64,000 nucleotides of DNA. Source: Pseudomonas viridiflava. Lineage in GTDB: Bacteria; Pseudomonadota; Gammaproteobacteria; Pseudomonadales; Pseudomonadaceae. Numbering within the stretch: position 1 is the stretch's first letter; each line of letters opens with the position of its first letter. The notes under the pieces are model-generated. The model did not search any database. It was not told where the DNA came from and worked only from the letters and a program-made list of their open reading frames with translations. The stretch covers positions 1 through 64,000 of the forward strand of contig NZ_UTBG01000054.1 of NCBI RefSeq assembly GCF_900580675.1, given 5' to 3'. A program made the translations under genes and the position numbers. Below are positions 1-64,000 of the stretch, in pieces.

Positions 1-227
1 CCGACGGGGTGTTTTCGGTGAATAACCAGTTGCTCGAGAAAAACGACCTCAATAGCCTGATGGATGCCCTGCAGAAAGAGTCCGGCGGCGATACCAAGAT
101 GCCGCTGTCCATCAGTGCCGATGGCAAGACCCAGCACCAGGCTGTGATCACTGCGATGGACGCCGCCGGCAAGCTCGGTTTCAGCCATCTGCGCATGAGC
201 ACCGTCGAGGCGGCGAGCCCACCCTGA
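1..227 (+). CDS. exbD: ExbD/TolR-family biopolymer transport protein, C-terminal part
   Basis: The reading frame is open from the window edge to a TGA at 225-227, so only about 74 C-terminal residues are visible and the start lies outside. The segment matches the periplasmic part of ExbD, the proton-channel subunit that with ExbB energises TonB. No catalytic motif can be checked here. The call rests on the residue pattern (repeat of short beta-strand and helix, ending near '[12 protein letters not shown]') and on the Pseudomonas order exbB-exbD-lpxK. Its stop overlaps the lpxK start by one base (TGATG), which indicates one operon with translational coupling. Confidence 0.75.
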
Positions 228-1237
228 TGGCCATGTCCGATCGTCTGCTCAAGGCCTGGTACGAGGGCCATCCGGCACTCACGCTGCTACGGCCGCTGGA
301 GTCACTGTATCGCCGTGTGGTGCTGCGCAAACGCGCGCGTTTCCTGGCGGGCGAGGGCGAGATCTATCAATCGCCGGTGCCGGTGGTGGTGGTCGGCAAT
401 ATCACCGTGGGCGGCACCGGCAAGACGCCGCTGATCCTGTGGTTGATCGAACACTGCCGGCGCAGCGGTTTGCGCGTCGGCGTGGTCAGCCGCGGGTACG
501 GCGCCAAACCGCCGCAATTGCCGTGGCGGGTCGAGGCCAACCACAGCGCGGAGGTGGCCGGTGATGAACCGTTATTGATCGTGCAGCGTTGCGGCGTGCC
601 CCTGGTGATCGACCCCGACCGCAGCCGCGCGGTCAAGGCGCTGCTGGCCAGTGAAACCCTGGACCTGATCCTGTCTGACGATGGCCTGCAACATTACCGC
701 CTGGCCCGTGACCTTGAGCTGGTACTGATCGACGCCGCCCGTGGCCTGGGCAACCGCCGTTGCTTGCCGGCCGGGCCGTTACGCGAGCCGGTGGAGCGCC
801 TGCAAAGTGTCGATGCGCTGCTCTATAACGGCGCCAAGGCGGATCGCGATGACGGTTTTGCCTTTCGCCTGCAACCCAGCGCGCTGGTCAATCTGCAAAC
901 CGGCGAGCGTCAGCCGGTCGATTACTTCCCGGCCGGCCAGCAGGTGCACGCGGTCGCCGGCATCGGCAACCCGCAGCGTTTCTTCAATACCCTTGAAACG
1001 CTACACTGGCAGCCAATACCCCATGCTTTTGCCGACCACGCGCCCTACAGCGCCGAGGTCTTGAATTTTACCCCGTCATTGCCGCTGGTCATGACCGAGA
1101 AGGACGCGGTGAAGTGCCGCGCCTTTGCCCAGCCCGACTGGTGGTACCTTGCAGTGGATGCCGTGCCGTCGCCAGCGTTTGTCGCCTGGTTCGACACGCA
1201 GCTGATGCGCCTGCTGCCCGCCCGCTTATTGCCTTAA
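227..1237 (+). CDS. lpxK: Tetraacyldisaccharide 4'-kinase LpxK
   Basis: LpxK phosphorylates the 4' position of the lipid A disaccharide precursor at the inner face of the inner membrane. The 336-aa protein has an N-terminal hydrophobic stretch, then the P-loop region [12 protein letters not shown] at residues 56-67 and the downstream [13 protein letters not shown] block typical of the family; length is normal. The start is taken at ATG 227, coupled to the exbD stop; a second ATG at 233 gives a protein two residues shorter and cannot be excluded. It heads an envelope-biogenesis run with kdsB and murB. Confidence 0.95.
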
Positions 1238-1260
1238 ACGCTGCTATCCAGGAAACAGTC

Positions 1261-1446
1261 ATGGACACCAAATTGCTCGACATCCTTGCTTGCCCGATCT
1301 GCAAAGGCCCGCTCAAGCTCAGCGCGGACAAAACCGAGCTGATCAGCAAAGGCGCCGGCCTGGCGTACCCGATTCGTGACGGCATCCCGGTGATGCTTGA
1401 AAGCGAAGCCCGCACCCTGACCACCGATGAGCGCCTGGATAAATGA
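1261..1446 (+). CDS. ycaR: Trm112-family small protein (YcaR-like)
   Basis: This 61-aa protein begins [18 protein letters not shown]. It has the CPxC pair (Cys11, Cys14) and the '[11 protein letters not shown]' ending of the bacterial Trm112 family. In eukaryotes and archaea Trm112 activates methyltransferases; the role of the bacterial form is not settled. An AGGAAA-type ribosome site lies upstream of ATG 1261. The end overlaps the kdsB start by four bases (ATGA), and lpxK-Trm112-kdsB is a conserved proteobacterial arrangement. Confidence 0.9.
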
Positions 1447-2207
1447 CCACAGCCTTTACCGTTGTCATTCCGTCGCGCTACGCCTCGACCCGCCTGCCGG
1501 GCAAACCGCTGCAGCTGATCGGCAGCAAGCCGATGATCCAGCTGGTGTGGGAACAGGCCTGCAAAAGCAGCGCCGAACGCGTGGTGGTGGCCACTGATGA
1601 CCCGCGCATCATCGAAGCCTGCAAGGGTTTTGGTGCCGAGGCGGTGCTGACGCGCGAAGACCACAACTCCGGCACTGACCGCCTGGCCGAAGTGGCCACG
1701 CAACTTGGCCTGGCGCCGGACGCCATCGTGGTCAACGTGCAAGGTGACGAACCTTTGATCCCGCCAAGCGTGATCGACCAGGTGGCCGCCAACCTGGCAG
1801 CCCATGGCGAAGCCCGCATGGCCACCCTGGCCGAGCCGATTGAAGACATCCAGACCCTGTTCAACCCGAACGTGGTCAAGGTGGTCAGCGACATCAATGG
1901 CTTGGCGCTGACGTTCAGCCGGTCGACCTTGCCCTGGGCGCGCGATGCCTTCGCCCGGAACCCTGATGTGTTGCCGGAGGGCGTGCCGTACCGCCGCCAT
2001 ATCGGCATCTACGCCTACCGCGCCGGTTTCCTGCATGACTTCGTCAGTTGGGGCCCATGCTGGCTGGAAAACACCGAATCCCTGGAGCAACTCCGTGCCC
2101 TGTGGCACGGCGTGCGCATCCACGTCGGCGATGCGCTGGAAGCGCCGCCGGCCGGCGTCGACACCCAGGAAGACCTTGAGCGCGTCCGTCGCCTGCTGGG
2201 GGCTTGA
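1443..2207 (+). CDS. kdsB: 3-deoxy-manno-octulosonate cytidylyltransferase KdsB
   Basis: KdsB activates Kdo with CTP to CMP-Kdo for the lipopolysaccharide inner core. The 254-aa protein shows the nucleotidyltransferase signature [14 protein letters not shown] near the N-terminus and the metal/substrate region [13 protein letters not shown]. Length is normal for the family. Start ATG 1443 overlaps the upstream stop, and its own TGA overlaps the next start by one base, so translation of the whole operon appears coupled. Confidence 0.96.
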
Positions 2208-2671
2208 TGGAAGTTCTGTTTGTCTGCCTGGGCAATATCTGCCGCTCGCCTACCGCTGAAGGTGTGCTGCGCCATAAATTGCGCGAAGCCGGGCTGGCGG
2301 GGCAGGTAGACGTGGCGTCCGCCGGCACTGGCGACTGGCACGTCGGCAACCCGCCGGACCAGCGCAGCCAGCGTGCGGCATTGGTGCGCGGCTACGACCT
2401 GTCGGCCCAGCGTGCCCAGCAGGTCAGCCGCGCCGACTTTGCGCGCTATGACCTGATCCTGGCCATGGACCACAGCAACCTGCGCAACCTCAAGGCCATG
2501 CAGCCGGGGCAGGGCAAGGCCGAGCTGGACCTGTTTCTGCGCCGCTTTGAGGCTGAAGTGGACGAAGTGCCTGATCCTTACTACGAAGGCGAACAAGGTT
2601 TCGAGCGAGTCCTGGACCTGATCGAGCGCGCCTGTGATTTATTGGTGATTGAATTGAAGGGGCGGTTATGA
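2207..2671 (+). CDS. Low molecular weight protein-tyrosine phosphatase
   Basis: The 154-aa protein has the C-x5-R catalytic loop at Cys7-Arg13 (CLGNICRS) and the general-acid Asp123 in PDPYY, both diagnostic of low-Mr tyrosine phosphatases. In Pseudomonas a gene of this family sits between kdsB and murB. The substrate is unknown from sequence; envelope polysaccharide kinases are the usual partners of this family. ATG 2207, coupled to the kdsB stop, is chosen over a TTG one codon earlier. The end overlaps murB by four bases. Confidence 0.92.
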   Translation: MEVLFVCLGNICRSPTAEGVLRHKLREAGLAGQVDVASAGTGDWHVGNPPDQRSQRAALVRGYDLSAQRAQQVSRADFARYDLILAMDHSNLRNLKAMQPGQGKAELDLFLRRFEAEVDEVPDPYYEGEQGFERVLDLIERACDLLVIELKGRL

Positions 2672-3687
2672 CCTTGCAGGTGCTTGCGCAGGTATCGCTC
2701 AAGCCTTTCAACAGCTTTGGCATCGATGTGCGTGCCCAGCTGTTCGCCGAAGCCCACAACGATGACGACGTGCGTGAGGCCCTGGCCTACGCAACCGCAA
2801 ACGCCTTGCCGATGCTGGTGATTGGCGGCGGCAGCAACCTGTTGCTGACCCAGGATATCTCCGCGCTGGTCTTGCGCATGGCGACCCAGGGCATTCGCGT
2901 GCTGAGCGATGATGGCGTGCAGGTGGTGGTTGAAGCTGAAGCAGGCGAGGCCTGGCACCCGTTTGTGTTATGGACTCTGGCGCAGGGATTCTGTGGCCTG
3001 GAAAACCTCAGCCTGATCCCTGGCACCGTCGGTGCTGCGCCGATGCAGAACATTGGCGCCTACGGTGTTGAGATCAAGGACGTATTCGCCGGGCTGACCG
3101 CGTTGGATCGCCATACCGGTGAACTGCGCGAGTTCAGCCTGGAAGAATGCAACTTCGCCTACCGTGACAGCCTGTTCAAGCACGAAACCGGGCGTTGGCT
3201 GATTCTGCGCGTGCGCTTCGCCCTGAGCCGCGCCAGCCACCTCAAGCTTGATTACGGCCCGGTGCAACAGCGCCTGGCAGGGCAGGGCATCACCGAGGCT
3301 ACGCCGAGTGACGTGAGCCGGGCGATCTGCAGCATTCGCCGTGAAAAACTGCCGGACCCGGCGGCGCTCGGCAATGCCGGCAGCTTCTTCAAGAACCCGC
3401 TGGTGTCGCAGGCGTTGGCGGCAGAGCTGCAGGGTCTGTACCCGGACCTGGTCGCCTATCCCCAGGCCGATGGGCAGATGAAGCTCGCCGCCGGCTGGTT
3501 GATCGACAAGGCCGGCTGGAAGGGCTTTCGTGAAGGCGATGCCGGCGTGCATGCGCTGCAGGCGCTGGTATTGGTCAACTATGGCGCCGCCTCTGGGCAT
3601 GACATCGCAAACCTGGCGCGGCGTATCCAGCAAGATATTGTCGAGCGATTCAAGGTCGAGCTGGAAATGGAACCCAATCAGTACTGA
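2668..3687 (+). CDS. murB: UDP-N-acetylenolpyruvoylglucosamine reductase MurB
   Basis: MurB is the FAD-dependent cytoplasmic reductase that makes UDP-MurNAc for peptidoglycan. At 339 aa it is a type I MurB. Visible landmarks are the FAD-binding GGGSNLLL segment near residue 50, SLIPGTVGAAPMQNIGAYG, the YRDSLFK loop, and NAGSFFKNP carrying the proton-donating serine. ATG 2668 overlaps the phosphatase stop. It is the last gene of the operon, followed by a strong terminator. Confidence 0.97.
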   Translation: MTLQVLAQVSLKPFNSFGIDVRAQLFAEAHNDDDVREALAYATANALPMLVIGGGSNLLLTQDISALVLRMATQGIRVLSDDGVQVVVEAEAGEAWHPFVLWTLAQGFCGLENLSLIPGTVGAAPMQNIGAYGVEIKDVFAGLTALDRHTGELREFSLEECNFAYRDSLFKHETGRWLILRVRFALSRASHLKLDYGPVQQRLAGQGITEATPSDVSRAICSIRREKLPDPAALGNAGSFFKNPLVSQALAAELQGLYPDLVAYPQADGQMKLAAGWLIDKAGWKGFREGDAGVHALQALVLVNYGAASGHDIANLARRIQQDIVERFKVELEMEPNQY

Positions 3688-3713
3688 GTCCATGCCTTTG
3701 AAAGCGTGAAAAC

Positions 3714-3750
3714 AAAAATGCCCCGCATCTTTCGATACGGGGCATTTTTT
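3714..3750. terminator. Bidirectional intrinsic terminator between murB and yccA
   Basis: A 12-bp inverted repeat (arms 3714-3725 and 3738-3749, core TGCCCCG/CGGGGCA) has an A-run on the left and a T-run on the right. It can therefore end transcription of both convergent genes. Confidence 0.9.
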
Positions 3751-3764
3751 ATTGCGGTAGGTAA

Positions 3765-4436
3765 TCAGTCATCGCGGCTCATGATGCCGAAGATCTGCAA
3801 CAGGCTGATAAACAGGTTGTAGATCGACACATACAGGCTGATGGTCGCCATGATGTAGTTGCGCTCACCGCCGTGGATGATCGCGCTGGTCTGGAACAGG
3901 ATGCACACCGAGGAGAACAGCACGAAACCTGCGCTGATCGCCAATTGCAGGCCGCTGATCTGGAAGAACATGCTGGCAACCACTGCACCCAGCAACACGA
4001 AGAAACCTGCGGTGATGAAGCCACCCAGGAAGCTCATGTCCTTGCGGGTGATCAGCACGTAGGCCGACAGGCCACCAAACACCAGGGCAGTCATGGCAAA
4101 TGCCGAGCTGACCACTTCCGCGCCACCGGCCATGCCGAGGTAACGGTTAAGGATCGGGCCGAGGATGAAGCCCATGAAACCGGTCAGGGCAAACGCCGAT
4201 ACCAGGCCCCAGGCCGAGTCACGCAGCTTGTTGGTCAGGAAGAACAGGCCATAGAAGCCGATCAGCACGACGAAGATATTCGGGTAGCCGACGCGCATCT
4301 GTTGAGCCATGAACGCCATTACGCCGCTGAATGCGAGGGTAAGGGCGAGCAAGCCATAGGTGTTGCGCAACACGCGGCTGACTTCAAGCTGCTCAGCCTG
4401 CGCGTTGCCATTCACTGCGTAATTCTGTTCGCGCAT
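3765..4436 (-). CDS. yccA: BAX inhibitor-1 / YccA-family inner-membrane protein
   Basis: The 223-aa protein is mostly hydrophobic with about seven predicted membrane helices, starting after a short charged N-terminus (MREQNYAVNGNAQAEQLEVSRV). It fits the UPF0005/BI-1 family (YccA/YbhL), whose E. coli member modulates the FtsH protease. The C-terminus is acidic (SRDD). It is convergent with murB across a shared terminator and lies just upstream of tRNA-Ser on the opposite strand. Confidence 0.9.
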   Translation of the reverse strand: MREQNYAVNGNAQAEQLEVSRVLRNTYGLLALTLAFSGVMAFMAQQMRVGYPNIFVVLIGFYGLFFLTNKLRDSAWGLVSAFALTGFMGFILGPILNRYLGMAGGAEVVSSAFAMTALVFGGLSAYVLITRKDMSFLGGFITAGFFVLLGAVVASMFFQISGLQLAISAGFVLFSSVCILFQTSAIIHGGERNYIMATISLYVSIYNLFISLLQIFGIMSRDD

Positions 4437-4513
4437 GGCGACACTCCTTCAGTTTTGAAACATTCAGTCGCAAGGATCATAACAGACGCTCTGTAACAAG
4501 CGATGGCGAGAGT

Positions 4514-4574
4514 TTGACAGTGTGTTTCATTCGGGTATTATGGCGCCCGCTGAGACGGGATAGGCTACTATAAT
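4514..4574 (+). promoter_or_regulatory. Promoter elements upstream of tRNA-Ser
   Basis: TTGACA (4514-4519) is followed 16 bp later by TATTAT (4536-4541). A second -10-like TATAAT lies at 4569-4574, about 15 bp before the tRNA 5' end. Either could drive the tRNA. Confidence 0.55.
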
Positions 4575-4588
4575 CCTGTGATGCACAA

Positions 4589-4679
4589 GGGAAATTGGCA
4601 GAGTGGTTGAATGCACCGGTCTTGAAAACCGGCGAACGTTAATAGCGTTCCCAGGGTTCGAATCCCTGGTTTCCCGCCA
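4589..4679 (+). tRNA. tRNA-Ser (anticodon TGA)
   Basis: This 91-nt class II tRNA has an acceptor stem pairing GGGAAAT (4589-4595) with GTTTCCC before discriminator G and an encoded CCA (4677-4679). The anticodon stem is CCGGT/ACCGG around loop CTTGAAA, giving anticodon TGA at 4623-4625. It has a long variable arm (GCGAACGTTAATAGCGTTC region) and a T-arm with TTCGAAT. The gene stays intact because the prophage restores its 3' half on integration. Confidence 0.97.
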
Positions 4680-4684
4680 AGATT
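4617..4684 (+). repeat. attL core: 68-bp direct repeat within tRNA-Ser
   Basis: Bases 4617-4684 are identical to 47212-47279. The repeat runs from the anticodon stem to five bases past the CCA, as expected for a tyrosine integrase that targets the tRNA 3' half. The copy here lies in the intact tRNA. The right copy lacks the tRNA 5' half. Confidence 0.95.
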
Positions 4685-4690
4685 CATACG

Positions 4691-4713
4691 AAAGCCCCGC
4701 AATGCGGGGCTTT
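4691..4713 (+). terminator. Intrinsic terminator after tRNA-Ser, phage-supplied
   Basis: The hairpin AAAGCCCCGC / GCGGGGCTTT is followed by T residues. It lies just inside the prophage end. A similar hairpin follows the attR copy at 47288-47310, so the incoming element appears to replace the tRNA terminator as well as its 3' half. Confidence 0.85.
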
Positions 4714-4753
4714 TGTGTTTCTGGGGTTTGGGTGGAACACTACGGTTTTTGAG

Positions 4754-4792
4754 AGGCGTTCCGAAACTTTCGAGTAGGCGTTCCGAAACTTT
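4754..4792 (+). repeat. Two 17-bp direct repeats next to the integrase gene
   Basis: AGGCGTTCCGAAACTTT occurs at 4754-4770 and again at 4776-4792, offset by 22 bp (about two helical turns), between the att core and the integrase stop. The position and spacing suit arm-type integrase binding sites; that function is inferred. Confidence 0.6.
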
Positions 4793-4794
4793 GC

Positions 4795-5844
4795 CTATTT
4801 TGTTGGTTTAGCAGCGGCGCCAATCCTCCTGTAAACCCGCTTCGTGATCTCCTGCTTGCTGTGCCCTAGTAGCAGGCTTGCGTCGCCAATATCGATGATT
4901 TCCGATGCCGCCTTGGGTCTGATGTCACGAAACTGAAACCCTCCAATCTTTGCTGCGAGCATAGGGTCGCCCTGATCCAGCGCTTTCTGCTGCGCCTTCT
5001 CTCTTGCCTTGTCCCAGCGCAGGCGCAACATGCCTTTCGTCATCCTTTTTCCGTACTGGTTGATTAGTAGGTACTTGGAGGGGTGGTGCGCATTTCTTTC
5101 GATTATCTCTCTAACCAATTTCCCGAGACTGTTTTCTCCGAATTCTGTCCGCATGAGAATTCTGAGTTTCTGCCCGGTTTTACCCTGGGTGACCAGGAAA
5201 TAATCGCCCTCGGTATCGTCGCTACGCATGATGATCACATCGGCAGGTCGCTGGCCGGTCAGGTAGGCCAGGTCCATGGCTTCCTTGAGTTCTGGGCCGG
5301 CCATACCGTAGACGGCGTCCCAAACGACCGCGTTGGCATAGTAGTCGCGTGGCACCTCCTTGTTCTTCCTGACGCCTTGGCAAGGATTCTCCCGCTCAGT
5401 GAGGCCCCACTCACGTGCCATATTGAACACGTGAGACAGGAGGGCAATTTCCCGATTGGCCCTAACCTTGGCCGTGCGTGCATCGCGATACCCGGCGATA
5501 TTTGCCGGCGTGATTGAATCGATAGGAGCCGCATCGAATGTGGGGCGTAGCTGTTTTAGCTCGGCCAGATTGTCTTTTTGGGTACGCTCTCCTTTTTTCG
5601 GAATGACGTCGCGGGCGTACCGATCAAAGATCCCCTTCATCATCGTCAGGTCTGCGGGTTTTTCCTTAGCCTCAAGCTCTGCCCACTTCAATCTCGCTTT
5701 ACTCAGATCTCCACCTAGCGGGATCTCCTTTCCTGTTGAATCTTTGTAGTAGTAGCCGACCCACACTTTGCCATTCTTGCGAGGGCGTTTGCGCCGCACC
5801 ATTCCAGGCGGTAAGTCCCTGTTTTCTGTGTTTCTAGGTCGCAT
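4795..5844 (-). CDS. int: Prophage tyrosine integrase
   Basis: This 349-aa site-specific recombinase has an N-terminal arm-binding domain, a core-binding SAM-like region near residues 65-150, and a catalytic domain. Visible catalytic residues are Arg199 (TGQRPAD), Lys222 or Lys226, Arg309 (FRDIRPKAAS), His328 (LLGHS) and nucleophile Tyr338 (KRVYRR). The usual first His of the HxxR box reads Arg here. It is last in a leftward early operon, one base after the excisionase-like gene, and directly beside attL. It appears intact, unlike the related copies right of attR. Confidence 0.95.
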   Translation of the reverse strand: MRPRNTENRDLPPGMVRRKRPRKNGKVWVGYYYKDSTGKEIPLGGDLSKARLKWAELEAKEKPADLTMMKGIFDRYARDVIPKKGERTQKDNLAELKQLRPTFDAAPIDSITPANIAGYRDARTAKVRANREIALLSHVFNMAREWGLTERENPCQGVRKNKEVPRDYYANAVVWDAVYGMAGPELKEAMDLAYLTGQRPADVIIMRSDDTEGDYFLVTQGKTGQKLRILMRTEFGENSLGKLVREIIERNAHHPSKYLLINQYGKRMTKGMLRLRWDKAREKAQQKALDQGDPMLAAKIGGFQFRDIRPKAASEIIDIGDASLLLGHSKQEITKRVYRRIGAAAKPTK

Positions 5845-5845
5845 C

Positions 5846-6343
5846 TCAGTTCACCCTGGAGAAGTCAGGCGTCCAAACTGGTCGCGCCGGCGGAGGGCTT
5901 TGTTCAATGGGGGCTGTATTGATCATGCCAAGCTTCATGCGAGCGTACATGCGCCCAACCAGCGGACGACCCCCCCGACTCTCAACGAATACCCAATTGC
6001 GGTCAGTTAGCCACTTCCGTTGATGGGCTCGCTGCTTATAGCCAGTAAGGTCGGCCAGTTCATCGTCCGAGAAGATTTCAGCCTCTATTGCTTTGGGCAG
6101 TGAACGGTGCGTATACCCCACGACAGGCTGCGCGAGCGGGCGTTCCTGAGCGTTTAGCGTCGCATCAGCGAGCGCTGCCCCGCGCAGCTTTTCGTGGGGT
6201 ATAAGTGCCTCCGCGGTGGCATTAGGAGGAGCAATAATGCCTGCTGCTGCGCAGCAGAGACTGTTTGTTTCTAGCGTGTCGACGCCTCTGTCAGCGCGAA
6301 GCAAAGCGGGCAGTGCGTTGGTGTTGTCCTGGTGGTTCTTCAT
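5846..6343 (-). CDS. DUF4224-like protein, candidate excisionase/directionality factor
   Basis: In this 165-aa protein the C-terminal half (FSDDELADLTGYKQRAHQRK, then WLTDRNWVFVESRGGRPLVGR) resembles the DUF4224 winged-helix-like domain often encoded next to phage integrases. The first 85 residues are low in motifs and rich in Ala. It sits one base upstream of int and overlaps the HD-domain gene by four bases, so it belongs to the int operon. A role in excision is inferred from position and fold type. A degraded copy of its 3' end is found at 48192-48240. Confidence 0.75.
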   Translation of the reverse strand: MKNHQDNTNALPALLRADRGVDTLETNSLCCAAAGIIAPPNATAEALIPHEKLRGAALADATLNAQERPLAQPVVGYTHRSLPKAIEAEIFSDDELADLTGYKQRAHQRKWLTDRNWVFVESRGGRPLVGRMYARMKLGMINTAPIEQSPPPARPVWTPDFSRVN

Positions 6344-6882
6344 GCCGCTTTCCTCCGGTGTTCGAGAGCAAGTTGGTCCATCAGCCGCTGGTGGTAGATG
6401 AGTCGGGCTTCGGCGGCTGGCCAGGGGCGGATGGTTTCAGCCATAGGTTCGATGCCGACCAAGCAATCCCAGATAGCCGGATCGGGTGGCATGAGGTCGC
6501 GGCGTTCGGTAGCAAGTGCAATCAAATCGGCCTTGTAGATGCAGGCGGGGAGTTCTGGAGCGATGTCGAACCGCTCGCATACTCGCCACCAGATACAATC
6601 CTCGAAGTGCTGGTAGGCGCTAATCCACTGCTTGAGTGGCCGCGTCATGTCGCCCAGGTACGCCTCGGCGGCGTCGTGAAGTAAGGCTGCGAGTTTGTGT
6701 TCTTCCGGCACCAGCTCGGCGACGATGCAGCTGTGTTGGGCCACGCTGTATAACTCGCGGGTGTGGCCGTTGAATCGGCACAGGTGGGCCAGCGCGTGCG
6801 AGATGTCCCGTGGGTCGATCATGTCGGCGTCAGGCTCGAACAAGTCGAAGCGCTTGCCGGTGGAGGTGAGGATCCAGTTCAT
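6340..6882 (-). CDS. HD-domain phosphohydrolase (YfbR-like)
   Basis: The 180-aa protein carries His50 (SVAQHS), the HD pair His69-Asp70 (ALLHDAAEAYLGD) and Asp78, which form the metal site of HD phosphohydrolases. The arrangement is close to YfbR-type 5'-deoxynucleotidases. Many phages carry such enzymes, possibly to adjust nucleotide pools; the substrate cannot be told from sequence. It overlaps both neighbours by four bases within the leftward operon. Confidence 0.85.
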   Translation of the reverse strand: MNWILTSTGKRFDLFEPDADMIDPRDISHALAHLCRFNGHTRELYSVAQHSCIVAELVPEEHKLAALLHDAAEAYLGDMTRPLKQWISAYQHFEDCIWWRVCERFDIAPELPACIYKADLIALATERRDLMPPDPAIWDCLVGIEPMAETIRPWPAAEARLIYHQRLMDQLALEHRRKAA

Positions 6883-7100
6883 GCGGCTTCCCTCACCAAA
6901 TCGGCCAGCAACAAGGCGTTGTCGGTTGCCTTATGCAATTGGCGCAGAGCTTCATAGCCGATCAGCGCTTTCAACTGGCGGTCAAACTCTTTGCTGTAGC
7001 GGGTCAGTGCGCGCAGTTCCTTGGTGGTCTTGGCGTGTTGCTGCTGCAGCGTGCCGGCGGCTTGGGGTGTCAGGCGCAGCATGGGGATGGCTTGACTCAT
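6879..7100 (-). CDS. Small prophage protein, unknown function
   Basis: The 73-aa protein is predicted mostly helical (LTPQAAGTLQQQHAKTTKEL onward) with no membrane segment or known motif. ATG at 7100 overlaps the upstream stop and its own stop overlaps the HD gene start, so it is coupled on both sides. Not recognised. Confidence 0.7.
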   Translation of the reverse strand: MSQAIPMLRLTPQAAGTLQQQHAKTTKELRALTRYSKEFDRQLKALIGYEALRQLHKATDNALLLADLVREAA

Positions 7101-7486
7101 GCGACATCCCCCTTCAGCTCGAAACGGTCCATCAGCGCAGCCATATTCAGTGCCTTGTCACGTAGCGCAAGCGCCTGAGTTGCTTGGGTTTCGGATCTGA
7201 CAGCGCGGAAGGTGTCTGCGGCGAGCTTCAGCTTTTCGGCTATGGCCAAAAGGGTGTAGCGGTCTTGCGGTTCCCGGCTCGATAGGAGTTCGGTGCGCAT
7301 GCATTGATCTGACATATCTTTGAGAGAGGCCGCGTATGCGGCTGAAGCGTCCTCTCGGCCCGAGACGTACCCGTCGGCATAGCCATCATCTTTGCCGTCG
7401 GTATGGCCGCCTTGGTAGCCGACCCAGTAGAGGATGCCGGCAGCGATTACGATGCCGATCACTGCGCAGATTTGGATTGCGGTCAT
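7097..7486 (-). CDS. Small membrane-anchored prophage protein, unknown function
   Basis: The 129-aa protein has one N-terminal membrane segment (about residues 5-24, IQICAVIGIVIAAGILYWVG), a short Gly/Asp-rich stretch, then a helical soluble tail. It is not recognised beyond that. It sits in the leftward early operon after a 49-bp gap from the PrtN-like gene. Confidence 0.7.
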   Translation of the reverse strand: MTAIQICAVIGIVIAAGILYWVGYQGGHTDGKDDGYADGYVSGREDASAAYAASLKDMSDQCMRTELLSSREPQDRYTLLAIAEKLKLAADTFRAVRSETQATQALALRDKALNMAALMDRFELKGDVA

Positions 7487-7535
7487 GTGGTGTGCTCCTG
7501 GTAGTTACGTTGGCTGGTGGTGGCAGCCGTTGGGG

Positions 7536-7862
7536 TTACTGTTCCTGCTCGGTTAAATCGTTTTGCGGTCGCGGCATGTCCTCGTCTGCTCTGTAGGCGC
7601 GGATGTCGATCAGAGCTGCGACGTGTTTGATATGGGCGTAACGCAACGCCTTGACGCTATGGTCCAGAGTGGTCACCGGCAGTTGAATCCGCCCGCTGTT
7701 GATCGCCTCAGTGAAGGTCTTTTCGTTGAGGTTCTTGAAGTAATGCACGCGCAGCTTTTCCAGGGGGATAAGCACGTCGCCGAAGAGTTGGTGCAGCATC
7801 TCGACGGTTGCGCTATCCGGTGCGGGTTGCAGTCGTAGCGGTGTTTGACTGGTGTTGCTCAT
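7536..7862 (-). CDS. PrtN-like pyocin-activator family regulator
   Basis: The 108-aa protein has the PrtN-type layout: a segment reading FGDVLIPLEKLRVHYFKNLN, a helical region with GRIQLPVTT, then KALRYAHIKHVAALID. This matches the remembered PyocinActivator pattern (IPLE...YF, then a 'vhi.dlA.yID' helix). PrtN activates pyocin genes after DNA damage. Here it lies in the early-left operon of a full prophage, so it may activate late genes or only be a paralogue with a local target. ATG 7862, preceded by AAGGAGG, is chosen over an upstream ATG at 7910. Confidence 0.7.
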   Translation of the reverse strand: MSNTSQTPLRLQPAPDSATVEMLHQLFGDVLIPLEKLRVHYFKNLNEKTFTEAINSGRIQLPVTTLDHSVKALRYAHIKHVAALIDIRAYRADEDMPRPQNDLTEQEQ

Positions 7863-8031
7863 GGGCGGCGGCCTCCTTGCGTTTGAGTCGTGAAGGGTGG
7901 TTCCAGGCATTCAGGCAATGGCGTTTGGTCAGCTCCCGCAGATGCTCCGGCACTTCGAGGAGCGCAGCGTTGCGCTCCTCGCGTGTGCCCATGGCGACGA
8001 TCTGGCGGGCGTACTCCCTAGGCCACGTCAC
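7813..8031 (-). CDS. Small prophage protein (WPREYAR type), unknown function
   Basis: This short frame of about 72 aa begins at GTG 8031 (VTWPREYARQIVAMGTREER), with a conserved-looking ALLEVPEHLRELTKRH helix and a variable tail. It overlaps the end of the antirepressor-like gene by 14 nt and the start of the PrtN-like gene by 50 nt. I recall similar small proteins in Pseudomonas phages without assigned function. The exact start is uncertain. Confidence 0.6.
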   Translation of the reverse strand: MTWPREYARQIVAMGTREERNAALLEVPEHLRELTKRHCLNAWNHPSRLKRKEAAAHEQHQSNTATTATRTG

Positions 8032-8302
8032 GGTTGTCTGCCGGGATTGCTGGCAGTTCGAGCCCCAACTGTTCGGCGAGCCATCGGATACCGGCTTGGC
8101 GGACCTTGGTCGACTGGCTGTACTGCATGCCGGCGGTTTCGTGGTACCAGTTGCTGTGCTTGACTCGTAGGTACTCTCGATCACGCACCGGGAAGGCAGG
8201 TAGTTTGCGGTCGTTGAGCAGGCCCTTTGCACGCATGAGTGCGATCAGCTTGGGGCGAGTGAGGCCGAAGTACTTGGCGGCTTTTTCCAGGCTACGTTCC
8301 AT
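8018..8302 (-). CDS. KilA-C/antirepressor-type DNA-binding protein
   Basis: The 94-aa protein resembles the C-terminal DNA-binding domain of phage antirepressors: an AKYFGLTRPKLIALMRAKG helix-turn-helix-like segment followed by the YLRVKHSNWYHETAGMQYSQ stretch and a C-terminal helix. It is a stand-alone version of that domain. ATG 8302 follows a TAGGAGG ribosome site. Regulation of the lysogenic switch is plausible but inferred. Confidence 0.7.
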   Translation of the reverse strand: MERSLEKAAKYFGLTRPKLIALMRAKGLLNDRKLPAFPVRDREYLRVKHSNWYHETAGMQYSQSTKVRQAGIRWLAEQLGLELPAIPADNRDVA

Positions 8303-8311
8303 CGCGACCTC

Positions 8312-8893
8312 CTAGGCTGCATGCGCGGCGGGTGTCGCCACGGCAGCCAGGTGGGTGATGGACTCGGCCACCATGGAGTAGATCTCCACGTCACTGCCGT
8401 ACACCGTGAAGCACTTGGTGCGCGGCTTTCTGACGCCGATGCTCATGATGGTGGTGATGCCGTCGCGGGTTTTGTTGCGGTGGATTGCCAATTTGATCGG
8501 TTGCTCGAAGCCCATATCGAGGCTGATGGCACCGCCGGTTTGCACCAGGTCGAAGATCTGCTGCTTGTGTTCAGTCTTGAAAACGCCGTAGCGGCGTTCT
8601 GCGTGCGGTAGGGACGAAGGATTGGTCGGGGTGGTTGGCCCGTTGACGATCTCTTCAATGAAGTCCGCAAGCTTGAGGTGCATCTTCTTGGTATTGGTCA
8701 GGGTCAGCGTGTGGCGTTCGCTGCCCAACTCAACTGTGAAGTGCGTGTCGACTTTGCGGCGCTCGACGTTCAGGCGGAAGGCCAGGGCCTCACGCTGTGT
8801 TTCGGCGCGCAAGTGGTGATTGAAGGTCTGGGTCAGACTGACTTGGGCCTTGAGCAGGGTCAGGGTGCGGTTGTCGATTTTGTACTTTCTCAT
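8312..8893 (-). CDS. Prophage hypothetical protein
   Basis: The 193-aa soluble, mixed alpha/beta protein is rich in Thr and charged residues, with no membrane segment and no motif I recognise. Its ATG overlaps the preceding stop by four bases (TCATG on the plus strand), so it is coupled to the first gene of the leftward operon. Confidence 0.7.
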   Translation of the reverse strand: MRKYKIDNRTLTLLKAQVSLTQTFNHHLRAETQREALAFRLNVERRKVDTHFTVELGSERHTLTLTNTKKMHLKLADFIEEIVNGPTTPTNPSSLPHAERRYGVFKTEHKQQIFDLVQTGGAISLDMGFEQPIKLAIHRNKTRDGITTIMSIGVRKPRTKCFTVYGSDVEIYSMVAESITHLAAVATPAAHAA

Positions 8894-9066
8894 GCCGCGT
8901 GCCCGCCGTCGTTAGGGCCGAAGGGGGCGGGCGTGGAGCGGTTTTTCAGTTTGGGTTTGGACGCGATGAAGGCGCAGCCGCAGTCTTGTGCCAGGCGGCG
9001 GATTTCGAAGATTCGGGAGGGGTTAGCAGCGGCCGGGTGGACGTGCAGGGTGGCTGTGGTGTGCAT
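8890..9066 (-). CDS. Small first gene of the leftward early operon
   Basis: This protein of about 58 aa starts at ATG 9066 (MHTTATLHVHPAAANPSRIF) behind GAGG; a further ATG at 9102 lies too close to the promoter to be preferred. It contains RRLAQDCGCAF, with two cysteines. Function unknown. It is about 40 bp downstream of the operator-bearing promoter. Confidence 0.6.
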   Translation of the reverse strand: MHTTATLHVHPAAANPSRIFEIRRLAQDCGCAFIASKPKLKNRSTPAPFGPNDGGHAA

Positions 9067-9101
9067 GGTGTTGCCTCGCTCTGTGGTGGAAGAGTGAGGC
9101 A

Positions 9102-9130
9102 ATAGTTAACCTTAAAGGTTAATCTGTCAA
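9102..9130 (-). promoter_or_regulatory. Leftward early promoter (PL-like) with repressor operator
   Basis: On the minus strand a perfect TTGACA (9125-9130) is followed by a spacer filled with the 17-bp near-perfect palindrome TTAACCTTAAAGGTTAA (9106-9122) and a weak -10 (TAACTAT, about 9102-9108). The same palindrome type occurs twice between cI and cro, so the CI repressor probably shuts this operon. Confidence 0.8.
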
Positions 9131-9167
9131 CAAAAACAACCTTTCAGATTGTTTTTTGGTCGGACTT

Positions 9168-9854
9168 TTAATGCTCGCTTTGCTTTTTTTTCTTCATTCC
9201 CAGGTCAGCCTTGATATCTTTCCATGCTAATTCTAAAACTTCCTGCGCTTTTGAGTTCAGGTCGTTAACGACTTGGTTTATGCTTTTCGTATCGTCACGA
9301 ACAGTCGCTATTGTTTCCTCCATCAATCGTGTTAATTCAATAGACGACTGTTTGTTTCTATCAAGCATTAATTCAATAGTGCATTGTACTAATATGATCT
9401 CGCTATACAGTTCGTCTGAATCTGCTCTTTGAAGAAATGTCGGATCTAACTGCATTTTACTGTGTAGTAACGATACCTTTGAAAGGAATTCAGCAATTCT
9501 CTCTCGCAATTTTCCTTGCCAATCGTGTCTGAACGTAGCGACACTCGAGCGTATTTGATTTTTATGTGTATTCCAAGCAAACCATGCAATAACACATCCG
9601 ACGGCTAGAGTGGCTAGTACCGAAGGCCAATCGGTGCCTGATTCGACTTGTATTGTGAGTTTTTGGTTGTCAGCCAAAGTGATTGCGGTTGGAGATGTTG
9701 GATGCGGCTTGATGGTATGTTGTGAAAGATCTTCATCCAATGCATCCACCTGTAGAGTCATTTTTTCAGGAGCGGGGGGGGAGGGGTGAGGGGTATTCGG
9801 CAAGACCTCAGATTTTGGTGCTTCGTGTTCCGCTTTTTTTTTAAAATCATCCAT
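9168..9854 (-). CDS. AT-rich membrane-anchored protein, unknown function
   Basis: The 228-aa protein has a Pro-rich cytoplasmic N-terminus, one membrane segment near residues 78-96 (WPSVLATLAVGCVIAWFAW), and a long helical, charged C-terminal half likely to form coiled coil, ending in a KKKK cluster. Base composition is clearly more AT-rich than the surrounding phage genes. It is located between the repressor and the PL-like promoter, on the same strand as cI, so it could be expressed in the lysogen. That makes it a candidate lysogenic-conversion or exclusion gene, but no family was recognised. Confidence 0.65.
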   Translation of the reverse strand: MDDFKKKAEHEAPKSEVLPNTPHPSPPAPEKMTLQVDALDEDLSQHTIKPHPTSPTAITLADNQKLTIQVESGTDWPSVLATLAVGCVIAWFAWNTHKNQIRSSVATFRHDWQGKLRERIAEFLSKVSLLHSKMQLDPTFLQRADSDELYSEIILVQCTIELMLDRNKQSSIELTRLMEETIATVRDDTKSINQVVNDLNSKAQEVLELAWKDIKADLGMKKKKQSEH

Positions 9855-9904
9855 GTATTATATTCCTTGGCATTTTTTTAATAGAAACCACTCTTGGTTT
9901 TCGC

Positions 9905-10552
9905 CTATAAATCCGAAATCTTCCAGCGCGCTCTACCACATATACTCCAGTCTTCAGTCATTTTTATTATACGTTCAGGCCAGTCAGGATTGATCGCATA
10001 TAAATATTGTTCATTGCCTTCTTGTTTCAACTGTTTGAGAGTTGCGGCTTGATCACGAGTTCTCTTGGCTGCTACAAAGTGTCCAGGTAGTGCATCAAGT
10101 GAAGGGTCTATAACAATCTTATCTCCCTCAACAAACTTGGGTTCCATGCTTATTCCCTCCACTCTTAGAATGAATGCCCTTGGACCTACAGGTCCGGGAG
10201 CATCAATCCATTCTTCAGCATCCCTTGGATCAAAACTGCCATTTGTCTCGCACCAAGCGCCCGCCGCGATGGACCCTATTACCGGCAGCTTGCGTCCTGT
10301 GTGACTTATGATGGTCGCGTTATTGAATTCCCCGACGCCATAAGGCATATCGAGATACCCATTATGTAAATCTAGAGCTTTCTCAATCTGTCGAGCTATT
10401 TGATCACCGATACCTTTGGTTGGATTTTTTCCGCCAAAGGCGCTGACCTGCGCAGGTGCTTTTCCAAGACGCTCGGCGATGTCTGTAAGCCGCAATTTTT
10501 TTTCGGCTAAGACTCTGCGGAAATTTTGCAAGCGGGTATCTGAAATTTTCAT
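9905..10552 (-). CDS. cI: CI-type repressor, LexA/S24 self-cleaving
   Basis: The 215-aa protein has an N-terminal helix-turn-helix (about residues 18-50) and a C-terminal S24 peptidase domain. The cleavage site is Ala97-Gly98 (IAAGAW), catalytic Ser135 (GISMEPKF) and probable Lys173 (TLKQL), 38 residues apart as in LexA. It should maintain lysogeny and be inactivated through RecA after DNA damage. It is divergent from cro across a region with two 17-bp operators. A third operator controls the leftward operon. Confidence 0.93.
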   Translation of the reverse strand: MKISDTRLQNFRRVLAEKKLRLTDIAERLGKAPAQVSAFGGKNPTKGIGDQIARQIEKALDLHNGYLDMPYGVGEFNNATIISHTGRKLPVIGSIAAGAWCETNGSFDPRDAEEWIDAPGPVGPRAFILRVEGISMEPKFVEGDKIVIDPSLDALPGHFVAAKRTRDQAATLKQLKQEGNEQYLYAINPDWPERIIKMTEDWSICGRARWKISDL

Positions 10553-10570
10553 AGGCAGATTCTGTCCCGA

Positions 10571-10630
10571 TTAACCTTTGAGGTGAATATCCATTTGGGT
10601 GTTGCAAAAATTAACCTATGCGGTTAAATT
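10571..10630 (+). promoter_or_regulatory. Lysogeny switch: two CI/Cro operators and PR-like promoter
   Basis: Operators TTAACCTTTGAGGTGAA (10571-10587) and TTAACCTATGCGGTTAA (10611-10627) share the pattern TTAACCT-N5-GGTTAA with the PL operator; their centres are 40 bp apart. TTGCAA (10602-10607) and TAAATT (10625-10630) with a 17-bp spacer form the probable rightward promoter, covered by the second operator. Confidence 0.75.
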
Positions 10631-10651
10631 TGGATCTGGGAGGTACGCCTA

Positions 10652-10885
10652 ATGAAGCTGCGCGATTACATCAATTCTCTGGATTCTGAAACGCTCGAAT
10701 CATATGCAGGCCGCTGCAAGATCGCTGTCAGCTACCTTCGACTTCACGTCAAATATGCAAGTAAAGATCCCAGCGTTTCGCTGATTAAATCTCTAGCACG
10801 TGAAAGTGAAGGTTCCGTTTCGCTAGCTGAGGTCTTGATTCATTTCGGAATCGTTGAAGCTGAATCCTTGGTCTATCCGACCTAG
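10652..10885 (+). CDS. Cro-like regulator
   Basis: The 77-aa helical protein resembles short YdaS/Cro-type DNA-binding proteins: a KLRDYINSLDSETLESYAGR start, then a recognition-type SYLRLHVKYASKDPS stretch and LAEVLIHFGI. It is divergent from cI, behind a GGGAGG ribosome site and the PR-like promoter, which is the canonical cro position. Lytic repression of PL/PR is inferred from that context. Confidence 0.8.
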   Translation: MKLRDYINSLDSETLESYAGRCKIAVSYLRLHVKYASKDPSVSLIKSLARESEGSVSLAEVLIHFGIVEAESLVYPT

Positions 10886-10889
10886 ATAG

Positions 10890-10913
10890 AAAAAAGGCGA
10901 CCCAAGGGTCGCC
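10890..10913 (-). terminator. Leftward intrinsic terminator just after cro
   Basis: The perfect hairpin GGCGACCC (10896-10903) / GGGTCGCC (10906-10913) has an A-run on its left side (10890-10895), so the U-tract is present only on leftward transcripts. It would end an RNA made from the minus strand of the cro-cII interval. Confidence 0.75.
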
Positions 10914-11213
10914 CAGTTCCTCCCGGCACACACCACCACAGTGCTGTCGGGTCGCGATAAAGGTAGGAGGGCACACCACATGCAAACCTCCTCCGTTTAT
11001 CGCGCTGCCAAGACACGGATGTCTTAGGTTGCTGCCTTTTCCACCACAGATTAGGCAGCTGTTGCGCCAGAGGTGAGCAACGGATTGTTCGCCTCGGCAC
11101 GGTGCCGGTTTCGATCCCAAGATCTAGCCGGCGTTTGGGCCCTTTCAAGCCACGCGGCAAATGTAACACCACTGCATGTCGCGGGGCACTGGCAACTTTG
11201 TAGGATTAATGCC
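10914..11213. other. cro-cII intergenic region with large hairpin
   Basis: This interval of about 300 bp has no convincing protein gene. It holds an imperfect hairpin with outer arms CGCGATAAA (near 10954) and TTTATCGCG (near 10996) and inner arms GGAGG/CCTCC, which would bury a GGAGG. A tiny frame (ATG 10980, 15 codons) lies in its loop and arm. The string CACACCACCACA near 10926 recurs near 14983. A leader or a small antisense RNA are possible readings. Confidence 0.4.
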
Positions 11214-11732
11214 ATGAGCCGAGTAGCTTTAAGCTGTGTTGAGAGAGCGCAAAAGGAAGTACTGACGCTCGAATTAGCCTTGTATCACGCCGCACGGGAC
11301 TATCCCGGCGGTGCCGCAGCAATCGCCGCCACCACCGGTCGAAATGCCACCACGTTGCAGCACAAGTTGTCCCCTACCCATCCCTCTCACGCCGTCAATG
11401 TCCAGGAGTTCGGCGAGATCCTCGAACTGACAAAGGACCGCCGCATTCTCGATGCTGTGCACGGTCTTGTCGGTGACACGATCTGGCAGGAGCTGGCCGA
11501 GGCGTATACCAACGACATGCCTGAAACCCTCACCACGGGGATCGCGCAGTTCTTTCGGCAGGTCGCGGATTTGTCCGAGACCTGGGCCAAGCACATTGGC
11601 GACGGCAAGGTCGATGACGGCGAGTTGGCCGAGATACGTCAGTTGGTGTTTCGCGGCATTCAGGGATTGTTAGGCATGTACAACCGCGCCCGCTACGTCA
11701 ACCAGACGACTCGCGGGGTGGAACGTGGCTGA
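11214..11732 (+). CDS. CII-type phage regulatory protein (CP76-like)
   Basis: The 172-aa protein has the pattern of the Phage_CP76/CII family: ALYHAARDYPGGAAAIAATT, GRNATTLQHKLSPTHPSH, then LELTKDRRILDAVHGL. The middle of the protein reads as a helix-turn-helix. ATG 11214 is chosen because family similarity begins there; an open frame continues upstream to 11073. The stop overlaps the zinc-finger gene. It probably regulates establishment of lysogeny or early expression. Confidence 0.8.
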   Translation: MSRVALSCVERAQKEVLTLELALYHAARDYPGGAAAIAATTGRNATTLQHKLSPTHPSHAVNVQEFGEILELTKDRRILDAVHGLVGDTIWQELAEAYTNDMPETLTTGIAQFFRQVADLSETWAKHIGDGKVDDGELAEIRQLVFRGIQGLLGMYNRARYVNQTTRGVERG

Positions 11733-11952
11733 TATCGCTGATTTTGCAAATGACCTGGTGCAGGAACGGATCGATCAAGCCGTGGCTGCACGCTTGGCGC
11801 TTATGTCCAGCACGGCACAGCACTCCCTGATGTTCTGTGATGAGTGCGACGAACCTATTCCTGAGGCGCGCCGCTTGGCACAACCCGGTTGCACGCTCTG
11901 CATTGGGTGTAAAACTGCTGATGATCTGAGGGCTTCCCGTTATGCTCGATGA
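11725..11952 (+). CDS. DksA/TraR-type C4 zinc-finger protein
   Basis: The 75-aa protein has a helical first half and a four-cysteine finger, CDEC (about residues 38-41) and CIGC (about 59-62), with the PEARRLAQPG linker typical of phage TraR/DksA proteins. Such proteins bind the RNA polymerase secondary channel. It starts at GTG 11725, inside the end of the CII-type gene, and overlaps the primase start by 11 nt. Confidence 0.85.
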   Translation: MADIADFANDLVQERIDQAVAARLALMSSTAQHSLMFCDECDEPIPEARRLAQPGCTLCIGCKTADDLRASRYAR

Positions 11953-14158
11953 CGTGCTCAATCAGTTCGCGGACTACGGTCTTGAACCCGCTCAACCCCT
12001 CGTATTCGGCAAACTCACCCGCTGCAAAACCACCCAGGATAAGGGCAAGGAAAAGAACGGCTGGTACGTCATCCACGAACACCGCACCGAAAAGAACGAG
12101 GCGCTGATCTTCGGCAGTTTCGGTGACTGGCGCTCCGGCGAGACCCAGAAGATCAAGGTCAAGGCCGGTCGTATGAGCCCAGAAGAGCGCGAAGTCATGC
12201 GCGCTCGCCAGGAGGACGCCAAGCGTAAGGCCGCCGAGATCGCGGCCAACGCGTCACGCCGAGCGGCCAGCCGTGCAGCCGGCCTGTTCAAGCGCATGCC
12301 AGAAAAGGGCAAGAGCGCCTATCTGGATCGAAAGCAGATCGTTGGCTTCAAGGTTCGTTATGCGCCACGTACTGGCGCATTTTTGGTACCTATGTGCAAC
12401 GTGCGCGACCAGATCGTCGGCCTGCAGGTGATCTTCCCCGCGAAGCAAGAGGACACCGGTCGGGACAAAGCGTATTGGCCCTACGGCATGTCGAAGGAAG
12501 GTGCTTTCCACCTGATCGGTCCACACCCGGAACCGGGCGAGCCAGTGCTGGTGTGTGAAGGTTACGCCACGGGCGCAAGCCTGCACATGGCGACTTCGCT
12601 CACCGTCGCCATCGCCTTCGACGCGGGCAACTTGCTGCCGGTCTCCAAGGCCATGCGCGAGCGTTTCCCCGGCTGCCCGCTGATCATCTGTCGCGATGAT
12701 GACTGGAAGACCAAACGCCCCAATGGCGACCCTTGGAACCCTGGCGAAGAAAAGGCCAACAACGCCGCGCTTGTTGTCGGCGGCCAGGTGGTTGCACCTG
12801 TGTTCTCCGGCGAACGCGAGATCAAGTGGACGGACTTCAACGACCTGCACGTCGCCGAAGGTTTAGAGGCCGTCCGCCGCCAGGTGCTGGCGGTGGTCAA
12901 GCCTCCTGCAGCGGGTGGTTGGAAAGATCAACTCGCCCGCACCGAAAACGGCTCCCTGATCGCGCACATGCAAAACGTCGAGCTGATCTTGGGCAATGAC
13001 GAGCGCTGGTCCGGGGTCATTGGTTACAGCGTGTTCAGCTCCAAGATCGTCAAGCTCCGGTCCGCGCCCTTCGGTGGCGGTGCCGGCGATTGGGCGGACA
13101 TCGACGACATGCGAGTGATGAAGTGGCTCGCGCAGCAATACAACCTGCGGGTCAAAGCGTCCCATGTGATCGAGGCGGTCAGCGTGGTTGCCCACGACCA
13201 TGCCTTCCACCCAGTGCGTGAATACCTGGAGAAGCTGGAGTGGGACCGCGTGCCTCGCATCGAAACCTGGCTCACTGATGTGCTGGGCGTCCAGGCCAGC
13301 GAGTACTCGGCCAAGGTCGGCAAGCGCTGGCTGATCTCGGCGGTCGCTCGGGTGATGCGCCCAGGCTGCAAGGCCGACTCGGTGATGATTCTCGAAGGCG
13401 GGCAGGGTGCTGGTAAGTCCACGGCCATGGGCGTGCTCGGGGGTGAGTGGTTCATGGATACGCCCTTTGCCCTTGGCGACAAGGACAGCTTCCAGGCGAT
13501 TCGCGGCAAGTGGATCGTCGAGCTGGGCGAGCTGGATAGCTTTAACAAGGCCGAAAGCACCAAGGCCAAACAGTTCTTCTCCGCGTCCACCGACACCTAC
13601 CGTGAGAGCTACGGCCGCAGAACGAACGACGTGCCACGCCAGTGTGTTTTCGTGGGCACCACCAACCAAGAGGAATACCTCAAGGACGCCACGGGCAACC
13701 GCCGCTACTGGCCGGTGTTCTGCAACAAGGTCGATCTGGAGAAACTTCGCGAGATCCGCGACCAGCTATGGGCCGAGGCGTTGTTCTGTTTCGAGGCGGG
13801 CGACATCTGGTGGGTGAACAAGGACGAATCCAAGATGTTCGCCGAGGCCCAGGACGAACGCTTCGTGGTCGATGAATGGGAAGGGCCGATCCTGGCCTGG
13901 ATGGAGGAGTCGCAGATCGGCGAAACCGCCACCGGCAACGAGATCCTGACCCAGGCGCTGAAGCTCGACTTCGGTCATTGGGGCAAGCCCGAGCAGATGC
14001 GGGTAGGGGCAATTATGCACCGACTGGGTTGGCGCAAGCGGCGAATGCCGGCATTGCCGAAAAGCGGGGTACGGCCTTGGGCCTATGAGAAGCCTGCGGG
14101 CTGGGGCCGTGCGTCTGTGCTGCAGCAGTCGGTGATCGAGGAGCCTTGCTTTGATTAA
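11942..14158 (+). CDS. Phage primase-helicase (Toprim plus VirE/SF3-like ATPase)
   Basis: The 738-aa protein has three visible parts. An N-terminal region is rich in Lys/Ala/Glu, followed by a Toprim-like segment with VLVCEGYATGASL (about residue 200) and the acidic CRDDDW. The C-terminal ATPase has Walker A GGQGAGKST (about 485-493), then ELGELDSFNKAE and the VFVGTTNQEEYLKDATGNRR motif seen in virulence-associated E proteins. It most likely starts phage DNA replication. ATG 11942 overlaps the upstream gene. Repeats that may be an origin follow 390 bp downstream. Confidence 0.9.
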   Translation: MLDDVLNQFADYGLEPAQPLVFGKLTRCKTTQDKGKEKNGWYVIHEHRTEKNEALIFGSFGDWRSGETQKIKVKAGRMSPEEREVMRARQEDAKRKAAEIAANASRRAASRAAGLFKRMPEKGKSAYLDRKQIVGFKVRYAPRTGAFLVPMCNVRDQIVGLQVIFPAKQEDTGRDKAYWPYGMSKEGAFHLIGPHPEPGEPVLVCEGYATGASLHMATSLTVAIAFDAGNLLPVSKAMRERFPGCPLIICRDDDWKTKRPNGDPWNPGEEKANNAALVVGGQVVAPVFSGEREIKWTDFNDLHVAEGLEAVRRQVLAVVKPPAAGGWKDQLARTENGSLIAHMQNVELILGNDERWSGVIGYSVFSSKIVKLRSAPFGGGAGDWADIDDMRVMKWLAQQYNLRVKASHVIEAVSVVAHDHAFHPVREYLEKLEWDRVPRIETWLTDVLGVQASEYSAKVGKRWLISAVARVMRPGCKADSVMILEGGQGAGKSTAMGVLGGEWFMDTPFALGDKDSFQAIRGKWIVELGELDSFNKAESTKAKQFFSASTDTYRESYGRRTNDVPRQCVFVGTTNQEEYLKDATGNRRYWPVFCNKVDLEKLREIRDQLWAEALFCFEAGDIWWVNKDESKMFAEAQDERFVVDEWEGPILAWMEESQIGETATGNEILTQALKLDFGHWGKPEQMRVGAIMHRLGWRKRRMPALPKSGVRPWAYEKPAGWGRASVLQQSVIEEPCFD

Positions 14159-14516
14159 GCGAATCGACGAGATGCTCAAGCTATGGGCGCAGGATCTGCA
14201 TTCGCCTGTTCCGGAAAACGCAGGTGGGCCGAGTGGCGGCAACATGATCGCCATGCTGATGGAGTGCAAAGGGGAGTTGATACGCGGCACGCGGGGTAGT
14301 CGGGTGCTGCTGGATGAATCGGCCGACATCGAGCTGATAGTCAACAAGCACTTGCCCCCGCAGTTGTCGGTCGTCGTGCGTGAGCACTACTGCAATCACG
14401 AAAGCTTCCTCTCTCAGAAGATGCTGCATTGCGGTTGCAGTGCGCCGACCTATTACCGACGTCTTCACGAAGCCCATGTCTCCATCGACGGCATGCTGAT
14501 GGGGAAGGCTGCATGA
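14151..14516 (+). CDS. Possible late-gene regulator (antiterminator-like)
   Basis: The 121-aa protein starts at TTG 14151 behind GAGGAG and overlaps the primase stop by eight bases; an ATG at 14172 is an alternative. The C-terminal half (LSVVVREHYCNHESFLSQKM, then CSAPTYYRRLHEAHVSIDGML) resembles the sigma-region-4-like helices of ArpU/RinA/Q-type phage late regulators. Its position between replication and lysis/packaging genes fits that role. The assignment is tentative. Confidence 0.5.
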   Translation: MIKRIDEMLKLWAQDLHSPVPENAGGPSGGNMIAMLMECKGELIRGTRGSRVLLDESADIELIVNKHLPPQLSVVVREHYCNHESFLSQKMLHCGCSAPTYYRRLHEAHVSIDGMLMGKAA

Positions 14517-14541
14517 CCCTCGGCGTCAATCTGCGTGCCGC

Positions 14542-14809
14542 TGTCCTACTGTCCCGCCTCGTCCGACTGCTGTTTAGTGCAGTTGGACAGGCGCAGGCCA
14601 CGCCGTTGTTGGCCTGTCCTACCGTCCAACCTTCACCCGCCCCACGCACACATGAGCATAGCGGGCACGTAGTCGCGCCCATGGCGCGCACGCGTGCTTT
14701 TAGCTTTCTCTCTATACACAAGAAAAAGGAAGAAAGGTAGGACAGTAGGGCAAAGCCCCGAATTCAAGCGCCTGTAGCTGTCCTACTTCGATTCAAAATA
14801 GTGGGACAG
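14542..14809. repeat. Cluster of TGTCCYAC repeats downstream of the primase
   Basis: TGTCCTACTGTCC (14542-14554), TGTCCTACCGTCC (14615-14627), the inverted GGTAGGACAGTAGGG (14736-14750), TGTCCTAC (14779-14786) and inverted GTGGGACA (14802-14809) lie within 270 bp in both orientations. No convincing gene occupies 14517-15042. Iterons of a phage origin, or sites for a regulator, are both possible. Confidence 0.6.
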
Positions 14810-14998
14810 GTCAGACAGGGCACCAGAAGCGATAGCCGATTGAGTGCGTTCTCCCTCTGTTGTACCTGCGTCGCACCCACGTCGCACCCGTATTGCTCCG
14901 TGGCATTAAAACCTGCTTGCTGCCATGATAATCCACCTGTAAAAAGTACCCATCTTCGATAGGTGCGACCGCAAGCAGCGGGACACACCACCACACTG

Positions 14999-15023
14999 AA
15001 CCCGGCCATTGCGCCGGGTTTTT
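14999..15023 (+). terminator. Intrinsic terminator before the holin gene
   Basis: AACCCGGC / GCGCCGGGTT is followed by TTT. It separates the early genes and repeat region from the holin. Confidence 0.7.
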
Positions 15024-15042
15024 GCGTTTATGGGGTAGGGCG

Positions 15043-15387
15043 ATGACGAACGAGCAGCAAGCGCTTATTGATATGCCGATCTGGATGGTGATCGTGCTGT
15101 CCCTGGTCGGGGGCATATCCGGCGAAGCATGGCGGGCCGACAAAGCGGGGGTAAGTGGCTGGTCCTTGATTCGCCGCTTGCTCCTTCGGTCCGGGGCCTG
15201 CGTGGTCTGCGGGCTTTCCACCATGATGTTGCTACACGCTTCGGGCATGTCGGTCCTGGCGGCGGGGAGCATCGGATGCCTCACCGCGATGGCTGGTGCC
15301 GATGTCGCCATCGGGCTGTATGAACGCTGGGCCGCCAAGCGGTTGGGCGTGTGCGATGTGCCGCCCTCGGGCAGTGGTCAGGCCTGA
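15043..15387 (+). CDS. Phage holin (LydA / holin superfamily III type)
   Basis: The 114-aa protein has about three hydrophobic segments (WMVIVLSLVGGISGE; LLLRSGACVVCGLSTMMLL; VLAAGSIGCLTAMAGADVAIGL) and a basic tail (ERWAAKRLGV). This fits LydA-like holins that open the inner membrane for endolysin release. It is placed before terminase rather than beside the endolysin at 35.5 kb, as in several Pseudomonas prophages. ATG 15043 follows a GGGGTAGGG ribosome site. Confidence 0.8.
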   Translation: MTNEQQALIDMPIWMVIVLSLVGGISGEAWRADKAGVSGWSLIRRLLLRSGACVVCGLSTMMLLHASGMSVLAAGSIGCLTAMAGADVAIGLYERWAAKRLGVCDVPPSGSGQA

Positions 15388-15531
15388 GGCGCTGGAGGCT
15401 AAGTAATACTTGGTCTGTAGCGCAACGCATCAAAATGGTGCGCCGAAAAGTCGCCGGGGACCCTGGCAGCGTTCGAGGGACACGGGGCATGAAACCCGCG
15501 GCTTTTCGTTAGTGGCTGGGTTTCAAAGTTA

Positions 15532-15563
15532 GTTGACCTCAGTTGACTGGTTGACCAGTTGAC
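15532..15563 (+). repeat. Four GTTGAC repeats: candidate packaging (cos/pac) site
   Basis: GTTGAC starts at 15532, 15542, 15550 and 15558 (steps of 10, 8 and 8 bp), 25 bp before the terminase small-subunit start. No gene is seen in 15388-15586. Clustered short repeats directly upstream of a Nu1/A-type terminase suit a terminase recognition site; this is inferred. Confidence 0.5.
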
Positions 15564-15586
15564 CGGGCTTGGAATTAGGAGGGTGT

Positions 15587-16150
15587 ATGGCTTTTTTGAC
15601 TCGCAAGGAATACGGCACGCTCAAAGGCTGGTCCAAGCAGCACATCAGCAAGCTGATACTCAATAATCGCTTGGTTTTGGATGAGGCAGGTTTGATCGAT
15701 GTTGATGCTAGCGAGCAGTTCCTGGCGCTGACACGTGACCCAAGCAAAGTAGGGGTGACCGCTCGCCATAAGCAAGACAAGCAGGCAGCAACCCAAACGC
15801 CTGCGTTATCTGTACATCAGCCGGCTAGTAGCGGGCAGCCAATTATTCCCGATTACCAACGTTCCCGCGCACGTCGTGAGCATGCTCAAGCTGAGCAAAT
15901 TGAAACCCAGGTCCGAAAGGAAAACGGTTCCTTAGTCGAGGCTGAAGTGGTCGATAAAGCGGCATTTGAGGCCGGGCGTATGCTGCGCGATCTTCTACTT
16001 GGCCTGCCGCCTCAAATCGCTTCGGAACTGGTTGCACTCACTGATCCTTGGGAAATCGAAAAGCACCTAACGGCGGCGATCAGAAGAACCCTTGAAGACG
16101 CTGAGCGCATGTCAATCAGCGATCTTTCCCGAGCACTAACCAGGAGCTGA
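15587..16150 (+). CDS. Terminase small subunit (Nu1-like)
   Basis: The 187-aa protein has an N-terminal winged-helix-like segment (LTRKEYGTLKGWSKQHISKL) for DNA recognition, a Gln/Pro linker, a charged helix around RRSRAREHAQAEQIE-like residues, and a C-terminal helical domain ending before the large subunit. ATG 15587 is selected behind TAGGAGG; six upstream codons are open but unsupported. It pairs with the GpA-type large subunit five bases downstream. Confidence 0.85.
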   Translation: MAFLTRKEYGTLKGWSKQHISKLILNNRLVLDEAGLIDVDASEQFLALTRDPSKVGVTARHKQDKQAATQTPALSVHQPASSGQPIIPDYQRSRARREHAQAEQIETQVRKENGSLVEAEVVDKAAFEAGRMLRDLLLGLPPQIASELVALTDPWEIEKHLTAAIRRTLEDAERMSISDLSRALTRS

Positions 16151-16155
16151 CCCTG

Positions 16156-18168
16156 ATGCATTTTCCATACGCTGACGGTGCAGAGGTTTACCGCACAGCG
16201 TATTTTCGAGGCTTGCATCCTGACCCTGACCTCTGGGTCGATGAATGGGCCGATGAATACATGCGAATTCCGCGCAGTGTGGGTGCCGCTGAGCCAGGCC
16301 AATATCGAACATCCCGCACGCCCTATGCCCGTGAGCCGATGCGTTGTTTGTCCCCGGCACACCCTTGCAAGCGAGTCGTCACCATGGTGGCTTCGCAATT
16401 GATGAAAACCCAGATCGCGTTGAACTGGATCGGGGCGCTAATTCATATGTCGCCTTCGAACATTCTGACACTGCTGCCCACCCTTAAACTGGCTTCGCGG
16501 GTTTCGTCTCGGATCAGCAAAACGATAGATGCAACGCCGGTTTTGCGCGAAAGAGTGGCTGCGCCCCGATCGCGTGATGCCAAGAACACCCAGGATACAA
16601 AGGAGTTCGAAGGCGGGACGCTTTATGCGGTAACTGCTGGCTCAGCGGCCAACTTAGCTGAGTTGGCAGCACGGTTTATTTATGGTGATGAGATCGACCG
16701 CTGGGAGGTCGATGTGGGTAATGAAGGCGATCCGGTAAAATTGGCCGAGATCCGGGGCAGTACATTTGGCAGGAAGGCCAAGTTTTACTTCTCCAGTTCA
16801 CCGACCCTCAAGGGCGCCTCCCGTATTGCCGACCTCTTCGCTATGAGCGATCAGCGTTACTACTACGTTCCGTGCCCGCATTGTCAGCACATGCAAGTGC
16901 TTGAGTGGGAAAACCTCAAGTACACGGAGGACTACAGCCAAATCCAATATCTGTGCAACGGGCCTGAATGTGGCGCGCTTATTGACGAACACCACAAGGG
17001 TGAAATGCTTGCTCGCGGGGAGTGGCGTTCCCATGCTGAAGGTGACGGTGAAACCGTTGGTTTTCATCTAAACGCCCTATATGCCCCATTGGGATGGACC
17101 AGTTGGTTGTCGATGGCAAAGGACTACGACGAGGCGCTGGTGAAACAGGCAAGTGGTGATCTAGAAGCGATGCAGGTCTTTTTCAACACGCGTTTAGCGA
17201 AGGTCTGGGACAGTACACAAGAACAGACCAAGGCCAGCGTGCTGCAGGCTCGGGCGTTGCAGGAAGACTACGTGCTTGGCTCTGTACCTAATGGTGCACT
17301 AATGCTGACGGCATCGGTGGATGTGCAGGCCAATCGACTCGAGTTCATGGTCATGGGCTGGGGTGTTGGGATGGAACGTTGGATCATTGATCATCAGGTG
17401 ATCATGGGGAATCCATCGGACGAGCAGACCTGGTCCGCGTTGGACGAAAAGCTAAAAGCGCGATACTGGCACCCATGTGGTGTAGGTTTGACAATTTTGG
17501 CAACTGCCGTCGATACAGGTGGTCACCACACCAACGACGTTTACCAGTTCTGCCGCGTTCGCCGTTGGCGCAATGTCTTTGCCATCAAGGGTGCCAGTAA
17601 GCCAGGTAAGCCGCCGATTGCCCAGCGCCCCTCAATGGTTGACGTAACCTGGCGAGGCCAGACCGAACGCAATGGGGCCGAACTTTGGTTTGTCGGTACC
17701 GACACGGCGAAGGATTGGATTTACAACCGTTATCCATTCGAGTCCGGTCCAGGTGCTTTGCACTTTGCTAAAGATTTGCCTGACGACTTTTTCGCGCAAT
17801 GCGTTGCCGAGCGCAGGATCACCCGTTATGTGAAAAACAAGCCGGTAACGGAATGGATCAAAGGTAAGTCGGAGCGTAACGAAGCCTTAGACCTGATGGT
17901 GTATTGCTTGGCGATGGCGCATTACCTCGGCCTAGACCGATACAAGGAGAGGGATTGGGATCGGGTAGCTCAGGCTCTCGCGCAGTCTGAGCTGTTCGTA
18001 GAGAAACCCTCTTCCAATATCCCGGATGAAGTTAGGGACGTTGAAGGCCCAACGCCGGTTTCAACGTCACAATCCATACAACAACCTGTCGCTCCGGCCG
18101 TCCAACCGCGCCCAGCTGCCCCCCCTCAACGCCGCAGCTCCACCAGCGGTTACCTGAAGAGACGCTGA
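16156..18168 (+). CDS. Terminase large subunit (GpA family)
   Basis: The 670-aa packaging ATPase/nuclease belongs to the lambda gpA family. The ATPase has a degenerate Walker A near VASQLMKTQ and Walker B FIYGDEIDRW (about residues 173-182), followed by the coupling segment FYFSSSPTLKGASRIADLF. A zinc-like CPHCQHM...C pattern is at about 240-275. The C-terminal nuclease part contains acidic positions such as TASVDVQANRLE. The Pro/Ser-rich tail is typical. Full length, no disruption seen. Confidence 0.95.
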   Translation: MHFPYADGAEVYRTAYFRGLHPDPDLWVDEWADEYMRIPRSVGAAEPGQYRTSRTPYAREPMRCLSPAHPCKRVVTMVASQLMKTQIALNWIGALIHMSPSNILTLLPTLKLASRVSSRISKTIDATPVLRERVAAPRSRDAKNTQDTKEFEGGTLYAVTAGSAANLAELAARFIYGDEIDRWEVDVGNEGDPVKLAEIRGSTFGRKAKFYFSSSPTLKGASRIADLFAMSDQRYYYVPCPHCQHMQVLEWENLKYTEDYSQIQYLCNGPECGALIDEHHKGEMLARGEWRSHAEGDGETVGFHLNALYAPLGWTSWLSMAKDYDEALVKQASGDLEAMQVFFNTRLAKVWDSTQEQTKASVLQARALQEDYVLGSVPNGALMLTASVDVQANRLEFMVMGWGVGMERWIIDHQVIMGNPSDEQTWSALDEKLKARYWHPCGVGLTILATAVDTGGHHTNDVYQFCRVRRWRNVFAIKGASKPGKPPIAQRPSMVDVTWRGQTERNGAELWFVGTDTAKDWIYNRYPFESGPGALHFAKDLPDDFFAQCVAERRITRYVKNKPVTEWIKGKSERNEALDLMVYCLAMAHYLGLDRYKERDWDRVAQALAQSELFVEKPSSNIPDEVRDVEGPTPVSTSQSIQQPVAPAVQPRPAAPPQRRSSTSGYLKRR

Positions 18169-18169
18169 T

Positions 18170-18376
18170 ATGTCGTTTACCCCGAAGCACCTCGAAGTCA
18201 TCGAGCGCGCTATTGCACGCGGTGAAAAGACCGTGCGCTACAGCGACCGTACGGTGGAGTACCGCTCCATCGACGAACTACTCAAGGCCCGCGACGAGAT
18301 CCGCACGTCGCTGACCAACGCCGCTGGGCCGCGTTCTCGCGTGATTCGGCTTACCCACGGAGGCAAGGGAATCTAA
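18170..18376 (+). CDS. Head-tail joining protein W (gpW family)
   Basis: The 68-aa protein has two helices and a central YSDRTVEYRSIDELLKARDE segment, the hallmark of lambda gpW, which fills the head-tail connector. It follows terminase by one base and its stop overlaps the portal start (TAATG). Confidence 0.9.
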   Translation: MSFTPKHLEVIERAIARGEKTVRYSDRTVEYRSIDELLKARDEIRTSLTNAAGPRSRVIRLTHGGKGI

Positions 18377-19857
18377 TGGCCCGACATTATCCGACGCTGA
18401 CCCGTAACGGATTCTTGCTGCCGTCGAACATCAAGGCCAGTTACGAAGGCGCCGGGGAGGGCCGTCGTTCGGCCAGTTGGGAAGCCACCGACAACGGTAT
18501 CAACAGCATCAACACCCCGGCACTGCGCAACCTGCGTGCGCGTTCTCGGGCGGCAGTACGCAACGACCCGTATGCGTTCAACGTCATCGACAAGCGCGTC
18601 AGCAACCTGATCGGCACCGGCATCACGCCCAGGCCAACCACGGATGACGCGGCACTGCGCAAGTTGAAGCAGCAGCTTTGGGACGACTGGGTGGATGAGG
18701 CGGACGCCGATGAGCTGACCGATTTCTACGGCATGCAGGCCCTGGTGGCGCGCACCGTTGAAACGGCTGGTGAGTGTTTTGTGCGGTTACGGCCGCGCGG
18801 ACTGAATGAGGGTTTGGCGGTGCCATTGCAGCTGCAAGCGCTGGCCCCTGAATTTGTTCCTCACGACAAGTTCGAGACGGCCAAAAACGGCAATGTCATC
18901 CGTGCCGGGATTGAGTTCAGCCCTGCCGGCAAGCGTGTGGCGTATTGGATGTATCTGGCGCATCCCCGCGATTCTTCGTCGTTGAATGCTGGTTACAACC
19001 AACTGGTACGCGTACCAGCCGCGCAGGTGCTACATATTTTCGAACCAATGGAGCCGGGGCAGCTGCGTGGCGTGCCGCGCTTGGCGCCGGTGTTGAAGCG
19101 CCTGCGCAGCCTGGACAATTACGACGACGCGGTGCTGTTTCGGCAGGAAGTAGCGAACCTGTTCGCGGGCTTCATCAAGCGCCCGGCACCGGAGGCTACG
19201 CAGCAGCCTCGCGATCCCGTTACTGGCATGCCATTGAATGTTGACCGCGACGGCTTCACGCCTATGGTCGCCTTGGAGCCCGGCACCATGCAGGAGCTGG
19301 GTCCAGGTGAAGAGGTGGAATTCTCCAAGCCACCAGATGCCGGCAACAACTACCCGGATTTTATGCGGCAGCAGCTGATGGCTGCGGCGGCGGGTTCGGG
19401 CACGCCTTACGAGATCCTCACCGGCGACATGCGCGAGATCAACGACCGGGCGCTCCGGGTGGTGCTCAACGAGTTCCGGCGGCGTCTGGAGCAGCTGCAA
19501 TTTGGTGTGTATGTGCATCAGTTGTGTCGCCCGGTGCGGGCGGCCTGGATGGACATGGCGGTGTTGTCCGGTGCCCTGGTGCTTGAGGACTACGCGCAAC
19601 GGCGTCGCGAATACCTGCGCACCCGTTGGGTACCGCAAGGGTGGGCCTACATCCAGCCGGTGCAGGACGTACAGGCGCGGAGCATGGAAGTGAAGGCAGG
19701 CTTTGCGTCGCGCAGCGAAATGGTGCTGCGCACGGGCTACGACGCGGAAACGGTCGACACGGAAAACGCCGCCGATCTCGCCAGGGCGACAAACCTCGGA
19801 CTCAACTACACGACTCTTGAAGCCATCGAGACGATTGATGACAAGGAACAACCATGA
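18376..19857 (+). CDS. Portal protein (lambda gpB family)
   Basis: The 493-aa portal forms the dodecameric ring through which DNA enters the capsid. Features are RAAVRNDPYAFNVIDKRVSN near residue 55, the central VPLQLQALAPEFVPHDK stretch, and the family segment GTPYEILTGDMREINDRALRV near residue 340. Length is normal for gpB. It overlaps gpW by one base and the protease gene by four. Confidence 0.95.
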   Translation: MARHYPTLTRNGFLLPSNIKASYEGAGEGRRSASWEATDNGINSINTPALRNLRARSRAAVRNDPYAFNVIDKRVSNLIGTGITPRPTTDDAALRKLKQQLWDDWVDEADADELTDFYGMQALVARTVETAGECFVRLRPRGLNEGLAVPLQLQALAPEFVPHDKFETAKNGNVIRAGIEFSPAGKRVAYWMYLAHPRDSSSLNAGYNQLVRVPAAQVLHIFEPMEPGQLRGVPRLAPVLKRLRSLDNYDDAVLFRQEVANLFAGFIKRPAPEATQQPRDPVTGMPLNVDRDGFTPMVALEPGTMQELGPGEEVEFSKPPDAGNNYPDFMRQQLMAAAAGSGTPYEILTGDMREINDRALRVVLNEFRRRLEQLQFGVYVHQLCRPVRAAWMDMAVLSGALVLEDYAQRRREYLRTRWVPQGWAYIQPVQDVQARSMEVKAGFASRSEMVLRTGYDAETVDTENAADLARATNLGLNYTTLEAIETIDDKEQP

Positions 19858-20996
19858 GCAAAAAAGCGAAACCTCGCGTTTACGACAAAGCTGGTAAGCA
19901 GGTAAACGTCGCGGACAAAAGCTGGTACACGCTCCAGGCCAGCGGCGAAGCCGAGCAGCGCAATATCGAGATCTTCGTCTACGGCGAGATCGGCGCCTGG
20001 GGCGTCACCGCCAATCAGTTCGTGCAGGATCTGCGCGCCAAGGATGACGGCGTATCACCGGTGATTGTTGCGTTCAACAGTATCGGCGGTGACCTGTTTG
20101 ACGGTCTGGCGATCCACAACGCGCTGTCGCGCTTGGGCGAGCGTTGCACCGGTCGTATTGATGCCCTGGCGGCCAGCGCGGCCAGTGTCGCGGTCTGTGG
20201 CGCTCACCGGGTGGTGATCGCTGCCAACGCGATGTTGATGATTCACAACCCCTACACCTTCACCGGTGGCGATGCGGAAGATTTCCGCCGCGTTGCGGAT
20301 GTACTGGACCAAACGCTGGAAGCGATCATCGCGGCCTACAAGGCCAAGGCGCCGGACATCGACGAGGCCGAGCTTCGGCGCATGGTTAACGCTGAAACCT
20401 GGCTCACGGCCAACGAGGCGGTGGCACTTGGCCTGGCCGATGAAGTGGGGGATGGCCTCAAGGTCAGTGCCTGCCTCGGCCAGGGCAGTGTGCTGCAGCG
20501 GTTTCAGCATGCTCCGCCGGAACTGCTCGCCCAGCTCGATGAAGAGCCAGAGGTGGAATTGCCAGAGCCAAACGATCCACCGGCGCCGGCTCCCGTGGTG
20601 GACGCGGCAAAACTGGCACTGATGGTCACGCAAGGCTGTGCGGCGGCGGGCATCAGCAACCTGGTGGAGCCACTGCTGGCCGCCACCAAGCTCGAAAGCG
20701 AAGCGGTAATCCAGGCGGCACTGACCAAGGCCAAAGCCCTGCACGGTTTGTGCGTTGCCGCACGACTGCCCGAGCTGGCCGGTGAATTCATCACCGCTGG
20801 CCTGGACGAAGCCGCAGTCAGGGCGCGACTGTTCGACAAACTGGTGGGCAGTGGCGGCGGCTTTGAAATCAACAACAGTCTGCCGTTGGACAATGACCCC
20901 GACCCCACGGTCAAGGCCAAGCAGGTCGACACTCAAGCAATCTGGAGCTCCCGTCAGGCGGCTCAGAACGGAAACTCGAAAGGAGCAAGAGCATGA
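19854..20996 (+). CDS. Head maturation protease (S49/ClpP-like), probably with scaffold region
   Basis: The 380-aa protein has a ClpP/SppA-like fold in its first 210 residues: GGDLFDGLAIHNAL, then the nucleophile region DALAASAASVAVCGA near residue 107 and MLMIHNPYTFTGG. The C-terminal about 150 residues are Pro/Glu-linked and helical and could act as scaffold, as lambda gpC/Nu3 does; a separate internal scaffold start was not identified. It lies between portal and decoration protein, the usual order. Confidence 0.92.
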   Translation: MSKKAKPRVYDKAGKQVNVADKSWYTLQASGEAEQRNIEIFVYGEIGAWGVTANQFVQDLRAKDDGVSPVIVAFNSIGGDLFDGLAIHNALSRLGERCTGRIDALAASAASVAVCGAHRVVIAANAMLMIHNPYTFTGGDAEDFRRVADVLDQTLEAIIAAYKAKAPDIDEAELRRMVNAETWLTANEAVALGLADEVGDGLKVSACLGQGSVLQRFQHAPPELLAQLDEEPEVELPEPNDPPAPAPVVDAAKLALMVTQGCAAAGISNLVEPLLAATKLESEAVIQAALTKAKALHGLCVAARLPELAGEFITAGLDEAAVRARLFDKLVGSGGGFEINNSLPLDNDPDPTVKAKQVDTQAIWSSRQAAQNGNSKGARA

Positions 20997-21331
20997 AAAT
21001 TGAATCGATGCACGCGGGCGAGTTCCTGCTGTCCGAGGGCGCCGGCAACATTTCCCGCGAAGCGATCAATGTCGCCGCCGGCGCCGCGCTCGAACCGGGC
21101 CAGATCCTGGGCCTGATCACCGCAACCAGCGAATTCGCGCCGTATAAGCCAACCGCAGAGGATGGTACGGAAAACGCCATCGCGATCCTCTACGGGCCGT
21201 TGAGCGAATCTGATGTAGTAAGGCGCGGTCGTGCCATTGTGCGGCTCGCCGAAGTCAGCGAAGCGCATTTGACCGGCCTCGATCCCGCCGCCGAGAAGGC
21301 CCTGGGCGTCAATCACATCATCGTCCGCTAA
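20993..21331 (+). CDS. Head decoration protein D
   Basis: The 112-aa protein resembles lambda gpD, which stabilises expanded capsids: HAGEFLLSEGAGNISREAIN, then a beta-rich centre with GPLSESDVVRRGRAIVR. The family is recognised from length, composition and place between protease and major capsid. Start overlaps the protease stop by four bases. Confidence 0.88.
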   Translation: MKIESMHAGEFLLSEGAGNISREAINVAAGAALEPGQILGLITATSEFAPYKPTAEDGTENAIAILYGPLSESDVVRRGRAIVRLAEVSEAHLTGLDPAAEKALGVNHIIVR

Positions 21332-21352
21332 GACGATCACCCTGTTTATTCA

Positions 21353-21375
21353 TCCCGCCGAGTGCGGGATTTTTC
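21353..21375 (+). terminator. Hairpin-T-run between decoration and capsid genes
   Basis: ATCCCGC / GCGGGAT followed by TTTTT lies in the 62-bp gap. Partial termination or RNA processing could tune the ratio of head proteins. Similar hairpins sit before other structural genes. Confidence 0.6.
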
Positions 21376-21393
21376 GTTTCTGGAGAGTACCCC

Positions 21394-22389
21394 ATGGCCG
21401 ATATCGCTATTTTTGAAGATGACGCGTTCAGCGTTTCCTCCCTGACCGCTGCAATCAATGATCAGGAATACTTGCCGGGCCGCATCAGCAGCTTGGGCCT
21501 GTTTCGCGAAGAGGGCATCAGCACGATCACCGTTCAGATCGAGAAGGACGGCGACACTCTGGCCCTGGTGCCAGCGGGTGAGCGCGGTGCCTCAGGCCTG
21601 GTGGTCGGCGCGACCAAGCGCCAACTGATCCCTTTCAACACCGTGCACCTGCCGGAACGATTCACCATCAAGGCTGATGAGATCCAGGGTATTCGCGCTT
21701 TTGGCTCGCGAACCGAGTTGCAGTCTGTGCAGGATGTGGTCAACAAGCGTCTGGCAAAGGCTCGCCGTCAACTGGATGCCACTCACGAATTCCAGCGCAT
21801 GGGGGCCTTGAACGGGCAGGTGTTGGATGCTGACGGTAAGACCGTGCTGCTGGACATCTATAAAACCTTCGGCGTCCAGCGCAAAAAACTGCCGATGGGC
21901 CTGGGCAATCCGGACACTGAACTGCGTGTGCGTGCTGGCGAAGCGCTCGACATGCAAGAGGAGGCGCTGGGCAGCATCACCAGCACTGGCTCTCGCGCCT
22001 TTTGCGGCAAGAACTTTTGGAACAAGCTGATCGTCCACAAGTCGGTCAAAGAGACCTATCTCAATACTATGCAGGCCGCGTCCCTGCGCGGCGATGCCCG
22101 TGAAAGCTTCGAGTTCGGCGGGATCGTCTGGGAGCGCTATCGCGGCAAGGTGGCCGGCATTTCGTTCGTCCATGACGATAAGGCTCTGCTGATTCCCGAA
22201 GGTGTTCCTGATCTGTACATCTCGTCCTTCGCACCGGCTGACTACATGGAAACGGTGAACACCCAAGGCATCCCGTACTACAGCAAGATCGAGCCGCTGC
22301 CCTTCAACAAGGGTGTAGCAGGTGAAGCCCAGTCCAACCCGCTGCACCTGTGCACGCGTCCCCTGGCGCAGATCCTGCTGGAACTCTGA
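21394..22389 (+). CDS. Major capsid protein E
   Basis: The 331-aa protein is typical of lambda gpE-family capsid proteins: MADIAIFEDDAFSVSSLTAA at the start, ERFTIKADEIQGIRAFG near residue 90, and a C-terminal GIPYYSKIEPLPFNKGVAGE region. Start ATG 21394 follows GGAGAG. It is the most abundant head protein by analogy. Confidence 0.93.
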   Translation: MADIAIFEDDAFSVSSLTAAINDQEYLPGRISSLGLFREEGISTITVQIEKDGDTLALVPAGERGASGLVVGATKRQLIPFNTVHLPERFTIKADEIQGIRAFGSRTELQSVQDVVNKRLAKARRQLDATHEFQRMGALNGQVLDADGKTVLLDIYKTFGVQRKKLPMGLGNPDTELRVRAGEALDMQEEALGSITSTGSRAFCGKNFWNKLIVHKSVKETYLNTMQAASLRGDARESFEFGGIVWERYRGKVAGISFVHDDKALLIPEGVPDLYISSFAPADYMETVNTQGIPYYSKIEPLPFNKGVAGEAQSNPLHLCTRPLAQILLEL

Positions 22390-22391
22390 TC

Positions 22392-22712
22392 GTGGCGTTT
22401 CGCGATCTGATCGAGGACATCGACGACGTGGTCTTCGAAACCCTGGGCGATTCCGCCCAGATCGAAGGTCGCACCGAGCCGGTGCTGGGCATGTTCATGG
22501 CGCCATGGAAGGCGCCGCAGTTTGGCAAGACCCAAACGGCCATCCGAGAGCCGCGCTTTGAGATCCGCGTTCGTGATTCGGACGGCCTGATCAAAGGCCT
22601 GCGCGTCACTGTCGATCTGCCGGTCCTGGACGGCGGCGGGGAATATGACCTGCTGCAGCTGGAGCCTGGTGGTGACGGCCTGGTGGCCCTGATCTTGAGG
22701 AAGCGTCCATGA
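22392..22712 (+). CDS. Head-tail attachment protein (FII-like)
   Basis: The 106-aa protein begins at GTG 22392 (VAFRDLIEDIDDVVFETLGD), two bases after the capsid stop. A beta-rich body and length near 110 fit the Phage_attach (lambda FII) family, which caps the portal for tail joining. No better start codon is in frame close to the capsid stop. Confidence 0.8.
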   Translation: MAFRDLIEDIDDVVFETLGDSAQIEGRTEPVLGMFMAPWKAPQFGKTQTAIREPRFEIRVRDSDGLIKGLRVTVDLPVLDGGGEYDLLQLEPGGDGLVALILRKRP

Positions 22713-23368
22713 GTGTCGGCAGCTACGCCCAGCAAAAACGCGACGGTGGGTTGATCAACATTCAGCCGTCACTGGCAGACCTGAAGCGCTTTCAGGACTT
22801 CAGCCGGCTGGTGCCAAAGGCAGCAGCTGCTGCACAGCGGCGAGCGATCAACAAAACCCTCGGGTGGCTGCGTACCCACATCGCCAGGGCAGTGGGTAAG
22901 CAAGAGCGCATCGCCATTGGCGCCGTCCGGCAACGTTTGCGGGCTTACCCCACCAGCGGCGGTGCGATGCGCGGCAAGTTGTGGTTCGGCCTCAACGCGA
23001 TCGAGGCCAGCCGCATCGGTAGGGTGCGTCAGACCAGCAGGGGGGTGTCGGTAGCGGGGCGTCGGTATCAGGGTGCGTTTTACAAACAGGTGTACGGCAG
23101 TAGCGCCGATATCTGGATCCGTACTGCCAGCAAGCACTTCAACAGCGATGACTACCCTGAGGCGACTCAGGGCCGTCGGCGCAGTGGTTTCGTTGAGGAA
23201 AACGACAACCGCTTTCCTCTGGCGAAAGCCAAGGTATCGCTGGAGCAAGCCCGGCCGCACTTTGAGGCGTGGATCAAACGCGCCGATGAACAGCTGCTGG
23301 TTGTCCTTGAGCAAGAGCTCAACTACGAACTGCAGAAGTATCTGAAGGGGAGCGCCAATGTCCGATGA
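22709..23368 (+). CDS. Minor tail protein Z-like
   Basis: The 219-aa basic protein contains KAAAAAQRRAINKTLGWLRT and IRTASKHFNSDDYPEATQGR segments as in prophage minor tail protein Z, thought to act in tail completion or joining. It overlaps both neighbours by a few bases, which supports tight coupling at the head-tail boundary. Confidence 0.8.
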   Translation: MSVGSYAQQKRDGGLINIQPSLADLKRFQDFSRLVPKAAAAAQRRAINKTLGWLRTHIARAVGKQERIAIGAVRQRLRAYPTSGGAMRGKLWFGLNAIEASRIGRVRQTSRGVSVAGRRYQGAFYKQVYGSSADIWIRTASKHFNSDDYPEATQGRRRSGFVEENDNRFPLAKAKVSLEQARPHFEAWIKRADEQLLVVLEQELNYELQKYLKGSANVR

Positions 23369-23876
23369 GCCGTTCAGCCTGAGTCAGCTGTACCAGGCTA
23401 TTGAGCAACACCTGACGGAGCATCTGTCGGGCATCAAGGCGGTTGTATTTTGGCCCGATATTCAGGAAAACCAAGGCATTCCACTGCCGTCTGTTTTTCT
23501 CGAAATGGCTGAGTTTGAACCGGGTATCGATAACGGTACTGGCGAATCCAGCCTGGTCTGCAAGTTTGAGGCCCGGATCATTGTTGACCCGATACAAGCC
23601 AATCACCATGAGCAAGCTGTACACCTGGTGTCGCAGTTGGCGGTGCTGCTCCGACAGCAAAGCTGGGGCCTGGAGATCAACGTCGCACAATTTGAGCGAG
23701 CCACTCAGGATTGGACCAAGCCTGAGCTGGATGGCTATGTTGTGTGGGTAGTCGAGTGGACTCACCAAGTCTATTTAGGGGTTGAGGTTTGGCCTTTCCC
23801 TGAAGAGAAGCCCAGCATGCTTAGACTGAACCTTGAAGCGTACCCGGACATTGACAGTCCAGGGGGCGCGCCATGA
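23358..23876 (+). CDS. Phage tail completion protein, uncharacterised
   Basis: The 172-aa protein is predicted alpha/beta (AIEQHLTEHLSGIKAVVFWP onward), with a C-terminal GVEVWPFPEEKPSMLRLN stretch. It is in the position of a tail-terminator or completion protein between Z-like protein and baseplate V. The family was not firmly recognised. It overlaps both neighbours (11 and 4 bp). Confidence 0.75.
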   Translation: MSDEPFSLSQLYQAIEQHLTEHLSGIKAVVFWPDIQENQGIPLPSVFLEMAEFEPGIDNGTGESSLVCKFEARIIVDPIQANHHEQAVHLVSQLAVLLRQQSWGLEINVAQFERATQDWTKPELDGYVVWVVEWTHQVYLGVEVWPFPEEKPSMLRLNLEAYPDIDSPGGAP

Positions 23877-24466
23877 GTTATCAGACGGGCGAGCATGACC
23901 GGATGATCGCGGCCATGTTGATGCCGTGTGTGGTGGTCGGGGTGGATTTGATGGCCCCGGCCGTGCGGGTCAAGTCGGGTGAGTGGGTGAGTGCCTGGGT
24001 GCGCTGGCACAGCCAGGCGGCAGGGAAGGCTCGACACTGGCGTGCGCCGAGCCTGGGCGAGCAGGGGGTTTTGATCAACCCCAGCGGCCAGGCAGGAATG
24101 GGCACGTTTGTACCCGGGCTGTATGGCGGTGCCGGTGCCCCACCAGATAACCGTGATCATGTCGAGGTGTGGCGGTTCGATGATGGCGGCTCCCTGGTCT
24201 ACGACTGGAAGGCCAGGAACTACACCATCACGTTGCCCACGGGCACGGTGACCATCAAAGTAGGTGCGACCGAGGCGGTTGTTACGGATAACGCGGTGAC
24301 GGTCACGACGGCCAACGTCAAGTTGATTGCAGACGTTGCCATTGAAGGTTGTTTGTCCGTCACGAAAAACGTAGCGGTCCAGGGCGCTTTGCATGCGGTG
24401 AAAGACATCACCAGTGCCGGCAAGATCATCGACGCCGGCGGCAACAGCGCGAACCACAAACACTAG
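23873..24466 (+). CDS. Baseplate assembly protein V (spike)
   Basis: The 197-aa protein matches P2 gpV, the central membrane-piercing spike: an OB-fold N-terminal part (ARHWRAPSLGEQGVLINPSG), then an extended beta-helix of TVTIKVGATEAVVTDNAVTV type, and a His-rich tip (NHKH) that can bind iron. It is the first baseplate gene of the contractile tail. Confidence 0.93.
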   Translation: MSYQTGEHDRMIAAMLMPCVVVGVDLMAPAVRVKSGEWVSAWVRWHSQAAGKARHWRAPSLGEQGVLINPSGQAGMGTFVPGLYGGAGAPPDNRDHVEVWRFDDGGSLVYDWKARNYTITLPTGTVTIKVGATEAVVTDNAVTVTTANVKLIADVAIEGCLSVTKNVAVQGALHAVKDITSAGKIIDAGGNSANHKH

Positions 24467-24481
24467 TCGTTCAATTTCACA

Positions 24482-24506
24482 GGCCCGCCGCGTGCGGGCT
24501 TTTTTG
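24482..24506 (+). terminator. Hairpin-T-run after gene V
   Basis: GCCCGC / GCGGGC followed by a six-T run lies between V and the next small gene. It may attenuate transcription within the tail operon. Confidence 0.55.
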
Positions 24507-24521
24507 TGCCCGGGAGAAACC

Positions 24522-24728
24522 ATGGCCAAGACTTCTGAGACACCCGTTGCCGGCGCTGGGTCTGGCTCAACGTTTCGCGACAAGCTCTATACCTCTCGCA
24601 CCCTGATTCTGCCCGACAGTGGCCGCGCTCTTGTGGTCCTCAAGCAGCATGTGTCGGTGCCGGCAACTGACGCTGAAGCGCTGGATTACCTCAAATCCAA
24701 CGAGGAATTCGAACTACTGCAGGAGTGA
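24522..24728 (+). CDS. Small protein between baseplate genes V and W
   Basis: The 68-aa protein (MAKTSETPVAGAGSGSTFRD then TLILPDSGRALVVLKQHV) is found at this site in related tail operons as I remember, with no known function. ATG 24522 is preceded by CGGGAGAAACC. Its stop is close to the W start. Confidence 0.7.
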   Translation: MAKTSETPVAGAGSGSTFRDKLYTSRTLILPDSGRALVVLKQHVSVPATDAEALDYLKSNEEFELLQE

Positions 24729-24733
24729 CCTTG

Positions 24734-25060
24734 ATGATCGGAATGGACCGCCACACCGGCCAGCCCATTTCGGGCACTGCGCATTTGCGGCAGAGCATCG
24801 CTGACATTTTGAGCACTCCTCTGGGCAGTCGCCGGCAGCGGCCGGAGTACGGCAGCAAGTTGCGTCGCTACGTGGACTTGCCGGTTAACGAGGGCTGGAA
24901 AGGGGCTGTCCAGGCCGAGGCGAGCAGGGCGTTAGGCCGCTGGGAGCCCCGCCTGAAACTGGAGCGCGTTCAGGCCGTTTCTGTCCTGGGCGGCCTGATC
25001 AAGATCCAGGTCACCGGTGTTTATCTGGGCGAAAGCGTGCTGGTGGAGGTAAGTGTATGA
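24734..25060 (+). CDS. Baseplate wedge protein W (gp25-like)
   Basis: The 108-aa protein matches P2 gpW/T4 gp25: LRQSIADILSTPLGSRRQRP is the defining segment. ATG 24734 lies about 9 nt after AGGAG; a GTG at 24725 overlapping the previous stop is the alternative. gp25-type proteins anchor sheath to baseplate. Confidence 0.92.
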   Translation: MIGMDRHTGQPISGTAHLRQSIADILSTPLGSRRQRPEYGSKLRRYVDLPVNEGWKGAVQAEASRALGRWEPRLKLERVQAVSVLGGLIKIQVTGVYLGESVLVEVSV

Positions 25061-25938
25061 GTGTTGTTGACCTGTCGAAGTTACCGGCACCGGATGTGCT
25101 TGAGTCCCTGGACTTCGAGGAGGTGTACACGGAATCGCTCGGTGTCTTCCGTGAATTCATGGGCGACAACTGGAGTGCACCCCTTGAGAGTGATCCGGTG
25201 GTCAAGTTGCTGGAGGCCAGTGCTTATGCGCGCATTGGTGACCGGGCGCGGGTAAACGACGCCGCCAAGGCCTTGATGCTCGCGCATGCGATTCGTGGCG
25301 ACCTCGATCAGTTGGGTGCGAACGTCAACACTCCGCGCCTGGTGATCCAGGCGGAAGACCTGCGCGCAGTGCCGCCGCTGGAGAAGATCATCGAAGGCGA
25401 CGATGCCTACCGCGAGCGGATCCAGTTGGCCTATGAAGGCCTGACCACGGCGGGGCCGCGCAACAGCTACAAGCTGCATGCCCGCAATGCGTCTGCCCTG
25501 GTGGCGGATGCGTCGGCGGAAAGCCCGTCGCCGGCGTGCGTTACGGTAACGGTGCTGGGGTTGGAGGGGGATGGGGCGATAGGCCCTGAGTTATTGGCCG
25601 TGGTAGCCCGTGCACTCAATGACGAAAACGTTCGGCCGTTGGGCGACAGGTTGACGGTGCAAAGCGCCCACGTGCTGCCGTATCGCATTGACGCGGTGCT
25701 GCACATGAAAGGCCCAGGCCCTGAAAGCGCTGTCGCTCTGGCCGAAGCGGAAAGGCGCCTCGCTGCGTGGGTCAATCCGCGCAAACGCCTTGGCGTCGAG
25801 GTGGCACGTTCTGCTGTAGACGCGCAACTGCACGTTCCAGGGGTTTCACGCGTTGAGTTGATCGACTGGCAGGATCTTGCTCCCACGCAGGCACAGGCGG
25901 CGTTCTGCACTGGCTACAGCGTCAAGCTGGGGGAGTGA
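25057..25938 (+). CDS. Baseplate protein J
   Basis: The 293-aa protein shows VDLSKLPAPDVLESLDFEEV, the LLEASAYARIGDRARVNDAA helix and the YRERIQLAYEGLTTAGPRNSY stretch of P2 gpJ, the wedge protein homologous to T4 gp6. Overlaps W by four bases. Confidence 0.94.
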   Translation: MSVVDLSKLPAPDVLESLDFEEVYTESLGVFREFMGDNWSAPLESDPVVKLLEASAYARIGDRARVNDAAKALMLAHAIRGDLDQLGANVNTPRLVIQAEDLRAVPPLEKIIEGDDAYRERIQLAYEGLTTAGPRNSYKLHARNASALVADASAESPSPACVTVTVLGLEGDGAIGPELLAVVARALNDENVRPLGDRLTVQSAHVLPYRIDAVLHMKGPGPESAVALAEAERRLAAWVNPRKRLGVEVARSAVDAQLHVPGVSRVELIDWQDLAPTQAQAAFCTGYSVKLGE

Positions 25939-25939
25939 C

Positions 25940-26551
25940 ATGAAGAGCCTACTGCCGATCAATAGCACTCAGCTGGAACGGGCCATTGAGGCGGCGAGTG
26001 CGGATCGAACCGTGATCCCGCTGCGCTCTCTCTACAACCCTACGACGTGCCCCGTTCATTTGCTACCCCACCTTGCGTGGGCTTGGTCTGTTGATCGCTG
26101 GGACGACCGCTGGACGGAGGCGGCCAAGCGCAATGCCATACGGGCATCGTTTTACATCCACTCCCGCAAGGGAACCATCGGCGCACTGCGCCGCGTGGTG
26201 GAGCCGCTCGGCTATCTGCTGGAGGTGATCGAGTGGTGGCAGACGGTGCCCCAAGGACCGCCGGCGACGTTCGCCCTGAGGGTCGGCGTACTTGACACCG
26301 GCATTACTGAAGAAATGTTCAGTGAGCTAGAGCGCCTGATTGACGATGCCAAGCCCGTGAGCCGGCATCTGACCGGACTCGACATAACGCTCGAAACTCG
26401 CGCTAACGCCTATACCGGCTTCGCTGTTTATGACGGTGATGAAATCGACGTTTACCCCTGGGCCAACCCCGATATCGACGTGGTGATTCAAGGCCATGCA
26501 GGCGTAAGCGAATACACCCTCGACGAACTGGATGTGTACTCACATGGTTGA
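25940..26551 (+). CDS. Tail protein I (baseplate wedge)
   Basis: The 203-aa protein has the gpI signature LLPHLAWAWSVDRWDDRWTE and IHSRKGTIGALRRVVEPLGY. ATG 25940 is next to the J stop; the longer upstream frame lies inside J. It connects wedge to tail fibre and overlaps the fibre gene by eight bases. Confidence 0.93.
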   Translation: MKSLLPINSTQLERAIEAASADRTVIPLRSLYNPTTCPVHLLPHLAWAWSVDRWDDRWTEAAKRNAIRASFYIHSRKGTIGALRRVVEPLGYLLEVIEWWQTVPQGPPATFALRVGVLDTGITEEMFSELERLIDDAKPVSRHLTGLDITLETRANAYTGFAVYDGDEIDVYPWANPDIDVVIQGHAGVSEYTLDELDVYSHG

Positions 26552-28142
26552 TAAGAATTCTATTTTTGGCGGCATGATCACCACGCAGGGGGCCGCCAAG
26601 AAGACCAACTGCGATGCCCTCGGCGTTCCGTGGGAGCCGCGTTACATGTTGATCGGCGATGCCAACGGCACCGATCCGGTGCCCAGCCCGACGCAAACGA
26701 AGCTGATCAATCAGGTCTACCGGGCGCAGCTCAATCAGCTGCGGGTTTCTCCGACTGATGCCAATGTGCTGATTGCTGAGGTGGTGTTACCGCCTGACGT
26801 GGGCGGCTGGCATATTCGCGAGTTGGCCCTGGAAGATAAGGACGGCGTGTTTAGTGCGGTGGCTAATGTGCCGCCGAGCTACAAGCCGTTGCTCGCTCAA
26901 GGGTCGGGGCGTAACCAGGTGGTGCGGATGCACATTATCACCAGCGGCACCTCGAACATTCAGTTGAAAATCGATCCATCGGTGGTCCTGACAACCCGGC
27001 AGTATGTCGATGAGTCGGTGAACGGCCTTCTGCCGGCGAACAAGCCAGCTGGCACCTACACAAAGGTCACGGTCAATGATCGTGGGGTCTTCGTGTCTGG
27101 ATCTAACCCGACCACGTTGGCCGGGTATGGCATCACAGACACGTATACCAAGGATCAAATCACGGCCATGATCGCCCAGGCTTCGGCGCTTCCGGTCGGC
27201 TCGTTGATCGGGTTTCCCGTGAACAAGGTCGCCCCGGGCTTTCTGGAGCTGGACGGCAGCGTAAAGAGTGCGTCGGCTTATCCAGACCTGGCGACGTTCC
27301 TGGGTGGTGCGTTCAACAAGGGCGACGAGGGGGCCGGTAACTTTCGCGTACCCGAGTCGCGCGGTGAGTTTCTGCGGGGTTGGGACCATGGTCGCGGTGT
27401 TGATGCCGGGCGCGCACTGGGCTCTGGCCAGCTCAGTCAAAACCTACGCCATGTCCACGCAGAGGTTGTAACAAGTTCGGCGATAGCAGATCAGGCGCAG
27501 TTTGTTGCGGGTAGTAAGGTGCCCGTGCCGACCATGACTCAGATCCTCTACAACGATGTGAACGCGACAGACAACTACGCGGTCTTGCCGGCCGACCATG
27601 CTGCGAGCGGAGGTGCCGAGGCTCGCCCTCGAAATCTTGCGGTGATGTGGTGCATCAAGGCCTGGAACGCACCGATCAATCAGGGAAACATTGATATTGC
27701 GGTACTTGCTACGTTGGCGGCCCAGGCGACGGAGACCAATCAAGGTACGGCGAAGGTAGCGACCCAGGTGCAGACCGATGCGGGGGTGGATGACGCCACT
27801 ATCGTAACGCCGAAGAAAATGCGCTTTGGTTTCCAATTCATTAAGGGGGTTAACGGGGCCATTGTTTTCCCCACATGGCTGGGCGGCTTTATTTTCCAGT
27901 GGGGTCAGGCTTCGGATGTGGGGAGGGCCGGGAGTGGCCTTGGCCCTACGCGGGATGTCACCTTACCAGTTGCATTTCCGACCGCCGCCCTGTCCGTATG
28001 GGCAGCCAACGCTTTCGACAATATGACGTCGACCAGTGCCTATAGTCCTGGATCATCGATCATTTCGAAATCCGTTATTCGCGTACAAAACAACTACACA
28101 AGTTCAGCCGGCGAAATTCGCTGGTACGCCATTGGCTATTAA
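26544..28142 (+). CDS. Tail fibre protein with phage-collar domain
   Basis: The 532-aa protein has an N-terminal tail-fibre attachment domain (MVDKNSIFGGMITTQGAAKK to about residue 150), a central tail-collar segment (GFLELDGSVKSASAYPDLAT... GAGNFRVPESRGEFLRGWDH) and a C-terminal receptor-binding part ending SSAGEIRWYAIGY. It should determine host range. A chaperone gene follows. Starts inside the end of gene I. Confidence 0.9.
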   Translation: MVDKNSIFGGMITTQGAAKKTNCDALGVPWEPRYMLIGDANGTDPVPSPTQTKLINQVYRAQLNQLRVSPTDANVLIAEVVLPPDVGGWHIRELALEDKDGVFSAVANVPPSYKPLLAQGSGRNQVVRMHIITSGTSNIQLKIDPSVVLTTRQYVDESVNGLLPANKPAGTYTKVTVNDRGVFVSGSNPTTLAGYGITDTYTKDQITAMIAQASALPVGSLIGFPVNKVAPGFLELDGSVKSASAYPDLATFLGGAFNKGDEGAGNFRVPESRGEFLRGWDHGRGVDAGRALGSGQLSQNLRHVHAEVVTSSAIADQAQFVAGSKVPVPTMTQILYNDVNATDNYAVLPADHAASGGAEARPRNLAVMWCIKAWNAPINQGNIDIAVLATLAAQATETNQGTAKVATQVQTDAGVDDATIVTPKKMRFGFQFIKGVNGAIVFPTWLGGFIFQWGQASDVGRAGSGLGPTRDVTLPVAFPTAALSVWAANAFDNMTSTSAYSPGSSIISKSVIRVQNNYTSSAGEIRWYAIGY

Positions 28143-28156
28143 TCGGTGGGAATAGA

Positions 28157-28591
28157 ATGGATATTTATTACAGTCCTTCCACGCCTGGTTTTTTCAGTGC
28201 GGTGATCTACCGAAAAGAGCAGATGCCGTCGGACGTGGTGGCAATTTCCCTTGAGCAGCACCAAGCATTGATGCTGGGTGAGTCATTGGGGAAGTTGATC
28301 ACCTTGAACGAAAAAGGCGTGCCTGTGCTTTCGGAGCCCGTTGAGAAGCCTGTCGATGTTTCGGCGAAAGAGCGAGAGTGGCGGGACGCTCAGTTGCAAT
28401 CGGCCATGTGGTTGCGCGAGCGGCACCGTGACCAACAAGAGATTGGTGGTAGTACCACGCTATCGAATGATCAGTTCGCCGAGCTGCTGGTGTACATGCA
28501 GGCGCTGCGCGATTGGCCGCAGTCGCCGGAGTTTCCTGATAGCGAGCATCGCCCTATACCGCCGGCCTGGATCGCCGACCAGGCCGAATAA
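28157..28591 (+). CDS. Tail fibre assembly chaperone
   Basis: The 144-aa protein has a small N-terminal Tfa-like beta region (YYSPSTPGFFSAVIY) and a C-terminal YMQALRDWPQSPEFPD... RPIPPAWI motif, very typical of fibre assembly proteins. It lies 14 bp after the fibre gene. Confidence 0.85.
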   Translation: MDIYYSPSTPGFFSAVIYRKEQMPSDVVAISLEQHQALMLGESLGKLITLNEKGVPVLSEPVEKPVDVSAKEREWRDAQLQSAMWLRERHRDQQEIGGSTTLSNDQFAELLVYMQALRDWPQSPEFPDSEHRPIPPAWIADQAE

Positions 28592-28619
28592 CGCCACGCA
28601 CTGACGGGGCGTTTTCTTT

Positions 28620-28634
28620 TCCGTTACACGTAAC
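28620..28634. promoter_or_regulatory. TTACRCGTAA palindrome, copy 1
   Basis: CCGTTACACGTAACA in the gap before the sheath gene resembles CCGTTACGCGTAACGG at 34350-34365. It could be a regulator site or RNA hairpin; function unknown. Confidence 0.35.
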
Positions 28635-28690
28635 ACGAACATCCCACAGCCTCGCTTATGCGGGGCTTTTTCGTTTCTGGAGATTGCTCT

Positions 28691-29854
28691 ATGAGTTTCT
28701 TTCACGGTGTGACCGTCACCAACGTGGACACCGGCGCACGCGTTATCTCGCTGCCGTCTTCCTCGATTATCGGTCTGTGCGACACCTTTACCCCTGGGCC
28801 GAAGGTGACGGCCAAGCCTAACCAGGTGCTGCTGATCACCCGCGAAAGCGAGGCGGTGGCGGCCTGGGGCGAAGACGCGGCGATCACCAAATCTATCAAG
28901 GCGATCTACATGCGCGCCAAGGCGGTGATCGTGGCGTGCGGCGTCGAGAAGCTGGCAACACCAGCCTTGCAGACCTCGGCCATCATCGGCGGCGTCCTGG
29001 CGGACGGACAACGTACTGGCATGCAGGCGCTGTTGGACGGTAAGAGCCGTTTCAATGCTCAGCCACGGTTGTTGATTGCCCCAGGCCATAGCGCGACCCA
29101 GGCCGTGGCCACGTCGCTCGATGCACTCGCTGGCAAGTTGCGCGGCATCACCATCGTCGACGGCCCAAACACTACCGACGAGGCGGCAATTGCCTACGCC
29201 GAAAACTTCGGCAGTAAGCGCGTTTTTCTGGTCGATCCGGGTGTCCAGACCTGGGACACCGCTCTCAGCGAAACCGTTGATGCGCCGGCCTCGGCCTGGG
29301 TGGCGGGTCTGTTTGCCTGGACCGATAACGAATATGGTTTCTGGGCCTCGCCGTCGAACAAGGAGTTTGTCGGCATCACCGGCACCACGCGGCCTATCGA
29401 ATTCCTCGACGGTGACGCGACGTGCCGGGCCAACCTGCTCAACAACGCGAACATCACCACGATTATCCGTGACGACGGCTACCGCCTGTGGGGCAACCGC
29501 ACCTGTTCCAGCGATCCAAAGTGGGCCTTCGTGACGCGTGTGCGCACCCAGGACATCGTCATGGACGCGATCCTTTACGGGCACAAGTGGGCCGTCGACC
29601 GCTCGATCACTAAGACCTACGTCAGTGATGTGACCGAAGGTCTGGAGAACTTCATGCGCGACCTGAAAAAACAGGGCGCGGTGATCAACTTCGAAGTGTT
29701 CCCGGACGACGAGCTGAACACTGCCAGCCAGCTGGAGCAGGGCAAAGTCTACTGGCGCATCCGTTTCACGGACGTGCCGCCGGCTGAGAACCCCACTTTC
29801 CTCGTTGAAGTCACGAATCAGTGGATCACCGAAGTCATCGAAACCAAAGCCTAA
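28691..29854 (+). CDS. Contractile tail sheath protein (FI-like)
   Basis: The 387-aa protein matches P2 FI-type sheath: MSFFHGVTVTNVDTGARVIS at the N-terminus, ITIVDGPNTTDEAAIAYAEN in the middle, and the conserved C-terminal FEVFPDDELNTASQLEQGKV. ATG 28691 is preceded by GGAG; upstream codons in frame are not supported. Together with the tube protein it defines a contractile (myovirus-type) tail. Confidence 0.95.
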   Translation: MSFFHGVTVTNVDTGARVISLPSSSIIGLCDTFTPGPKVTAKPNQVLLITRESEAVAAWGEDAAITKSIKAIYMRAKAVIVACGVEKLATPALQTSAIIGGVLADGQRTGMQALLDGKSRFNAQPRLLIAPGHSATQAVATSLDALAGKLRGITIVDGPNTTDEAAIAYAENFGSKRVFLVDPGVQTWDTALSETVDAPASAWVAGLFAWTDNEYGFWASPSNKEFVGITGTTRPIEFLDGDATCRANLLNNANITTIIRDDGYRLWGNRTCSSDPKWAFVTRVRTQDIVMDAILYGHKWAVDRSITKTYVSDVTEGLENFMRDLKKQGAVINFEVFPDDELNTASQLEQGKVYWRIRFTDVPPAENPTFLVEVTNQWITEVIETKA

Positions 29855-29866
29855 GGAGGCTTCGCA

Positions 29867-30376
29867 ATGTCCATGATTCCCCAAACGCTGTTCATGATGA
29901 ACATGTTTGTCGACGGCATGAGCTTCGCCGGCGACGTGCCCACTTTGAGCTTGCCCAAGCTGAAGATCAAAACCGGCGAGTATCAGGGCGGTGGCATGGA
30001 TGCCCCCATCGATATGGACCAGGGAATGGAAAAGCTGGAAGCGTCTTTCAGCACCAAGGGCGTGCGCCGTGAAGCGATGAAGTTCTTTGGCCTGGCTGAT
30101 CAGACCGCGTTCAACGCCGTTTTCCGTGGCTCGTTCAAGGGGCAGAAGGGGGCCACCACGGCGGTGGTCGCCACCATTCGCGGCATGGTCTCGGAGCTGG
30201 ATCCGGGCGAGTGGAAGCCGGGCGGCGACGCTGAGTTCAAGTACGCCGTCAGCGTTAGTTACTACAAGCTGGAAGTCGCTGGCGTACGGATGTTCGAAAT
30301 CGATCCTGTTAACGCGGTTCGCGTCATCAACGGCGTTGACCAACTCGCTGGCGTGCGCCGCGATCTGGGCTTGTAA
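29867..30376 (+). CDS. Major tail tube protein (FII-like)
   Basis: The 169-aa protein has the P2 FII pattern: MIPQTLFMMNMFVDGMSFAG, then LKIKTGEYQGGGMDAPIDMD and the GEWKPGGDAEFKYAVSVSYY strand. Strong AAGGAGG ribosome site before ATG 29867. Confidence 0.94.
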   Translation: MSMIPQTLFMMNMFVDGMSFAGDVPTLSLPKLKIKTGEYQGGGMDAPIDMDQGMEKLEASFSTKGVRREAMKFFGLADQTAFNAVFRGSFKGQKGATTAVVATIRGMVSELDPGEWKPGGDAEFKYAVSVSYYKLEVAGVRMFEIDPVNAVRVINGVDQLAGVRRDLGL

Positions 30377-30387
30377 GGAAAATACCC

Positions 30388-30693
30388 ATGACTAAAGACA
30401 TCGAAAAAATCCCTGAATGGCTGACGATCACCGCTGACTCGGCAACCATCAAGCTGTCCAAAATCCTCAAGGTCAATCAGATCGAAACTGATCAGCTGAC
30501 GATGCGTTCCCCAACCGTTCGCGAGGTTCGTGCCGCGACCAAGGCCGCCCCGGACGATGAGGAGCAAAGCGAAATGATCCTGTTCGCCAGCCTGACGGAT
30601 GCAGGCCAAAACGATCTGGGGGAGCTGAGCGTGCGTGATTACAAGCGCCTGCAGGCCGCCTATTTTCGCCTGGTGCGCGAAGACCGGGTTTAA
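30388..30693 (+). CDS. Tail assembly chaperone E
   Basis: The 101-aa acidic helical protein (SKILKVNQIETDQLTMRSPT then VREVRAATKAAP) is in the conserved place of P2 gpE between tube and tape measure. Tail chaperones are normally made in a short and a frameshifted long form, and an open downstream frame is present here. Confidence 0.85.
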   Translation: MTKDIEKIPEWLTITADSATIKLSKILKVNQIETDQLTMRSPTVREVRAATKAAPDDEEQSEMILFASLTDAGQNDLGELSVRDYKRLQAAYFRLVREDRV

Positions 30694-30805
30694 CGAAGAA
30701 ATACAGAGAAAGCTGGCTCAACGCTTGGCCCGGGAAATGTCTTTCTCGGCCAGCGAGATCGAGTCTATGTCTTTCTCAACGATGATCTGGTGGCTCAAGG
30801 AGTGA
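30662..30805 (+). CDS. Downstream frame of tail chaperone (E'), likely reached by frameshifting
   Basis: A frame shifted +1 (or -2) relative to E is open through the E stop to TGA 30803-30805. After the E stop it encodes a region containing EIQRKLAQRLAREMSFSASE and MSFSTMIWWLKE, which reads like a genuine tail-chaperone extension. It lacks a good independent start. The slip site is not obvious; candidates lie between 30661 and 30693. Confidence 0.6.
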   Translation: MFAWCAKTGFNEEIQRKLAQRLAREMSFSASEIESMSFSTMIWWLKE

Positions 30806-30833
30806 GCCGCCTGGACCTTTTCGGAGTGACCCC

Positions 30834-33287
30834 ATGGCGAACAACCTGGCGCTTGGCGTCGTCATCGGCGGTGCTATCAGTTCGACCGTCGGCGCTGCCT
30901 TCAAGGAGGTTGAAGGGCGCATCAAGAAACTCAGTGACCAGGGCACCAAGGCCCGGGTACTTCAAAGCACCATTGGCGACACCATCCGCCTGCGTGATGA
31001 GTGGAAAAAAGCCCATGACACCGGCTCTGCCTCTGCAGATGGCCTGCTGAAAAAGTTGGAATCCAACCTCAGAACCCTCAAGGATCAGGGCGTCGAGGTC
31101 GGGAAGTTGCGTAACGAGTACCAGAAACTGGGCCAGGTGGCCCGTGGGGCTGAGCTTAAGGTGCTCGGTCACACTCAAATCAAGCAGGGAAAGGACGGGC
31201 TGAAAAGTTCGCTCGGTCAGGCCACGGCGCTGTCAGCGGCGGTCGCTATTCCCACCAAGATATCCGGCGATTACCAGGCGCAGATGCGCCAGATGTCGCT
31301 TTGGGCGCACACAGCCGGCACAGATGACGAAGGCAAGATGGCCACGATGGTCTCGACCATTGCGGACGACAGGGGCATGAGTCGCCAACTGCTCGCCAAG
31401 GCGGTCGGAGGCCTGATCGAAAAGGGCGTTGAGTGGCAGGAAGCCAGTGCCTATGCCGGCCAAATTGCCGACCTGATCGATGGCCAGGGCATGGAAGCCG
31501 AAACCATTGCCACTTTGATCAACTCTTTCAAGGAGGCCGGGGTTAAGAAAGAGGACATGGCCGGCATGCTGGGCCAGGTCGCTGCAGCGGGGGATATCGG
31601 CGCCTTCGGTCCAAAGGACATGGCCCGTTACCTGCCGGCCATGCTCGGCAACATCAAGCGCTTGGGCATGGAAGGCCCGGAAGCGGTGCGCTTTCTGGGA
31701 GCCAGCTTGCAGTCGCAATACTCGCAAACGCAGGACTCTGCGGCCGCTGCGACCAACATGAACAACCTGTTGAACGCGGTGATCAGCAGTACCAGCCAGG
31801 AGCGTTTTGCCAAGGAGGGCTATGACCTGGCGGGCTCAATCCTGGCTGCGACGAAAAGCGGCAAGGCGGCCAACCCGGTTGATGCGTTCATCATGCTCAG
31901 CCAGGAAATGATCAAGCGTCAGGATCCGGCGAAGGCCAAGAAGATCGAGGCCCTCAAGGCCAAGATCAAGGCGGCAGCGGACGGCAGCGTCGAGGAACAG
32001 CAGGCCATGGTGGCCCTGACTGAAGCCGCAGGCCTGGCCAACATCGTCAGCGATCAGAGCGCCAGTGCGGGTTTGCTCGCGCAAATCAAATACGGCGACA
32101 AGATCAAGGCCGACATGGTCACGATTGAAAAGACCGACGGCAAGACCAAGATCGAGACGGACGCCGCCAAGGCCCGCGAAACGTCCAACCGCAGATGGGC
32201 GGAGGCCACGGCGGGCATAGAAGCCTCCATGATCAGCCTCGGAGATGGTCTGCGGCCTTTGACCGATAAGGTCGCCGATGGCCTCGGCAAGGTTGGCTAT
32301 GCGCTGGCTCACCTGGCCAACAAGTACCAGCCGGTTACGGCGGTGATTGCTGCGGTTGCTGCAGGCGCAGTCACGTTGGGCGCCGCGCTGAGTGCGCTGA
32401 AGATCGGCAAGGGCCTGCTGAACGTCGGCCGTGGTTCGCTGATGGGTAATCCGAACATCCCGCAAAAGGTGATCGTCACCAATCTGCCTGCAGGTGGCTT
32501 GGGCGGCCTGGAAGGTGGGGTTGATGGCGGTCGCAAGGATGGGAAGGGCGGTAAGACTGGCGGGCGGGGTCTCGGGTTACCCAAGGGCGCCAAGCTGCCT
32601 GCGGCCCTGGCGGTCATTGAGGCTGGCTACAAGATCAAAGACACCTACGACAACGCCACGACCCGTGATGAAAAGGCCGAAGGCTACGGCGAGGCGGCAG
32701 GGGGCTTGGCAGGCACGCTTGCCGGCGCTGCTGCCGGTGCGGCGATTGGCTCGGCGGTGCCGATAATCGGCACCGTGGTCGGTGGGTTGCTGGGTGCCTA
32801 CCTGGGCAGCCTGGGTGGCGACGCTCTGGGTGGATATTTGGGTAAGTCGTTTTTCGGTGGCGACGATGGGCTGAAGAAAATGCCCGATGCTGGTCCGCTG
32901 ATGATGGTCAATGCCGGCAAAGACATCCCGCCTGTGCTCGGCGATATGGCGACGTCTTTCGCGCCTAAAGGTGATGGCTCTCTGCTAATGCCTGGCGCCG
33001 TCAAGACGCCGGGGCCAGTGGGTGGTGACGTGGTTCGTTCGCTGGCTTCGCCGCCGGCATCGAGCACACCCGCTGCGGTTTCGCTGATGGCGGTACCGCC
33101 AAAACCGCCGGCGCCGAATATCGAGCAGAAGGTTGATATCAGCGCTCCGATTCAGGTGACCGTGCAGGGGGATGTGAAGGATCCGGCGCAGCTCGCCCGT
33201 GAGTTGCAACCCTATATCGCGCAGCAACAGCGCGAAATCACTCAACAGTTGGAAAGCCGCAAGCTCTACGACGACGCACATCTTTGA
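30834..33287 (+). CDS. Tail tape measure protein (gpT-like)
   Basis: The 817-aa protein is the longest tail product and is rich in Ala, Gly and Lys. Long helices precede hydrophobic stretches near residues 505-530 (VTAVIAAVAAGAVTLGAALS) and 622-670 (Gly/Ala-rich), followed by a Pro-rich C-terminus. It sets tail length and forms the DNA ejection channel. It lies directly after E/E', as in P2. Confidence 0.94.
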   Translation: MANNLALGVVIGGAISSTVGAAFKEVEGRIKKLSDQGTKARVLQSTIGDTIRLRDEWKKAHDTGSASADGLLKKLESNLRTLKDQGVEVGKLRNEYQKLGQVARGAELKVLGHTQIKQGKDGLKSSLGQATALSAAVAIPTKISGDYQAQMRQMSLWAHTAGTDDEGKMATMVSTIADDRGMSRQLLAKAVGGLIEKGVEWQEASAYAGQIADLIDGQGMEAETIATLINSFKEAGVKKEDMAGMLGQVAAAGDIGAFGPKDMARYLPAMLGNIKRLGMEGPEAVRFLGASLQSQYSQTQDSAAAATNMNNLLNAVISSTSQERFAKEGYDLAGSILAATKSGKAANPVDAFIMLSQEMIKRQDPAKAKKIEALKAKIKAAADGSVEEQQAMVALTEAAGLANIVSDQSASAGLLAQIKYGDKIKADMVTIEKTDGKTKIETDAAKARETSNRRWAEATAGIEASMISLGDGLRPLTDKVADGLGKVGYALAHLANKYQPVTAVIAAVAAGAVTLGAALSALKIGKGLLNVGRGSLMGNPNIPQKVIVTNLPAGGLGGLEGGVDGGRKDGKGGKTGGRGLGLPKGAKLPAALAVIEAGYKIKDTYDNATTRDEKAEGYGEAAGGLAGTLAGAAAGAAIGSAVPIIGTVVGGLLGAYLGSLGGDALGGYLGKSFFGGDDGLKKMPDAGPLMMVNAGKDIPPVLGDMATSFAPKGDGSLLMPGAVKTPGPVGGDVVRSLASPPASSTPAAVSLMAVPPKPPAPNIEQKVDISAPIQVTVQGDVKDPAQLARELQPYIAQQQREITQQLESRKLYDDAHL

Positions 33288-33299
33288 CCTGGGGGATTT

Positions 33300-34145
33300 A
33301 TGGGCTACATGGAACAACTGCAATCAAGCGTGAAGTTCTTAGCCGCGGCGGGGGAGACCGGGCGTCGTAGCCTGGATGGCATTGTTGCGCCGGTGAACGG
33401 TGCTATCAGCGAACTAAGCGGTGCGGCTTCGGAGCTGGAGGGGCTGCCCTTTGTTGGGCCGGCCGTTGGTGAAAAGCTACAGCGCATTATGCGCGGCGTA
33501 ATGGCCGCCCAGGCGAAGGTTGGCCAGGTGGTGTCTGTGTACAGCGCAGCAGCCCGGGCGGCGTCTCAGATTGATGAACGCTTGGGTGCTCTGAAAGAAC
33601 ATTCGGGGCGGGCAGCGACGGCGATTAACAACATTGCCGGCAAGGTTAGCCCTTCGCTGTCGGGCATTGTTCCCACTGGGGCCTTTGCTGCGGATGCCAC
33701 ACCGGCGCCGGAGGCGGTGAAACCCTTTCCGCACCTGATGATCATGCAGCCGCGTGATCCGAAACAGCAGCCGTACTTCTTCAACCTGGACACGGCGGCC
33801 TTTGATGAGCTACGTCGTTCGAGTGCCTTTCGCTGGGCCTCACAGGAGCGGCTGACGCGTCGGTCGGCGCAGCAGGCCGTCGGTATTGGGGATGAGAAGC
33901 TGACCCTCAAGGGCGCTATCTTCCCAGGCTTCAGGGGTGGCATTAAGCAACTGGACACCCTACGTAGCCTGGGAGGCAAGTTGCAGCCCCTGACGCTGAC
34001 CACCGGCTACGGCGACGTGCTGGGCGCTTGGTGCATGACCAGCGTTGAAGAAGAGCAAAGCGCGCTCCTGGCCGGCGGCATTCCGCGCAAGCAAGGCTTT
34101 ACCCTGGAGTTTGTACGCTATGGCGACGACATGCAGAACGTCTGA
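33300..34145 (+). CDS. Tail protein U with long N-terminal extension
   Basis: The C-terminal about 145 residues match P2 gpU, the tail terminator: HLMIMQPRDPKQQPYFFNLD, GGIKQLDTLRSLGGKLQPLT, GFTLEFVRYGDD. The first about 130 residues (helical, Ala/Gly-rich, SVKFLAAAGETGRRSLDGIV) are additional to the usual length of about 160 aa. Similar long forms exist in other phages as I recall. It overlaps X by 26 bases. Confidence 0.85.
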   Translation: MGYMEQLQSSVKFLAAAGETGRRSLDGIVAPVNGAISELSGAASELEGLPFVGPAVGEKLQRIMRGVMAAQAKVGQVVSVYSAAARAASQIDERLGALKEHSGRAATAINNIAGKVSPSLSGIVPTGAFAADATPAPEAVKPFPHLMIMQPRDPKQQPYFFNLDTAAFDELRRSSAFRWASQERLTRRSAQQAVGIGDEKLTLKGAIFPGFRGGIKQLDTLRSLGGKLQPLTLTTGYGDVLGAWCMTSVEEEQSALLAGGIPRKQGFTLEFVRYGDDMQNV

Positions 34146-34326
34146 CGGGGATCTGTTGGACACCATCTGTCACAACTACTACGGGCACCTGAGCGGCACA
34201 ATGGAGGCTGTGCTCGATGCCAATCAGGGTCTGGCCGATGAGGCCCAGCCGTATCGGGCTGGTGTGGTGATTGTTCTGCCGGACATGCCGGCACCGACTG
34301 AAGAACTTGTAATGCTTTGGGATTAG
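34120..34326 (+). CDS. Tail protein X (LysM-like)
   Basis: The 68-aa protein (DGDLLDTICHNYYGHLSGTM, then YRAGVVIVLPDMPAP) has the compact LysM-like fold pattern of P2 gpX. ATG 34120 lies inside the end of gene U. It is part of the U-X-D trio at the end of the tail operon. Confidence 0.9.
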   Translation: MATTCRTSDGDLLDTICHNYYGHLSGTMEAVLDANQGLADEAQPYRAGVVIVLPDMPAPTEELVMLWD

Positions 34327-34349
34327 CCAGGTCTATCAGTCCTTTCCTT

Positions 34350-34365
34350 CCGTTACGCGTAACGG
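34350..34365. promoter_or_regulatory. TTACRCGTAA palindrome, copy 2
   Basis: CCGTTACGCGTAACGG is a perfect 16-bp palindrome in the 81-bp gap between X and D. A related copy precedes the sheath gene. Confidence 0.4.
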
Positions 34366-34407
34366 CCGCCAACATTCCCCCGCGTTGGCGGGGTAACTGG
34401 GTGAACC

Positions 34408-35451
34408 ATGACCCCTCGCTTTCGCGTAGTTGCAGACGGTAAAGACATTACCGCGCTGATCAATGACCGCCTGTTATTACTGAAAACCACTGACAAGCCA
34501 GGCATGGAGTCGGACGACTTCGAGCTACGCATTGATGACCGCGACAGCGCCGTGGCGCTGCCCAAGCGCGGCGCCGGCATTGAGATTTACCTGGGTTATG
34601 CCGAGGCGTCCATGGTGCGCCTGGGCCGTTACATGGTGGATGAGGTCGAGATATCCGGCCCGCCTAACACCATCGTCGTGCGCGGCAAGGCCGGCGACAT
34701 GCGCGGTACCGGGAAGACGGTACGCAGCGGTAGCTGGGAAGATGTGTCACTGTCCAAGATCGTTGCCGACGTGGCTGCACGCAACGGCTGGACGCCGGTG
34801 TGCAACGTCTCCACGAACGTGCCCCGGGCTGACCAGCTCAGCGAGTCTGATTTCAACTTCATCACCCGCATTGCCAAGCAGCACGACTGCACGGCCAAGG
34901 TGGCCGATGGGAAGCTGATTGTCATGACACGCGACGGCGGCACCAGTGCAAGCGGTAAGGCCTTTGGCGCCGTCACCATCACCCCCGCCGATGTCAGTCG
35001 GTGGCAGTTCCGCTTAGGCGATCGCAACACGCACAAGGCGGTGGCCACCAAGCACCAGGACAAGAAAAGCGGTGAGCTGAAGCTGATCAGCTTGGACAAC
35101 ACGGATGCCCCCGACGGGCTGCCGGCGGTGCACACAGACCGTCATATCTACCCCAACAAAACCGCAGCGGAACAGGCGGCCAAGGCCCGGCTGACTGCCT
35201 TCAATCGGTCTTCGGCGGGTGTGCGCCTCGAGATGCCTGGGCGTACTGACCTGTTTGCCGAGCGGTCGGTATACGCCACCGGCTTCAAAACCGGCATCGA
35301 TGGTGAGTACTTGGTCGACTCGGTGGAGCAGGTATTCACCCAGGCCGGCTGGTCGACCGCCGTTGAGTGCAATGGCGGCAAGAAAGGCAAGGCCAAAGCC
35401 AAAGCCAAGAAGACGAAAAAAACTAGGGAGGTAAAAGTCCTGGAGCTGTAA
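34408..35451 (+). CDS. Late control/baseplate hub protein D
   Basis: The 347-aa protein matches P2 gpD, the hub protein homologous to T4 gp27: MTPRFRVVADGKDITALIND, LRIDDRDSAVALPKRGAGIE, and the SESDFNFITRIAKQHDCTAK block near residue 145. The C-terminus is Lys-rich. It is the last tail gene, followed by a terminator. Confidence 0.94.
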   Translation: MTPRFRVVADGKDITALINDRLLLLKTTDKPGMESDDFELRIDDRDSAVALPKRGAGIEIYLGYAEASMVRLGRYMVDEVEISGPPNTIVVRGKAGDMRGTGKTVRSGSWEDVSLSKIVADVAARNGWTPVCNVSTNVPRADQLSESDFNFITRIAKQHDCTAKVADGKLIVMTRDGGTSASGKAFGAVTITPADVSRWQFRLGDRNTHKAVATKHQDKKSGELKLISLDNTDAPDGLPAVHTDRHIYPNKTAAEQAAKARLTAFNRSSAGVRLEMPGRTDLFAERSVYATGFKTGIDGEYLVDSVEQVFTQAGWSTAVECNGGKKGKAKAKAKKTKKTREVKVLEL

Positions 35452-35474
35452 CTGGCTGCACCCATCTCACCATT

Positions 35475-35499
35475 TGCCGCCATCGAGCGGCATTTTTTT
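35475..35499 (+). terminator. Intrinsic terminator after gene D
   Basis: TGCCGC / GCGGCA followed by seven T residues separates the tail operon from the lysis genes. Confidence 0.8.
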
Positions 35500-35514
35500 G
35501 CCTGGGAAAAATCG

Positions 35515-36078
35515 ATGTCCATCACTGTGCAGCAACTTCAAAGCATCATGCCCAACGCCCGCCGCAAAGCGGGCGTTTTTGTATCCGCGCTAAATGCGGC
35601 CATGAGCAACCGCAAGATCGATACGCTGAAGCGCCAGGCGGCATTCCTTGCCCAGATCGGCCATGAGTCCGGCCAACTGCAGTACGTACGTGAGCTGGGC
35701 AGCGATCAGTACCTCAGCAAGTACGACACCGGCCCGCTGGCCGTGAAGCTGGGGAACACGCCTGAGGCTGATGGTGATGGTCAACGCTATCGCGGCCGAG
35801 GGCTCATCCAGATTACCGGTCACAACAACTACCTGCGCTGCAGCCTGGCGTTGTTCGGCGATGAGCGATTGCTGCGCACGCCTGAGATGCTCGAGCTGCC
35901 GCAATGGGCAGCTGAGTCGGCAGCGTGGTTCTGGTGGGTGAACGGGTTGAACGCACTCGCGGATCAAGATCAGTTCACCACCATCACGCGTCGAATCAAC
36001 GGCGGCCTCAACGGCCTTGAAGATCGGCTGCAGCTTTGGACCAGGGCGAGGGCAGTGTTATGCGTCTCTTTGACCTGA
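35515..36078 (+). CDS. Endolysin, chitinase-like glycoside hydrolase family 19
   Basis: The 187-aa muramidase-like endolysin has the GH19 signature FLAQIGHESGQLQYVRE with the probable catalytic Glu of GHES, then RYRGRGLIQITGHNNY and ESAAWFWW. There is no signal peptide, so export depends on the holin at 15.0 kb. It overlaps the Rz start by 19 bases. Confidence 0.93.
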   Translation: MSITVQQLQSIMPNARRKAGVFVSALNAAMSNRKIDTLKRQAAFLAQIGHESGQLQYVRELGSDQYLSKYDTGPLAVKLGNTPEADGDGQRYRGRGLIQITGHNNYLRCSLALFGDERLLRTPEMLELPQWAAESAAWFWWVNGLNALADQDQFTTITRRINGGLNGLEDRLQLWTRARAVLCVSLT

Positions 36079-36602
36079 TCCCCGTGCAGTTACGCGGTGC
36101 CGCTGTCGCTTTGTTGCTGGTGGTTTTGGCTGCCGGTTCTGCTGCGTTGGCCTGGAACGTTCAAGGCTGGCGTTACGGCCAGCAGCTAGAACGCCAGGCC
36201 CGGCTCCATGCCGACAGTCTCACCGAGTTATCCCTGGCCAGCGCGGCTCTGCAGCGCGACGAGCAGGGCAAGCGCTTCGCCCTGGAGCAGCGCCTGCAGA
36301 ACATTGACGAAACCCACCACAAGGAACTGATCGATGTGCAAACCAAGCAGGCTCGCCTGCGTGATCGCCTGGCTACTGCTGATCTGCGGCTGTCAGTCGT
36401 ACTCGCCGCGACAGATACCGGGAGCGGCTGCTCAGTGCCAACCACCACCGCCACCGGCCGCGTGGTTCATGGCCCCACAAGAGCCGAACTTGACCCTGCG
36501 CATGCTCAACGAATTATCGGTATCACCGATGCCGGTGACCAAGGATTGATCGCCCTGCGGGCCTGTCAGGCCTATGCAAAAGAAGTTTCTACACCGAAGT
36601 AA
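36060..36602 (+). CDS. Rz-like inner-membrane spanin
   Basis: The 180-aa protein has an N-terminal signal-anchor (VALLLVVLAAGSAALAW) and a long periplasmic coiled coil (LERQARLHADSLTELSLASA onward), as expected for i-spanins that fuse inner and outer membranes at lysis. ATG 36060 lies in the end of the endolysin gene. Rz1 is nested inside in another frame. Confidence 0.88.
   Translation: MRLFDLIPVQLRGAAVALLLVVLAAGSAALAWNVQGWRYGQQLERQARLHADSLTELSLASAALQRDEQGKRFALEQRLQNIDETHHKELIDVQTKQARLRDRLATADLRLSVVLAATDTGSGCSVPTTTATGRVVHGPTRAELDPAHAQRIIGITDAGDQGLIALRACQAYAKEVSTPK
36334..36549 (+). CDS. Rz1-like outer-membrane lipoprotein spanin, nested in Rz
   Basis: The 71-aa frame runs entirely inside Rz in a different frame. 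It starts MCKPSRLACVIAWLLLICGC, a lipoprotein signal with lipobox ICGC, then a Pro-rich stretch (CQPPPPPAAW). A short Pro-rich lipoprotein embedded in Rz is the classic Rz1 arrangement. Confidence 0.88.
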   Translation: MCKPSRLACVIAWLLLICGCQSYSPRQIPGAAAQCQPPPPPAAWFMAPQEPNLTLRMLNELSVSPMPVTKD

Positions 36603-36749
36603 AAGGAGCGGCCGGGCAGGATGCGTCAACATCCAGCTCGACCACCTTCCCGCAGAACGTCCCTGCAAGTCCAGCCAAGGCTCCTGCTTCGTGCACAAAG
36701 CGGAGCGAGCTTATCACTGTTTATCCATACAGCAAAGGTCTTGCTTTAT

Positions 36750-37539
36750 ATGTCCACACCCATCATCCCTTGGATGGGCGGCAAACGCCGCCTGGCCGAC
36801 CGCCTTATCCCGCTCTTCCCACCCCACGAATGCTACGTCGAAGTCTTTGCCGGCGGAGCCGCGCTCTACTTCATGCGGCCCCAGGCCGCGCCGGTTGAAG
36901 TCCTCAACGACACCAACGGCGACCTAGTGACGCTGTACCGCGTCGTGTAGAACCACCTGGGGGATTTCATGCGCCGGTTCAAATGGGCGCTCAGTCACGT
37001 CAGGTGTTCGAGTGGCAGAAGATGACCCGCCCGGAAACCCTTACCGACATCCAGCGCGCTGCCCGATTCTTCTGCAGCACCATGCCTTCACCGGCAAGGT
37101 CACCGGGCAAACGTTCGGTATTGCCACTACCGGCCCGGCCACCAACCTGCTGCGGATCGAGGAAAACCTTTCCGCAGCGTGGCAGCGTCTGTCCGGCACT
37201 TATGTTGAGAATTTGGGCTGGCTGGAGTGCGCGGAGCGTTACGACCGGGCACACACATTTCACTACATGGACCCGCCTTACTGGCAGACGGCCGGTTATG
37301 GAATGGATTTTCCCTTTGAGAATTACGAGCGGATGGCCGACTTCATGCGGCGTTGTAAAGGCAAAGTGATGGTCAGCATCAATGACCATGCGGATATTCG
37401 GCGTGTGTTTGATGGCTTTCACTTTGAAACTGTCGATATTCGGTACTGCAATACAAATCAGCGACAGCAGAAAGCGGAGGTAAGTGGCGAGTTGGTAATT
37501 ATGAACTGGCAGCCAGCAGCACTGGGTGGCCTGTTCTGA
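36750..37539 (+). pseudogene. Broken DNA adenine methylase (Dam family)
   Basis: The 5' part encodes MSTPIIPWMGGKRRLADRL and the SAM-binding EVFAGGAALYF, then stops at TAG 36948-36950 where the family reads Gln (VVQNHL type). Further shifts are needed near 37000 (about one base lost in the 'ALTSRQVFEW' region) and near 37070 (loss within 'FFYLQHHAF'). The 3' part resumes in another frame with LQHHAFTGKVTGQTFGIATT and the catalytic DPPY (HYMDPPYW). So a nonsense change and two frameshifts inactivate it, unless the fragments have been retained separately. Confidence 0.88.
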
Positions 37540-37704
37540 TCTTAGCAACCCATAACGCTGCGGAAAGTATGTGTCGAGTGAGGCGGTGGTACGTCACCCG
37601 CGTGAAGCGCGCCGCTGTCTTTGATGGTGGCGCGCTGGTACCGCTGAGCTAAAGTTACAACTGTAGCTCGTATTGCAGTCTTTCCATCTCGCATCGGGTC
37701 GCAA

Positions 37705-37791
37705 ATGGATAAGCAACTCGCAGGTCTTTCATTTTTACTTACCCTCGTGTGGATCTCTGCAGTCGCCTGCGTTATGTGGTACTTCAGCTAA
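37705..37791 (+). CDS. Possible 28-aa membrane peptide
   Basis: A short frame (MDKQLAGLSFLLTLVWISAV to YFS) would form one membrane helix. It lies in the otherwise empty 37540-37831 gap. The ribosome site is weak, so it may be chance. Confidence 0.3.
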   Translation: MDKQLAGLSFLLTLVWISAVACVMWYFS

Positions 37792-37831
37792 TAGGCCCCA
37801 CTTGGTCATTTCTGTCCGCTGACTTCTAAAA

Positions 37832-38479
37832 TTAGCTGCGGCCTTGCCTGCAGGGAAGCCACTCAAAGTTTTCTTTTTGCTGGCAAAATTCCATTGCAAT
37901 TTTTTCTGCCTGTGCTGCTGTTATGTTCGGGTTAAGCCACTCACTGGCGTGCGCTGGTGAAAGGACCAAAGGGTGCCGTCCGCAGATTCCGACCATGCCT
38001 TGATCGCTTGCGGCGGTAATAATGACAAACCCATCGCCCTCATGATGCTCCGGCCCAGGACTTACCTCGGCAAGCGCCCCGAAGAGCATAGGGCGCCTGC
38101 TCTTCAGGCGGATGAAGTAAGGCTGCTTTTCATTCGGATTTTCCGGATCTTCTACCCATTCATACCAGCCTTCACAGGGTACTATGGCCCGGCCACTCGG
38201 CCAGATTTGTGCGAAAAAGGTCCCCGTGGCAATCGTTTCTACCCGAGCATAGATTTTTTCAAGATGTTTGCCCTTCGCCCATGACGGAGCCCACCCCCAC
38301 TTAATTGCATCGATGTGCAGCCCGTACTCTGTAGCGTGTAGGACATGCGCCCGAGTAGACGGTGCGACATTATGGCGCCCTATGGGCTCAGCGGCGTAAT
38401 CGTTGATTAGCTCTATGTGAGGACTCAATTCTTCTACGGATTTCATTAATGCGTTATATTGCACGAATCGTCCGCACAT
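37832..38479 (-). CDS. SOS response-associated peptidase-like protein (SRAP/YedK family)
   Basis: The 215-aa protein starts MCGRF, giving the catalytic Cys2 that crosslinks to abasic sites in single-stranded DNA. The family blocks RHNVAPS, KWGWAPSWAK, ARVETI and CEGWYEW are all present. The active-site His of the usual 'IHxRMP' motif is replaced: here the segment reads GICGRHPLVLSP. This may weaken crosslink release, but the alignment is from memory. It is the first leftward gene of the cargo zone; phage copies may protect DNA during replication. Confidence 0.9.
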   Translation of the reverse strand: MCGRFVQYNALMKSVEELSPHIELINDYAAEPIGRHNVAPSTRAHVLHATEYGLHIDAIKWGWAPSWAKGKHLEKIYARVETIATGTFFAQIWPSGRAIVPCEGWYEWVEDPENPNEKQPYFIRLKSRRPMLFGALAEVSPGPEHHEGDGFVIITAASDQGMVGICGRHPLVLSPAHASEWLNPNITAAQAEKIAMEFCQQKENFEWLPCRQGRS

Positions 38480-38857
38480 AACTGCCTCCGCTTGTAGACA
38501 TCCTCAAGAAAATTGGCCGCATACGACTTCACTGTGCATTCGCGCGTCATCAGTCACAGATACAGTACGGACGTGTCTGTAGCGCTAGCCAATACGAAAG
38601 TTGACTTGATTTCCACGAATCTCCTGAGTTGAAGGCCGGATCCTTTAGGCGGCCGTGACGGAGTATCCAATTTCAGATTAAGCATACTTGCGTATAAGCT
38701 CGGCATAAGATATGGATCATACACTACTTATAAACTGCGCCAGAATGTTGTAGCACAATGCAGGGCCTCAGCGATCATGATCCGGTATTTTTTACTATAT
38801 CGCAACAGTACTGTGTCGCCAAGTGGGCTGGTCGGAGTATGGAAACCCTTACCGTAT
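38480..38857. other. Gap between SRAP gene and next small gene
   Basis: No gene is supported in these 378 bp. The region should contain the SRAP promoter on the minus strand. I looked for a canonical LexA box (CTGT-N8-ACAG) and found none that fits. Confidence 0.5.
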
Positions 38858-39115
38858 TTATAGATTTACCTTAGGTAAATGTCGTAGCGCTGCTCGTAGC
38901 TCATGCCAGGGATATTGATAAATGGGCATTTTCAAACGGCAGCCGGATGCATGCACGAAAACGTGCGCGGCGTAGACAGCGTCTTGGCCCTCATGGCAAG
39001 CCACGCAATACACAGTTTGCTCCATCAGCACCCATCTGCGGTGCCAACTGTCCAATTCGATGTCAATGGAACAGCGCTTTCTGGGATTTTGACTTGTGGA
39101 TTCTGATTTCATCAT
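38858..39115 (-). CDS. Small Cys-containing hypothetical protein
   Basis: In this frame of up to 85 aa the part from Met31 (MEQTVYCVACHEGQDAVYAA then HASGCRLKMPIYQYPWHELR) looks protein-like, with a CxxC pair and a further Cys that could bind zinc. The N-terminal extension is less convincing, so the start may be internal. Function unknown. Confidence 0.5.
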   Translation of the reverse strand: MMKSESTSQNPRKRCSIDIELDSWHRRWVLMEQTVYCVACHEGQDAVYAAHVFVHASGCRLKMPIYQYPWHELRAALRHLPKVNL

Positions 39116-39284
39116 CGACCAACGTTCAGCCAGTGGTGCATCGAGCGTACCCTGTTGTGAATAAGTGAATCAAGCTGAATGGTTTCAGGCATCTCGAAAG
39201 CACTCAATGAATTGTATCAGAGGCATTTTATAAAATGGATACATCTGTAGATTATAATCGGACAGGATATGACGCCTATTAAGA

Positions 39285-40601
39285 TTAACTTTTTCTGTCG
39301 ATTAAAATCTGGCGAATTAGTGCAAGTGCCACCCCTAATATAACCCCGAGGAATAAAGCAAGACCTATATATTTTAGTATTGAGGGCTTAACCGGGCGAA
39401 TCGGCTCTTGAGCTCTTCGATCAATAGATACTAACTCTAATGCTTCCATATTAGTGTTAATATTTCGTAACCTAGCTCTTTCGGCTCTTAAAGGCTCAAT
39501 ATTCTGTAGGAAAATATCTTCATTTTTTCGCTGGTTTAACACTTCAACCTCGCGATTAGTTTCTAACATTTTTAGCTCTTTTCCAATTTCTGCAATTCTT
39601 ACGCTTGAGAGGTCATCGTTAGATCGCTGTTTTAGCATCACACGCTCTGCTTCAAGTGCATCTGTTCCCAGAAAATAAAGTGGTATAATCTGGTTGTTAA
39701 CCTCAGTGCGCATTACTTGTTTTGAATTCCCTTCTGTTGCAGTCGAGAATGACGACGGGGTGGTAGGATGCTTAATGCCCATAACCTTCGCTATAGAAAT
39801 TGCTTCAGTAAGTTCGGCTATGCGGTTATTGCGCAATGCGCTCATTTGAAGACGAAGCCCTCCTAACTCATCTTTTAGTATGGCTCGTTTGACATTGTCC
39901 GCTTCAAGAAGCTGCGCAATTTTGGACTCTTTATCTGTTTCATAATTAGAGCGCGCAGCACTTATCTTTCCTTGGACCTCCGCTAGTCTATTTTCCACAA
40001 TAACCTTGAGATCGGCGCCTATTTGTTTTCGCTCCATCGCCAAAGCAAAATCGACGAAACCATTGAGAATGGCAACACCCTCAACACCGGCTGGGTAAAG
40101 CATATCCAGGCGAATATAACTACTAAGTTCGGTTTTTTTTGGATCTGGTAAAACTAAACTTATTGAGTTAAGGTTGAAAAGTTCAAAGCCCTGCTCTAAG
40201 CTCTGGCCCGGTTTTTTGAACGCTTCAAAAAGCTCTGGATGTGCCTTGAAAAAGCCAAAGCGTGCTTCGTAAGAATCGAGCCGAGCTCCGATCTTGTTCA
40301 AAGCTTCCGTTGGAGGTAGGGTATATACCTGAGAACGATTGAGGGCATCAAGGTCGTTAATAGCGGTAGGGCGTAATAAGGTGCTGACTGCATATTGCTT
40401 AGGGGTTAATACTGCAACGAGCAACCCAACTATCCCCGCTATTATAATTATAGTTAAAATAAAAAGCCGCTGTTTCCATAGGTTTATAAAGATAGCAACT
40501 AAGTCTATTTCATCGTCATGAATCTTACGCTGGGTCGTCGGTATGTCATTCAAAATCAATTCATCCTGAATAAATAGTAGTGCTGCGGGTTTGTGAAGCA
40601 C
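39285..40601 (-). CDS. wzz: Wzz-type O-antigen chain length determinant
   Basis: The 438-aa inner-membrane protein has two terminal membrane helices (about residues 47-66, FILTIIIIAGIVGLLVAVL, and 411-429, IGLALFLGVILGVALALI) around a large periplasmic coiled-coil-rich domain. The N-terminal DDEIDLVAIFINLWKQR and C-terminal RPVKPSILKYIGLALFLGVI segments are typical of polysaccharide co-polymerases. The length matches the longer Pseudomonas Wzz proteins. TTG 40553 (NDIPTTQRKI) behind AGGA is a good alternative start. AT-rich, inside the prophage, so a candidate for changing O-antigen length in the lysogen. Confidence 0.9.
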   Translation of the reverse strand: MLHKPAALLFIQDELILNDIPTTQRKIHDDEIDLVAIFINLWKQRLFILTIIIIAGIVGLLVAVLTPKQYAVSTLLRPTAINDLDALNRSQVYTLPPTEALNKIGARLDSYEARFGFFKAHPELFEAFKKPGQSLEQGFELFNLNSISLVLPDPKKTELSSYIRLDMLYPAGVEGVAILNGFVDFALAMERKQIGADLKVIVENRLAEVQGKISAARSNYETDKESKIAQLLEADNVKRAILKDELGGLRLQMSALRNNRIAELTEAISIAKVMGIKHPTTPSSFSTATEGNSKQVMRTEVNNQIIPLYFLGTDALEAERVMLKQRSNDDLSSVRIAEIGKELKMLETNREVEVLNQRKNEDIFLQNIEPLRAERARLRNINTNMEALELVSIDRRAQEPIRPVKPSILKYIGLALFLGVILGVALALIRQILIDRKS

Positions 40602-40879
40602 TCTGTTATGTAATGTAACCAGTATTAGAAACGATGGTGGGGGGGCAGCCGTAGCATCTTAAGCTTCGCCTGCGCACCTCGCAACATTCAGCGACAACCA
40701 ACTGTCGGCCAGCTTTAAAAAACCTCCAAGTCATCTGACCGCCTCAGTGAAGGAAATCCTTTCAACGGCGCTTTGTTCAGATCCAGCGGCGGCACTAGGA
40801 TTCGGCTGCACGCGTGATACCGAAAGACCCTCCGAGCAGTGATCGGCGCTAAATCGAGCCGCATTCAGTAGGCGGTTCA
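40602..40879. other. Gap upstream of wzz
   Basis: No gene is supported in these 278 bp. It must contain the wzz promoter, which I could not place. Confidence 0.4.
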
Positions 40880-41176
40880 TTAACTGTTGTCCTTGTCTAC
40901 AACAAACCGCGCCTGCGCCACGGCCTGAGCCTGGAGGCGTTCGCGCTGATAGATCTCAAAGGCCTGCAGATCAATCACCTGAGCCTGCACCAAGCTCGTG
41001 AGCCAGCCCGCAGAATGATGGAGCTTGTTAGAGAGTGTTTCTATGTTATTAGCTTGCATAATATCGCGTAGCTGCTTGGCCCATGCTTCGCGCAGAACTG
41101 TAGTGGACAAACCCTTTCGGGAAAGAGGTATTTCGGAGCTTACCCATTCGTTTCCACCGACATTGATCTCATCCAT
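40880..41176 (-). CDS. Hypothetical cargo protein
   Basis: The 98-aa helical soluble protein (LREAWAKQLRDIMQANNIET then IYQRERLQAQAVAQARFVVD) has no recognised motif. Codon use is reasonable and the frame starts MDEINVGGNEWVSS. Possibly a small regulator. Confidence 0.5.
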   Translation of the reverse strand: MDEINVGGNEWVSSEIPLSRKGLSTTVLREAWAKQLRDIMQANNIETLSNKLHHSAGWLTSLVQAQVIDLQAFEIYQRERLQAQAVAQARFVVDKDNS

Positions 41177-41330
41177 AACCGTTTACCTCTCAAGTTCGTT
41201 TCAATAACAGCTGAAGACCATCATATACGCTCCCTGGATGTTCGGTATGGTCAGGGCGACCAATGTTTTGAGAAATAGGGGGGGAGCACTACCTGACTCG
41301 ATTTTCCAGTGTTTTTAGACTGCGCGTAAA

Positions 41331-41645
41331 TCATGGGGGGCAAGCGCGCTTGGCAAAAGACTTCATGAGCTCGGTAACGACCTGCCGTTCACAGAGAGTC
41401 AGTTTGCGAAACAATAAATTTAAGTCGCCTTGGTCGCACGCGCTAGAGTAGGTGCCCGTTAAAACGTATAGAACATCGACTCCGATCTCTGCTAACTTGG
41501 CAAGGTATAGCGCGCTCGGACTTCGTTGTCCATGTTCATACTTAGATTGCGCATTTGCCATAACTCCACCAATTGCAGCGAAATCTTTTTGCAGGTAGTT
41601 CAAACGAATACGTTCATCTCGCAGTCGCATTCCTATTCTAAGCAT
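41331..41645 (-). CDS. XRE-family helix-turn-helix regulator
   Basis: The 104-aa protein has an N-terminal Cro/C1-type helix-turn-helix (MRLRDERIRLNYLQKDFAAI, then QSKYEHGQRSPSALYLAKLA) and a short C-terminal helical region. ATG 41645 (MLRIGMRLRDE) fits the family start better than ATG 41675. Target unknown; it may regulate neighbouring cargo genes. Confidence 0.8.
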   Translation of the reverse strand: MLRIGMRLRDERIRLNYLQKDFAAIGGVMANAQSKYEHGQRSPSALYLAKLAEIGVDVLYVLTGTYSSACDQGDLNLLFRKLTLCERQVVTELMKSFAKRACPP

Positions 41646-41675
41646 AAACACTCCATAAAAACCCTTGCTCAGCAC

Positions 41676-42300
41676 TAAATACCTAGGTCAGTATTGAACT
41701 GACGGCGGCATACTATCAATATGTAAGTACATTCACATCTCCCTTAGCCCGGGCCAAAAGTAATTAATCACCATGCGTTTCCTTTTACGTGGTGATCGTG
41801 GGATATCCGTAAAAGGTATCAGATTCGTCCAGATTTGCAGAGTGAATGCACCATCTTAAGAGTACTAACGGTTGAGCGTTGCGAATGACTCCTTCGCATG
41901 TGGCTAATTTCCTCACCGGCTAGCGCTCCGTCGCATAATGGATCCAATCTCTGGCTAAGCCTTTGGGTGGTTGGTGGGGACTTCCGGTGTGAAGTCAAAA
42001 GCATGGATTGCATTCTCGTTTTTTCCGGCTCTACGCTTAAAGAGATGGGGCAAGGGAGCAGAAACACCCAACCAATCCGTGTTTTTTTACCGTGCTTAAA
42101 CCGTTATTTTTACTCTGGCTCCTAAATTATTACCATGCTTTTAATTGATAAAATAAATTGAACTTTTCTGCGGTCAATCTTTTTTCGCTTTTTGATGAGT
42201 TTTAGCTAAAGGTTTTGTCACTGTCGCCGACTACCTTAGCCGACTGTGATGGCATGGAGAGGCCGCCAATCGATACCGCACACAATTTTGAGAGAGTTAC
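41676..42300. other. Intergenic region upstream of the chemoreceptor
   Basis: No convincing gene lies in these 625 bp. The short open frames here overlap on both strands and lack ribosome sites. The right end carries the FliA-like promoter. The region is AT-rich. Confidence 0.4.
42207..42233 (+). promoter_or_regulatory. FliA (sigma28)-like promoter of the prophage chemoreceptor
   Basis: TAAAGGTT (42207-42214), an 11-bp spacer, then GCCGACTA (42226-42233) closely follow the flagellar sigma28 consensus TAAAGTTT-N11-GCCGATAA. Start codon 42301 would have a leader of about 60 nt. Confidence 0.65.
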
Positions 42301-44205
42301 ATGCTAAGAAATACTTTGATGAATCTAACAGTTAGATCTAAACTAACACTCGGCTTCGCACTGGTTATTGTGCTCACGATGCTGATCGCTCTGACTGGTT
42401 GGAGAGGCATTCTTTCGATGAGTGAGCGAAGTGAGCGTGTATCAGAAATCGCTAAACTAAGTACTCTGACGCGAGATATGCGAATCGCTCGGCTAATCTA
42501 CAGTCATGAGTCAAACGACGAAAATGCTGCTAGCTGGCTTCAAGCGTATGGAAATCTCGAGAGCCATCTTGCCTATCTCGGCAAGGCGCTTGATTCTGAA
42601 CTTAACGTGCCGCATATAAAAATCGCGATTAATGCGATGAGTGATTATAAGGGCTTTTACGAAAGATTGGTTGATGCCACTCATTCTCGCGAAGCAAGCC
42701 GAATTGTATTCGGAAGTAATGGCGAAACCGCGGGAGAGAAGCTCCAAGAGCTCAATCGACTCGCTAATTCATCTGAGGGCAATGGTGGTCAACGAAATTC
42801 AATGTTGCAAGCGCTCACTCTTTTTCAAAAAATGCGTTTCGACGTTCGTGGATATACCTACACACTCAAGCCTGAAGCAGAAAAACAAGCTAGCGATTCC
42901 ATAACCACAACCACAGAGTACATTAAGTCTTTAGAGGGAGTCGGTATCTCACCCAATTTAGTCCGGGAGATTGAGGAGTCAATGGGAAGATACGGAGCTG
43001 CGATTGGTAAATTTTCTGCGGCTCAGCTTGCGATCAACCAAGCTCAGGCTGGAATTTCCAAAAATATTGATATTTTGTTGAGTTCCGCTAACCAATTAGC
43101 AAAAAATCAAATTGAATTGCGTGCTAATGACGTGCGACAAGCAAGTAAGGTTCTAATTATTTGGCTCAGCGTGGCGCTCGTTGTAAGTGTGTTGGCTGCA
43201 TGGGTCATAACTCGCCTGATAGTAGTTCCTCTAAATGAAACCCTGCATTTGGCTAGTAGAGTAGCGACTGGTGATTTGACGTATGATCTGCCCACTACTC
43301 GAAAAGACGAGCTCGGCATGTTACAGGCCAGCATGTATCGAATGACTATGAATTTGCGACAATTGGTAGTCGGTTTGCGGGATGGTGTAACCCAATTGGC
43401 GAGCGCAGCCGAGCAGTTGTCAGCGGTGACAGAACAAACAAGCGCTGGCGTTAATACACAACGCAGTGAAACCGATCAAGTAGCAACCGCGATGAATGAA
43501 ATGGCCGCCACGGTACAGGAAGTCGCTAAAAATGCAGAGCAAGCATCGCACGCGGCTATTAGTGCTTCGAGAGAGGCTCGCGACGGCGATGTTGTGGTAT
43601 CCAGGGCTGTAGTTCAAATCGAAACGCTTGCAAATGAAGTTGGTCGGTCCAAGATTGCGATGGATGAGCTTAAGCAAGAGAGCGACAAGATAGGTGGAGT
43701 GCTTGAAGTGATTAAGGCTGTCGCTGAGCAGACTAACCTGTTAGCGCTCAATGCGGCCATCGAAGCCGCTCGCGCTGGAGAGGCTGGGCGTGGCTTTGCA
43801 GTAGTTGCTGATGAAGTAAGAAGTCTCGCTCAACGTACTCAGAAGTCAACTGAAGAGATTGCGGGGCTTATTGGTGGTTTACACGACCGTACTGCACATG
43901 TAGCTACATCTTTGGAAAAAAGCCGCTTGCTCACGGATAACAGCGTAGGGTTGACCAAAGAAGCAGGGGCATCTATTGGAAGTATTAGCCGATCAATTTC
44001 AACGATCGAATCAATGAACCAACAAATTGCAGCCTCCGCTGAAGAGCAAAGTGCCGTCGCCGAAGAAATTAACCGAAGTGTTCTGAACGTGCGCGATATC
44101 TCCGAGCAGACAGCATCTGCAAGCGAGGAGACCGCTGCATCTAGCGCAGAGCTCGCGAGACTGGGTGTGCATCTGCAGGGCTTAATGAGCAAGTTCATCA
44201 TATAG
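42301..44205 (+). CDS. Methyl-accepting chemotaxis protein
   Basis: The 634-aa chemoreceptor has an N-terminal membrane helix (about 14-36), a periplasmic helical ligand domain of about 240 residues with four-helix-bundle character, and a second membrane helix (about 282-304, [20 protein letters not shown]). A HAMP domain (about 305-357) and a cytoplasmic signalling domain with the conserved hairpin [20 protein letters not shown] (about 475) follow. It would feed the host CheA/CheW system. The gene is intact, AT-rich, and lies within the prophage boundaries. The ligand is unknown. Confidence 0.95.
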
Positions 44206-44756
44206 GCCTGAGAATAAAGTAGTTCAGAAATTGATAAGCAGTGCGGATCTCAGAGAGGGGAGCCGCACTGAGAGTCCAGTAGATTATTCGAGATACTTCA
44301 ACACCATTTGAAGGTGCTATGTCAGAAATATTGGATTCGTAGCTCGGTAAAAATCTGTTTAATGTCCCCGGAGTTTTCGCCAATCACTAATTAAGCACCA
44401 CACACGTTAATGCCCAGTTCACCCGATCTATGTTCATCGGATTGGACCGTTAATTCCATCAGAGCTGCTCCTAGCGCGGGCTGATTTTCGTACTTTCCTG
44501 CAAGCGAGTGAGCGAGTATTGCTTTGTTGTTTGCGCTACTCAGTCAAAAGTTTTAAGTATGGCAGCGCGGGCAATTGTTACGGGAGCAACTGCTTAACCT
44601 CTTGCGAGCATAGCTTATGACGTTTGGAGAGCCCATCCAGAGCCAATTAGGCGTTTATGCTACTGCATGTATGCTTACATTCCAGCCTACAATACAGGCC
44701 CTTCCCTGATATATCCCACATACCCCTACACAATCGGCGTGTGCTGCCTGAGCGGT
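44206..44756. other. Intergenic region after the chemoreceptor
   Basis: No gene is supported in these 551 bp. A hairpin AGTGCGG (44240-44246) / CCGCACT (44263-44269) follows the MCP but lacks a T-run. Confidence 0.4.
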
Positions 44757-45095
44757 TTACTCCTTTTGGATGCGGTCCCACTCGTTCGAGTACTGTTCGG
44801 TCTCGTTGATGCAGTTTTCGCAGAGAGCGGCCTCGTAGTACCCCTCCTGTTCCAGTGCTGTTGCTAGCTCTGCACCTTCGAGGATTACCTGGCAATCGTT
44901 ATGGTAGCCGCCTGGATCCGTAACGCCCTCACATGCTCTCTGGAGATGGGGCGTAATGACTGCCTTTTGAAGGTCACTCAACTGGTCGAAGCCTTTGTCC
45001 ACGGCGAGCTTGGCTATTCCGCTAACCTTGGGGTCTTCGTTATCCAAATGGCGTTTGTCAAGCAGCTGTTTCAAAACCTCGATATCTTCGCTCAT
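44757..45095 (-). CDS. Hypothetical protein with Cys pairs, divergent from HEPN gene
   Basis: The 112-aa protein starts MSEDIEVLKQLLDKRHLDNE and contains HLQRACEGVTDPGGYHNDCQ and a CENC motif near the C-terminus, so four cysteines could bind a metal. The look is that of a conserved mobile-element protein, but I do not recognise the family. It is divergent from the HEPN-domain gene, 279 bp apart, and might be functionally linked. Confidence 0.65.
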   Translation of the reverse strand: MSEDIEVLKQLLDKRHLDNEDPKVSGIAKLAVDKGFDQLSDLQKAVITPHLQRACEGVTDPGGYHNDCQVILEGAELATALEQEGYYEAALCENCINETEQYSNEWDRIQKE

Positions 45096-45374
45096 GCAGC
45101 ACTCCTCGGGTCACGCTCCGTATGAAGCATGACGATAGCACCAAGGATTAAAGCTTAGGGAAAAATTAGGGCAAATTAAGGGCCGTCCTAGACCTCTTGA
45201 GGCTACTGGGAAGGGGCTGAACCATTGTATTTGCAGGGCAGAAGCGGCCTGTAGAAACTCTAGAAGGGGTCCGAATCACTATCGGACTACCGGTTAAATA
45301 TTTGTTATGTTTCAGAGCTAAAGACGGTGAATAAAGTTATTTGCGAAATTCTTCGCTCAAATAAGGAGAGTAAA

Positions 45375-46721
45375 ATGGAAATGCCTCCAAAAGATGTAAG
45401 GAAAGCCGAGGCTGATATAATGATAGTTCTTTCCAGTAAGTCACATTTGACTGGGTTGCAGGTGTTCAATGAACTAAAGGGTATTGAATCGCTCTACAGA
45501 GAAATTGGAAAGCCCGGCGGCGGGAAAATTTATTTGTCGAATAAAGCCAATGATAGTTTTTTAAGATTGGTGGGCGCGGTAGGGGAGTATTTGCCGAGCA
45601 GAGATTTCGTGGGGCGCGATGATATTTACAGAGCATGCAAGACTGTTGTTGGAGCGCTTTGTGAGGAAGGAGCTCGGAAGTTGGACGCTCAGTCTTTCAT
45701 TAATGCCGCTGAGAAAATAATTGCGGCAACGATCCAGCCTCATAGGTTTTACACGACTTTGGATGGCGTGCATTTCGAGGATTTCACAGAGTTAGAGGTA
45801 GGCCGGCTGTCTATACACAAGTCTGATTTGACGATTCTTCAAAAGAGTGAGGCGCATCAAAAAACTCGCGACTCCCTGTGGCGAGGAATGGGAGAAGCCT
45901 TATGGATCACCGGGGAAATAACCGGGAGCCACAAAGAATGTGAAAGAATTTTTTTTGAGAACGTAAAATTAGCTTGCGGACTTCTTACGCTTTCTTTGGC
46001 TATGGCCGGGGAGTGGGGTGTAGTTGGGCAACGGTTAGCGCCATGCATGGATACTCGTTCAAGACCAAGCACTTCCAGCTGGTTCTCTATTGCAACGGAA
46101 TCCAAACAGTTGTGCGCCAGTACTTCGTGGGGTGGGAACTCTTTACAGCGCCTGGAAAAAAAATTTGTATCTGACCTTCTTGAGAGAGACTGGTTCCAGA
46201 ATCTGATAGGAATACTTCAAGGTGATGGAAAGTCAGATGTTGAGCAGGCAATCCAGCGTGGCGTTTACTGGTACTTCGACGCTCAGATGGACACGTCGCT
46301 TGAAATGCAAATGGTCAAGTTTTGGAGTTGCATAGAATGCATTTTTTCGTTTATGAACGATGGCCAAACCACAACATCGATAAGGAATGGTATGGTCGGT
46401 ATGTTCATACTTGGAGGTTACCGGCTCGTTGATGAGAAGGAGATGACATCGCTACGAAGTCAGATAAAAGCGCTCTATGAACTACGTTGTGGCGCGGTGC
46501 ATGACGCAAAGCATAACCATGTTAGTCAGCGAGACGTTGCGCTGGTAAGTAAATGGGCCGCGTGGGTAATGATAGAAGTAGCAGGGTTAGCTGTCGCAGG
46601 ATTCAAAACCCGAAAAGAAATCAAAATACAAACGGATTATTGGTTCGAAAAACTCCAAGGGCAGTTAACGCCGACCGCAGAAAAATGCCCTACATGTGGG
46701 AGTAGAATTACCCAGTCCTAG
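45375..46721 (+). CDS. HEPN-domain (ApeA-like C-terminus) protein, candidate anti-phage effector
   Basis: The 448-aa protein starts at ATG 45375 behind AAGGAG; a GTG at 45327 has no such site. The N-terminal 280 residues are uncharacterised. The C-terminal third has the pattern of ApeA-type HEPN domains: MQMVKFWSCIECIFSFM, then LYELRCGAVHDA, giving the R-x4-H ribonuclease motif at Arg371-His376, followed by a helix. A CPTCG zinc-knuckle half lies at Cys438-Cys441. HEPN proteins often cleave RNA in abortive-infection defence. It is AT-rich and placed next to attR, a usual spot for prophage defence cargo. Function inferred. Confidence 0.75.
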   Translation: MEMPPKDVRKAEADIMIVLSSKSHLTGLQVFNELKGIESLYREIGKPGGGKIYLSNKANDSFLRLVGAVGEYLPSRDFVGRDDIYRACKTVVGALCEEGARKLDAQSFINAAEKIIAATIQPHRFYTTLDGVHFEDFTELEVGRLSIHKSDLTILQKSEAHQKTRDSLWRGMGEALWITGEITGSHKECERIFFENVKLACGLLTLSLAMAGEWGVVGQRLAPCMDTRSRPSTSSWFSIATESKQLCASTSWGGNSLQRLEKKFVSDLLERDWFQNLIGILQGDGKSDVEQAIQRGVYWYFDAQMDTSLEMQMVKFWSCIECIFSFMNDGQTTTSIRNGMVGMFILGGYRLVDEKEMTSLRSQIKALYELRCGAVHDAKHNHVSQRDVALVSKWAAWVMIEVAGLAVAGFKTRKEIKIQTDYWFEKLQGQLTPTAEKCPTCGSRITQS

Positions 46722-46726
46722 CCTTC

Positions 46727-46993
46727 ATGCGGGGTCTTGAAAAAGACAATAATTTAGCGCTTGTAGTATGTGGCGTTGGTCAGCCAAGCCACCTATTCAC
46801 GGTTCAATTCGGTGATTCTATGTTGAGAGTCAAGCTTGACTGCCAGGCGCATTACGATTATTCCAAGATCACGAGCGCCGCTCGTGCTCAAAATACGAAT
46901 GCTATTCGCACCCTAGAGAGTCAGGGCGTGAGGCCGCAAGGTCTGGGTGCTGGCTTTATATCCACCAGGATATACTTGGTTGTACTCCATTGA
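46727..46993 (+). CDS. Doubtful small ORF near attR
   Basis: This 88-aa frame (MRGLEKDNNLALVVCGVGQP) lies five bases after the HEPN gene. No ribosome site and no recognised family. It might be a downstream partner or chance. The remaining 46994-47211 holds nothing I can name. Confidence 0.25.
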   Translation: MRGLEKDNNLALVVCGVGQPSHLFTVQFGDSMLRVKLDCQAHYDYSKITSAARAQNTNAIRTLESQGVRPQGLGAGFISTRIYLVVLH

Positions 46994-47211
46994 AGCCGCG
47001 CTATCTGGGTGACAAGTGGGTGGTCGGTACGGGCCCAATCTGCTTTGATACAGCGTGAAACCGATAAAGCGGGGTGGGGCGGGTGTGGGCAAAAACAGTT
47101 CCCAAACTAATTTCGCGGCCCTTGTAGAATAAGGCTTGTAGCTTGATGGCTAGCTGAGAGTTATGGAACGCCGGCCAACGTCAACGCCCCGGGCCGCTTG
47201 AGTTCGCATAT

Positions 47212-47279
47212 CGGTCTTGAAAACCGGCGAACGTTAATAGCGTTCCCAGGGTTCGAATCCCTGGTTTCCCGCCAAGATT
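47212..47279 (+). repeat. attR core: second copy of the tRNA-Ser 3' repeat
   Basis: These 68 bp are identical to 4617-4684. Upstream sequence (CTTGAGTTCGCATAT) is not tRNA, so this is only the 3' half and cannot fold as a tRNA. It marks the right end of the intact prophage and the left end of the remnant element that follows. Confidence 0.95.
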
Positions 47280-47287
47280 TACTCAAG

Positions 47288-47310
47288 AGCCCCGCTATTG
47301 CGGGGCTTTT
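47288..47310 (+). terminator. Intrinsic terminator after attR
   Basis: AGCCCCGC / GCGGGGCT with TTT, homologous in position to 4691-4713. It comes from the next element or the original chromosomal tRNA terminator. Confidence 0.75.
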
Positions 47311-47381
47311 GCGTTTCTGGGGTACGGGTATTTCGTCACCGATTTTCGCACGCGTTCCATTACTATTGTGGGAGTGTTCCA

Positions 47382-48190
47382 TTTCGTCATCCGCTTTCCA
47401 TGCCTGTTGATCAGCAGGTACTTGGATGGATGGCCGACATTCCTTTCAGTTATCTCCCTGACCAATTTCCCAAGACTGTTTTCTCCCGATTCTGTGCGCG
47501 TCAGTATCCTCAGCTTCTGCCCGGTTTTCCCTTGCGTGACCAGGAAGTAATCGCCCTCAGTGTCATCGCTGCGCATGATGATCACGTCAGCTGGCCGCTG
47601 GCCGGTTAAGTAGCCAAGATCCATAGCTTCCTTCAGTTCAGGTTCTGCCATCCCGTAAACCGCATCCCAGACCACAGCGTTGGCGTAGTAATCGCGCGGG
47701 ACATCTTTATTTTTCCTTACGCCTTGGCAAGGGTTCTCCCGCTCGGTAAGCCCCCACTCACGAGCCATATTGAACACATGTGACAGAAGGGCGATCTCCC
47801 TATTGGTTCGAACTTTGGCCGTTCGGGCATTGCGATAGCCGGCGATGTTGGCTGGCGTGATCGAGTCAATGGGAGCGCTATCGAACGTCGGCCTGAGTTG
47901 TTTGAGCTCTGCCAGGTTATCGGTTTGTGTCCGAGCACCCTTTTTCGGAATGGCATCACGAACATAGCGGTCAAAAATGCCCTTCATGATTGTCAGATCA
48001 CCAGGTTTATCTTTGGCCTCCAGTTCTGCCCATTTGAGTCGAGCTTTGTCCAGGTCCTTACCAAGGGGGATGTCCTTGCCGGTGGCATCCCTGTAGTAGA
48101 AGGCGGTCCAGGTGGTGCCGTTCTTACGCTTCCTGGTGCGCTGGTACATGCGCCGTGGGAGGTGGCGGTATTCAGTACTGCGGGGCGCAT
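47382..48190 (-). pseudogene. Truncated integrase of a second, related element
   Basis: The translated product is very similar to the integrase at 4795-5844 (for example IFDRYVRDAIPKKGARTQ, TGQRPADVIIMRSDD). The original ATG at 48190 is followed by a one-base loss near codon 4, leaving an internal start at 48149. Similarity ends at KRMTK (about 47382), before the positions of Arg309, His328 and Tyr338 of the intact enzyme, and the frame then runs into unrelated codons to 47295. It cannot be catalytic. Confidence 0.92.
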
Positions 48191-48191
48191 A

Positions 48192-48240
48192 TCAATTCAC
48201 TCTGGAGAAGTCAGGCGTCCAAGCCGGACGCGCCGGCGGC
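48192..48240 (-). pseudogene. 3' fragment of the excisionase-like gene
   Basis: The last about 15 codons (PARPAWTPDFSRVN then TGA at 48192-48194) match the end of the DUF4224-like protein at 5846. The gene is cut off after that. Its place one base before the integrase copy mirrors the intact prophage. Confidence 0.8.
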
Positions 48241-48255
48241 GGGCCTGAATCCACC

Positions 48256-48600
48256 ATGAATCTTGAACTGATCAACTCCATCGCCTGCGGCCTTATCGCG
48301 CTGTGGGCAGCCTGGTGCGTACTGAGCGGGAAGGTGAGGGACGGCATCATTGGGAAGCTGATCTACTCGACCATCGCCATCAGCGGTTTCGTCGTTATGG
48401 CGCGAAGCCAGAACATCTTCTTCGGCCCGACCAGTGCCGGCCTGACGCTGCATGTGTCCCTGGCCCTGGCCGGCGCCCGGCACATCTTCATGGTCACATA
48501 CTGGCAGCGGGTGAAGGTCTGGCTGTGCCGGACGCTGAACTGCGAGCATTGCTTGCATTGTGACAAGGCGCCAGGCGGTATTGAGCGCCGAGCCAAGTAA
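48256..48600 (+). CDS. Phage-type small membrane protein
   Basis: The 114-aa protein has about three hydrophobic segments (LINSIACGLIALWAAWCVLS; LIYSTIAISGFVVMA; LTLHVSLALAGARHIFMVTY) and a Cys-rich tail (CEHCLHC). I recall similar proteins in Pseudomonas phages near lysis or late genes without a proven role. It is likely a survivor of the second element. Confidence 0.65.
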   Translation: MNLELINSIACGLIALWAAWCVLSGKVRDGIIGKLIYSTIAISGFVVMARSQNIFFGPTSAGLTLHVSLALAGARHIFMVTYWQRVKVWLCRTLNCEHCLHCDKAPGGIERRAK

Positions 48601-48650
48601 TCCGCGCCACGTTTTCGAATGCGCCAAATCGTGTTGAAAGATGGCTGAAG

Positions 48651-49490
48651 TCAGTGGCTTTTTCTCTCTATACTTTTGAAAAGTGATTTGAGATTGGAAG
48701 GGTCTAGGCAGTCAGGTGCTATCGTCTGCGACTGCTTGAAATAGGCCTGAACTTTCGGGTTCGCGAAATCGCCCATAACGGCCAACAGGTAATACCCGTC
48801 GGCGCGAAACTGTTCCAAGCTCAGAGAAACTGGTTCGAAGAAGTCCCTCATAGTGGTCAACGGTAGTTGACGGTTGGCTTCCGTTTTCAGTGAATCTTTG
48901 AAGCAGTACGAGCGTATTGCAGGCAATGGATAATGGTCAGAGTACAGATCTGGTCGCTCTAGGGCATTGGCCAGCTGGCTATACTTGCGAAGAAACTCGG
49001 GGTCATCGAACTTGAATCGCAGGAACGCCTCGTCACAGTCGCGCAACAGCATTATCGCTCCGGCAACCAAGCCTTGATCCGCAGCGCTCTGGTAAAGCGC
49101 GCAGGCTTCTACATGCATAGCCTTATAGCCATTTAGAAAGGTTGCCGCTTTACTCTCTTGCATATTCGCCAACATGAAAGTCGCTACACCGTGCCCTCCG
49201 GCGCTAGCTTTACGCAGCTCGTCCTCATAGGTCTCAAGTCCTTTCGTTGCCTCCTGTATGGATTGGCTCAGTGTGAGTTTGTTAGTTTTGCCCTGCTGTT
49301 CTTTTTCAACCAGCTGATTAGCTCGTTGCTGTATTTCATTAGCTAAAAGCATTGCGTGTTCAAAGACAGCTTCGGCTTCGGGGGATGGCGCAGCCTGCAC
49401 CTCAGCACACAGAGCGATGCTGGAAAGTAGGACTAAAAGACGAAGTTTCAAAGGCGTTTCTTCCGTGATTGCAGTTGTTCGAGTCTCCAT
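48651..49490 (-). CDS. Secreted Sel1/TPR-like hypothetical protein
   Basis: The protein of about 279 aa starts at ATG 49490 (METRTTAITEETPLKLRLLV) with a signal peptide ending near AEVQA. The mature part is helical with Sel1-like units (GHGVATFMLANMQES; ALYQSAADQGLVAGAIMLLR). A longer frame to 49541 is open but the signal peptide favours 49490. Function unknown; probably an effector-neighbour or accessory gene. Confidence 0.65.
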   Translation of the reverse strand: METRTTAITEETPLKLRLLVLLSSIALCAEVQAAPSPEAEAVFEHAMLLANEIQQRANQLVEKEQQGKTNKLTLSQSIQEATKGLETYEDELRKASAGGHGVATFMLANMQESKAATFLNGYKAMHVEACALYQSAADQGLVAGAIMLLRDCDEAFLRFKFDDPEFLRKYSQLANALERPDLYSDHYPLPAIRSYCFKDSLKTEANRQLPLTTMRDFFEPVSLSLEQFRADGYYLLAVMGDFANPKVQAYFKQSQTIAPDCLDPSNLKSLFKSIERKSH

Positions 49491-49608
49491 TACTGTAATG
49501 GATTCAATCAGGCTGGGGTAGTTCACGTGCTTGACCGTCACTCCAGTATGAGTCGGAGTTATTGCGAGGTTTCCGATTGGTGCAGAGTTTCATTGCAGAG
49601 GGTCATAC

Positions 49609-49800
49609 ATGACCAACGTCACCCGCCTGAGGCACTTGCTGCCAATGAGCCCAGAAATCAACGCTGCGCTAGTCGCTCTCGATAAGGCTATTGCTGATGC
49701 CGTGGACGCCGCCAAGGAAGCCGGGCTGTCCCAAGGGCTTATAGTCGGATTGCTCCATGGCCATGCCCATGCACAGACACACCAAATGGTGACCGAATGA
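49609..49800 (+). CDS. Small phage-type protein
   Basis: The 63-aa helical protein (PEINAALVALDKAIADAVDA) ends HGHAHAQTHQMVTE. It overlaps the next gene by four bases. This pair looks like early prophage genes and may derive from an older element. Not recognised further. Confidence 0.6.
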   Translation: MTNVTRLRHLLPMSPEINAALVALDKAIADAVDAAKEAGLSQGLIVGLLHGHAHAQTHQMVTE

Positions 49801-50051
49801 CCGTCAAGGTACTGGAGTTCAAGCGGGAAGACTGGCGCGATGCTGCCAAAACCCTGCGCAAGATTGCCGATGACCTAGATGCCGGTGAGCATCCTGAATG
49901 CACCGTGGGCGCTTTAACGCTGATCGGCGCAAAGGGTGAGGTCACCGTGTTTGGCCTCGGCCCGAAGTGTGACGACCTGCAATGCCTCGGGGCGATGCGC
50001 CTGGGTGAGCAGAAGCTGATTGATGTGCTGCTGGATAACGCGGAAGGGTAG
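49797..50051 (+). CDS. Small phage-type protein, coupled to previous
   Basis: The 84-aa protein (VLEFKREDWRDAAKTLRKIA then GEVTVFGLGPKCDDLQCLGA) is alpha/beta with no motif I can name. It is translationally coupled to the upstream small gene. Confidence 0.6.
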   Translation: MTVKVLEFKREDWRDAAKTLRKIADDLDAGEHPECTVGALTLIGAKGEVTVFGLGPKCDDLQCLGAMRLGEQKLIDVLLDNAEG

Positions 50052-50084
50052 GTGTGCCGCAGGTGAGTGCGGCACGGGTGATTG

Positions 50085-50531
50085 TCACATGCCTCCAAAA
50101 AGTATCTTAGCGCTGACCAATTTCTGGCCGTTGACCGTGAGTGTGCAAAAGCTCTCAGGCATTGTCCTGTCTGGCTCAGTCTTCATAGGATCGCATTTCA
50201 GAACTCCCTTCTTATCGCCGAATGGTAGTTCAAACCCCGCAAGCGTCTTGCTGAACTCCAAAGTGTATTTCTGACCATAGCCCATTCTTGCGATCACGGT
50301 AGGCTCGCCGTCGCTCAGGAATCCGGACGTAGGAAACGCGCACAATGTGCCTTCCACTCGCTCCCCGTCGATGATGTTTGCGTCTGTATAGCAGGCGATT
50401 TGGCTGCGTTTGGTTGCTATCCCACCGGGGCCTAGGTTGGTCCACGTAGCTTGAGGGCCTACGGTGCATCCAGTGAGTGTTAAAGCGCCCAAAAGGCATA
50501 CGAAGAGTGATCTGGCTTTGACGAATGACAT
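50085..50531 (-). CDS. Hypothetical lipoprotein
   Basis: The 148-aa protein has a lipoprotein signal (LFVCLLGALTLTGC, lipobox LTGC with Cys22) and a beta-rich body. Function unknown. Convergent with the small phage-type genes. Confidence 0.7.
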   Translation of the reverse strand: MSFVKARSLFVCLLGALTLTGCTVGPQATWTNLGPGGIATKRSQIACYTDANIIDGERVEGTLCAFPTSGFLSDGEPTVIARMGYGQKYTLEFSKTLAGFELPFGDKKGVLKCDPMKTEPDRTMPESFCTLTVNGQKLVSAKILFGGM

Positions 50532-50607
50532 GAGTATTAGCTTCCTTACTTTTTGAAGTCGCCATCAATACCGGCAACGCGCCACTATTTCAAGCTCAAG
50601 GTAACTT

Positions 50608-51018
50608 ATGGATAGGCCGTACCCTCCATCGTCACTTCTTGAGTTGTCGGAGCTATCCGACTTCGGCATCCGGCTGACTCCGGCACCTAAAGTGTGGGAC
50701 TGGCTCCAAGCCGAGATCCCCGCCGACACCGGCACCATTCACAACGAAGACCATGCCCACCTACTGGATGCAGACATCGGGGTCATGTGGACCTCGTCGA
50801 GCTTCGAGAAGCAGGGTCGTACAGTTCTGGGCCAAACCGAACAGCTTGAGATGCGCGGCCATGACGTCGAGGAGTTCGTCGGAGTCGTCCGCCGCTACGC
50901 TGCAAGCCCTGACGTTCAAGCGTTGGTGGATGCTGCAAACAGTCCTGCTGAGGTGTCTGTTGATCAACAGGTACTTGGACGAATGACCGACATTCCTTTC
51001 GCCTATCTCCCTGACTAA
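50608..51018 (+). pseudogene. Phage putative metallopeptidase gene with internal deletion
   Basis: The 136-aa product starts like a phage protein family I remember as a putative metallopeptidase (IHNEDHAHLLDADIGVMWTS, then GRTVLGQTEQ). It jumps directly to the family C-terminus (MRGHDVEEFVGVVRRYAASP). The middle of about 70 residues that normally contains HExxH-type residues is missing in frame. The end reads into an antisense integrase fragment. A catalytic role is therefore unlikely. Confidence 0.65.
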
Positions 51019-51100
51019 TCTCCCCAAACTGTTTTCCCCGGATTCCGTACGCATCAGGATTCGGAGCTTCTGCCCTGTCTTGCCCTGCGGTTCCAGGAAG
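50957..51100 (-). pseudogene. Fragment of a third related integrase
   Basis: On the minus strand this segment encodes GENSLGRLVREIGERNVGHS and KYLLINRH, plus KTGQ/KLRI upstream with a frame change near 51060. It equals the stretch from about residue 222 to 265 of the intact integrase. Like the copy at 47382 it ends close to the KYLLIN region. Confidence 0.85.
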
Positions 51101-51110
51101 ACGCGCAGAC

Positions 51111-51136
51111 AAAAGCCCGCGAGAAAGGCGGGCTTT
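51111..51136 (-). terminator. Intrinsic terminator
   Basis: AAAGCCCGC / GCGGGCTTT hairpin with an A-run on the left, so it serves the leftward gene at 51155-51583. Confidence 0.7.
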
Positions 51137-51154
51137 AGCGGAGAGGGCGGGCCG

Positions 51155-51583
51155 TCAGAGGCAGTCGGACTTGCCTATCTGAAACTCGACTATCGGTAGG
51201 CTGGTTGAGTCTTTGAAGATGTAGTTAACGGAAAGACCCGACTTCACGAATTCTCCTAGACCTTTTTCAGTACAGGATGCAGAAGCAATAAGCGCTTTTG
51301 CGCTCTTAGCAAACTCATCTGAATCGACTTCGTTTTTCGAAACATTGGTGAGTGTGTATGAGATTCGCATGATCTCATCGTCATAAGTTACCGAATCGAG
51401 GCGAGTTGATTCATCGAGCATCTTCCCGGACTGAGCATTCATGATGACCGCGTAACCTTTAAGCTGGCGTTCCCGCTCCTGCTTTTTCTCTTCCGGAGCA
51501 GACTGTACATGCCATACCTGTACCAAGATAAAAAGCAAAGTCATTGCTAAAAAAAAGATAATCAATCCGCGATATTGCTTCAA
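51155..51583 (-). CDS. Membrane-anchored hypothetical protein
   Basis: The 142-aa protein has one N-terminal membrane helix (GLIIFFLAMTLLFILVQVW) and a soluble domain with three cysteines, one in ASASCTEKGLGEFVKSGL. It appears intact. Function unknown. Confidence 0.65.
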   Translation of the reverse strand: MKQYRGLIIFFLAMTLLFILVQVWHVQSAPEEKKQERERQLKGYAVIMNAQSGKMLDESTRLDSVTYDDEIMRISYTLTNVSKNEVDSDEFAKSAKALIASASCTEKGLGEFVKSGLSVNYIFKDSTSLPIVEFQIGKSDCL

Positions 51584-52072
51584 CTGAGGTCACCGTAGCA
51601 AAAGGCCATCGCTTATTTGACCATGACCTTAGCAGCATCTCAAGTTTGTAGAGCTGCTGGTTACGTCTCCGGCGCCTTGTTCCATGGCCGTATCCATTTC
51701 GCTAGCGCTCGATTACAACCGATTCTAGGGTTGATGCACGTGGGCGGTTATAGGCCGCGTTTTCTTCCGCATCGGGGTGTGAACTGCATGACGTTTGTCT
51801 GCCTTTGCTCTCGCGCTGGCTGCGGTACTCAGTTCACACTCCGATGCAGCCTGGTGGCCTCTACACTGGCTTACCACCACCCCCTGTACTGGTAAGCGCA
51901 CAACCCTTGCTTAACAGACCGCTCTTGGCCGGATGCGGCCATACGCTTTGTCTGATGAACTTGCTGTTTCTGGACGCATGAAGAGTCCTTGCCGTGCCAT
52001 GCCGGTCGGTGGATTTGATTGATTGGAACTGCTGATGCCACCAGGTGCCGAAACAGCTACCACCCAGAGGAC
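51584..52072. other. Gap without clear genes
   Basis: No gene is supported in these 489 bp. A hairpin CTTACCA / TGGTAAG lies near 51868-51895. The sequence reads as degraded DNA between element remnants. Confidence 0.4.
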
Positions 52073-52195
52073 ATGGCAATGACTGAAGAAAAGCAGAAAG
52101 AACCCGAGCAAGAAACCCCTGCGCACTCCACTGAGGAAGAACGGGAGCGCCTGAAGGACTTCAATAAAGACGGTATTCCGCCTGGTACTTGCTGA
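52073..52195 (+). CDS. Small acidic hypothetical protein
   Basis: This 40-aa frame (MAMTEEKQKEPEQETPAHST then RERLKDFNKDGIPPGTC) is behind AGAGG. It is highly charged and likely disordered. I recall similar short proteins in Pseudomonas; function unknown. Confidence 0.45.
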   Translation: MAMTEEKQKEPEQETPAHSTEEERERLKDFNKDGIPPGTC

Positions 52196-52330
52196 ACGCT
52201 TTGCGGCTTGTGCCTGGCATTCTTCCGCGCGCCGACGGTCGTTTATCTGTGGGATAGCGGCCATGAGGCTATTGCTTAAGTGAACTGCATGCGTTTGCGC
52301 ATCGTCATAACGTGCCAGTCGAAAAAACGA

Positions 52331-52355
52331 AAACCCCGCGATTGCGGGGTTTTTT
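52331..52355 (+). terminator. Intrinsic terminator
   Basis: AACCCCGC / GCGGGGTT followed by T residues, between the small acidic gene and the transposase remnant. Confidence 0.75.
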
Positions 52356-52456
52356 GGAGGAGGTATTGGCTTCAGCCGCCAACGCCTACTCAAAGTCACC
52401 GTCCGGGCAACACATCTTCCTGATGCCATCGCTTAAGGCGATGGTGTCCACCTAAA

Positions 52457-53398
52457 ATGGTAGCCAAATTCGCCGACCACCTGCCGCTGTATCGGCAGGA
52501 GAAAATCTTTGGTCGTGCCGGGTTGCCCATCCCCCGTTCGACCTTGGCGCAGTGGGTTGGCACGTGCTGCGTGCAGCTCCAACCGCTAGTCGATGCACTG
52601 TGCGAAGCTGTGCTGACGCACGGCGTCGTCCACGCCGACGAAACTCCGGTACAAATGCTGACGCCTGGAGCGAAGAAAACTCATCGCGCTTACGTCTGGG
52701 CCTATGCCACCAGCCAGTTCTCTGAACTTGCTGCGGTAGTTTATGACTTCAGCCCAAGCCGTGTTGGCGAGCATGTCCGAAACTTCCTTGGCAACTGGAA
52801 CGGCAAGCTGGTCTGCGACGACTTAGCTGGCTACAAGGCGTGCTTTGAACTGGGCATCACCGAGATCGGCTGCATGGCCCATGCGCGGCGCAGTTCTTCG
52901 ATCTTCACGCGACCAACCGGAACCAGATCGCCGAAAAAGCGCTGCACTACATGACGGCCTTGTACGAAGTTGAGCGAGAGGCTCGCGAGCTGGAACCGGG
53001 TACCCGGCATCGAATACGGCAGGAAAAAGCAGCGCCGATCATCGACGCACTTCATACCTGGATGATCGCCCAGAGGCAGCTTGTGCCTGAGGGATCGGCC
53101 ATCGCCAATGCGTTGGATTACAGTCTGAAACGCTGGATAGCGCTGACGGCGCTGTCCCCATCGACAACAATTGGGTCGAGAACCAAATCCGACCGTGGGC
53201 TCTTGGGCGCTCTAACTGGATGTTTGCGGGTTCGTTGCGCAGTGGCAAACGTGCGGCGGCGATCATGAGTCTGATTCAATCAGCGCGGCTCGACGGGCAT
53301 GATCCGTACGCTTACTTGAAGAATGTTCTTACTCGCCTGCCGACGCAGCGCGCGAGTGAAATCAGAGCATTGCTTGCGCACAAGTGGGCGCCTGTCTA
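52457..53398 (+). mobile_element. Decayed IS66-family transposase (TnpC) remnant
   Basis: The protein segments FADHLPLYRQEKIFGRAGLP, VVHADETPVQML, LVCDDLAGYKACFELGITEI, and in other frames VPIDNNWVENQIRPWALGRS and SGKRAAAIMSLIQSARLDGH match IS66 TnpC. Frameshifts are needed near 52890 and again near 53150. The N-terminal part of the transposase and the accessory genes are missing. No inverted repeats were identified, so it is an inactive remnant. Confidence 0.9.
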
Positions 53399-53657
53399 GC
53401 CACTTCATCTTTTCGGCACATTCTCATCTTACGTCTATGCTTCAGCAGCAAAAGACGGATTTGCCCCTCTGCGACGGCGCTCTAAACAAACCAACTGCGC
53501 AAGGGGTACTTGCAAGTCAAGACAGGCCATCGCCCCCCGCAGCCGCTCTATTTATTGCGAGTTGCAGCGCCTTCTCACGTGCATCCCGTTGCCTGCAATC
53601 ACCAACCCATACGCTTGAATAATGATAAAGACTATTCGTCTCACAGGAGTGTTTTCG

Positions 53658-55613
53658 ATGAAATTTCGTCATCATTTGTTGGCCTTGGCGATTAGCCTTA
53701 ACAGTGGATTGGTTTTGGCTCAGGTCGAGCCAAAAGATGCGAGCGAGCAAACCCGGCAGGCCAATGCGGCAGTGCTTAAAGAGCTGCCTTTCTCTGACAA
53801 GCAGGATTTTGAAGACGCAAAGAAAGGCTTCATCGAAACCCTTGTGCCGATGACGATCAAGGATGCAAAAGGCGGTACATCCTGGGATCTGACCAGCTAT
53901 GACTTCATCAAGGGCGAGGCACCCGATACGGTTAATCCCAGCCTCTGGCGTATCGCGGAACTGAACTTGAACAACGGGTTGTTCAAGGTCACTGAACGGG
54001 TCTATCAAATTCGCGGTTTCGACCTGTCCAACATGACGATCATCGAAACGGACAATGGCCTGATCATCATCGACCCGCTGGTGACGACCGAGGTCGCCAA
54101 GGCGGGTCTTGACCTGTACTACAAGAATCGACCGAAAAAACCTGTTGTCGCCGTGATCTATACCCATAGCCACGCTGACCATTACGGTGGTGTGAAAGGG
54201 GTCACCAACGAAGAGGATGTGAAGTCTGGCAAGGTCAAGATCATCGCACCTGAGGGTTTCCTGGAAGAAGCGGTGAGCGAGAACGTGCTGGCGGGTAACG
54301 CCATGAGCCGTCGCACGTTGTACCAGTACGGCGCGTTGCTGCCACGCAGCGCTCGCGGCCAACTCGATGCCGGTCTGGGCAAGACCACTTCATTTGGCAC
54401 GTTTACGTTGATTCCTCCGAACGACACCATCACCAAAACCGGCGAAAAACGCACCATCGACGGCGTCGAAATGGAATTCCAGATGGCGCCGGGCACCGAA
54501 GCGCCTTCGGAAATGCTGATCTGGTTCCCGCAGTTCAAAATGTTAAACACCGCTGAAGATGCCACGCACACATTGCACAACCTCTACACCTTGCGCGGCG
54601 CGCAGGTGCGTAACGCTGCAAACTGGTGGAAGACGCTGAACCAGGCTATCAATACCCATGGCGATCAGGTGGAAGTGGTCATCGCTCAGCACCACTGGCC
54701 GATGTGGGGGCAGCAACGTATCGTCAGCTTCATTGCCGATCAGCGTGACATGTTCAAGTACATCCACGACCAGTCGCTGAACCTGGCGAACAAAGGCTTC
54801 ACCATGACCGAGATCGCGGAGCAACTGCAAATGCCGGACAGTACCGGCAAGCAGTGGCACAACAGGGGTTATTACGGCTCGGTGAACCACGATGCAAAAG
54901 CTATCTACCAGCGCTATCTCGGCTGGTACGACAGCAACCCGGCCAACCTGCATCCGTTGCCTCCGGTCGAGGCCGGCAAGAAGTACGTCGAGTTCATGGG
55001 CGGGGCGGACGCTATCATCACTAAAGCAAAAGCCTCGATTACCCAAGGTGATTATCGCTGGGCAGCCGAAGTGCTCAAGCATGTCGTGTTCGCAGATCCT
55101 ACTAACCAGGAAGCGCGCAACTTGCAAGCCGATGCATTCGAGCAGTTGGGTTATCAAACCGAGAACCCGACCTGGCGTAACGAGTACCTGATGGGCGCCT
55201 ATGAGTTGCGCAATGGCGTGCCGAAAGTCCCGGGCATCAGCACTTCCAGTGCCGACATGGTTGCCGCTATGAGCCCGGAACTGCTGCTTGATTACCTGGG
55301 TGTGCGGCTCAATGGGCCCAAGGCGATTGGCAAGCAACTCCGCCTGAATTGGAAGCAGCCGGACGGCGGCACTTATGCCGTCGAATTGCGCAACGGGGTG
55401 ATCATTTACACCGCCGACAAAACCTTTGATAAAGCCGACGCGACCTTGACCGTGGACAAATTGGGTTTCGCTGGCCTCATGATGGGCGGCCTGACGTTGG
55501 ACAAGGAAATCAGTGCGGGCAAGGCGAAGGTCGACGGTGACGCAGGAAAAATCAATGAGCTGTTGGCGCTACTGGATACCTTCCCGACCATGTTCGACAT
55601 CGTCACTCCCTGA
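53658..55613 (+). CDS. Alkyl sulfatase, SdsA1-like metallo-beta-lactamase fold
   Basis: The 651-aa protein has a signal peptide (LLALAISLNSGLVLAQ). The zinc motif THSHADHYGG is at about residues 168-177, with further metal ligands expected in the AEDATHTLHN region (about 295). A C-terminal dimerisation part and an SCP2-like end (VELRNGVIIYTADKTFDKAD) complete the SdsA1 architecture. It would hydrolyse alkyl sulfates such as dodecyl sulfate in the periplasm. ATG 53658 precedes the signal; a longer frame to 53622 lacks support. Two outer-membrane-type genes follow. Confidence 0.93.
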   Translation: MKFRHHLLALAISLNSGLVLAQVEPKDASEQTRQANAAVLKELPFSDKQDFEDAKKGFIETLVPMTIKDAKGGTSWDLTSYDFIKGEAPDTVNPSLWRIAELNLNNGLFKVTERVYQIRGFDLSNMTIIETDNGLIIIDPLVTTEVAKAGLDLYYKNRPKKPVVAVIYTHSHADHYGGVKGVTNEEDVKSGKVKIIAPEGFLEEAVSENVLAGNAMSRRTLYQYGALLPRSARGQLDAGLGKTTSFGTFTLIPPNDTITKTGEKRTIDGVEMEFQMAPGTEAPSEMLIWFPQFKMLNTAEDATHTLHNLYTLRGAQVRNAANWWKTLNQAINTHGDQVEVVIAQHHWPMWGQQRIVSFIADQRDMFKYIHDQSLNLANKGFTMTEIAEQLQMPDSTGKQWHNRGYYGSVNHDAKAIYQRYLGWYDSNPANLHPLPPVEAGKKYVEFMGGADAIITKAKASITQGDYRWAAEVLKHVVFADPTNQEARNLQADAFEQLGYQTENPTWRNEYLMGAYELRNGVPKVPGISTSSADMVAAMSPELLLDYLGVRLNGPKAIGKQLRLNWKQPDGGTYAVELRNGVIIYTADKTFDKADATLTVDKLGFAGLMMGGLTLDKEISAGKAKVDGDAGKINELLALLDTFPTMFDIVTP

Positions 55614-55679
55614 AAACTGAACAATGCCCCGGTATTCGAGTGCCGGGGTAACGTCATGGATGAACAGTGAGGACTGACC

Positions 55680-56591
55680 ATGATCCGACGCTCATTACTT
55701 TCAAGCGCTGCACTGCTAAGCGTCACTTTTGGCTTGGCACCGATTGCAGTTCAGGCGGACAACGCCCGTGATTGGCAGAACCTGCCGACCGATCTGAACA
55801 TGATTTTCGGTTACTACAACCGGATCGATACCAACACCCCGATTGACACCTCGCTGCCGATTGACGGACTTTCCCTGAATGCCGATCTCTACATTCTGCG
55901 ATACGCACGGTCATTCGGTATTGATGGCCGTAACTCCGCCATACAGATACTTCAGCCATATGCCGACGTCAGTGCTTCTTTTGATAACGCACAGTTTTTC
56001 GACGGTACGAAACACAATGGTGGCATGGCGGACACGCAGTTTGTGTTCGTGCATAACCTGTTCGGCGGGCCCGCACTGACCAAGGAAGAGTTCGCCACCT
56101 GGACGCCGGAAACGTTCCTGACCGGTGCGGTCTGGTTAACCGCGCCGACGGGCGATTACGACAAAAACCGAATCATCAACATCGGCGCCAATCGCTGGGT
56201 GTTCAAACCGGAAGTAGCGTTTGGCACACCGATTGGCCCGACTTGGCTGGAGTTTAATACCTACGTCTCGCTGTATGGCGACAACGATGATTATCTGGGC
56301 GATAACAAGCTGGAGCAGAAACCGCTTTACGCGGTAGAGGGGCATTACAGCTACAGCTTCAACCGCGCGTTGTGGGCGTCGCTAGATGCCACTTACAACA
56401 AGGGCGGAGAGACGAAGATCAATGGGGCCGATCAGGACAATCAGCAACAGAACACTTTGGTGGGGGCCAGCCTAGGTTTCATGCTTTCACCTCAGTTCGG
56501 CGGCCTGATCGCCTACTCCGATACCGTTTCAGAGCGCACCGGGTCACCCGATGTGAATACCTGGACACTTCGTTTGCAATATGCGTGGTGA
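55680..56591 (+). CDS. Outer-membrane transporter of the phenol MetA family
   Basis: The 303-aa protein has a signal peptide (SSAALLSVTFGLAPIAVQA) and a beta-strand-rich mature part with aromatic ends (GVLRLQYAW-like C-terminus, TWTLRLQYAW). Features such as TGAVWLTAPTGDYDKNRIIN and the closing beta-strands fit the MetA-pathway phenol degradation family. It starts 67 bp after the sulfatase and is likely co-transcribed, so it may admit the alkyl sulfate or its product. Confidence 0.75.
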   Translation: MIRRSLLSSAALLSVTFGLAPIAVQADNARDWQNLPTDLNMIFGYYNRIDTNTPIDTSLPIDGLSLNADLYILRYARSFGIDGRNSAIQILQPYADVSASFDNAQFFDGTKHNGGMADTQFVFVHNLFGGPALTKEEFATWTPETFLTGAVWLTAPTGDYDKNRIINIGANRWVFKPEVAFGTPIGPTWLEFNTYVSLYGDNDDYLGDNKLEQKPLYAVEGHYSYSFNRALWASLDATYNKGGETKINGADQDNQQQNTLVGASLGFMLSPQFGGLIAYSDTVSERTGSPDVNTWTLRLQYAW

Positions 56592-56596
56592 CAGAT

Positions 56597-57415
56597 ATGC
56601 CAAGGAACGGATCTCATCCGACAATGATAAGGCCTCGATCTGTCGACGTTGTGGTGCTGACGCTTGCACTGGCAGCGATGCCGCCGGTGATGGCAGAAAA
56701 CGCCGACACAGCCAATAAAAGCAACAATCCTCTCAACCTTGCGCCTGGCGTAAACGTGCAGGACTACTACACGCCAAAGCTATTCAATACCCATGCTCAT
56801 ACTAACGATGCGTTGATACGTGGCACGTTGCCGATGGCAAGCAATGGGATCATTGGCGTGCCGCAACTGTTCAGGGCAACGTTGCCAGTGAGCACGCGCC
56901 CCGACCCGAGTGGAGGCTATCGCACAGGCATCGGTGATCTGAACCTGTTCGATATTTTTCTCCTCAAAACCGAAGGTATTCAGTTAGGCATCGGCCCGCA
57001 AATCACCGCCCCAACTGCGGCCCATGATGAATTGGGTACGGGGAAATGGCAGGCGGGTTTGGCAGCTGTGGCCATCGACGCGTCCCCCCGAGGGCTCCTT
57101 GGCGCCCTGGTGCAGTATCAAAGCTCGTTTGCAGGAGACAGCGACCGCGCTCACGTCGAGTCGGCCAGCTTTCAGCCCTTCATCATCCACAACCTGCCCA
57201 AGGGCTGGTATCTGCGCTCGACTGCTACCTGGACATTCGACCTGAAAAATGACACCCACTACATACCCATTGGTCTTGGCGTGGGCAAAGCGTGGAAGTC
57301 AGGTAGCAACATCCTCAATGCTTACATAGAGCCGCAATGGACAGTGCAACGTGAGGGGCCAGGCCTACCGCAGTTCACGTTGTTTGCTGGATTAAACGTG
57401 ACTTTCGGAAAGTGA
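56597..57415 (+). CDS. Second outer-membrane beta-barrel, same type
   Basis: The protein of about 272 aa has a signal peptide (VVVLTLALAAMPPVMA), then NLAPGVNVQDYY and repeating barrel strands ending FTLFAGLNVTFGK. ATG 56597 is used; ATG 56624 (MIRPRSVD) is also possible. It follows the first barrel gene by five bases, so the two probably form a channel pair or work with the sulfatase. The family was not recognised with certainty. Confidence 0.65.
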   Translation: MPRNGSHPTMIRPRSVDVVVLTLALAAMPPVMAENADTANKSNNPLNLAPGVNVQDYYTPKLFNTHAHTNDALIRGTLPMASNGIIGVPQLFRATLPVSTRPDPSGGYRTGIGDLNLFDIFLLKTEGIQLGIGPQITAPTAAHDELGTGKWQAGLAAVAIDASPRGLLGALVQYQSSFAGDSDRAHVESASFQPFIIHNLPKGWYLRSTATWTFDLKNDTHYIPIGLGVGKAWKSGSNILNAYIEPQWTVQREGPGLPQFTLFAGLNVTFGK

Positions 57416-57453
57416 AATGGTGACTATCACAAACCGTAATCGCCGGACGCTTA

Positions 57454-57588
57454 CTACTCAACGGAGCAGACCCAAAGATGATTCTGCCGATACGGTGCGC
57501 GGGTAAAGTGCACATCTGAAACCAGATTCATTCCGCGCAGTTGAAGCGCTTCGGTCAGTTGTACGAGTGTCTCTGCCTGGATAGTCAT
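57454..57588 (-). CDS. Possible 44-aa small protein
   Basis: This short frame starts ATG 57588 (MTIQAETLVQLTEALQLRGM) behind a good GAGGTAAC ribosome site and is convergent with the barrel gene. No known family. Confidence 0.45.
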   Translation of the reverse strand: MTIQAETLVQLTEALQLRGMNLVSDVHFTRAPYRQNHLWVCSVE

Positions 57589-58145
57589 TGCTGTTACCTC
57601 GTCAGATTTACTGCGTTCATAATTCTTGACCAGGCAGACAACCAGCAAATTCAAATTTTCCACGAGCGCGATAGATGTGCGGTATTGCCCAACCGTCGAC
57701 AAGGCGATCTTGCTTTGTTGAGGGCAATAATGACCCAAGCCACTTTCGTAGCTGACGTGAAGGCAGAGAATTGGCGATCAGCAAAAAAGCTGAGCCACCG
57801 AAAGCAGACAAATCAATTGGGCAAACATTTGTGCTCGAATGGGATGTTTCATTGCCGTGACCCTCATCTACAGTTGCTGGTGGTAGTGCCTTGAGCGATT
57901 CAGACAACCGCGCCATGCCGACCCAACGCCCAGACGCACTGTTGGATCGCCAACAACTCGCGCAACTGTTGCATTGAGTATAGGTGCTGAATTGAATTCT
58001 TCACGTTTGACCTGATTAACCCGCCCGCCAGGCACTCATGACAACTATCTGGGCCTTCCATCGCACTTTTTTTCATTTCTCCAATCTATCTTTGTCGCAG
58101 CCCCGCCGATCCCCCGCGTGGGCCACAGAACCAGATCGGGTGCCG
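57589..58145. other. Gap before lipoprotein gene
   Basis: No gene is supported in these 557 bp. Frames on both strands overlap each other and lack ribosome sites. A degraded gene is possible. Confidence 0.4.
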
Positions 58146-58895
58146 ATGGATCGCACGTTACTTTTATTCAAGATTCGATGGCTGCGCCGGCCACTGTGGC
58201 TGGCTGCGGTATTCATGCTCTGTGCGGGGGGTTGCACCCAGCAGCAAGGGCAGGATATCGCCAAGCAATTCACCAATGGAAAACCCGACGAGTTCTTCCA
58301 GACCAGCGTTGACCGCATGGCGACCCTGGGCATGCGCGATAACCTGCAAAGCCTGTATTTGCTGATGAACAAGCTTTACCTGCGCAACCCCAACCAGTGG
58401 CGTCAGTCGGGTTACCCGGATGCGGTGACGGCCGCGCGCGAAATTCGCCGCGCCATTGAGCAGCGCCAGACCCTGCCGGCTCTGGGAGACCGTCGCGACC
58501 TGGCGGCGCTCAGCTACTCTTTGAGCCCCGAGTTCAAAGGTGATCGCGTCGGAGCCTTTATCTATGCGATCGGCAGCATGCTGGTGACCGCCCACGGCGG
58601 CCGCACCGAGTTCTACATGACCGATTCGATCAACCCGCAGTTCGTCAGCAATGCCGCGCGCAATATTGAAAAGGCCACCTGGCTGCTCAGCAAACGCCAG
58701 GATGCGAATGGCGTGCTGCTGTTGTTTTCCAACGAGATATCGGAGGAGGGCAGCAACCTTAGTTTTGCCGTGGAGTTCGGCAAGATTGTTGCGCGTCTGG
58801 ACCTGTTGACCCAGATGCTCGATGAGCGCTACCGGCGGATTGGGCTCAATTACGCGCAAAGCTTGCTGCTGATGAATTTCCTGCCGGTGCAGTGA
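58146..58895 (+). CDS. Hypothetical lipoprotein
   Basis: The 249-aa protein starts MDRTLLLFKIRWLRRPLWLA. The hydrophobic signal ends AVFMLCAGGC, with lipidated Cys near residue 26. The mature part is helical (DEFFQTSVDRMATLGMRDNL), with AREIRRAIEQRQTLPALGDR typical of an uncharacterised Pseudomonas lipoprotein. ATG 58146 is chosen because the signal starts there. Confidence 0.75.
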   Translation: MDRTLLLFKIRWLRRPLWLAAVFMLCAGGCTQQQGQDIAKQFTNGKPDEFFQTSVDRMATLGMRDNLQSLYLLMNKLYLRNPNQWRQSGYPDAVTAAREIRRAIEQRQTLPALGDRRDLAALSYSLSPEFKGDRVGAFIYAIGSMLVTAHGGRTEFYMTDSINPQFVSNAARNIEKATWLLSKRQDANGVLLLFSNEISEEGSNLSFAVEFGKIVARLDLLTQMLDERYRRIGLNYAQSLLLMNFLPVQ

Positions 58896-59097
58896 TGCAC
58901 TTCGTCGGCACCTATTTAAGCCGCATCGCTGATGGCGGATGCAGTGGCGAAACCTGTGATTTCCTGAACTCACGAGGGGTGTTCGGCGTGTTATTTCCCT
59001 TTCCTATGTAGGAACAGTCCTATCTTGCATTCCGGCGCTTGAAACACCCTGCCGCGCGCAATAGCCTCGGATTTTTCCGAAAAAATGAGGCCGTACC

Positions 59098-59367
59098 TTG
59101 GGTAAGCGAAAAACGGTTTGGCCGACAGAACGGGAAATACGCCTGCGCTTTATCCTCTTTGCCGTGATTGACGCCGCGAGTGTCCAAGGCGTTGCTGCAG
59201 AGTTGCTACTGCCTGCGCAGAAATTGTTGCGTGACTCACCGACCCAGGCGCAGTTGCTGGATGCCCTGGCCGGGATTCTTGCCACGGATGAAATGCACGC
59301 GTTCAGGTTTCCGCCGGGGTCGGAGGCGGAAGAGTTGATGTGGGCGCTGGAAGATTCCGGCCCATAA
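59098..59367 (+). CDS. Small hypothetical protein
   Basis: The 89-aa protein starts at TTG 59098 (GKRKTVWPTEREIRLRFILF) and is helical, ending LMWALEDSGP. It reads as a real chromosomal gene by composition, but the start codon is weak. It ends 104 bp before the receptor start. Confidence 0.4.
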   Translation: MGKRKTVWPTEREIRLRFILFAVIDAASVQGVAAELLLPAQKLLRDSPTQAQLLDALAGILATDEMHAFRFPPGSEAEELMWALEDSGP

Positions 59368-59471
59368 AACCATCCGTTAACAGTGACCTGACGGGCGTCC
59401 CTGTCTTCCCATCACTGTTCGCGTGCCCGGCTCGGCCCTGCATGCCCCCGGAATTCCAAGGACCGCCCCCC

Positions 59472-61589
59472 ATGCTGCTGCGCCAACCTCCACTGTTTTT
59501 TGCTGCCCTGACCTTTAGTTCACTGGTGCAGGCCGAAGAACTGCAACTGGCGCCGGTCGAAGTCACCAGCAGTGAAGCCACCGCTGGCGAAATGGCTCAG
59601 GAGCAGCTCAAGAGCGTGCCCGGCGCGACCAACTACATCGACATGGACAGCGTGCAGCAGGGTCGGGTCAGTACCAACGAGGACGTGTTCAAGTACCAGG
59701 CCGGGGTGTACGCCAAGGCGGCGAATAATGAAGGCGTGAAGCTGTCCATTCGCGGTTCGGGCCTGAACCGCAGTCCCGGCTCGCATGCCTCCGGGCTGTA
59801 TGAAATGTTCGACGGCTTGCCGTTGACCGGCCCCGGCGGCACCCCCTACGAACTCAAGGACCCGTTGTGGCAAAGCCGCGTCGAAGTGCTGCGCGGCGCC
59901 AATGGTTTTGATCAGGGCGCGCTGGCCCTTGGCGGTTCGGTCAACTACGTGACGCGCACCGGCTACGACGCGCCGAAATTGCAGGTGCGCTATGAAGCCG
60001 GCAGCCGCGGCTACGCGCAACGCGAGATTAGTTCGGGCCAGGTGCTGGGCGATGCCGACTACTACATCAGCCTCACCGACTCCGAATCCGACGGCTATCA
60101 GCACCAGAGCGCGGGCACGGGCAAGGGCGTTGCGGCCAACTTCGGCTACCGCTTCAACCCGGATCTGGAAACCCGCTTCTACTTCCGCTACCGCGAAACC
60201 ACCAACGACACCCCCGGCAGACTCAGCCGCGAGCAGATCAGCCACGACCCGCGTGCCGCCAACAGCCTCAACGCCGCACGCGATTCGAAGCGCCTGCAAC
60301 CGGGCTCGACCTGGATCGCCAACAAGACCACCCTGCAATTGGATGACCGCTCGCGCGTCGAAGTCGGCTTGGCGTACCACGATTACCCGATGGACCTGCG
60401 CGAAGGCACCAACCGCCTCAAAGTGGCCTACACCGATATCAGCAGCACCCTGAACTATATCCGTGAAGACACGCTGTTCGGCCACGACAGCAAAACCACC
60501 ATCGGCCTGCGCACCACCCAGGCGATGTCGAACAATGGCACGTCGGAACACGTGCGCACGCCCGCCGGCAACACCGCAGGCTATGCACCCGGCACCAAGA
60601 CCCGCGATTACAGCTACCTGGGCTCGGACACCGTGCTGCATATCGGCAACGACCTGGAGCTGGTCCCCGACCTGTGGCTGACCACCGGCCTGGCCGCGAT
60701 CTACACGCGGCGCGAAACCCAGGTCACTTATCCTGAGGGCCAGGCGCCGCTCAGCCAGCATGATTGGGATTACGCGCCGCGCATTGGCTTGCGCTACGAC
60801 TTCAACCCGCAGTTGCAGGTGTATGGCAACCTGAGCCGCTCGGTCGAGCCGCCGCACGCGTGGTCGATGATCTGGGGTTCCAACAAGTATTTCGGCCCAG
60901 GCAGTGGCGCGGCCACCGGCCTGCAGCGCGAAGGCGTGAGCCTGAAAAACCAGACCGCCACCACCCTGGAAATTGGCGGCCGGGGCGAAGCATGGCTCGG
61001 CCAATGGGACCTGGCGCTGTACCGCTCCGAAGTGCGCCATGAATTGCTCACCGTCGAAACCCAGGCGCAGACCTCGACCAGCAACGCGATCGTCGCCGAA
61101 TCCAACGCCAGCCCCACCGTGCATCAAGGCGTGGAACTGAGCCTGCTCAGCCCTTTGTGGGACGGTGGCCGCAGCGGCCAACTCGCGTTGCGTCAGGCCT
61201 ACACGTTCAGCGACTTTCACTACCGTGACGACGACCGCTTCGGCGACAACAGCTTGCCGGGCATCCCCAAGCACTACTACCAGGCGCAACTGCGCTACAG
61301 CCACCCGACCGGTTTCTACACCAGCCTCAACACCGAGCACTCGTCTCGCGTGGCGGTGGACTACGCCAACTCCTACTACGCCGCGTCCTACACGACGCTG
61401 GGCGCCACCTTCGGCTACGACGCGCCCAAGCAGGACTGGCAAGCCTGGGTCGACCTACGCAACCTGGCCAACCGGCGCTACGCCAACACCGTCACCCCCG
61501 GCAACGACGACAAAGGCCTGGACGTGGCGCGCTCCACCCCGGCGGATGGCCGTGGCCTCTACACCGGCGTGTCGTGGAGCTGGCGCTAA
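59472..61589 (+). CDS. TonB-dependent outer-membrane receptor (FecA-like)
   Basis: The 705-aa receptor has a signal peptide (LFFAALTFSSLVQA) and a plug domain starting close behind it (EELQLAPVEVTSSEATAGEM, SVPGATNYIDMDSV, EVLRGANGFDQGALALGGSV). The barrel ends in VSWSWR. The extra N-terminal signalling (STN) domain of about 80 residues that FecA-type transducers carry is absent. Genes for a FecI-type sigma factor and FecR-type regulator follow, so the coupling is unusual. Substrate likely a ferric siderophore or metal chelate. Confidence 0.92.
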   Translation: MLLRQPPLFFAALTFSSLVQAEELQLAPVEVTSSEATAGEMAQEQLKSVPGATNYIDMDSVQQGRVSTNEDVFKYQAGVYAKAANNEGVKLSIRGSGLNRSPGSHASGLYEMFDGLPLTGPGGTPYELKDPLWQSRVEVLRGANGFDQGALALGGSVNYVTRTGYDAPKLQVRYEAGSRGYAQREISSGQVLGDADYYISLTDSESDGYQHQSAGTGKGVAANFGYRFNPDLETRFYFRYRETTNDTPGRLSREQISHDPRAANSLNAARDSKRLQPGSTWIANKTTLQLDDRSRVEVGLAYHDYPMDLREGTNRLKVAYTDISSTLNYIREDTLFGHDSKTTIGLRTTQAMSNNGTSEHVRTPAGNTAGYAPGTKTRDYSYLGSDTVLHIGNDLELVPDLWLTTGLAAIYTRRETQVTYPEGQAPLSQHDWDYAPRIGLRYDFNPQLQVYGNLSRSVEPPHAWSMIWGSNKYFGPGSGAATGLQREGVSLKNQTATTLEIGGRGEAWLGQWDLALYRSEVRHELLTVETQAQTSTSNAIVAESNASPTVHQGVELSLLSPLWDGGRSGQLALRQAYTFSDFHYRDDDRFGDNSLPGIPKHYYQAQLRYSHPTGFYTSLNTEHSSRVAVDYANSYYAASYTTLGATFGYDAPKQDWQAWVDLRNLANRRYANTVTPGNDDKGLDVARSTPADGRGLYTGVSWSWR

Positions 61590-61616
61590 ACCGAAGGATC
61601 GAAGCCCCTTCCTCCC

Positions 61617-61643
61617 TTGTGGCAAGCCTGCTCGCCACAGGAT
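61617..61643. repeat. REP-like palindromic element
   Basis: The sequence TGTGGCAAGCCTGCTCGCCA plus a few bases forms an imperfect palindrome of the kind scattered in Pseudomonas intergenic regions. It lies between the receptor and the sigma-factor gene. Confidence 0.55.
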
Positions 61644-61750
61644 TTTGCTCGCCCCTAAAGTACGCTCGCTGAGAGCCCCTTGCCCCCACCTCGTTTTACT
61701 GGCATTGTCTGCGCAATTGGTAACACTTCCCATTTGAGATACTTTTGCGC

Positions 61751-62293
61751 ATGCATGACATTCCGGCCGCGCTGGGCGATTCATCGCGTCAGCAGACCCT
61801 TACGGCGATGTACAGCGAGCACCACGGCTGGTTGCACGGCTGGCTGCGCAAAAAACTCGGATGTTCACAGCATGCCGCCGACCTAGCGCACGACGCTTTT
61901 ATCCGCGTGCTGATGCTCGCCGAGCCGCAAAATATCAAGGAGCCGCGTGCCTTCCTTGCTACCACGGCGGGGCGCCTGTTGATCGACGGTGCCCGGCGTC
62001 GGCGCATCGAAAAAGCCTACATGGACGCCCTGGCGATCCAATCCGAGGACGCCGGCATGCCCGACCCGGCCGCGATCCATGTCGCGCTGCAAGCCCTGGA
62101 GCGCATCGCCGAAATGCTTGCCGGCCTGCCGGCCAAAGCCCGCGAGGCTTTCCTGCTGAGCCGTCTCGATGGGCTGACCTACAGCGAAATTGCCATAAGG
62201 CTCGAGGTGTCTTCGAGCACCGTCAAAAACTATATTTCCAGCGCACTGGTGCATTGCTACCACAGCCTGCACCCGGCAGATCCGTTGGCATGA
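61751..62293 (+). CDS. FecI-type ECF sigma factor
   Basis: The 180-aa protein has sigma region 2 (SEHHGWLHGWLRKKLGCSQH, DLAHDAFIRVLMLAEP) and region 4 (LPAKAREAFLLSRLDGLTYS, EIAIRLEVSSSTVKNYISSA), as in iron-starvation sigma factors. ATG 61751 is used; a TTG two codons earlier is possible. It overlaps the fecR start by four bases. It probably transcribes the receptor or another iron gene. Confidence 0.93.
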   Translation: MHDIPAALGDSSRQQTLTAMYSEHHGWLHGWLRKKLGCSQHAADLAHDAFIRVLMLAEPQNIKEPRAFLATTAGRLLIDGARRRRIEKAYMDALAIQSEDAGMPDPAAIHVALQALERIAEMLAGLPAKAREAFLLSRLDGLTYSEIAIRLEVSSSTVKNYISSALVHCYHSLHPADPLA

Positions 62294-63222
62294 ACTCAGA
62301 ACACATCATCCAGCAGGCAGCGAATTGGCTGACACGCCTGCACGACGACGACGTCAGCGAGTCCGAGCGCCAGGCCTTCAACGCCTGGTGCCAGGCAGAC
62401 CCGCGCCACGCGGTCGCCATCGAACGCATGCGCGGCTTGTGGGGCAGCTTCGACACGGTGCCCGCGCGGCCCGCACGCCTTGCCCTGAACCGCGCATTTG
62501 CGCCGCGACGCCCACGCGCTGCCCAAGTGGTCGGCCTGCTCGGCGTCATGCTGTGCGGTTGGCTGGGCCTGGAGCACCTGCCCGTGTGGATGGCCGACCA
62601 GCGTACCGGCGTCGGCGAACGCCTGCAGATCGCCCTCGAAGACGGCAGCCAGTTGCAGCTCAATAGCAACTCGGCGGTGGACGTGAAATTCGACGGCCAT
62701 CAGCGAGTGATCGAGTTGCTCCAGGGTGAACTCTGGGTCGACGTGGCCAAGGATGCGCAACGGCCGTTCGTGGTGCGCACCGACCAGGGCACGGCGACTG
62801 CCCTGGGCACGCGCTATCTGGTCAAGCGTGCGCCGGACGGGACCACCGTGGTCACGGTGATCGAGTCCAGCGTGGCGGTCAAAGGTGAAGCCAGCGAAGG
62901 GGTCAAGGTCGCCGCCGGCCAGCGTTCGATCCTCGACCATGGCCACGCCCAAGCCCCCCAGGCCATTGGCGATAGCGACCCGGACGCCTGGACGCGCGGC
63001 CTGCTCAAGGTTGACGACCAACCGCTGAGTGACGTGCTGCAAACCCTGGCCAGCTACCGTCACGGCCTGGTGCGTTTCGACCCGCAAGCCCTGCAAAACC
63101 TCAGGGTGTCCGGCGTGTTCAAGCTCGATGACACGGCAGCGGCGCTCGCAGCCCTGGCGGATAACCTGCCGATCCAGGTGGAGTACTTCACCGACCTGCT
63201 GGTGGTGGTCAAGCCGCGCTAG
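62290..63222 (+). CDS. FecR-type anti-sigma/sigma regulator
   Basis: The 310-aa protein has an N-terminal cytoplasmic DUF4880-like part ([20 protein letters not shown]), one membrane helix near residues 77-96, and a periplasmic FecR domain ([38 protein letters not shown]). A C-terminal STN-like region follows ([20 protein letters not shown]). It normally receives the signal from a receptor's N-terminal domain, which the neighbouring receptor lacks. Its TAG shares bases with the stop of the convergent regulator. Confidence 0.93.
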
Positions 63223-64000
63223 CCTTCATGCTGGCGCAGGCGCTTGTACAAGGTATTGCGGCTCACTCCCAGCTCCCGAGCCAGGTGCGAGATATTCCCG
63301 CCCGCAGCCTTCAAGCGCTGGTTCAAATCGATACTGTCATCCAGGTACTCGTTGGCGGGCAGCGGCGCTGCCTGGTTCAAATCCACAAAAAAATCATCCG
63401 GCAGATGTTCTGCGCGAATCGGCTGTTCTTCGGCCATCGCCAGCGCGACCTGCAACACGCTGCTGACCTGGCGCAAATTGCCCGGCCACGGGTGCTGCTC
63501 GAACAGCGCCAGCACCTCGGCGCTGAGCCCTGCCCATTGGGTCGGCTCGCGGTGTTGCTGCCACAGTTGCTGGAACAGCGCCTGCTTGTCGGTACGCTCG
63601 CGCAGGGGCGGTAACTCAAGGGTCAGGCCGCCGATGCGGTAGTACAAATCCTCACGGAACCGCCCGGCCTGCACCCGTTCGCGCAACGCCCGGTTGGTGG
63701 CCGAGATGATCCGCAAATCCACCGGGAACAGCTCGCTGCTGCCTACGGGCTGCACGCACCGTTCCTGCAGCACCCGTAGCAGTCGCGCCTGGGTCGGCAG
63801 CGGCATATCACCGATTTCATCCAGAAACAGCGTGCCTTTGTCGGCCTTGCGGATCAGGCCGATGCTGCCTTTCTGATTAGCCCCGGTGAACGCGCCTTTT
63901 TCGTAGCCGAACAGCTCCGATTCCACCAGCTCCGCAGGAATTGCCGCACAGTTCACCGCGATCAAGGCCTGCCGGCTGCGCGAACTCGCCTGGTGCAAGG
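63219..64000 (-). CDS. Sigma54-dependent Fis-family activator, C-terminal part
   Basis: The gene runs off the right edge, so its start and N-terminal sensor are not visible. The shown 260 residues include [20 protein letters not shown] with the sigma54-contacting GAFTGA loop, Walker [31 protein letters not shown], and a C-terminal Fis-type helix-turn-helix ([20 protein letters not shown]). This fits AcoR-like enhancer-binding proteins. It is convergent with the fecR-type gene. Confidence 0.93.

Follow-up and report, generated by a model that had tools for sequence, protein, structure and literature searches.

A prophage-borne Wzz-type protein of Pseudomonas viridiflava as a candidate agent of O-antigen length conversion

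The prophage and its accessory slot

The window, the whole 64,000-nucleotide stretch of Pseudomonas viridiflava DNA analyzed here, carries a prophage delimited by two identical repeats: attL (4617–4684, plus strand), composed of the 3′ part of a tRNA-Ser(tga) gene (4589–4679) plus AAGATT, and attR (47212–47279, plus strand). The 25-base att core is present in exactly two copies in the genome, both inside the window. Since the repeats enclose positions 39285–40601, the gene located there on the minus strand, wzz, encoding a predicted polysaccharide co-polymerase, lies inside the prophage, where a sequence-only reading of the same DNA had placed it. A position of wzz outside mobile DNA is ruled out by the restriction of att to these two copies, together with phage-family DNA flanking the slot of the gene on both sides.

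Genes between the att copies include a tyrosine integrase (4795–5844, minus strand; PF00589, phrog_1), a CI-like repressor, primase, terminase subunits, portal, head protease, endolysin, and an Rz-like spanin. Phage PS17, an R-pyocin relative, shares 75% identity with the prophage across the tail sheath/tube region. The lysis genes (35515–36602, plus strand; phrog_181 and phrog_2466), whose DNA is conserved in related phages, are followed by a Dam-like methyltransferase gene (36621–37539, plus strand) that lies in pieces in different frames, whereas relatives compared by eye, L064 among them, carry intact forms of 264–267 aa. Given this disruption beside the slot, the prophage is possibly less than fully active. 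attR is followed directly by a second integrase, shortened to 284 aa (47295–48149), and a third integrase-like stretch is present at 50954–51100. The prophage appears to have integrated in front of the remnant of an older element, and both stretches are perhaps remnants of older elements in the tRNA-Ser site, reaching host DNA near 58 kb; a gene like the one near 58 kb flanks the tRNA-Ser site in another genome (G285), as judged by eye.

The accessory slot begins after the SRAP peptidase gene (37832–38479, minus strand; PF02586, 144.6 bits; phrog_1599), the last phage-family gene before it, and ends at a conserved phage arm adjoining attR (47079–47210). Relatives of the integrase were found in 138 IMG/VR stretches, of which 80 loci, corresponding to 79 distinct records with integrases 68–99% identical, were kept. 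Among the first 50 loci (50 records), 41 contain some match to the window at 35.5–47.4 kb, 23 match the lysis-to-methyltransferase DNA over at least about 670 bases, 11 match the SRAP gene, and ten contain a match that starts at 47079–47098 and continues into att. Five phage-family loci match 56–133 bases of the right-hand arm at 74–79% identity, with an exact att core close by in three of them. These borders, the SRAP gene on the left and the attP arm on the right, bear out the earlier view of wzz as prophage cargo: the gene is located in the accessory slot of the phage family, outside the core modules, and the content of this slot varies between relatives.

Besides wzz, the slot contains a 98-aa ORF upstream of it (40880–41176, minus strand; no family), an HTH_3 regulator (41331–41675, minus strand; PF01381, 24.7 bits against a cut-off of 23), and two further cargo genes. 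The product of the second cargo gene (42301–44205, plus strand) is a methyl-accepting chemotaxis protein, complete and equipped with an HBM sensor domain (PF00015, PF16591); its best PHROG match, phrog_8572, is a PHROG without assigned function. The third cargo gene (45327–46721, plus strand) is a 464-aa ORF that matches no family at cut-off. Among 297 other genomes of the genus, four contain a relative of this ORF, in one case a weak match; the relative in G243 (L155) lies ~5 kb from a spanin-like ORF, as judged by eye. From its position, we guess that the 464-aa ORF is perhaps a phage-defence gene. For Wzz and for the 98-aa and 464-aa ORFs, PADLOC at E 0.1 returned no match, and for the HTH protein weak matches only. 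IMG/VR scans with the 464-aa ORF and the chemotaxis receptor yielded no confirmed relative, and a plasmid search with the cargo DNA yielded no match.

Five phages with related integrases hold short pieces of the window cargo in their own version of the slot, covering 44292–44520 (three phages), 44642–44747 (one), and 45145–45283 (one). A 570-bp stretch of the cargo (44715–45283) is shared at 91% identity with G285, where the tRNA-Ser site is occupied by a different small island (L157; G285:C138:10000-24000) with a caspase-like ORF, as judged by eye. The origin of the cargo in a pre-existing tRNA-Ser island that joined the phage, an idea raised by this stretch, is not favored, as the slots of the five related phages share cargo pieces.

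The wzz gene and its predicted product

ORF calling in the window delineates wzz as an intact reading frame at 39285–40601 with a GTG start and a product of 438 aa. The TTG at 40553 is probably the true start, giving 422 aa, because it is preceded by GGATGA and the same TTG (the "LN" codon) is present in eight of the eight relatives compared. wzz is encoded on the strand opposite to the phage late genes, and a promoter scan revealed no excess of promoter-like sites, with eight found and 7.1 expected by chance. With a G+C content of 41.8% (36.9% at third positions) against 58.5% in the phage core (4.8–37.5 kb), the gene is indeed AT-rich, as first noted; the cargo region at 38.5–47.2 kb has a G+C content of 46.8%.

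Residues 30–93 of the product match PF02706 (Wzz) with 36.7 bits against a cut-off of 25.5, and the C-terminal segment shows a sub-cut-off GNVR match. In the alignment, two membrane segments, judged by eye, surround a long periplasmic helical domain. PCP-1 co-polymerases are marked by a proline-rich motif ahead of the second membrane segment, and such a motif, recognized by eye, is present at this position. A profile built from the prophage Wzz and 12 relatives matched the PDB chains of Wzc, FepE, Wzz, and WzzE. NCBIfam scores of 45.9 bits for Wzz(fepE) and 19.8 bits for WzzB are far below the equivalog cut-offs of 300 and 267, so that the protein is not classed as a WzzB or FepE orthologue.

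An AlphaFold2 model built from nine sequences, with the first residue omitted from the chain and from the numbering, is weak (mean pLDDT 58.7, pTM 0.32) and places its elements, at low confidence, in the expected order: a helix (44–64), a mixed base, a long helix (174–273), and a helix (407–436). Its best PDB fold match is WzzE 8p3p (E 8.8e-08, TMq 0.45), and the co-polymerase 6rbg matches with E 5.6e-07; the top four ranks are held by WzzE and 6rbg, with Wzc fifth and FepE seventh, all with TMq of at most 0.45. The top folds of this weak model are thus full-length co-polymerases. The protein ends at the helix carrying the second membrane segment, without the C-terminal cytoplasmic tail present in most of the 12 other aligned rows. 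No kinase family match was found in a Pfam search, and the prophage Wzz is predicted to have no cytoplasmic kinase domain, unlike Wzc. The PF02706 match, the profile, and the folds agree with the initial description of the product as a full-length polysaccharide co-polymerase, which, as predicted from its sequence, is of the PCP-1 type.

Conservation was scored only where at least 90% of the other 88 rows had a residue in the alignment column. The prophage Wzz keeps all invariant residues (52/52), 59 of 63 residues at 0.95–1 conservation, 67 of 93 at 0.8–0.95, and 86 of 217 below 0.8. For near-invariant sites the total is 111 of 115, an ordinary value that ranks 19th lowest among the 89 rows. 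Against a 10-row chromosomal consensus, the periplasmic parts are ~70% identical and the membrane parts 32–34%, with the first 41 residues only 22% identical. The retention of 111/115 near-invariant residues versus 86/217 variable ones, despite a long end branch in the tree, points to purifying selection on the prophage wzz. A wzz pseudogene is ruled out by the same residue conservation pattern.

Relatives and rarity of the prophage wzz

Matches to wzz at E ≤ 1e-10 are present in 122 of 398 genus genomes, the host's own included. The best matches outside the window are 62–64% identical across these 398 genomes, and no closer relative was found in an overlapping set of 293 further-searched relatives. 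An 89-row tree places the prophage Wzz inside a 46-row clade (support 100/99) that also holds the solitary chromosomal Wzz of P. gessardii and P. yamanorum loci. Its end branch measures 0.98 changes per column versus a median of 0.12, and its placement within the clade is loose owing to this long branch. The tree was built without loci judged duplicates, without L007, L008, L011, and L104, for which the greedy ORF caller chose another ORF, and without the additional L128 copy, which is 45% identical. Also missing, because twin loci were skipped, are G052, which gave the best match of all, G390 (this copy), G143, and G140; the loci of these four genomes carry an LpxO neighbor.

A list comparison revealed that the other 45 rows of the clade all come from loci with an LpxO-like neighbor, "LpxO" being the label given to a PF05118 protein. 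The neighbors in 87 loci, classed by matches to LpxO, RpsA, and RmlA in a flank of mostly 1.5–3 kb, comprise LpxO in 45, RpsA or RmlA, indicating an O-antigen locus, in 18, and others in 24. A solitary wzz adjoining an LpxO-like gene is therefore seen in 45 of 87 Pseudomonas loci (e.g., L054 at 7637–10117, and L146); no title or abstract opening in the literature found announces a role for an LpxO-linked Wzz. When the 33 ORFs of the prophage were compared with the 87 loci at E 1e-5, a search directed at phages close to this one, none matched.

In seven named lpxO-linked loci, the Wzz is 62–64% identical to the prophage protein and has the same length and topology. These chromosomal genes have a G+C content of 55–58% (three copies measured), whereas the prophage wzz is AT-rich and sits on a long branch. 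The prophage gene most likely derives, as judged from the tree and the neighbors, from the solitary chromosomal Wzz lineage, and it has probably long evolved apart in AT-rich mobile DNA.

Within 50,697 phage records, tblastn at E 1e-5 recovered no relative of the prophage Wzz, and an O-antigen-locus Wzz query had no match at E 0.01. At E 5, tblastn gave two matches of E 1, both fragments of annotated wzc in Acinetobacter phage records; as annotated there, Wzc-type co-polymerases do occur in phage records. Two IMG/VR scans, one with a single sequence and one with a 13-row profile, both relying on short peptide patterns, produced no confirmed Wzz relative. PF02706 is absent from 50/50 and 30/30 records of phages with related integrases (79 distinct records, many of them fragments). 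PHROG 19408 (721 positions, without assigned function) matches Wzz residues 22–76 weakly, with 25.1 bits. The one plasmid match to Wzz, at 44%, is in the record of a large conjugative P. aeruginosa plasmid. Among the literature matches listed, drawn mostly from outside subscription journals, no title or abstract opening describes a phage-encoded Wzz.

Proposed function and competing explanations

The sequence-only reading had raised the question of a wzz locus elsewhere in the host, and the genome contains such genes: PF02706 is matched at five places, the prophage gene included. The nearest is a solitary, LpxO-linked chromosomal Wzz on contig C192, 59% identical to the prophage protein; the others are a 748-aa frame on C253, a short 239-aa Wzz on C176, and a 663-aa protein on C6 that is over the cut-off in one search and just under it in another. 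The prophage wzz, by these matches, adds to a chromosomal copy. On contig C211, rpsA and an ORF that looks ihfB-like by eye are followed by genes for a UDP-GlcNAc 2-epimerase and a Wzx-type protein and, at some distance, for a WbpM-type protein. This O-antigen-type cluster also holds a 456-aa ORF lacking a Pfam match as candidate Wzy, and the profile search of the genome placed no PF02706 gene in it. A WaaL-type O-antigen ligase gene is located on C50, and additional polysaccharide loci appear to lie on C253, C220, and C6. Given the C211 cluster and the WaaL-type gene, the machinery for Wzz action is probably present in the host.

On balance, the prophage wzz is likely a lysogenic-conversion cargo gene that alters O-antigen length, a reading in which we infer expression, length change, and advantage. 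A lysogen would make extra inner-membrane Wzz from the prophage, and the oligomer would work with the host O-antigen polymerase in competition with host Wzz, shifting the chain-length distribution of the Wzy-made O-antigen. The exposure of LPS to related LPS-binding phages and R-tailocins would thereby be altered, with superinfection or tailocin exclusion as the benefit. In a more specific form, which we advance tentatively and rate below even chances, the prophage Wzz may outcompete the solitary chromosomal Wzz of its own clade, reset O-antigen length, and shut out kin phages and R-tailocins. The reading draws on an intact co-polymerase gene bearing signs of purifying selection, on its place in the accessory slot of an integrated phage, and on the O-antigen-type assembly genes of the host. 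Counting against conversion are the same-clade Wzz that the host already has, promoter-like sites that do not exceed chance, a Wzy in the O-antigen cluster that is only a candidate, and the broken methyltransferase gene. Recurrence is unusable as support because the searches found no other phage with wzz.

Phage conversion of O-antigen is known; a full-length Wzz as its agent would be new if the function is confirmed. In the excerpts of PMC4815439, phage D3 of P. aeruginosa encodes an alpha-polymerase inhibitor (Iap) and a beta-polymerase (Wzy-beta) and confers superinfection resistance, and the title of a reference cited there says that the inhibitor mimics Wzz. D3 as portrayed there resembles the present case as a temperate Pseudomonas phage with the Wzx/Wzy/Wzz machine as target, but it changes linkage via an inhibitor and a polymerase, whereas the prophage here carries a full-length chain-length regulator. 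According to the excerpted texts, the BTP1 gtr operon is required for full O-antigen length (PMC4413052), and the capsule of Acinetobacter is changed by prophage Wzy genes (PMC13228068). Both, as described in these excerpts, are prophage genes altering a surface polysaccharide, as proposed here; gtr is O-antigen-modifying and Wzy is a polymerase, neither being a co-polymerase. Salmonella OpvB, a Wzz-superfamily protein, is a proposed Wzz competitor in the excerpts of PMC4652898, where opvAB leads to phage resistance. OpvB resembles the prophage Wzz as a member of the Wzz superfamily that was gained by horizontal transfer and has host Wzz as its proposed rival; the difference is that OpvAB is not described in these excerpts as phage-borne and that OpvB, at 221 aa, acts with OpvA and is phase-variable. 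In environmental Pseudomonas, O-antigen display is pivotal in tailocin sensitivity, as the excerpted PMC9213528 reports. A Pf-5 survey (PMC2647930), the available text of which does not contain the word O-antigen, reports two prophages in tRNA-Ser, one lambdoid and one defective.

The best-surviving competing explanation, which we consider unlikely, treats wzz as a host gene that the phage captured or that recombination brought to the crowded tRNA-Ser site, unexpressed and without a role in the lysogen. The scan without a clear promoter, the failure to find wzz in the phages searched, the 570 bp that the cargo shares, at 91% identity, with the unlike island at the tRNA-Ser site of G285, and the broken phage methyltransferase gene next to the slot are all consistent with such a passenger. 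The long independent history of the gene, over which nearly all conserved residues have been kept, fits poorly with long silence.

Somewhat less probable still is a role of the prophage Wzz in length control of a different Wzy-type host polysaccharide instead of O-antigen. Its clade is encoded away from rpsA-linked O-antigen loci, and the host has further Wzy_C and PF02706 genes, as such a role would suggest. Against this, the closest named models and most of the best folds are O-antigen or ECA regulators, and the additional loci on C253 and C6 each already contain an ORF matching PF02706, the one on C6 just under the cut-off once. A dominant interference, in which the prophage Wzz would mix with host Wzz or Wzy and spoil length control like D3 Iap instead of setting a length itself, is improbable: the reported Wzz mimicry of Iap and the divergence of the protein, greatest in the membrane segments and N-terminus, speak for it, but conservation is highest in the large periplasmic domain, a part that would be superfluous in a short inhibitor peptide.

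If conversion of O-antigen length by the prophage wzz is true, it would add a third phage route to O-antigen conversion, the other two being modification (Gtr, acetylation) and replacement of the polymerase (Iap/Wzy-beta). Length control by a phage-borne co-polymerase would be a simple, one-gene way to alter receptor exposure of the lysogen and could account for some host-range and tailocin patterns in soil Pseudomonas.

The accessory slot of this phage family, with defence-like and ice-nucleation genes in relatives, is a place to seek further conversion genes. Its content was read in 16 regions, L234 among them, several of which stop at the end of the record. UmuDC-like genes are present in nine of the 16 (by eye), and the cargo of related phages further includes two SIR2 proteins, one PDC-S25-like and one ThsA-like, an AAA-Toprim protein, and a HATPase gene near a C5 methyltransferase; the SIR2, AAA-Toprim, and HATPase plus C5-methyltransferase genes are located in the slots of L239, L240, L238, and L249. 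The slot is perhaps a defence-gene hotspot. In L251 (IMGVR_UViG_2636416078_000002), a phage whose integrase is 90% identical, a 1,233-aa ice-nucleation protein with 42 PF00818 stretches is encoded at 667–4368 on the minus strand (about 2666–6367 of the record), between an attR-like end and the lysis cassette.
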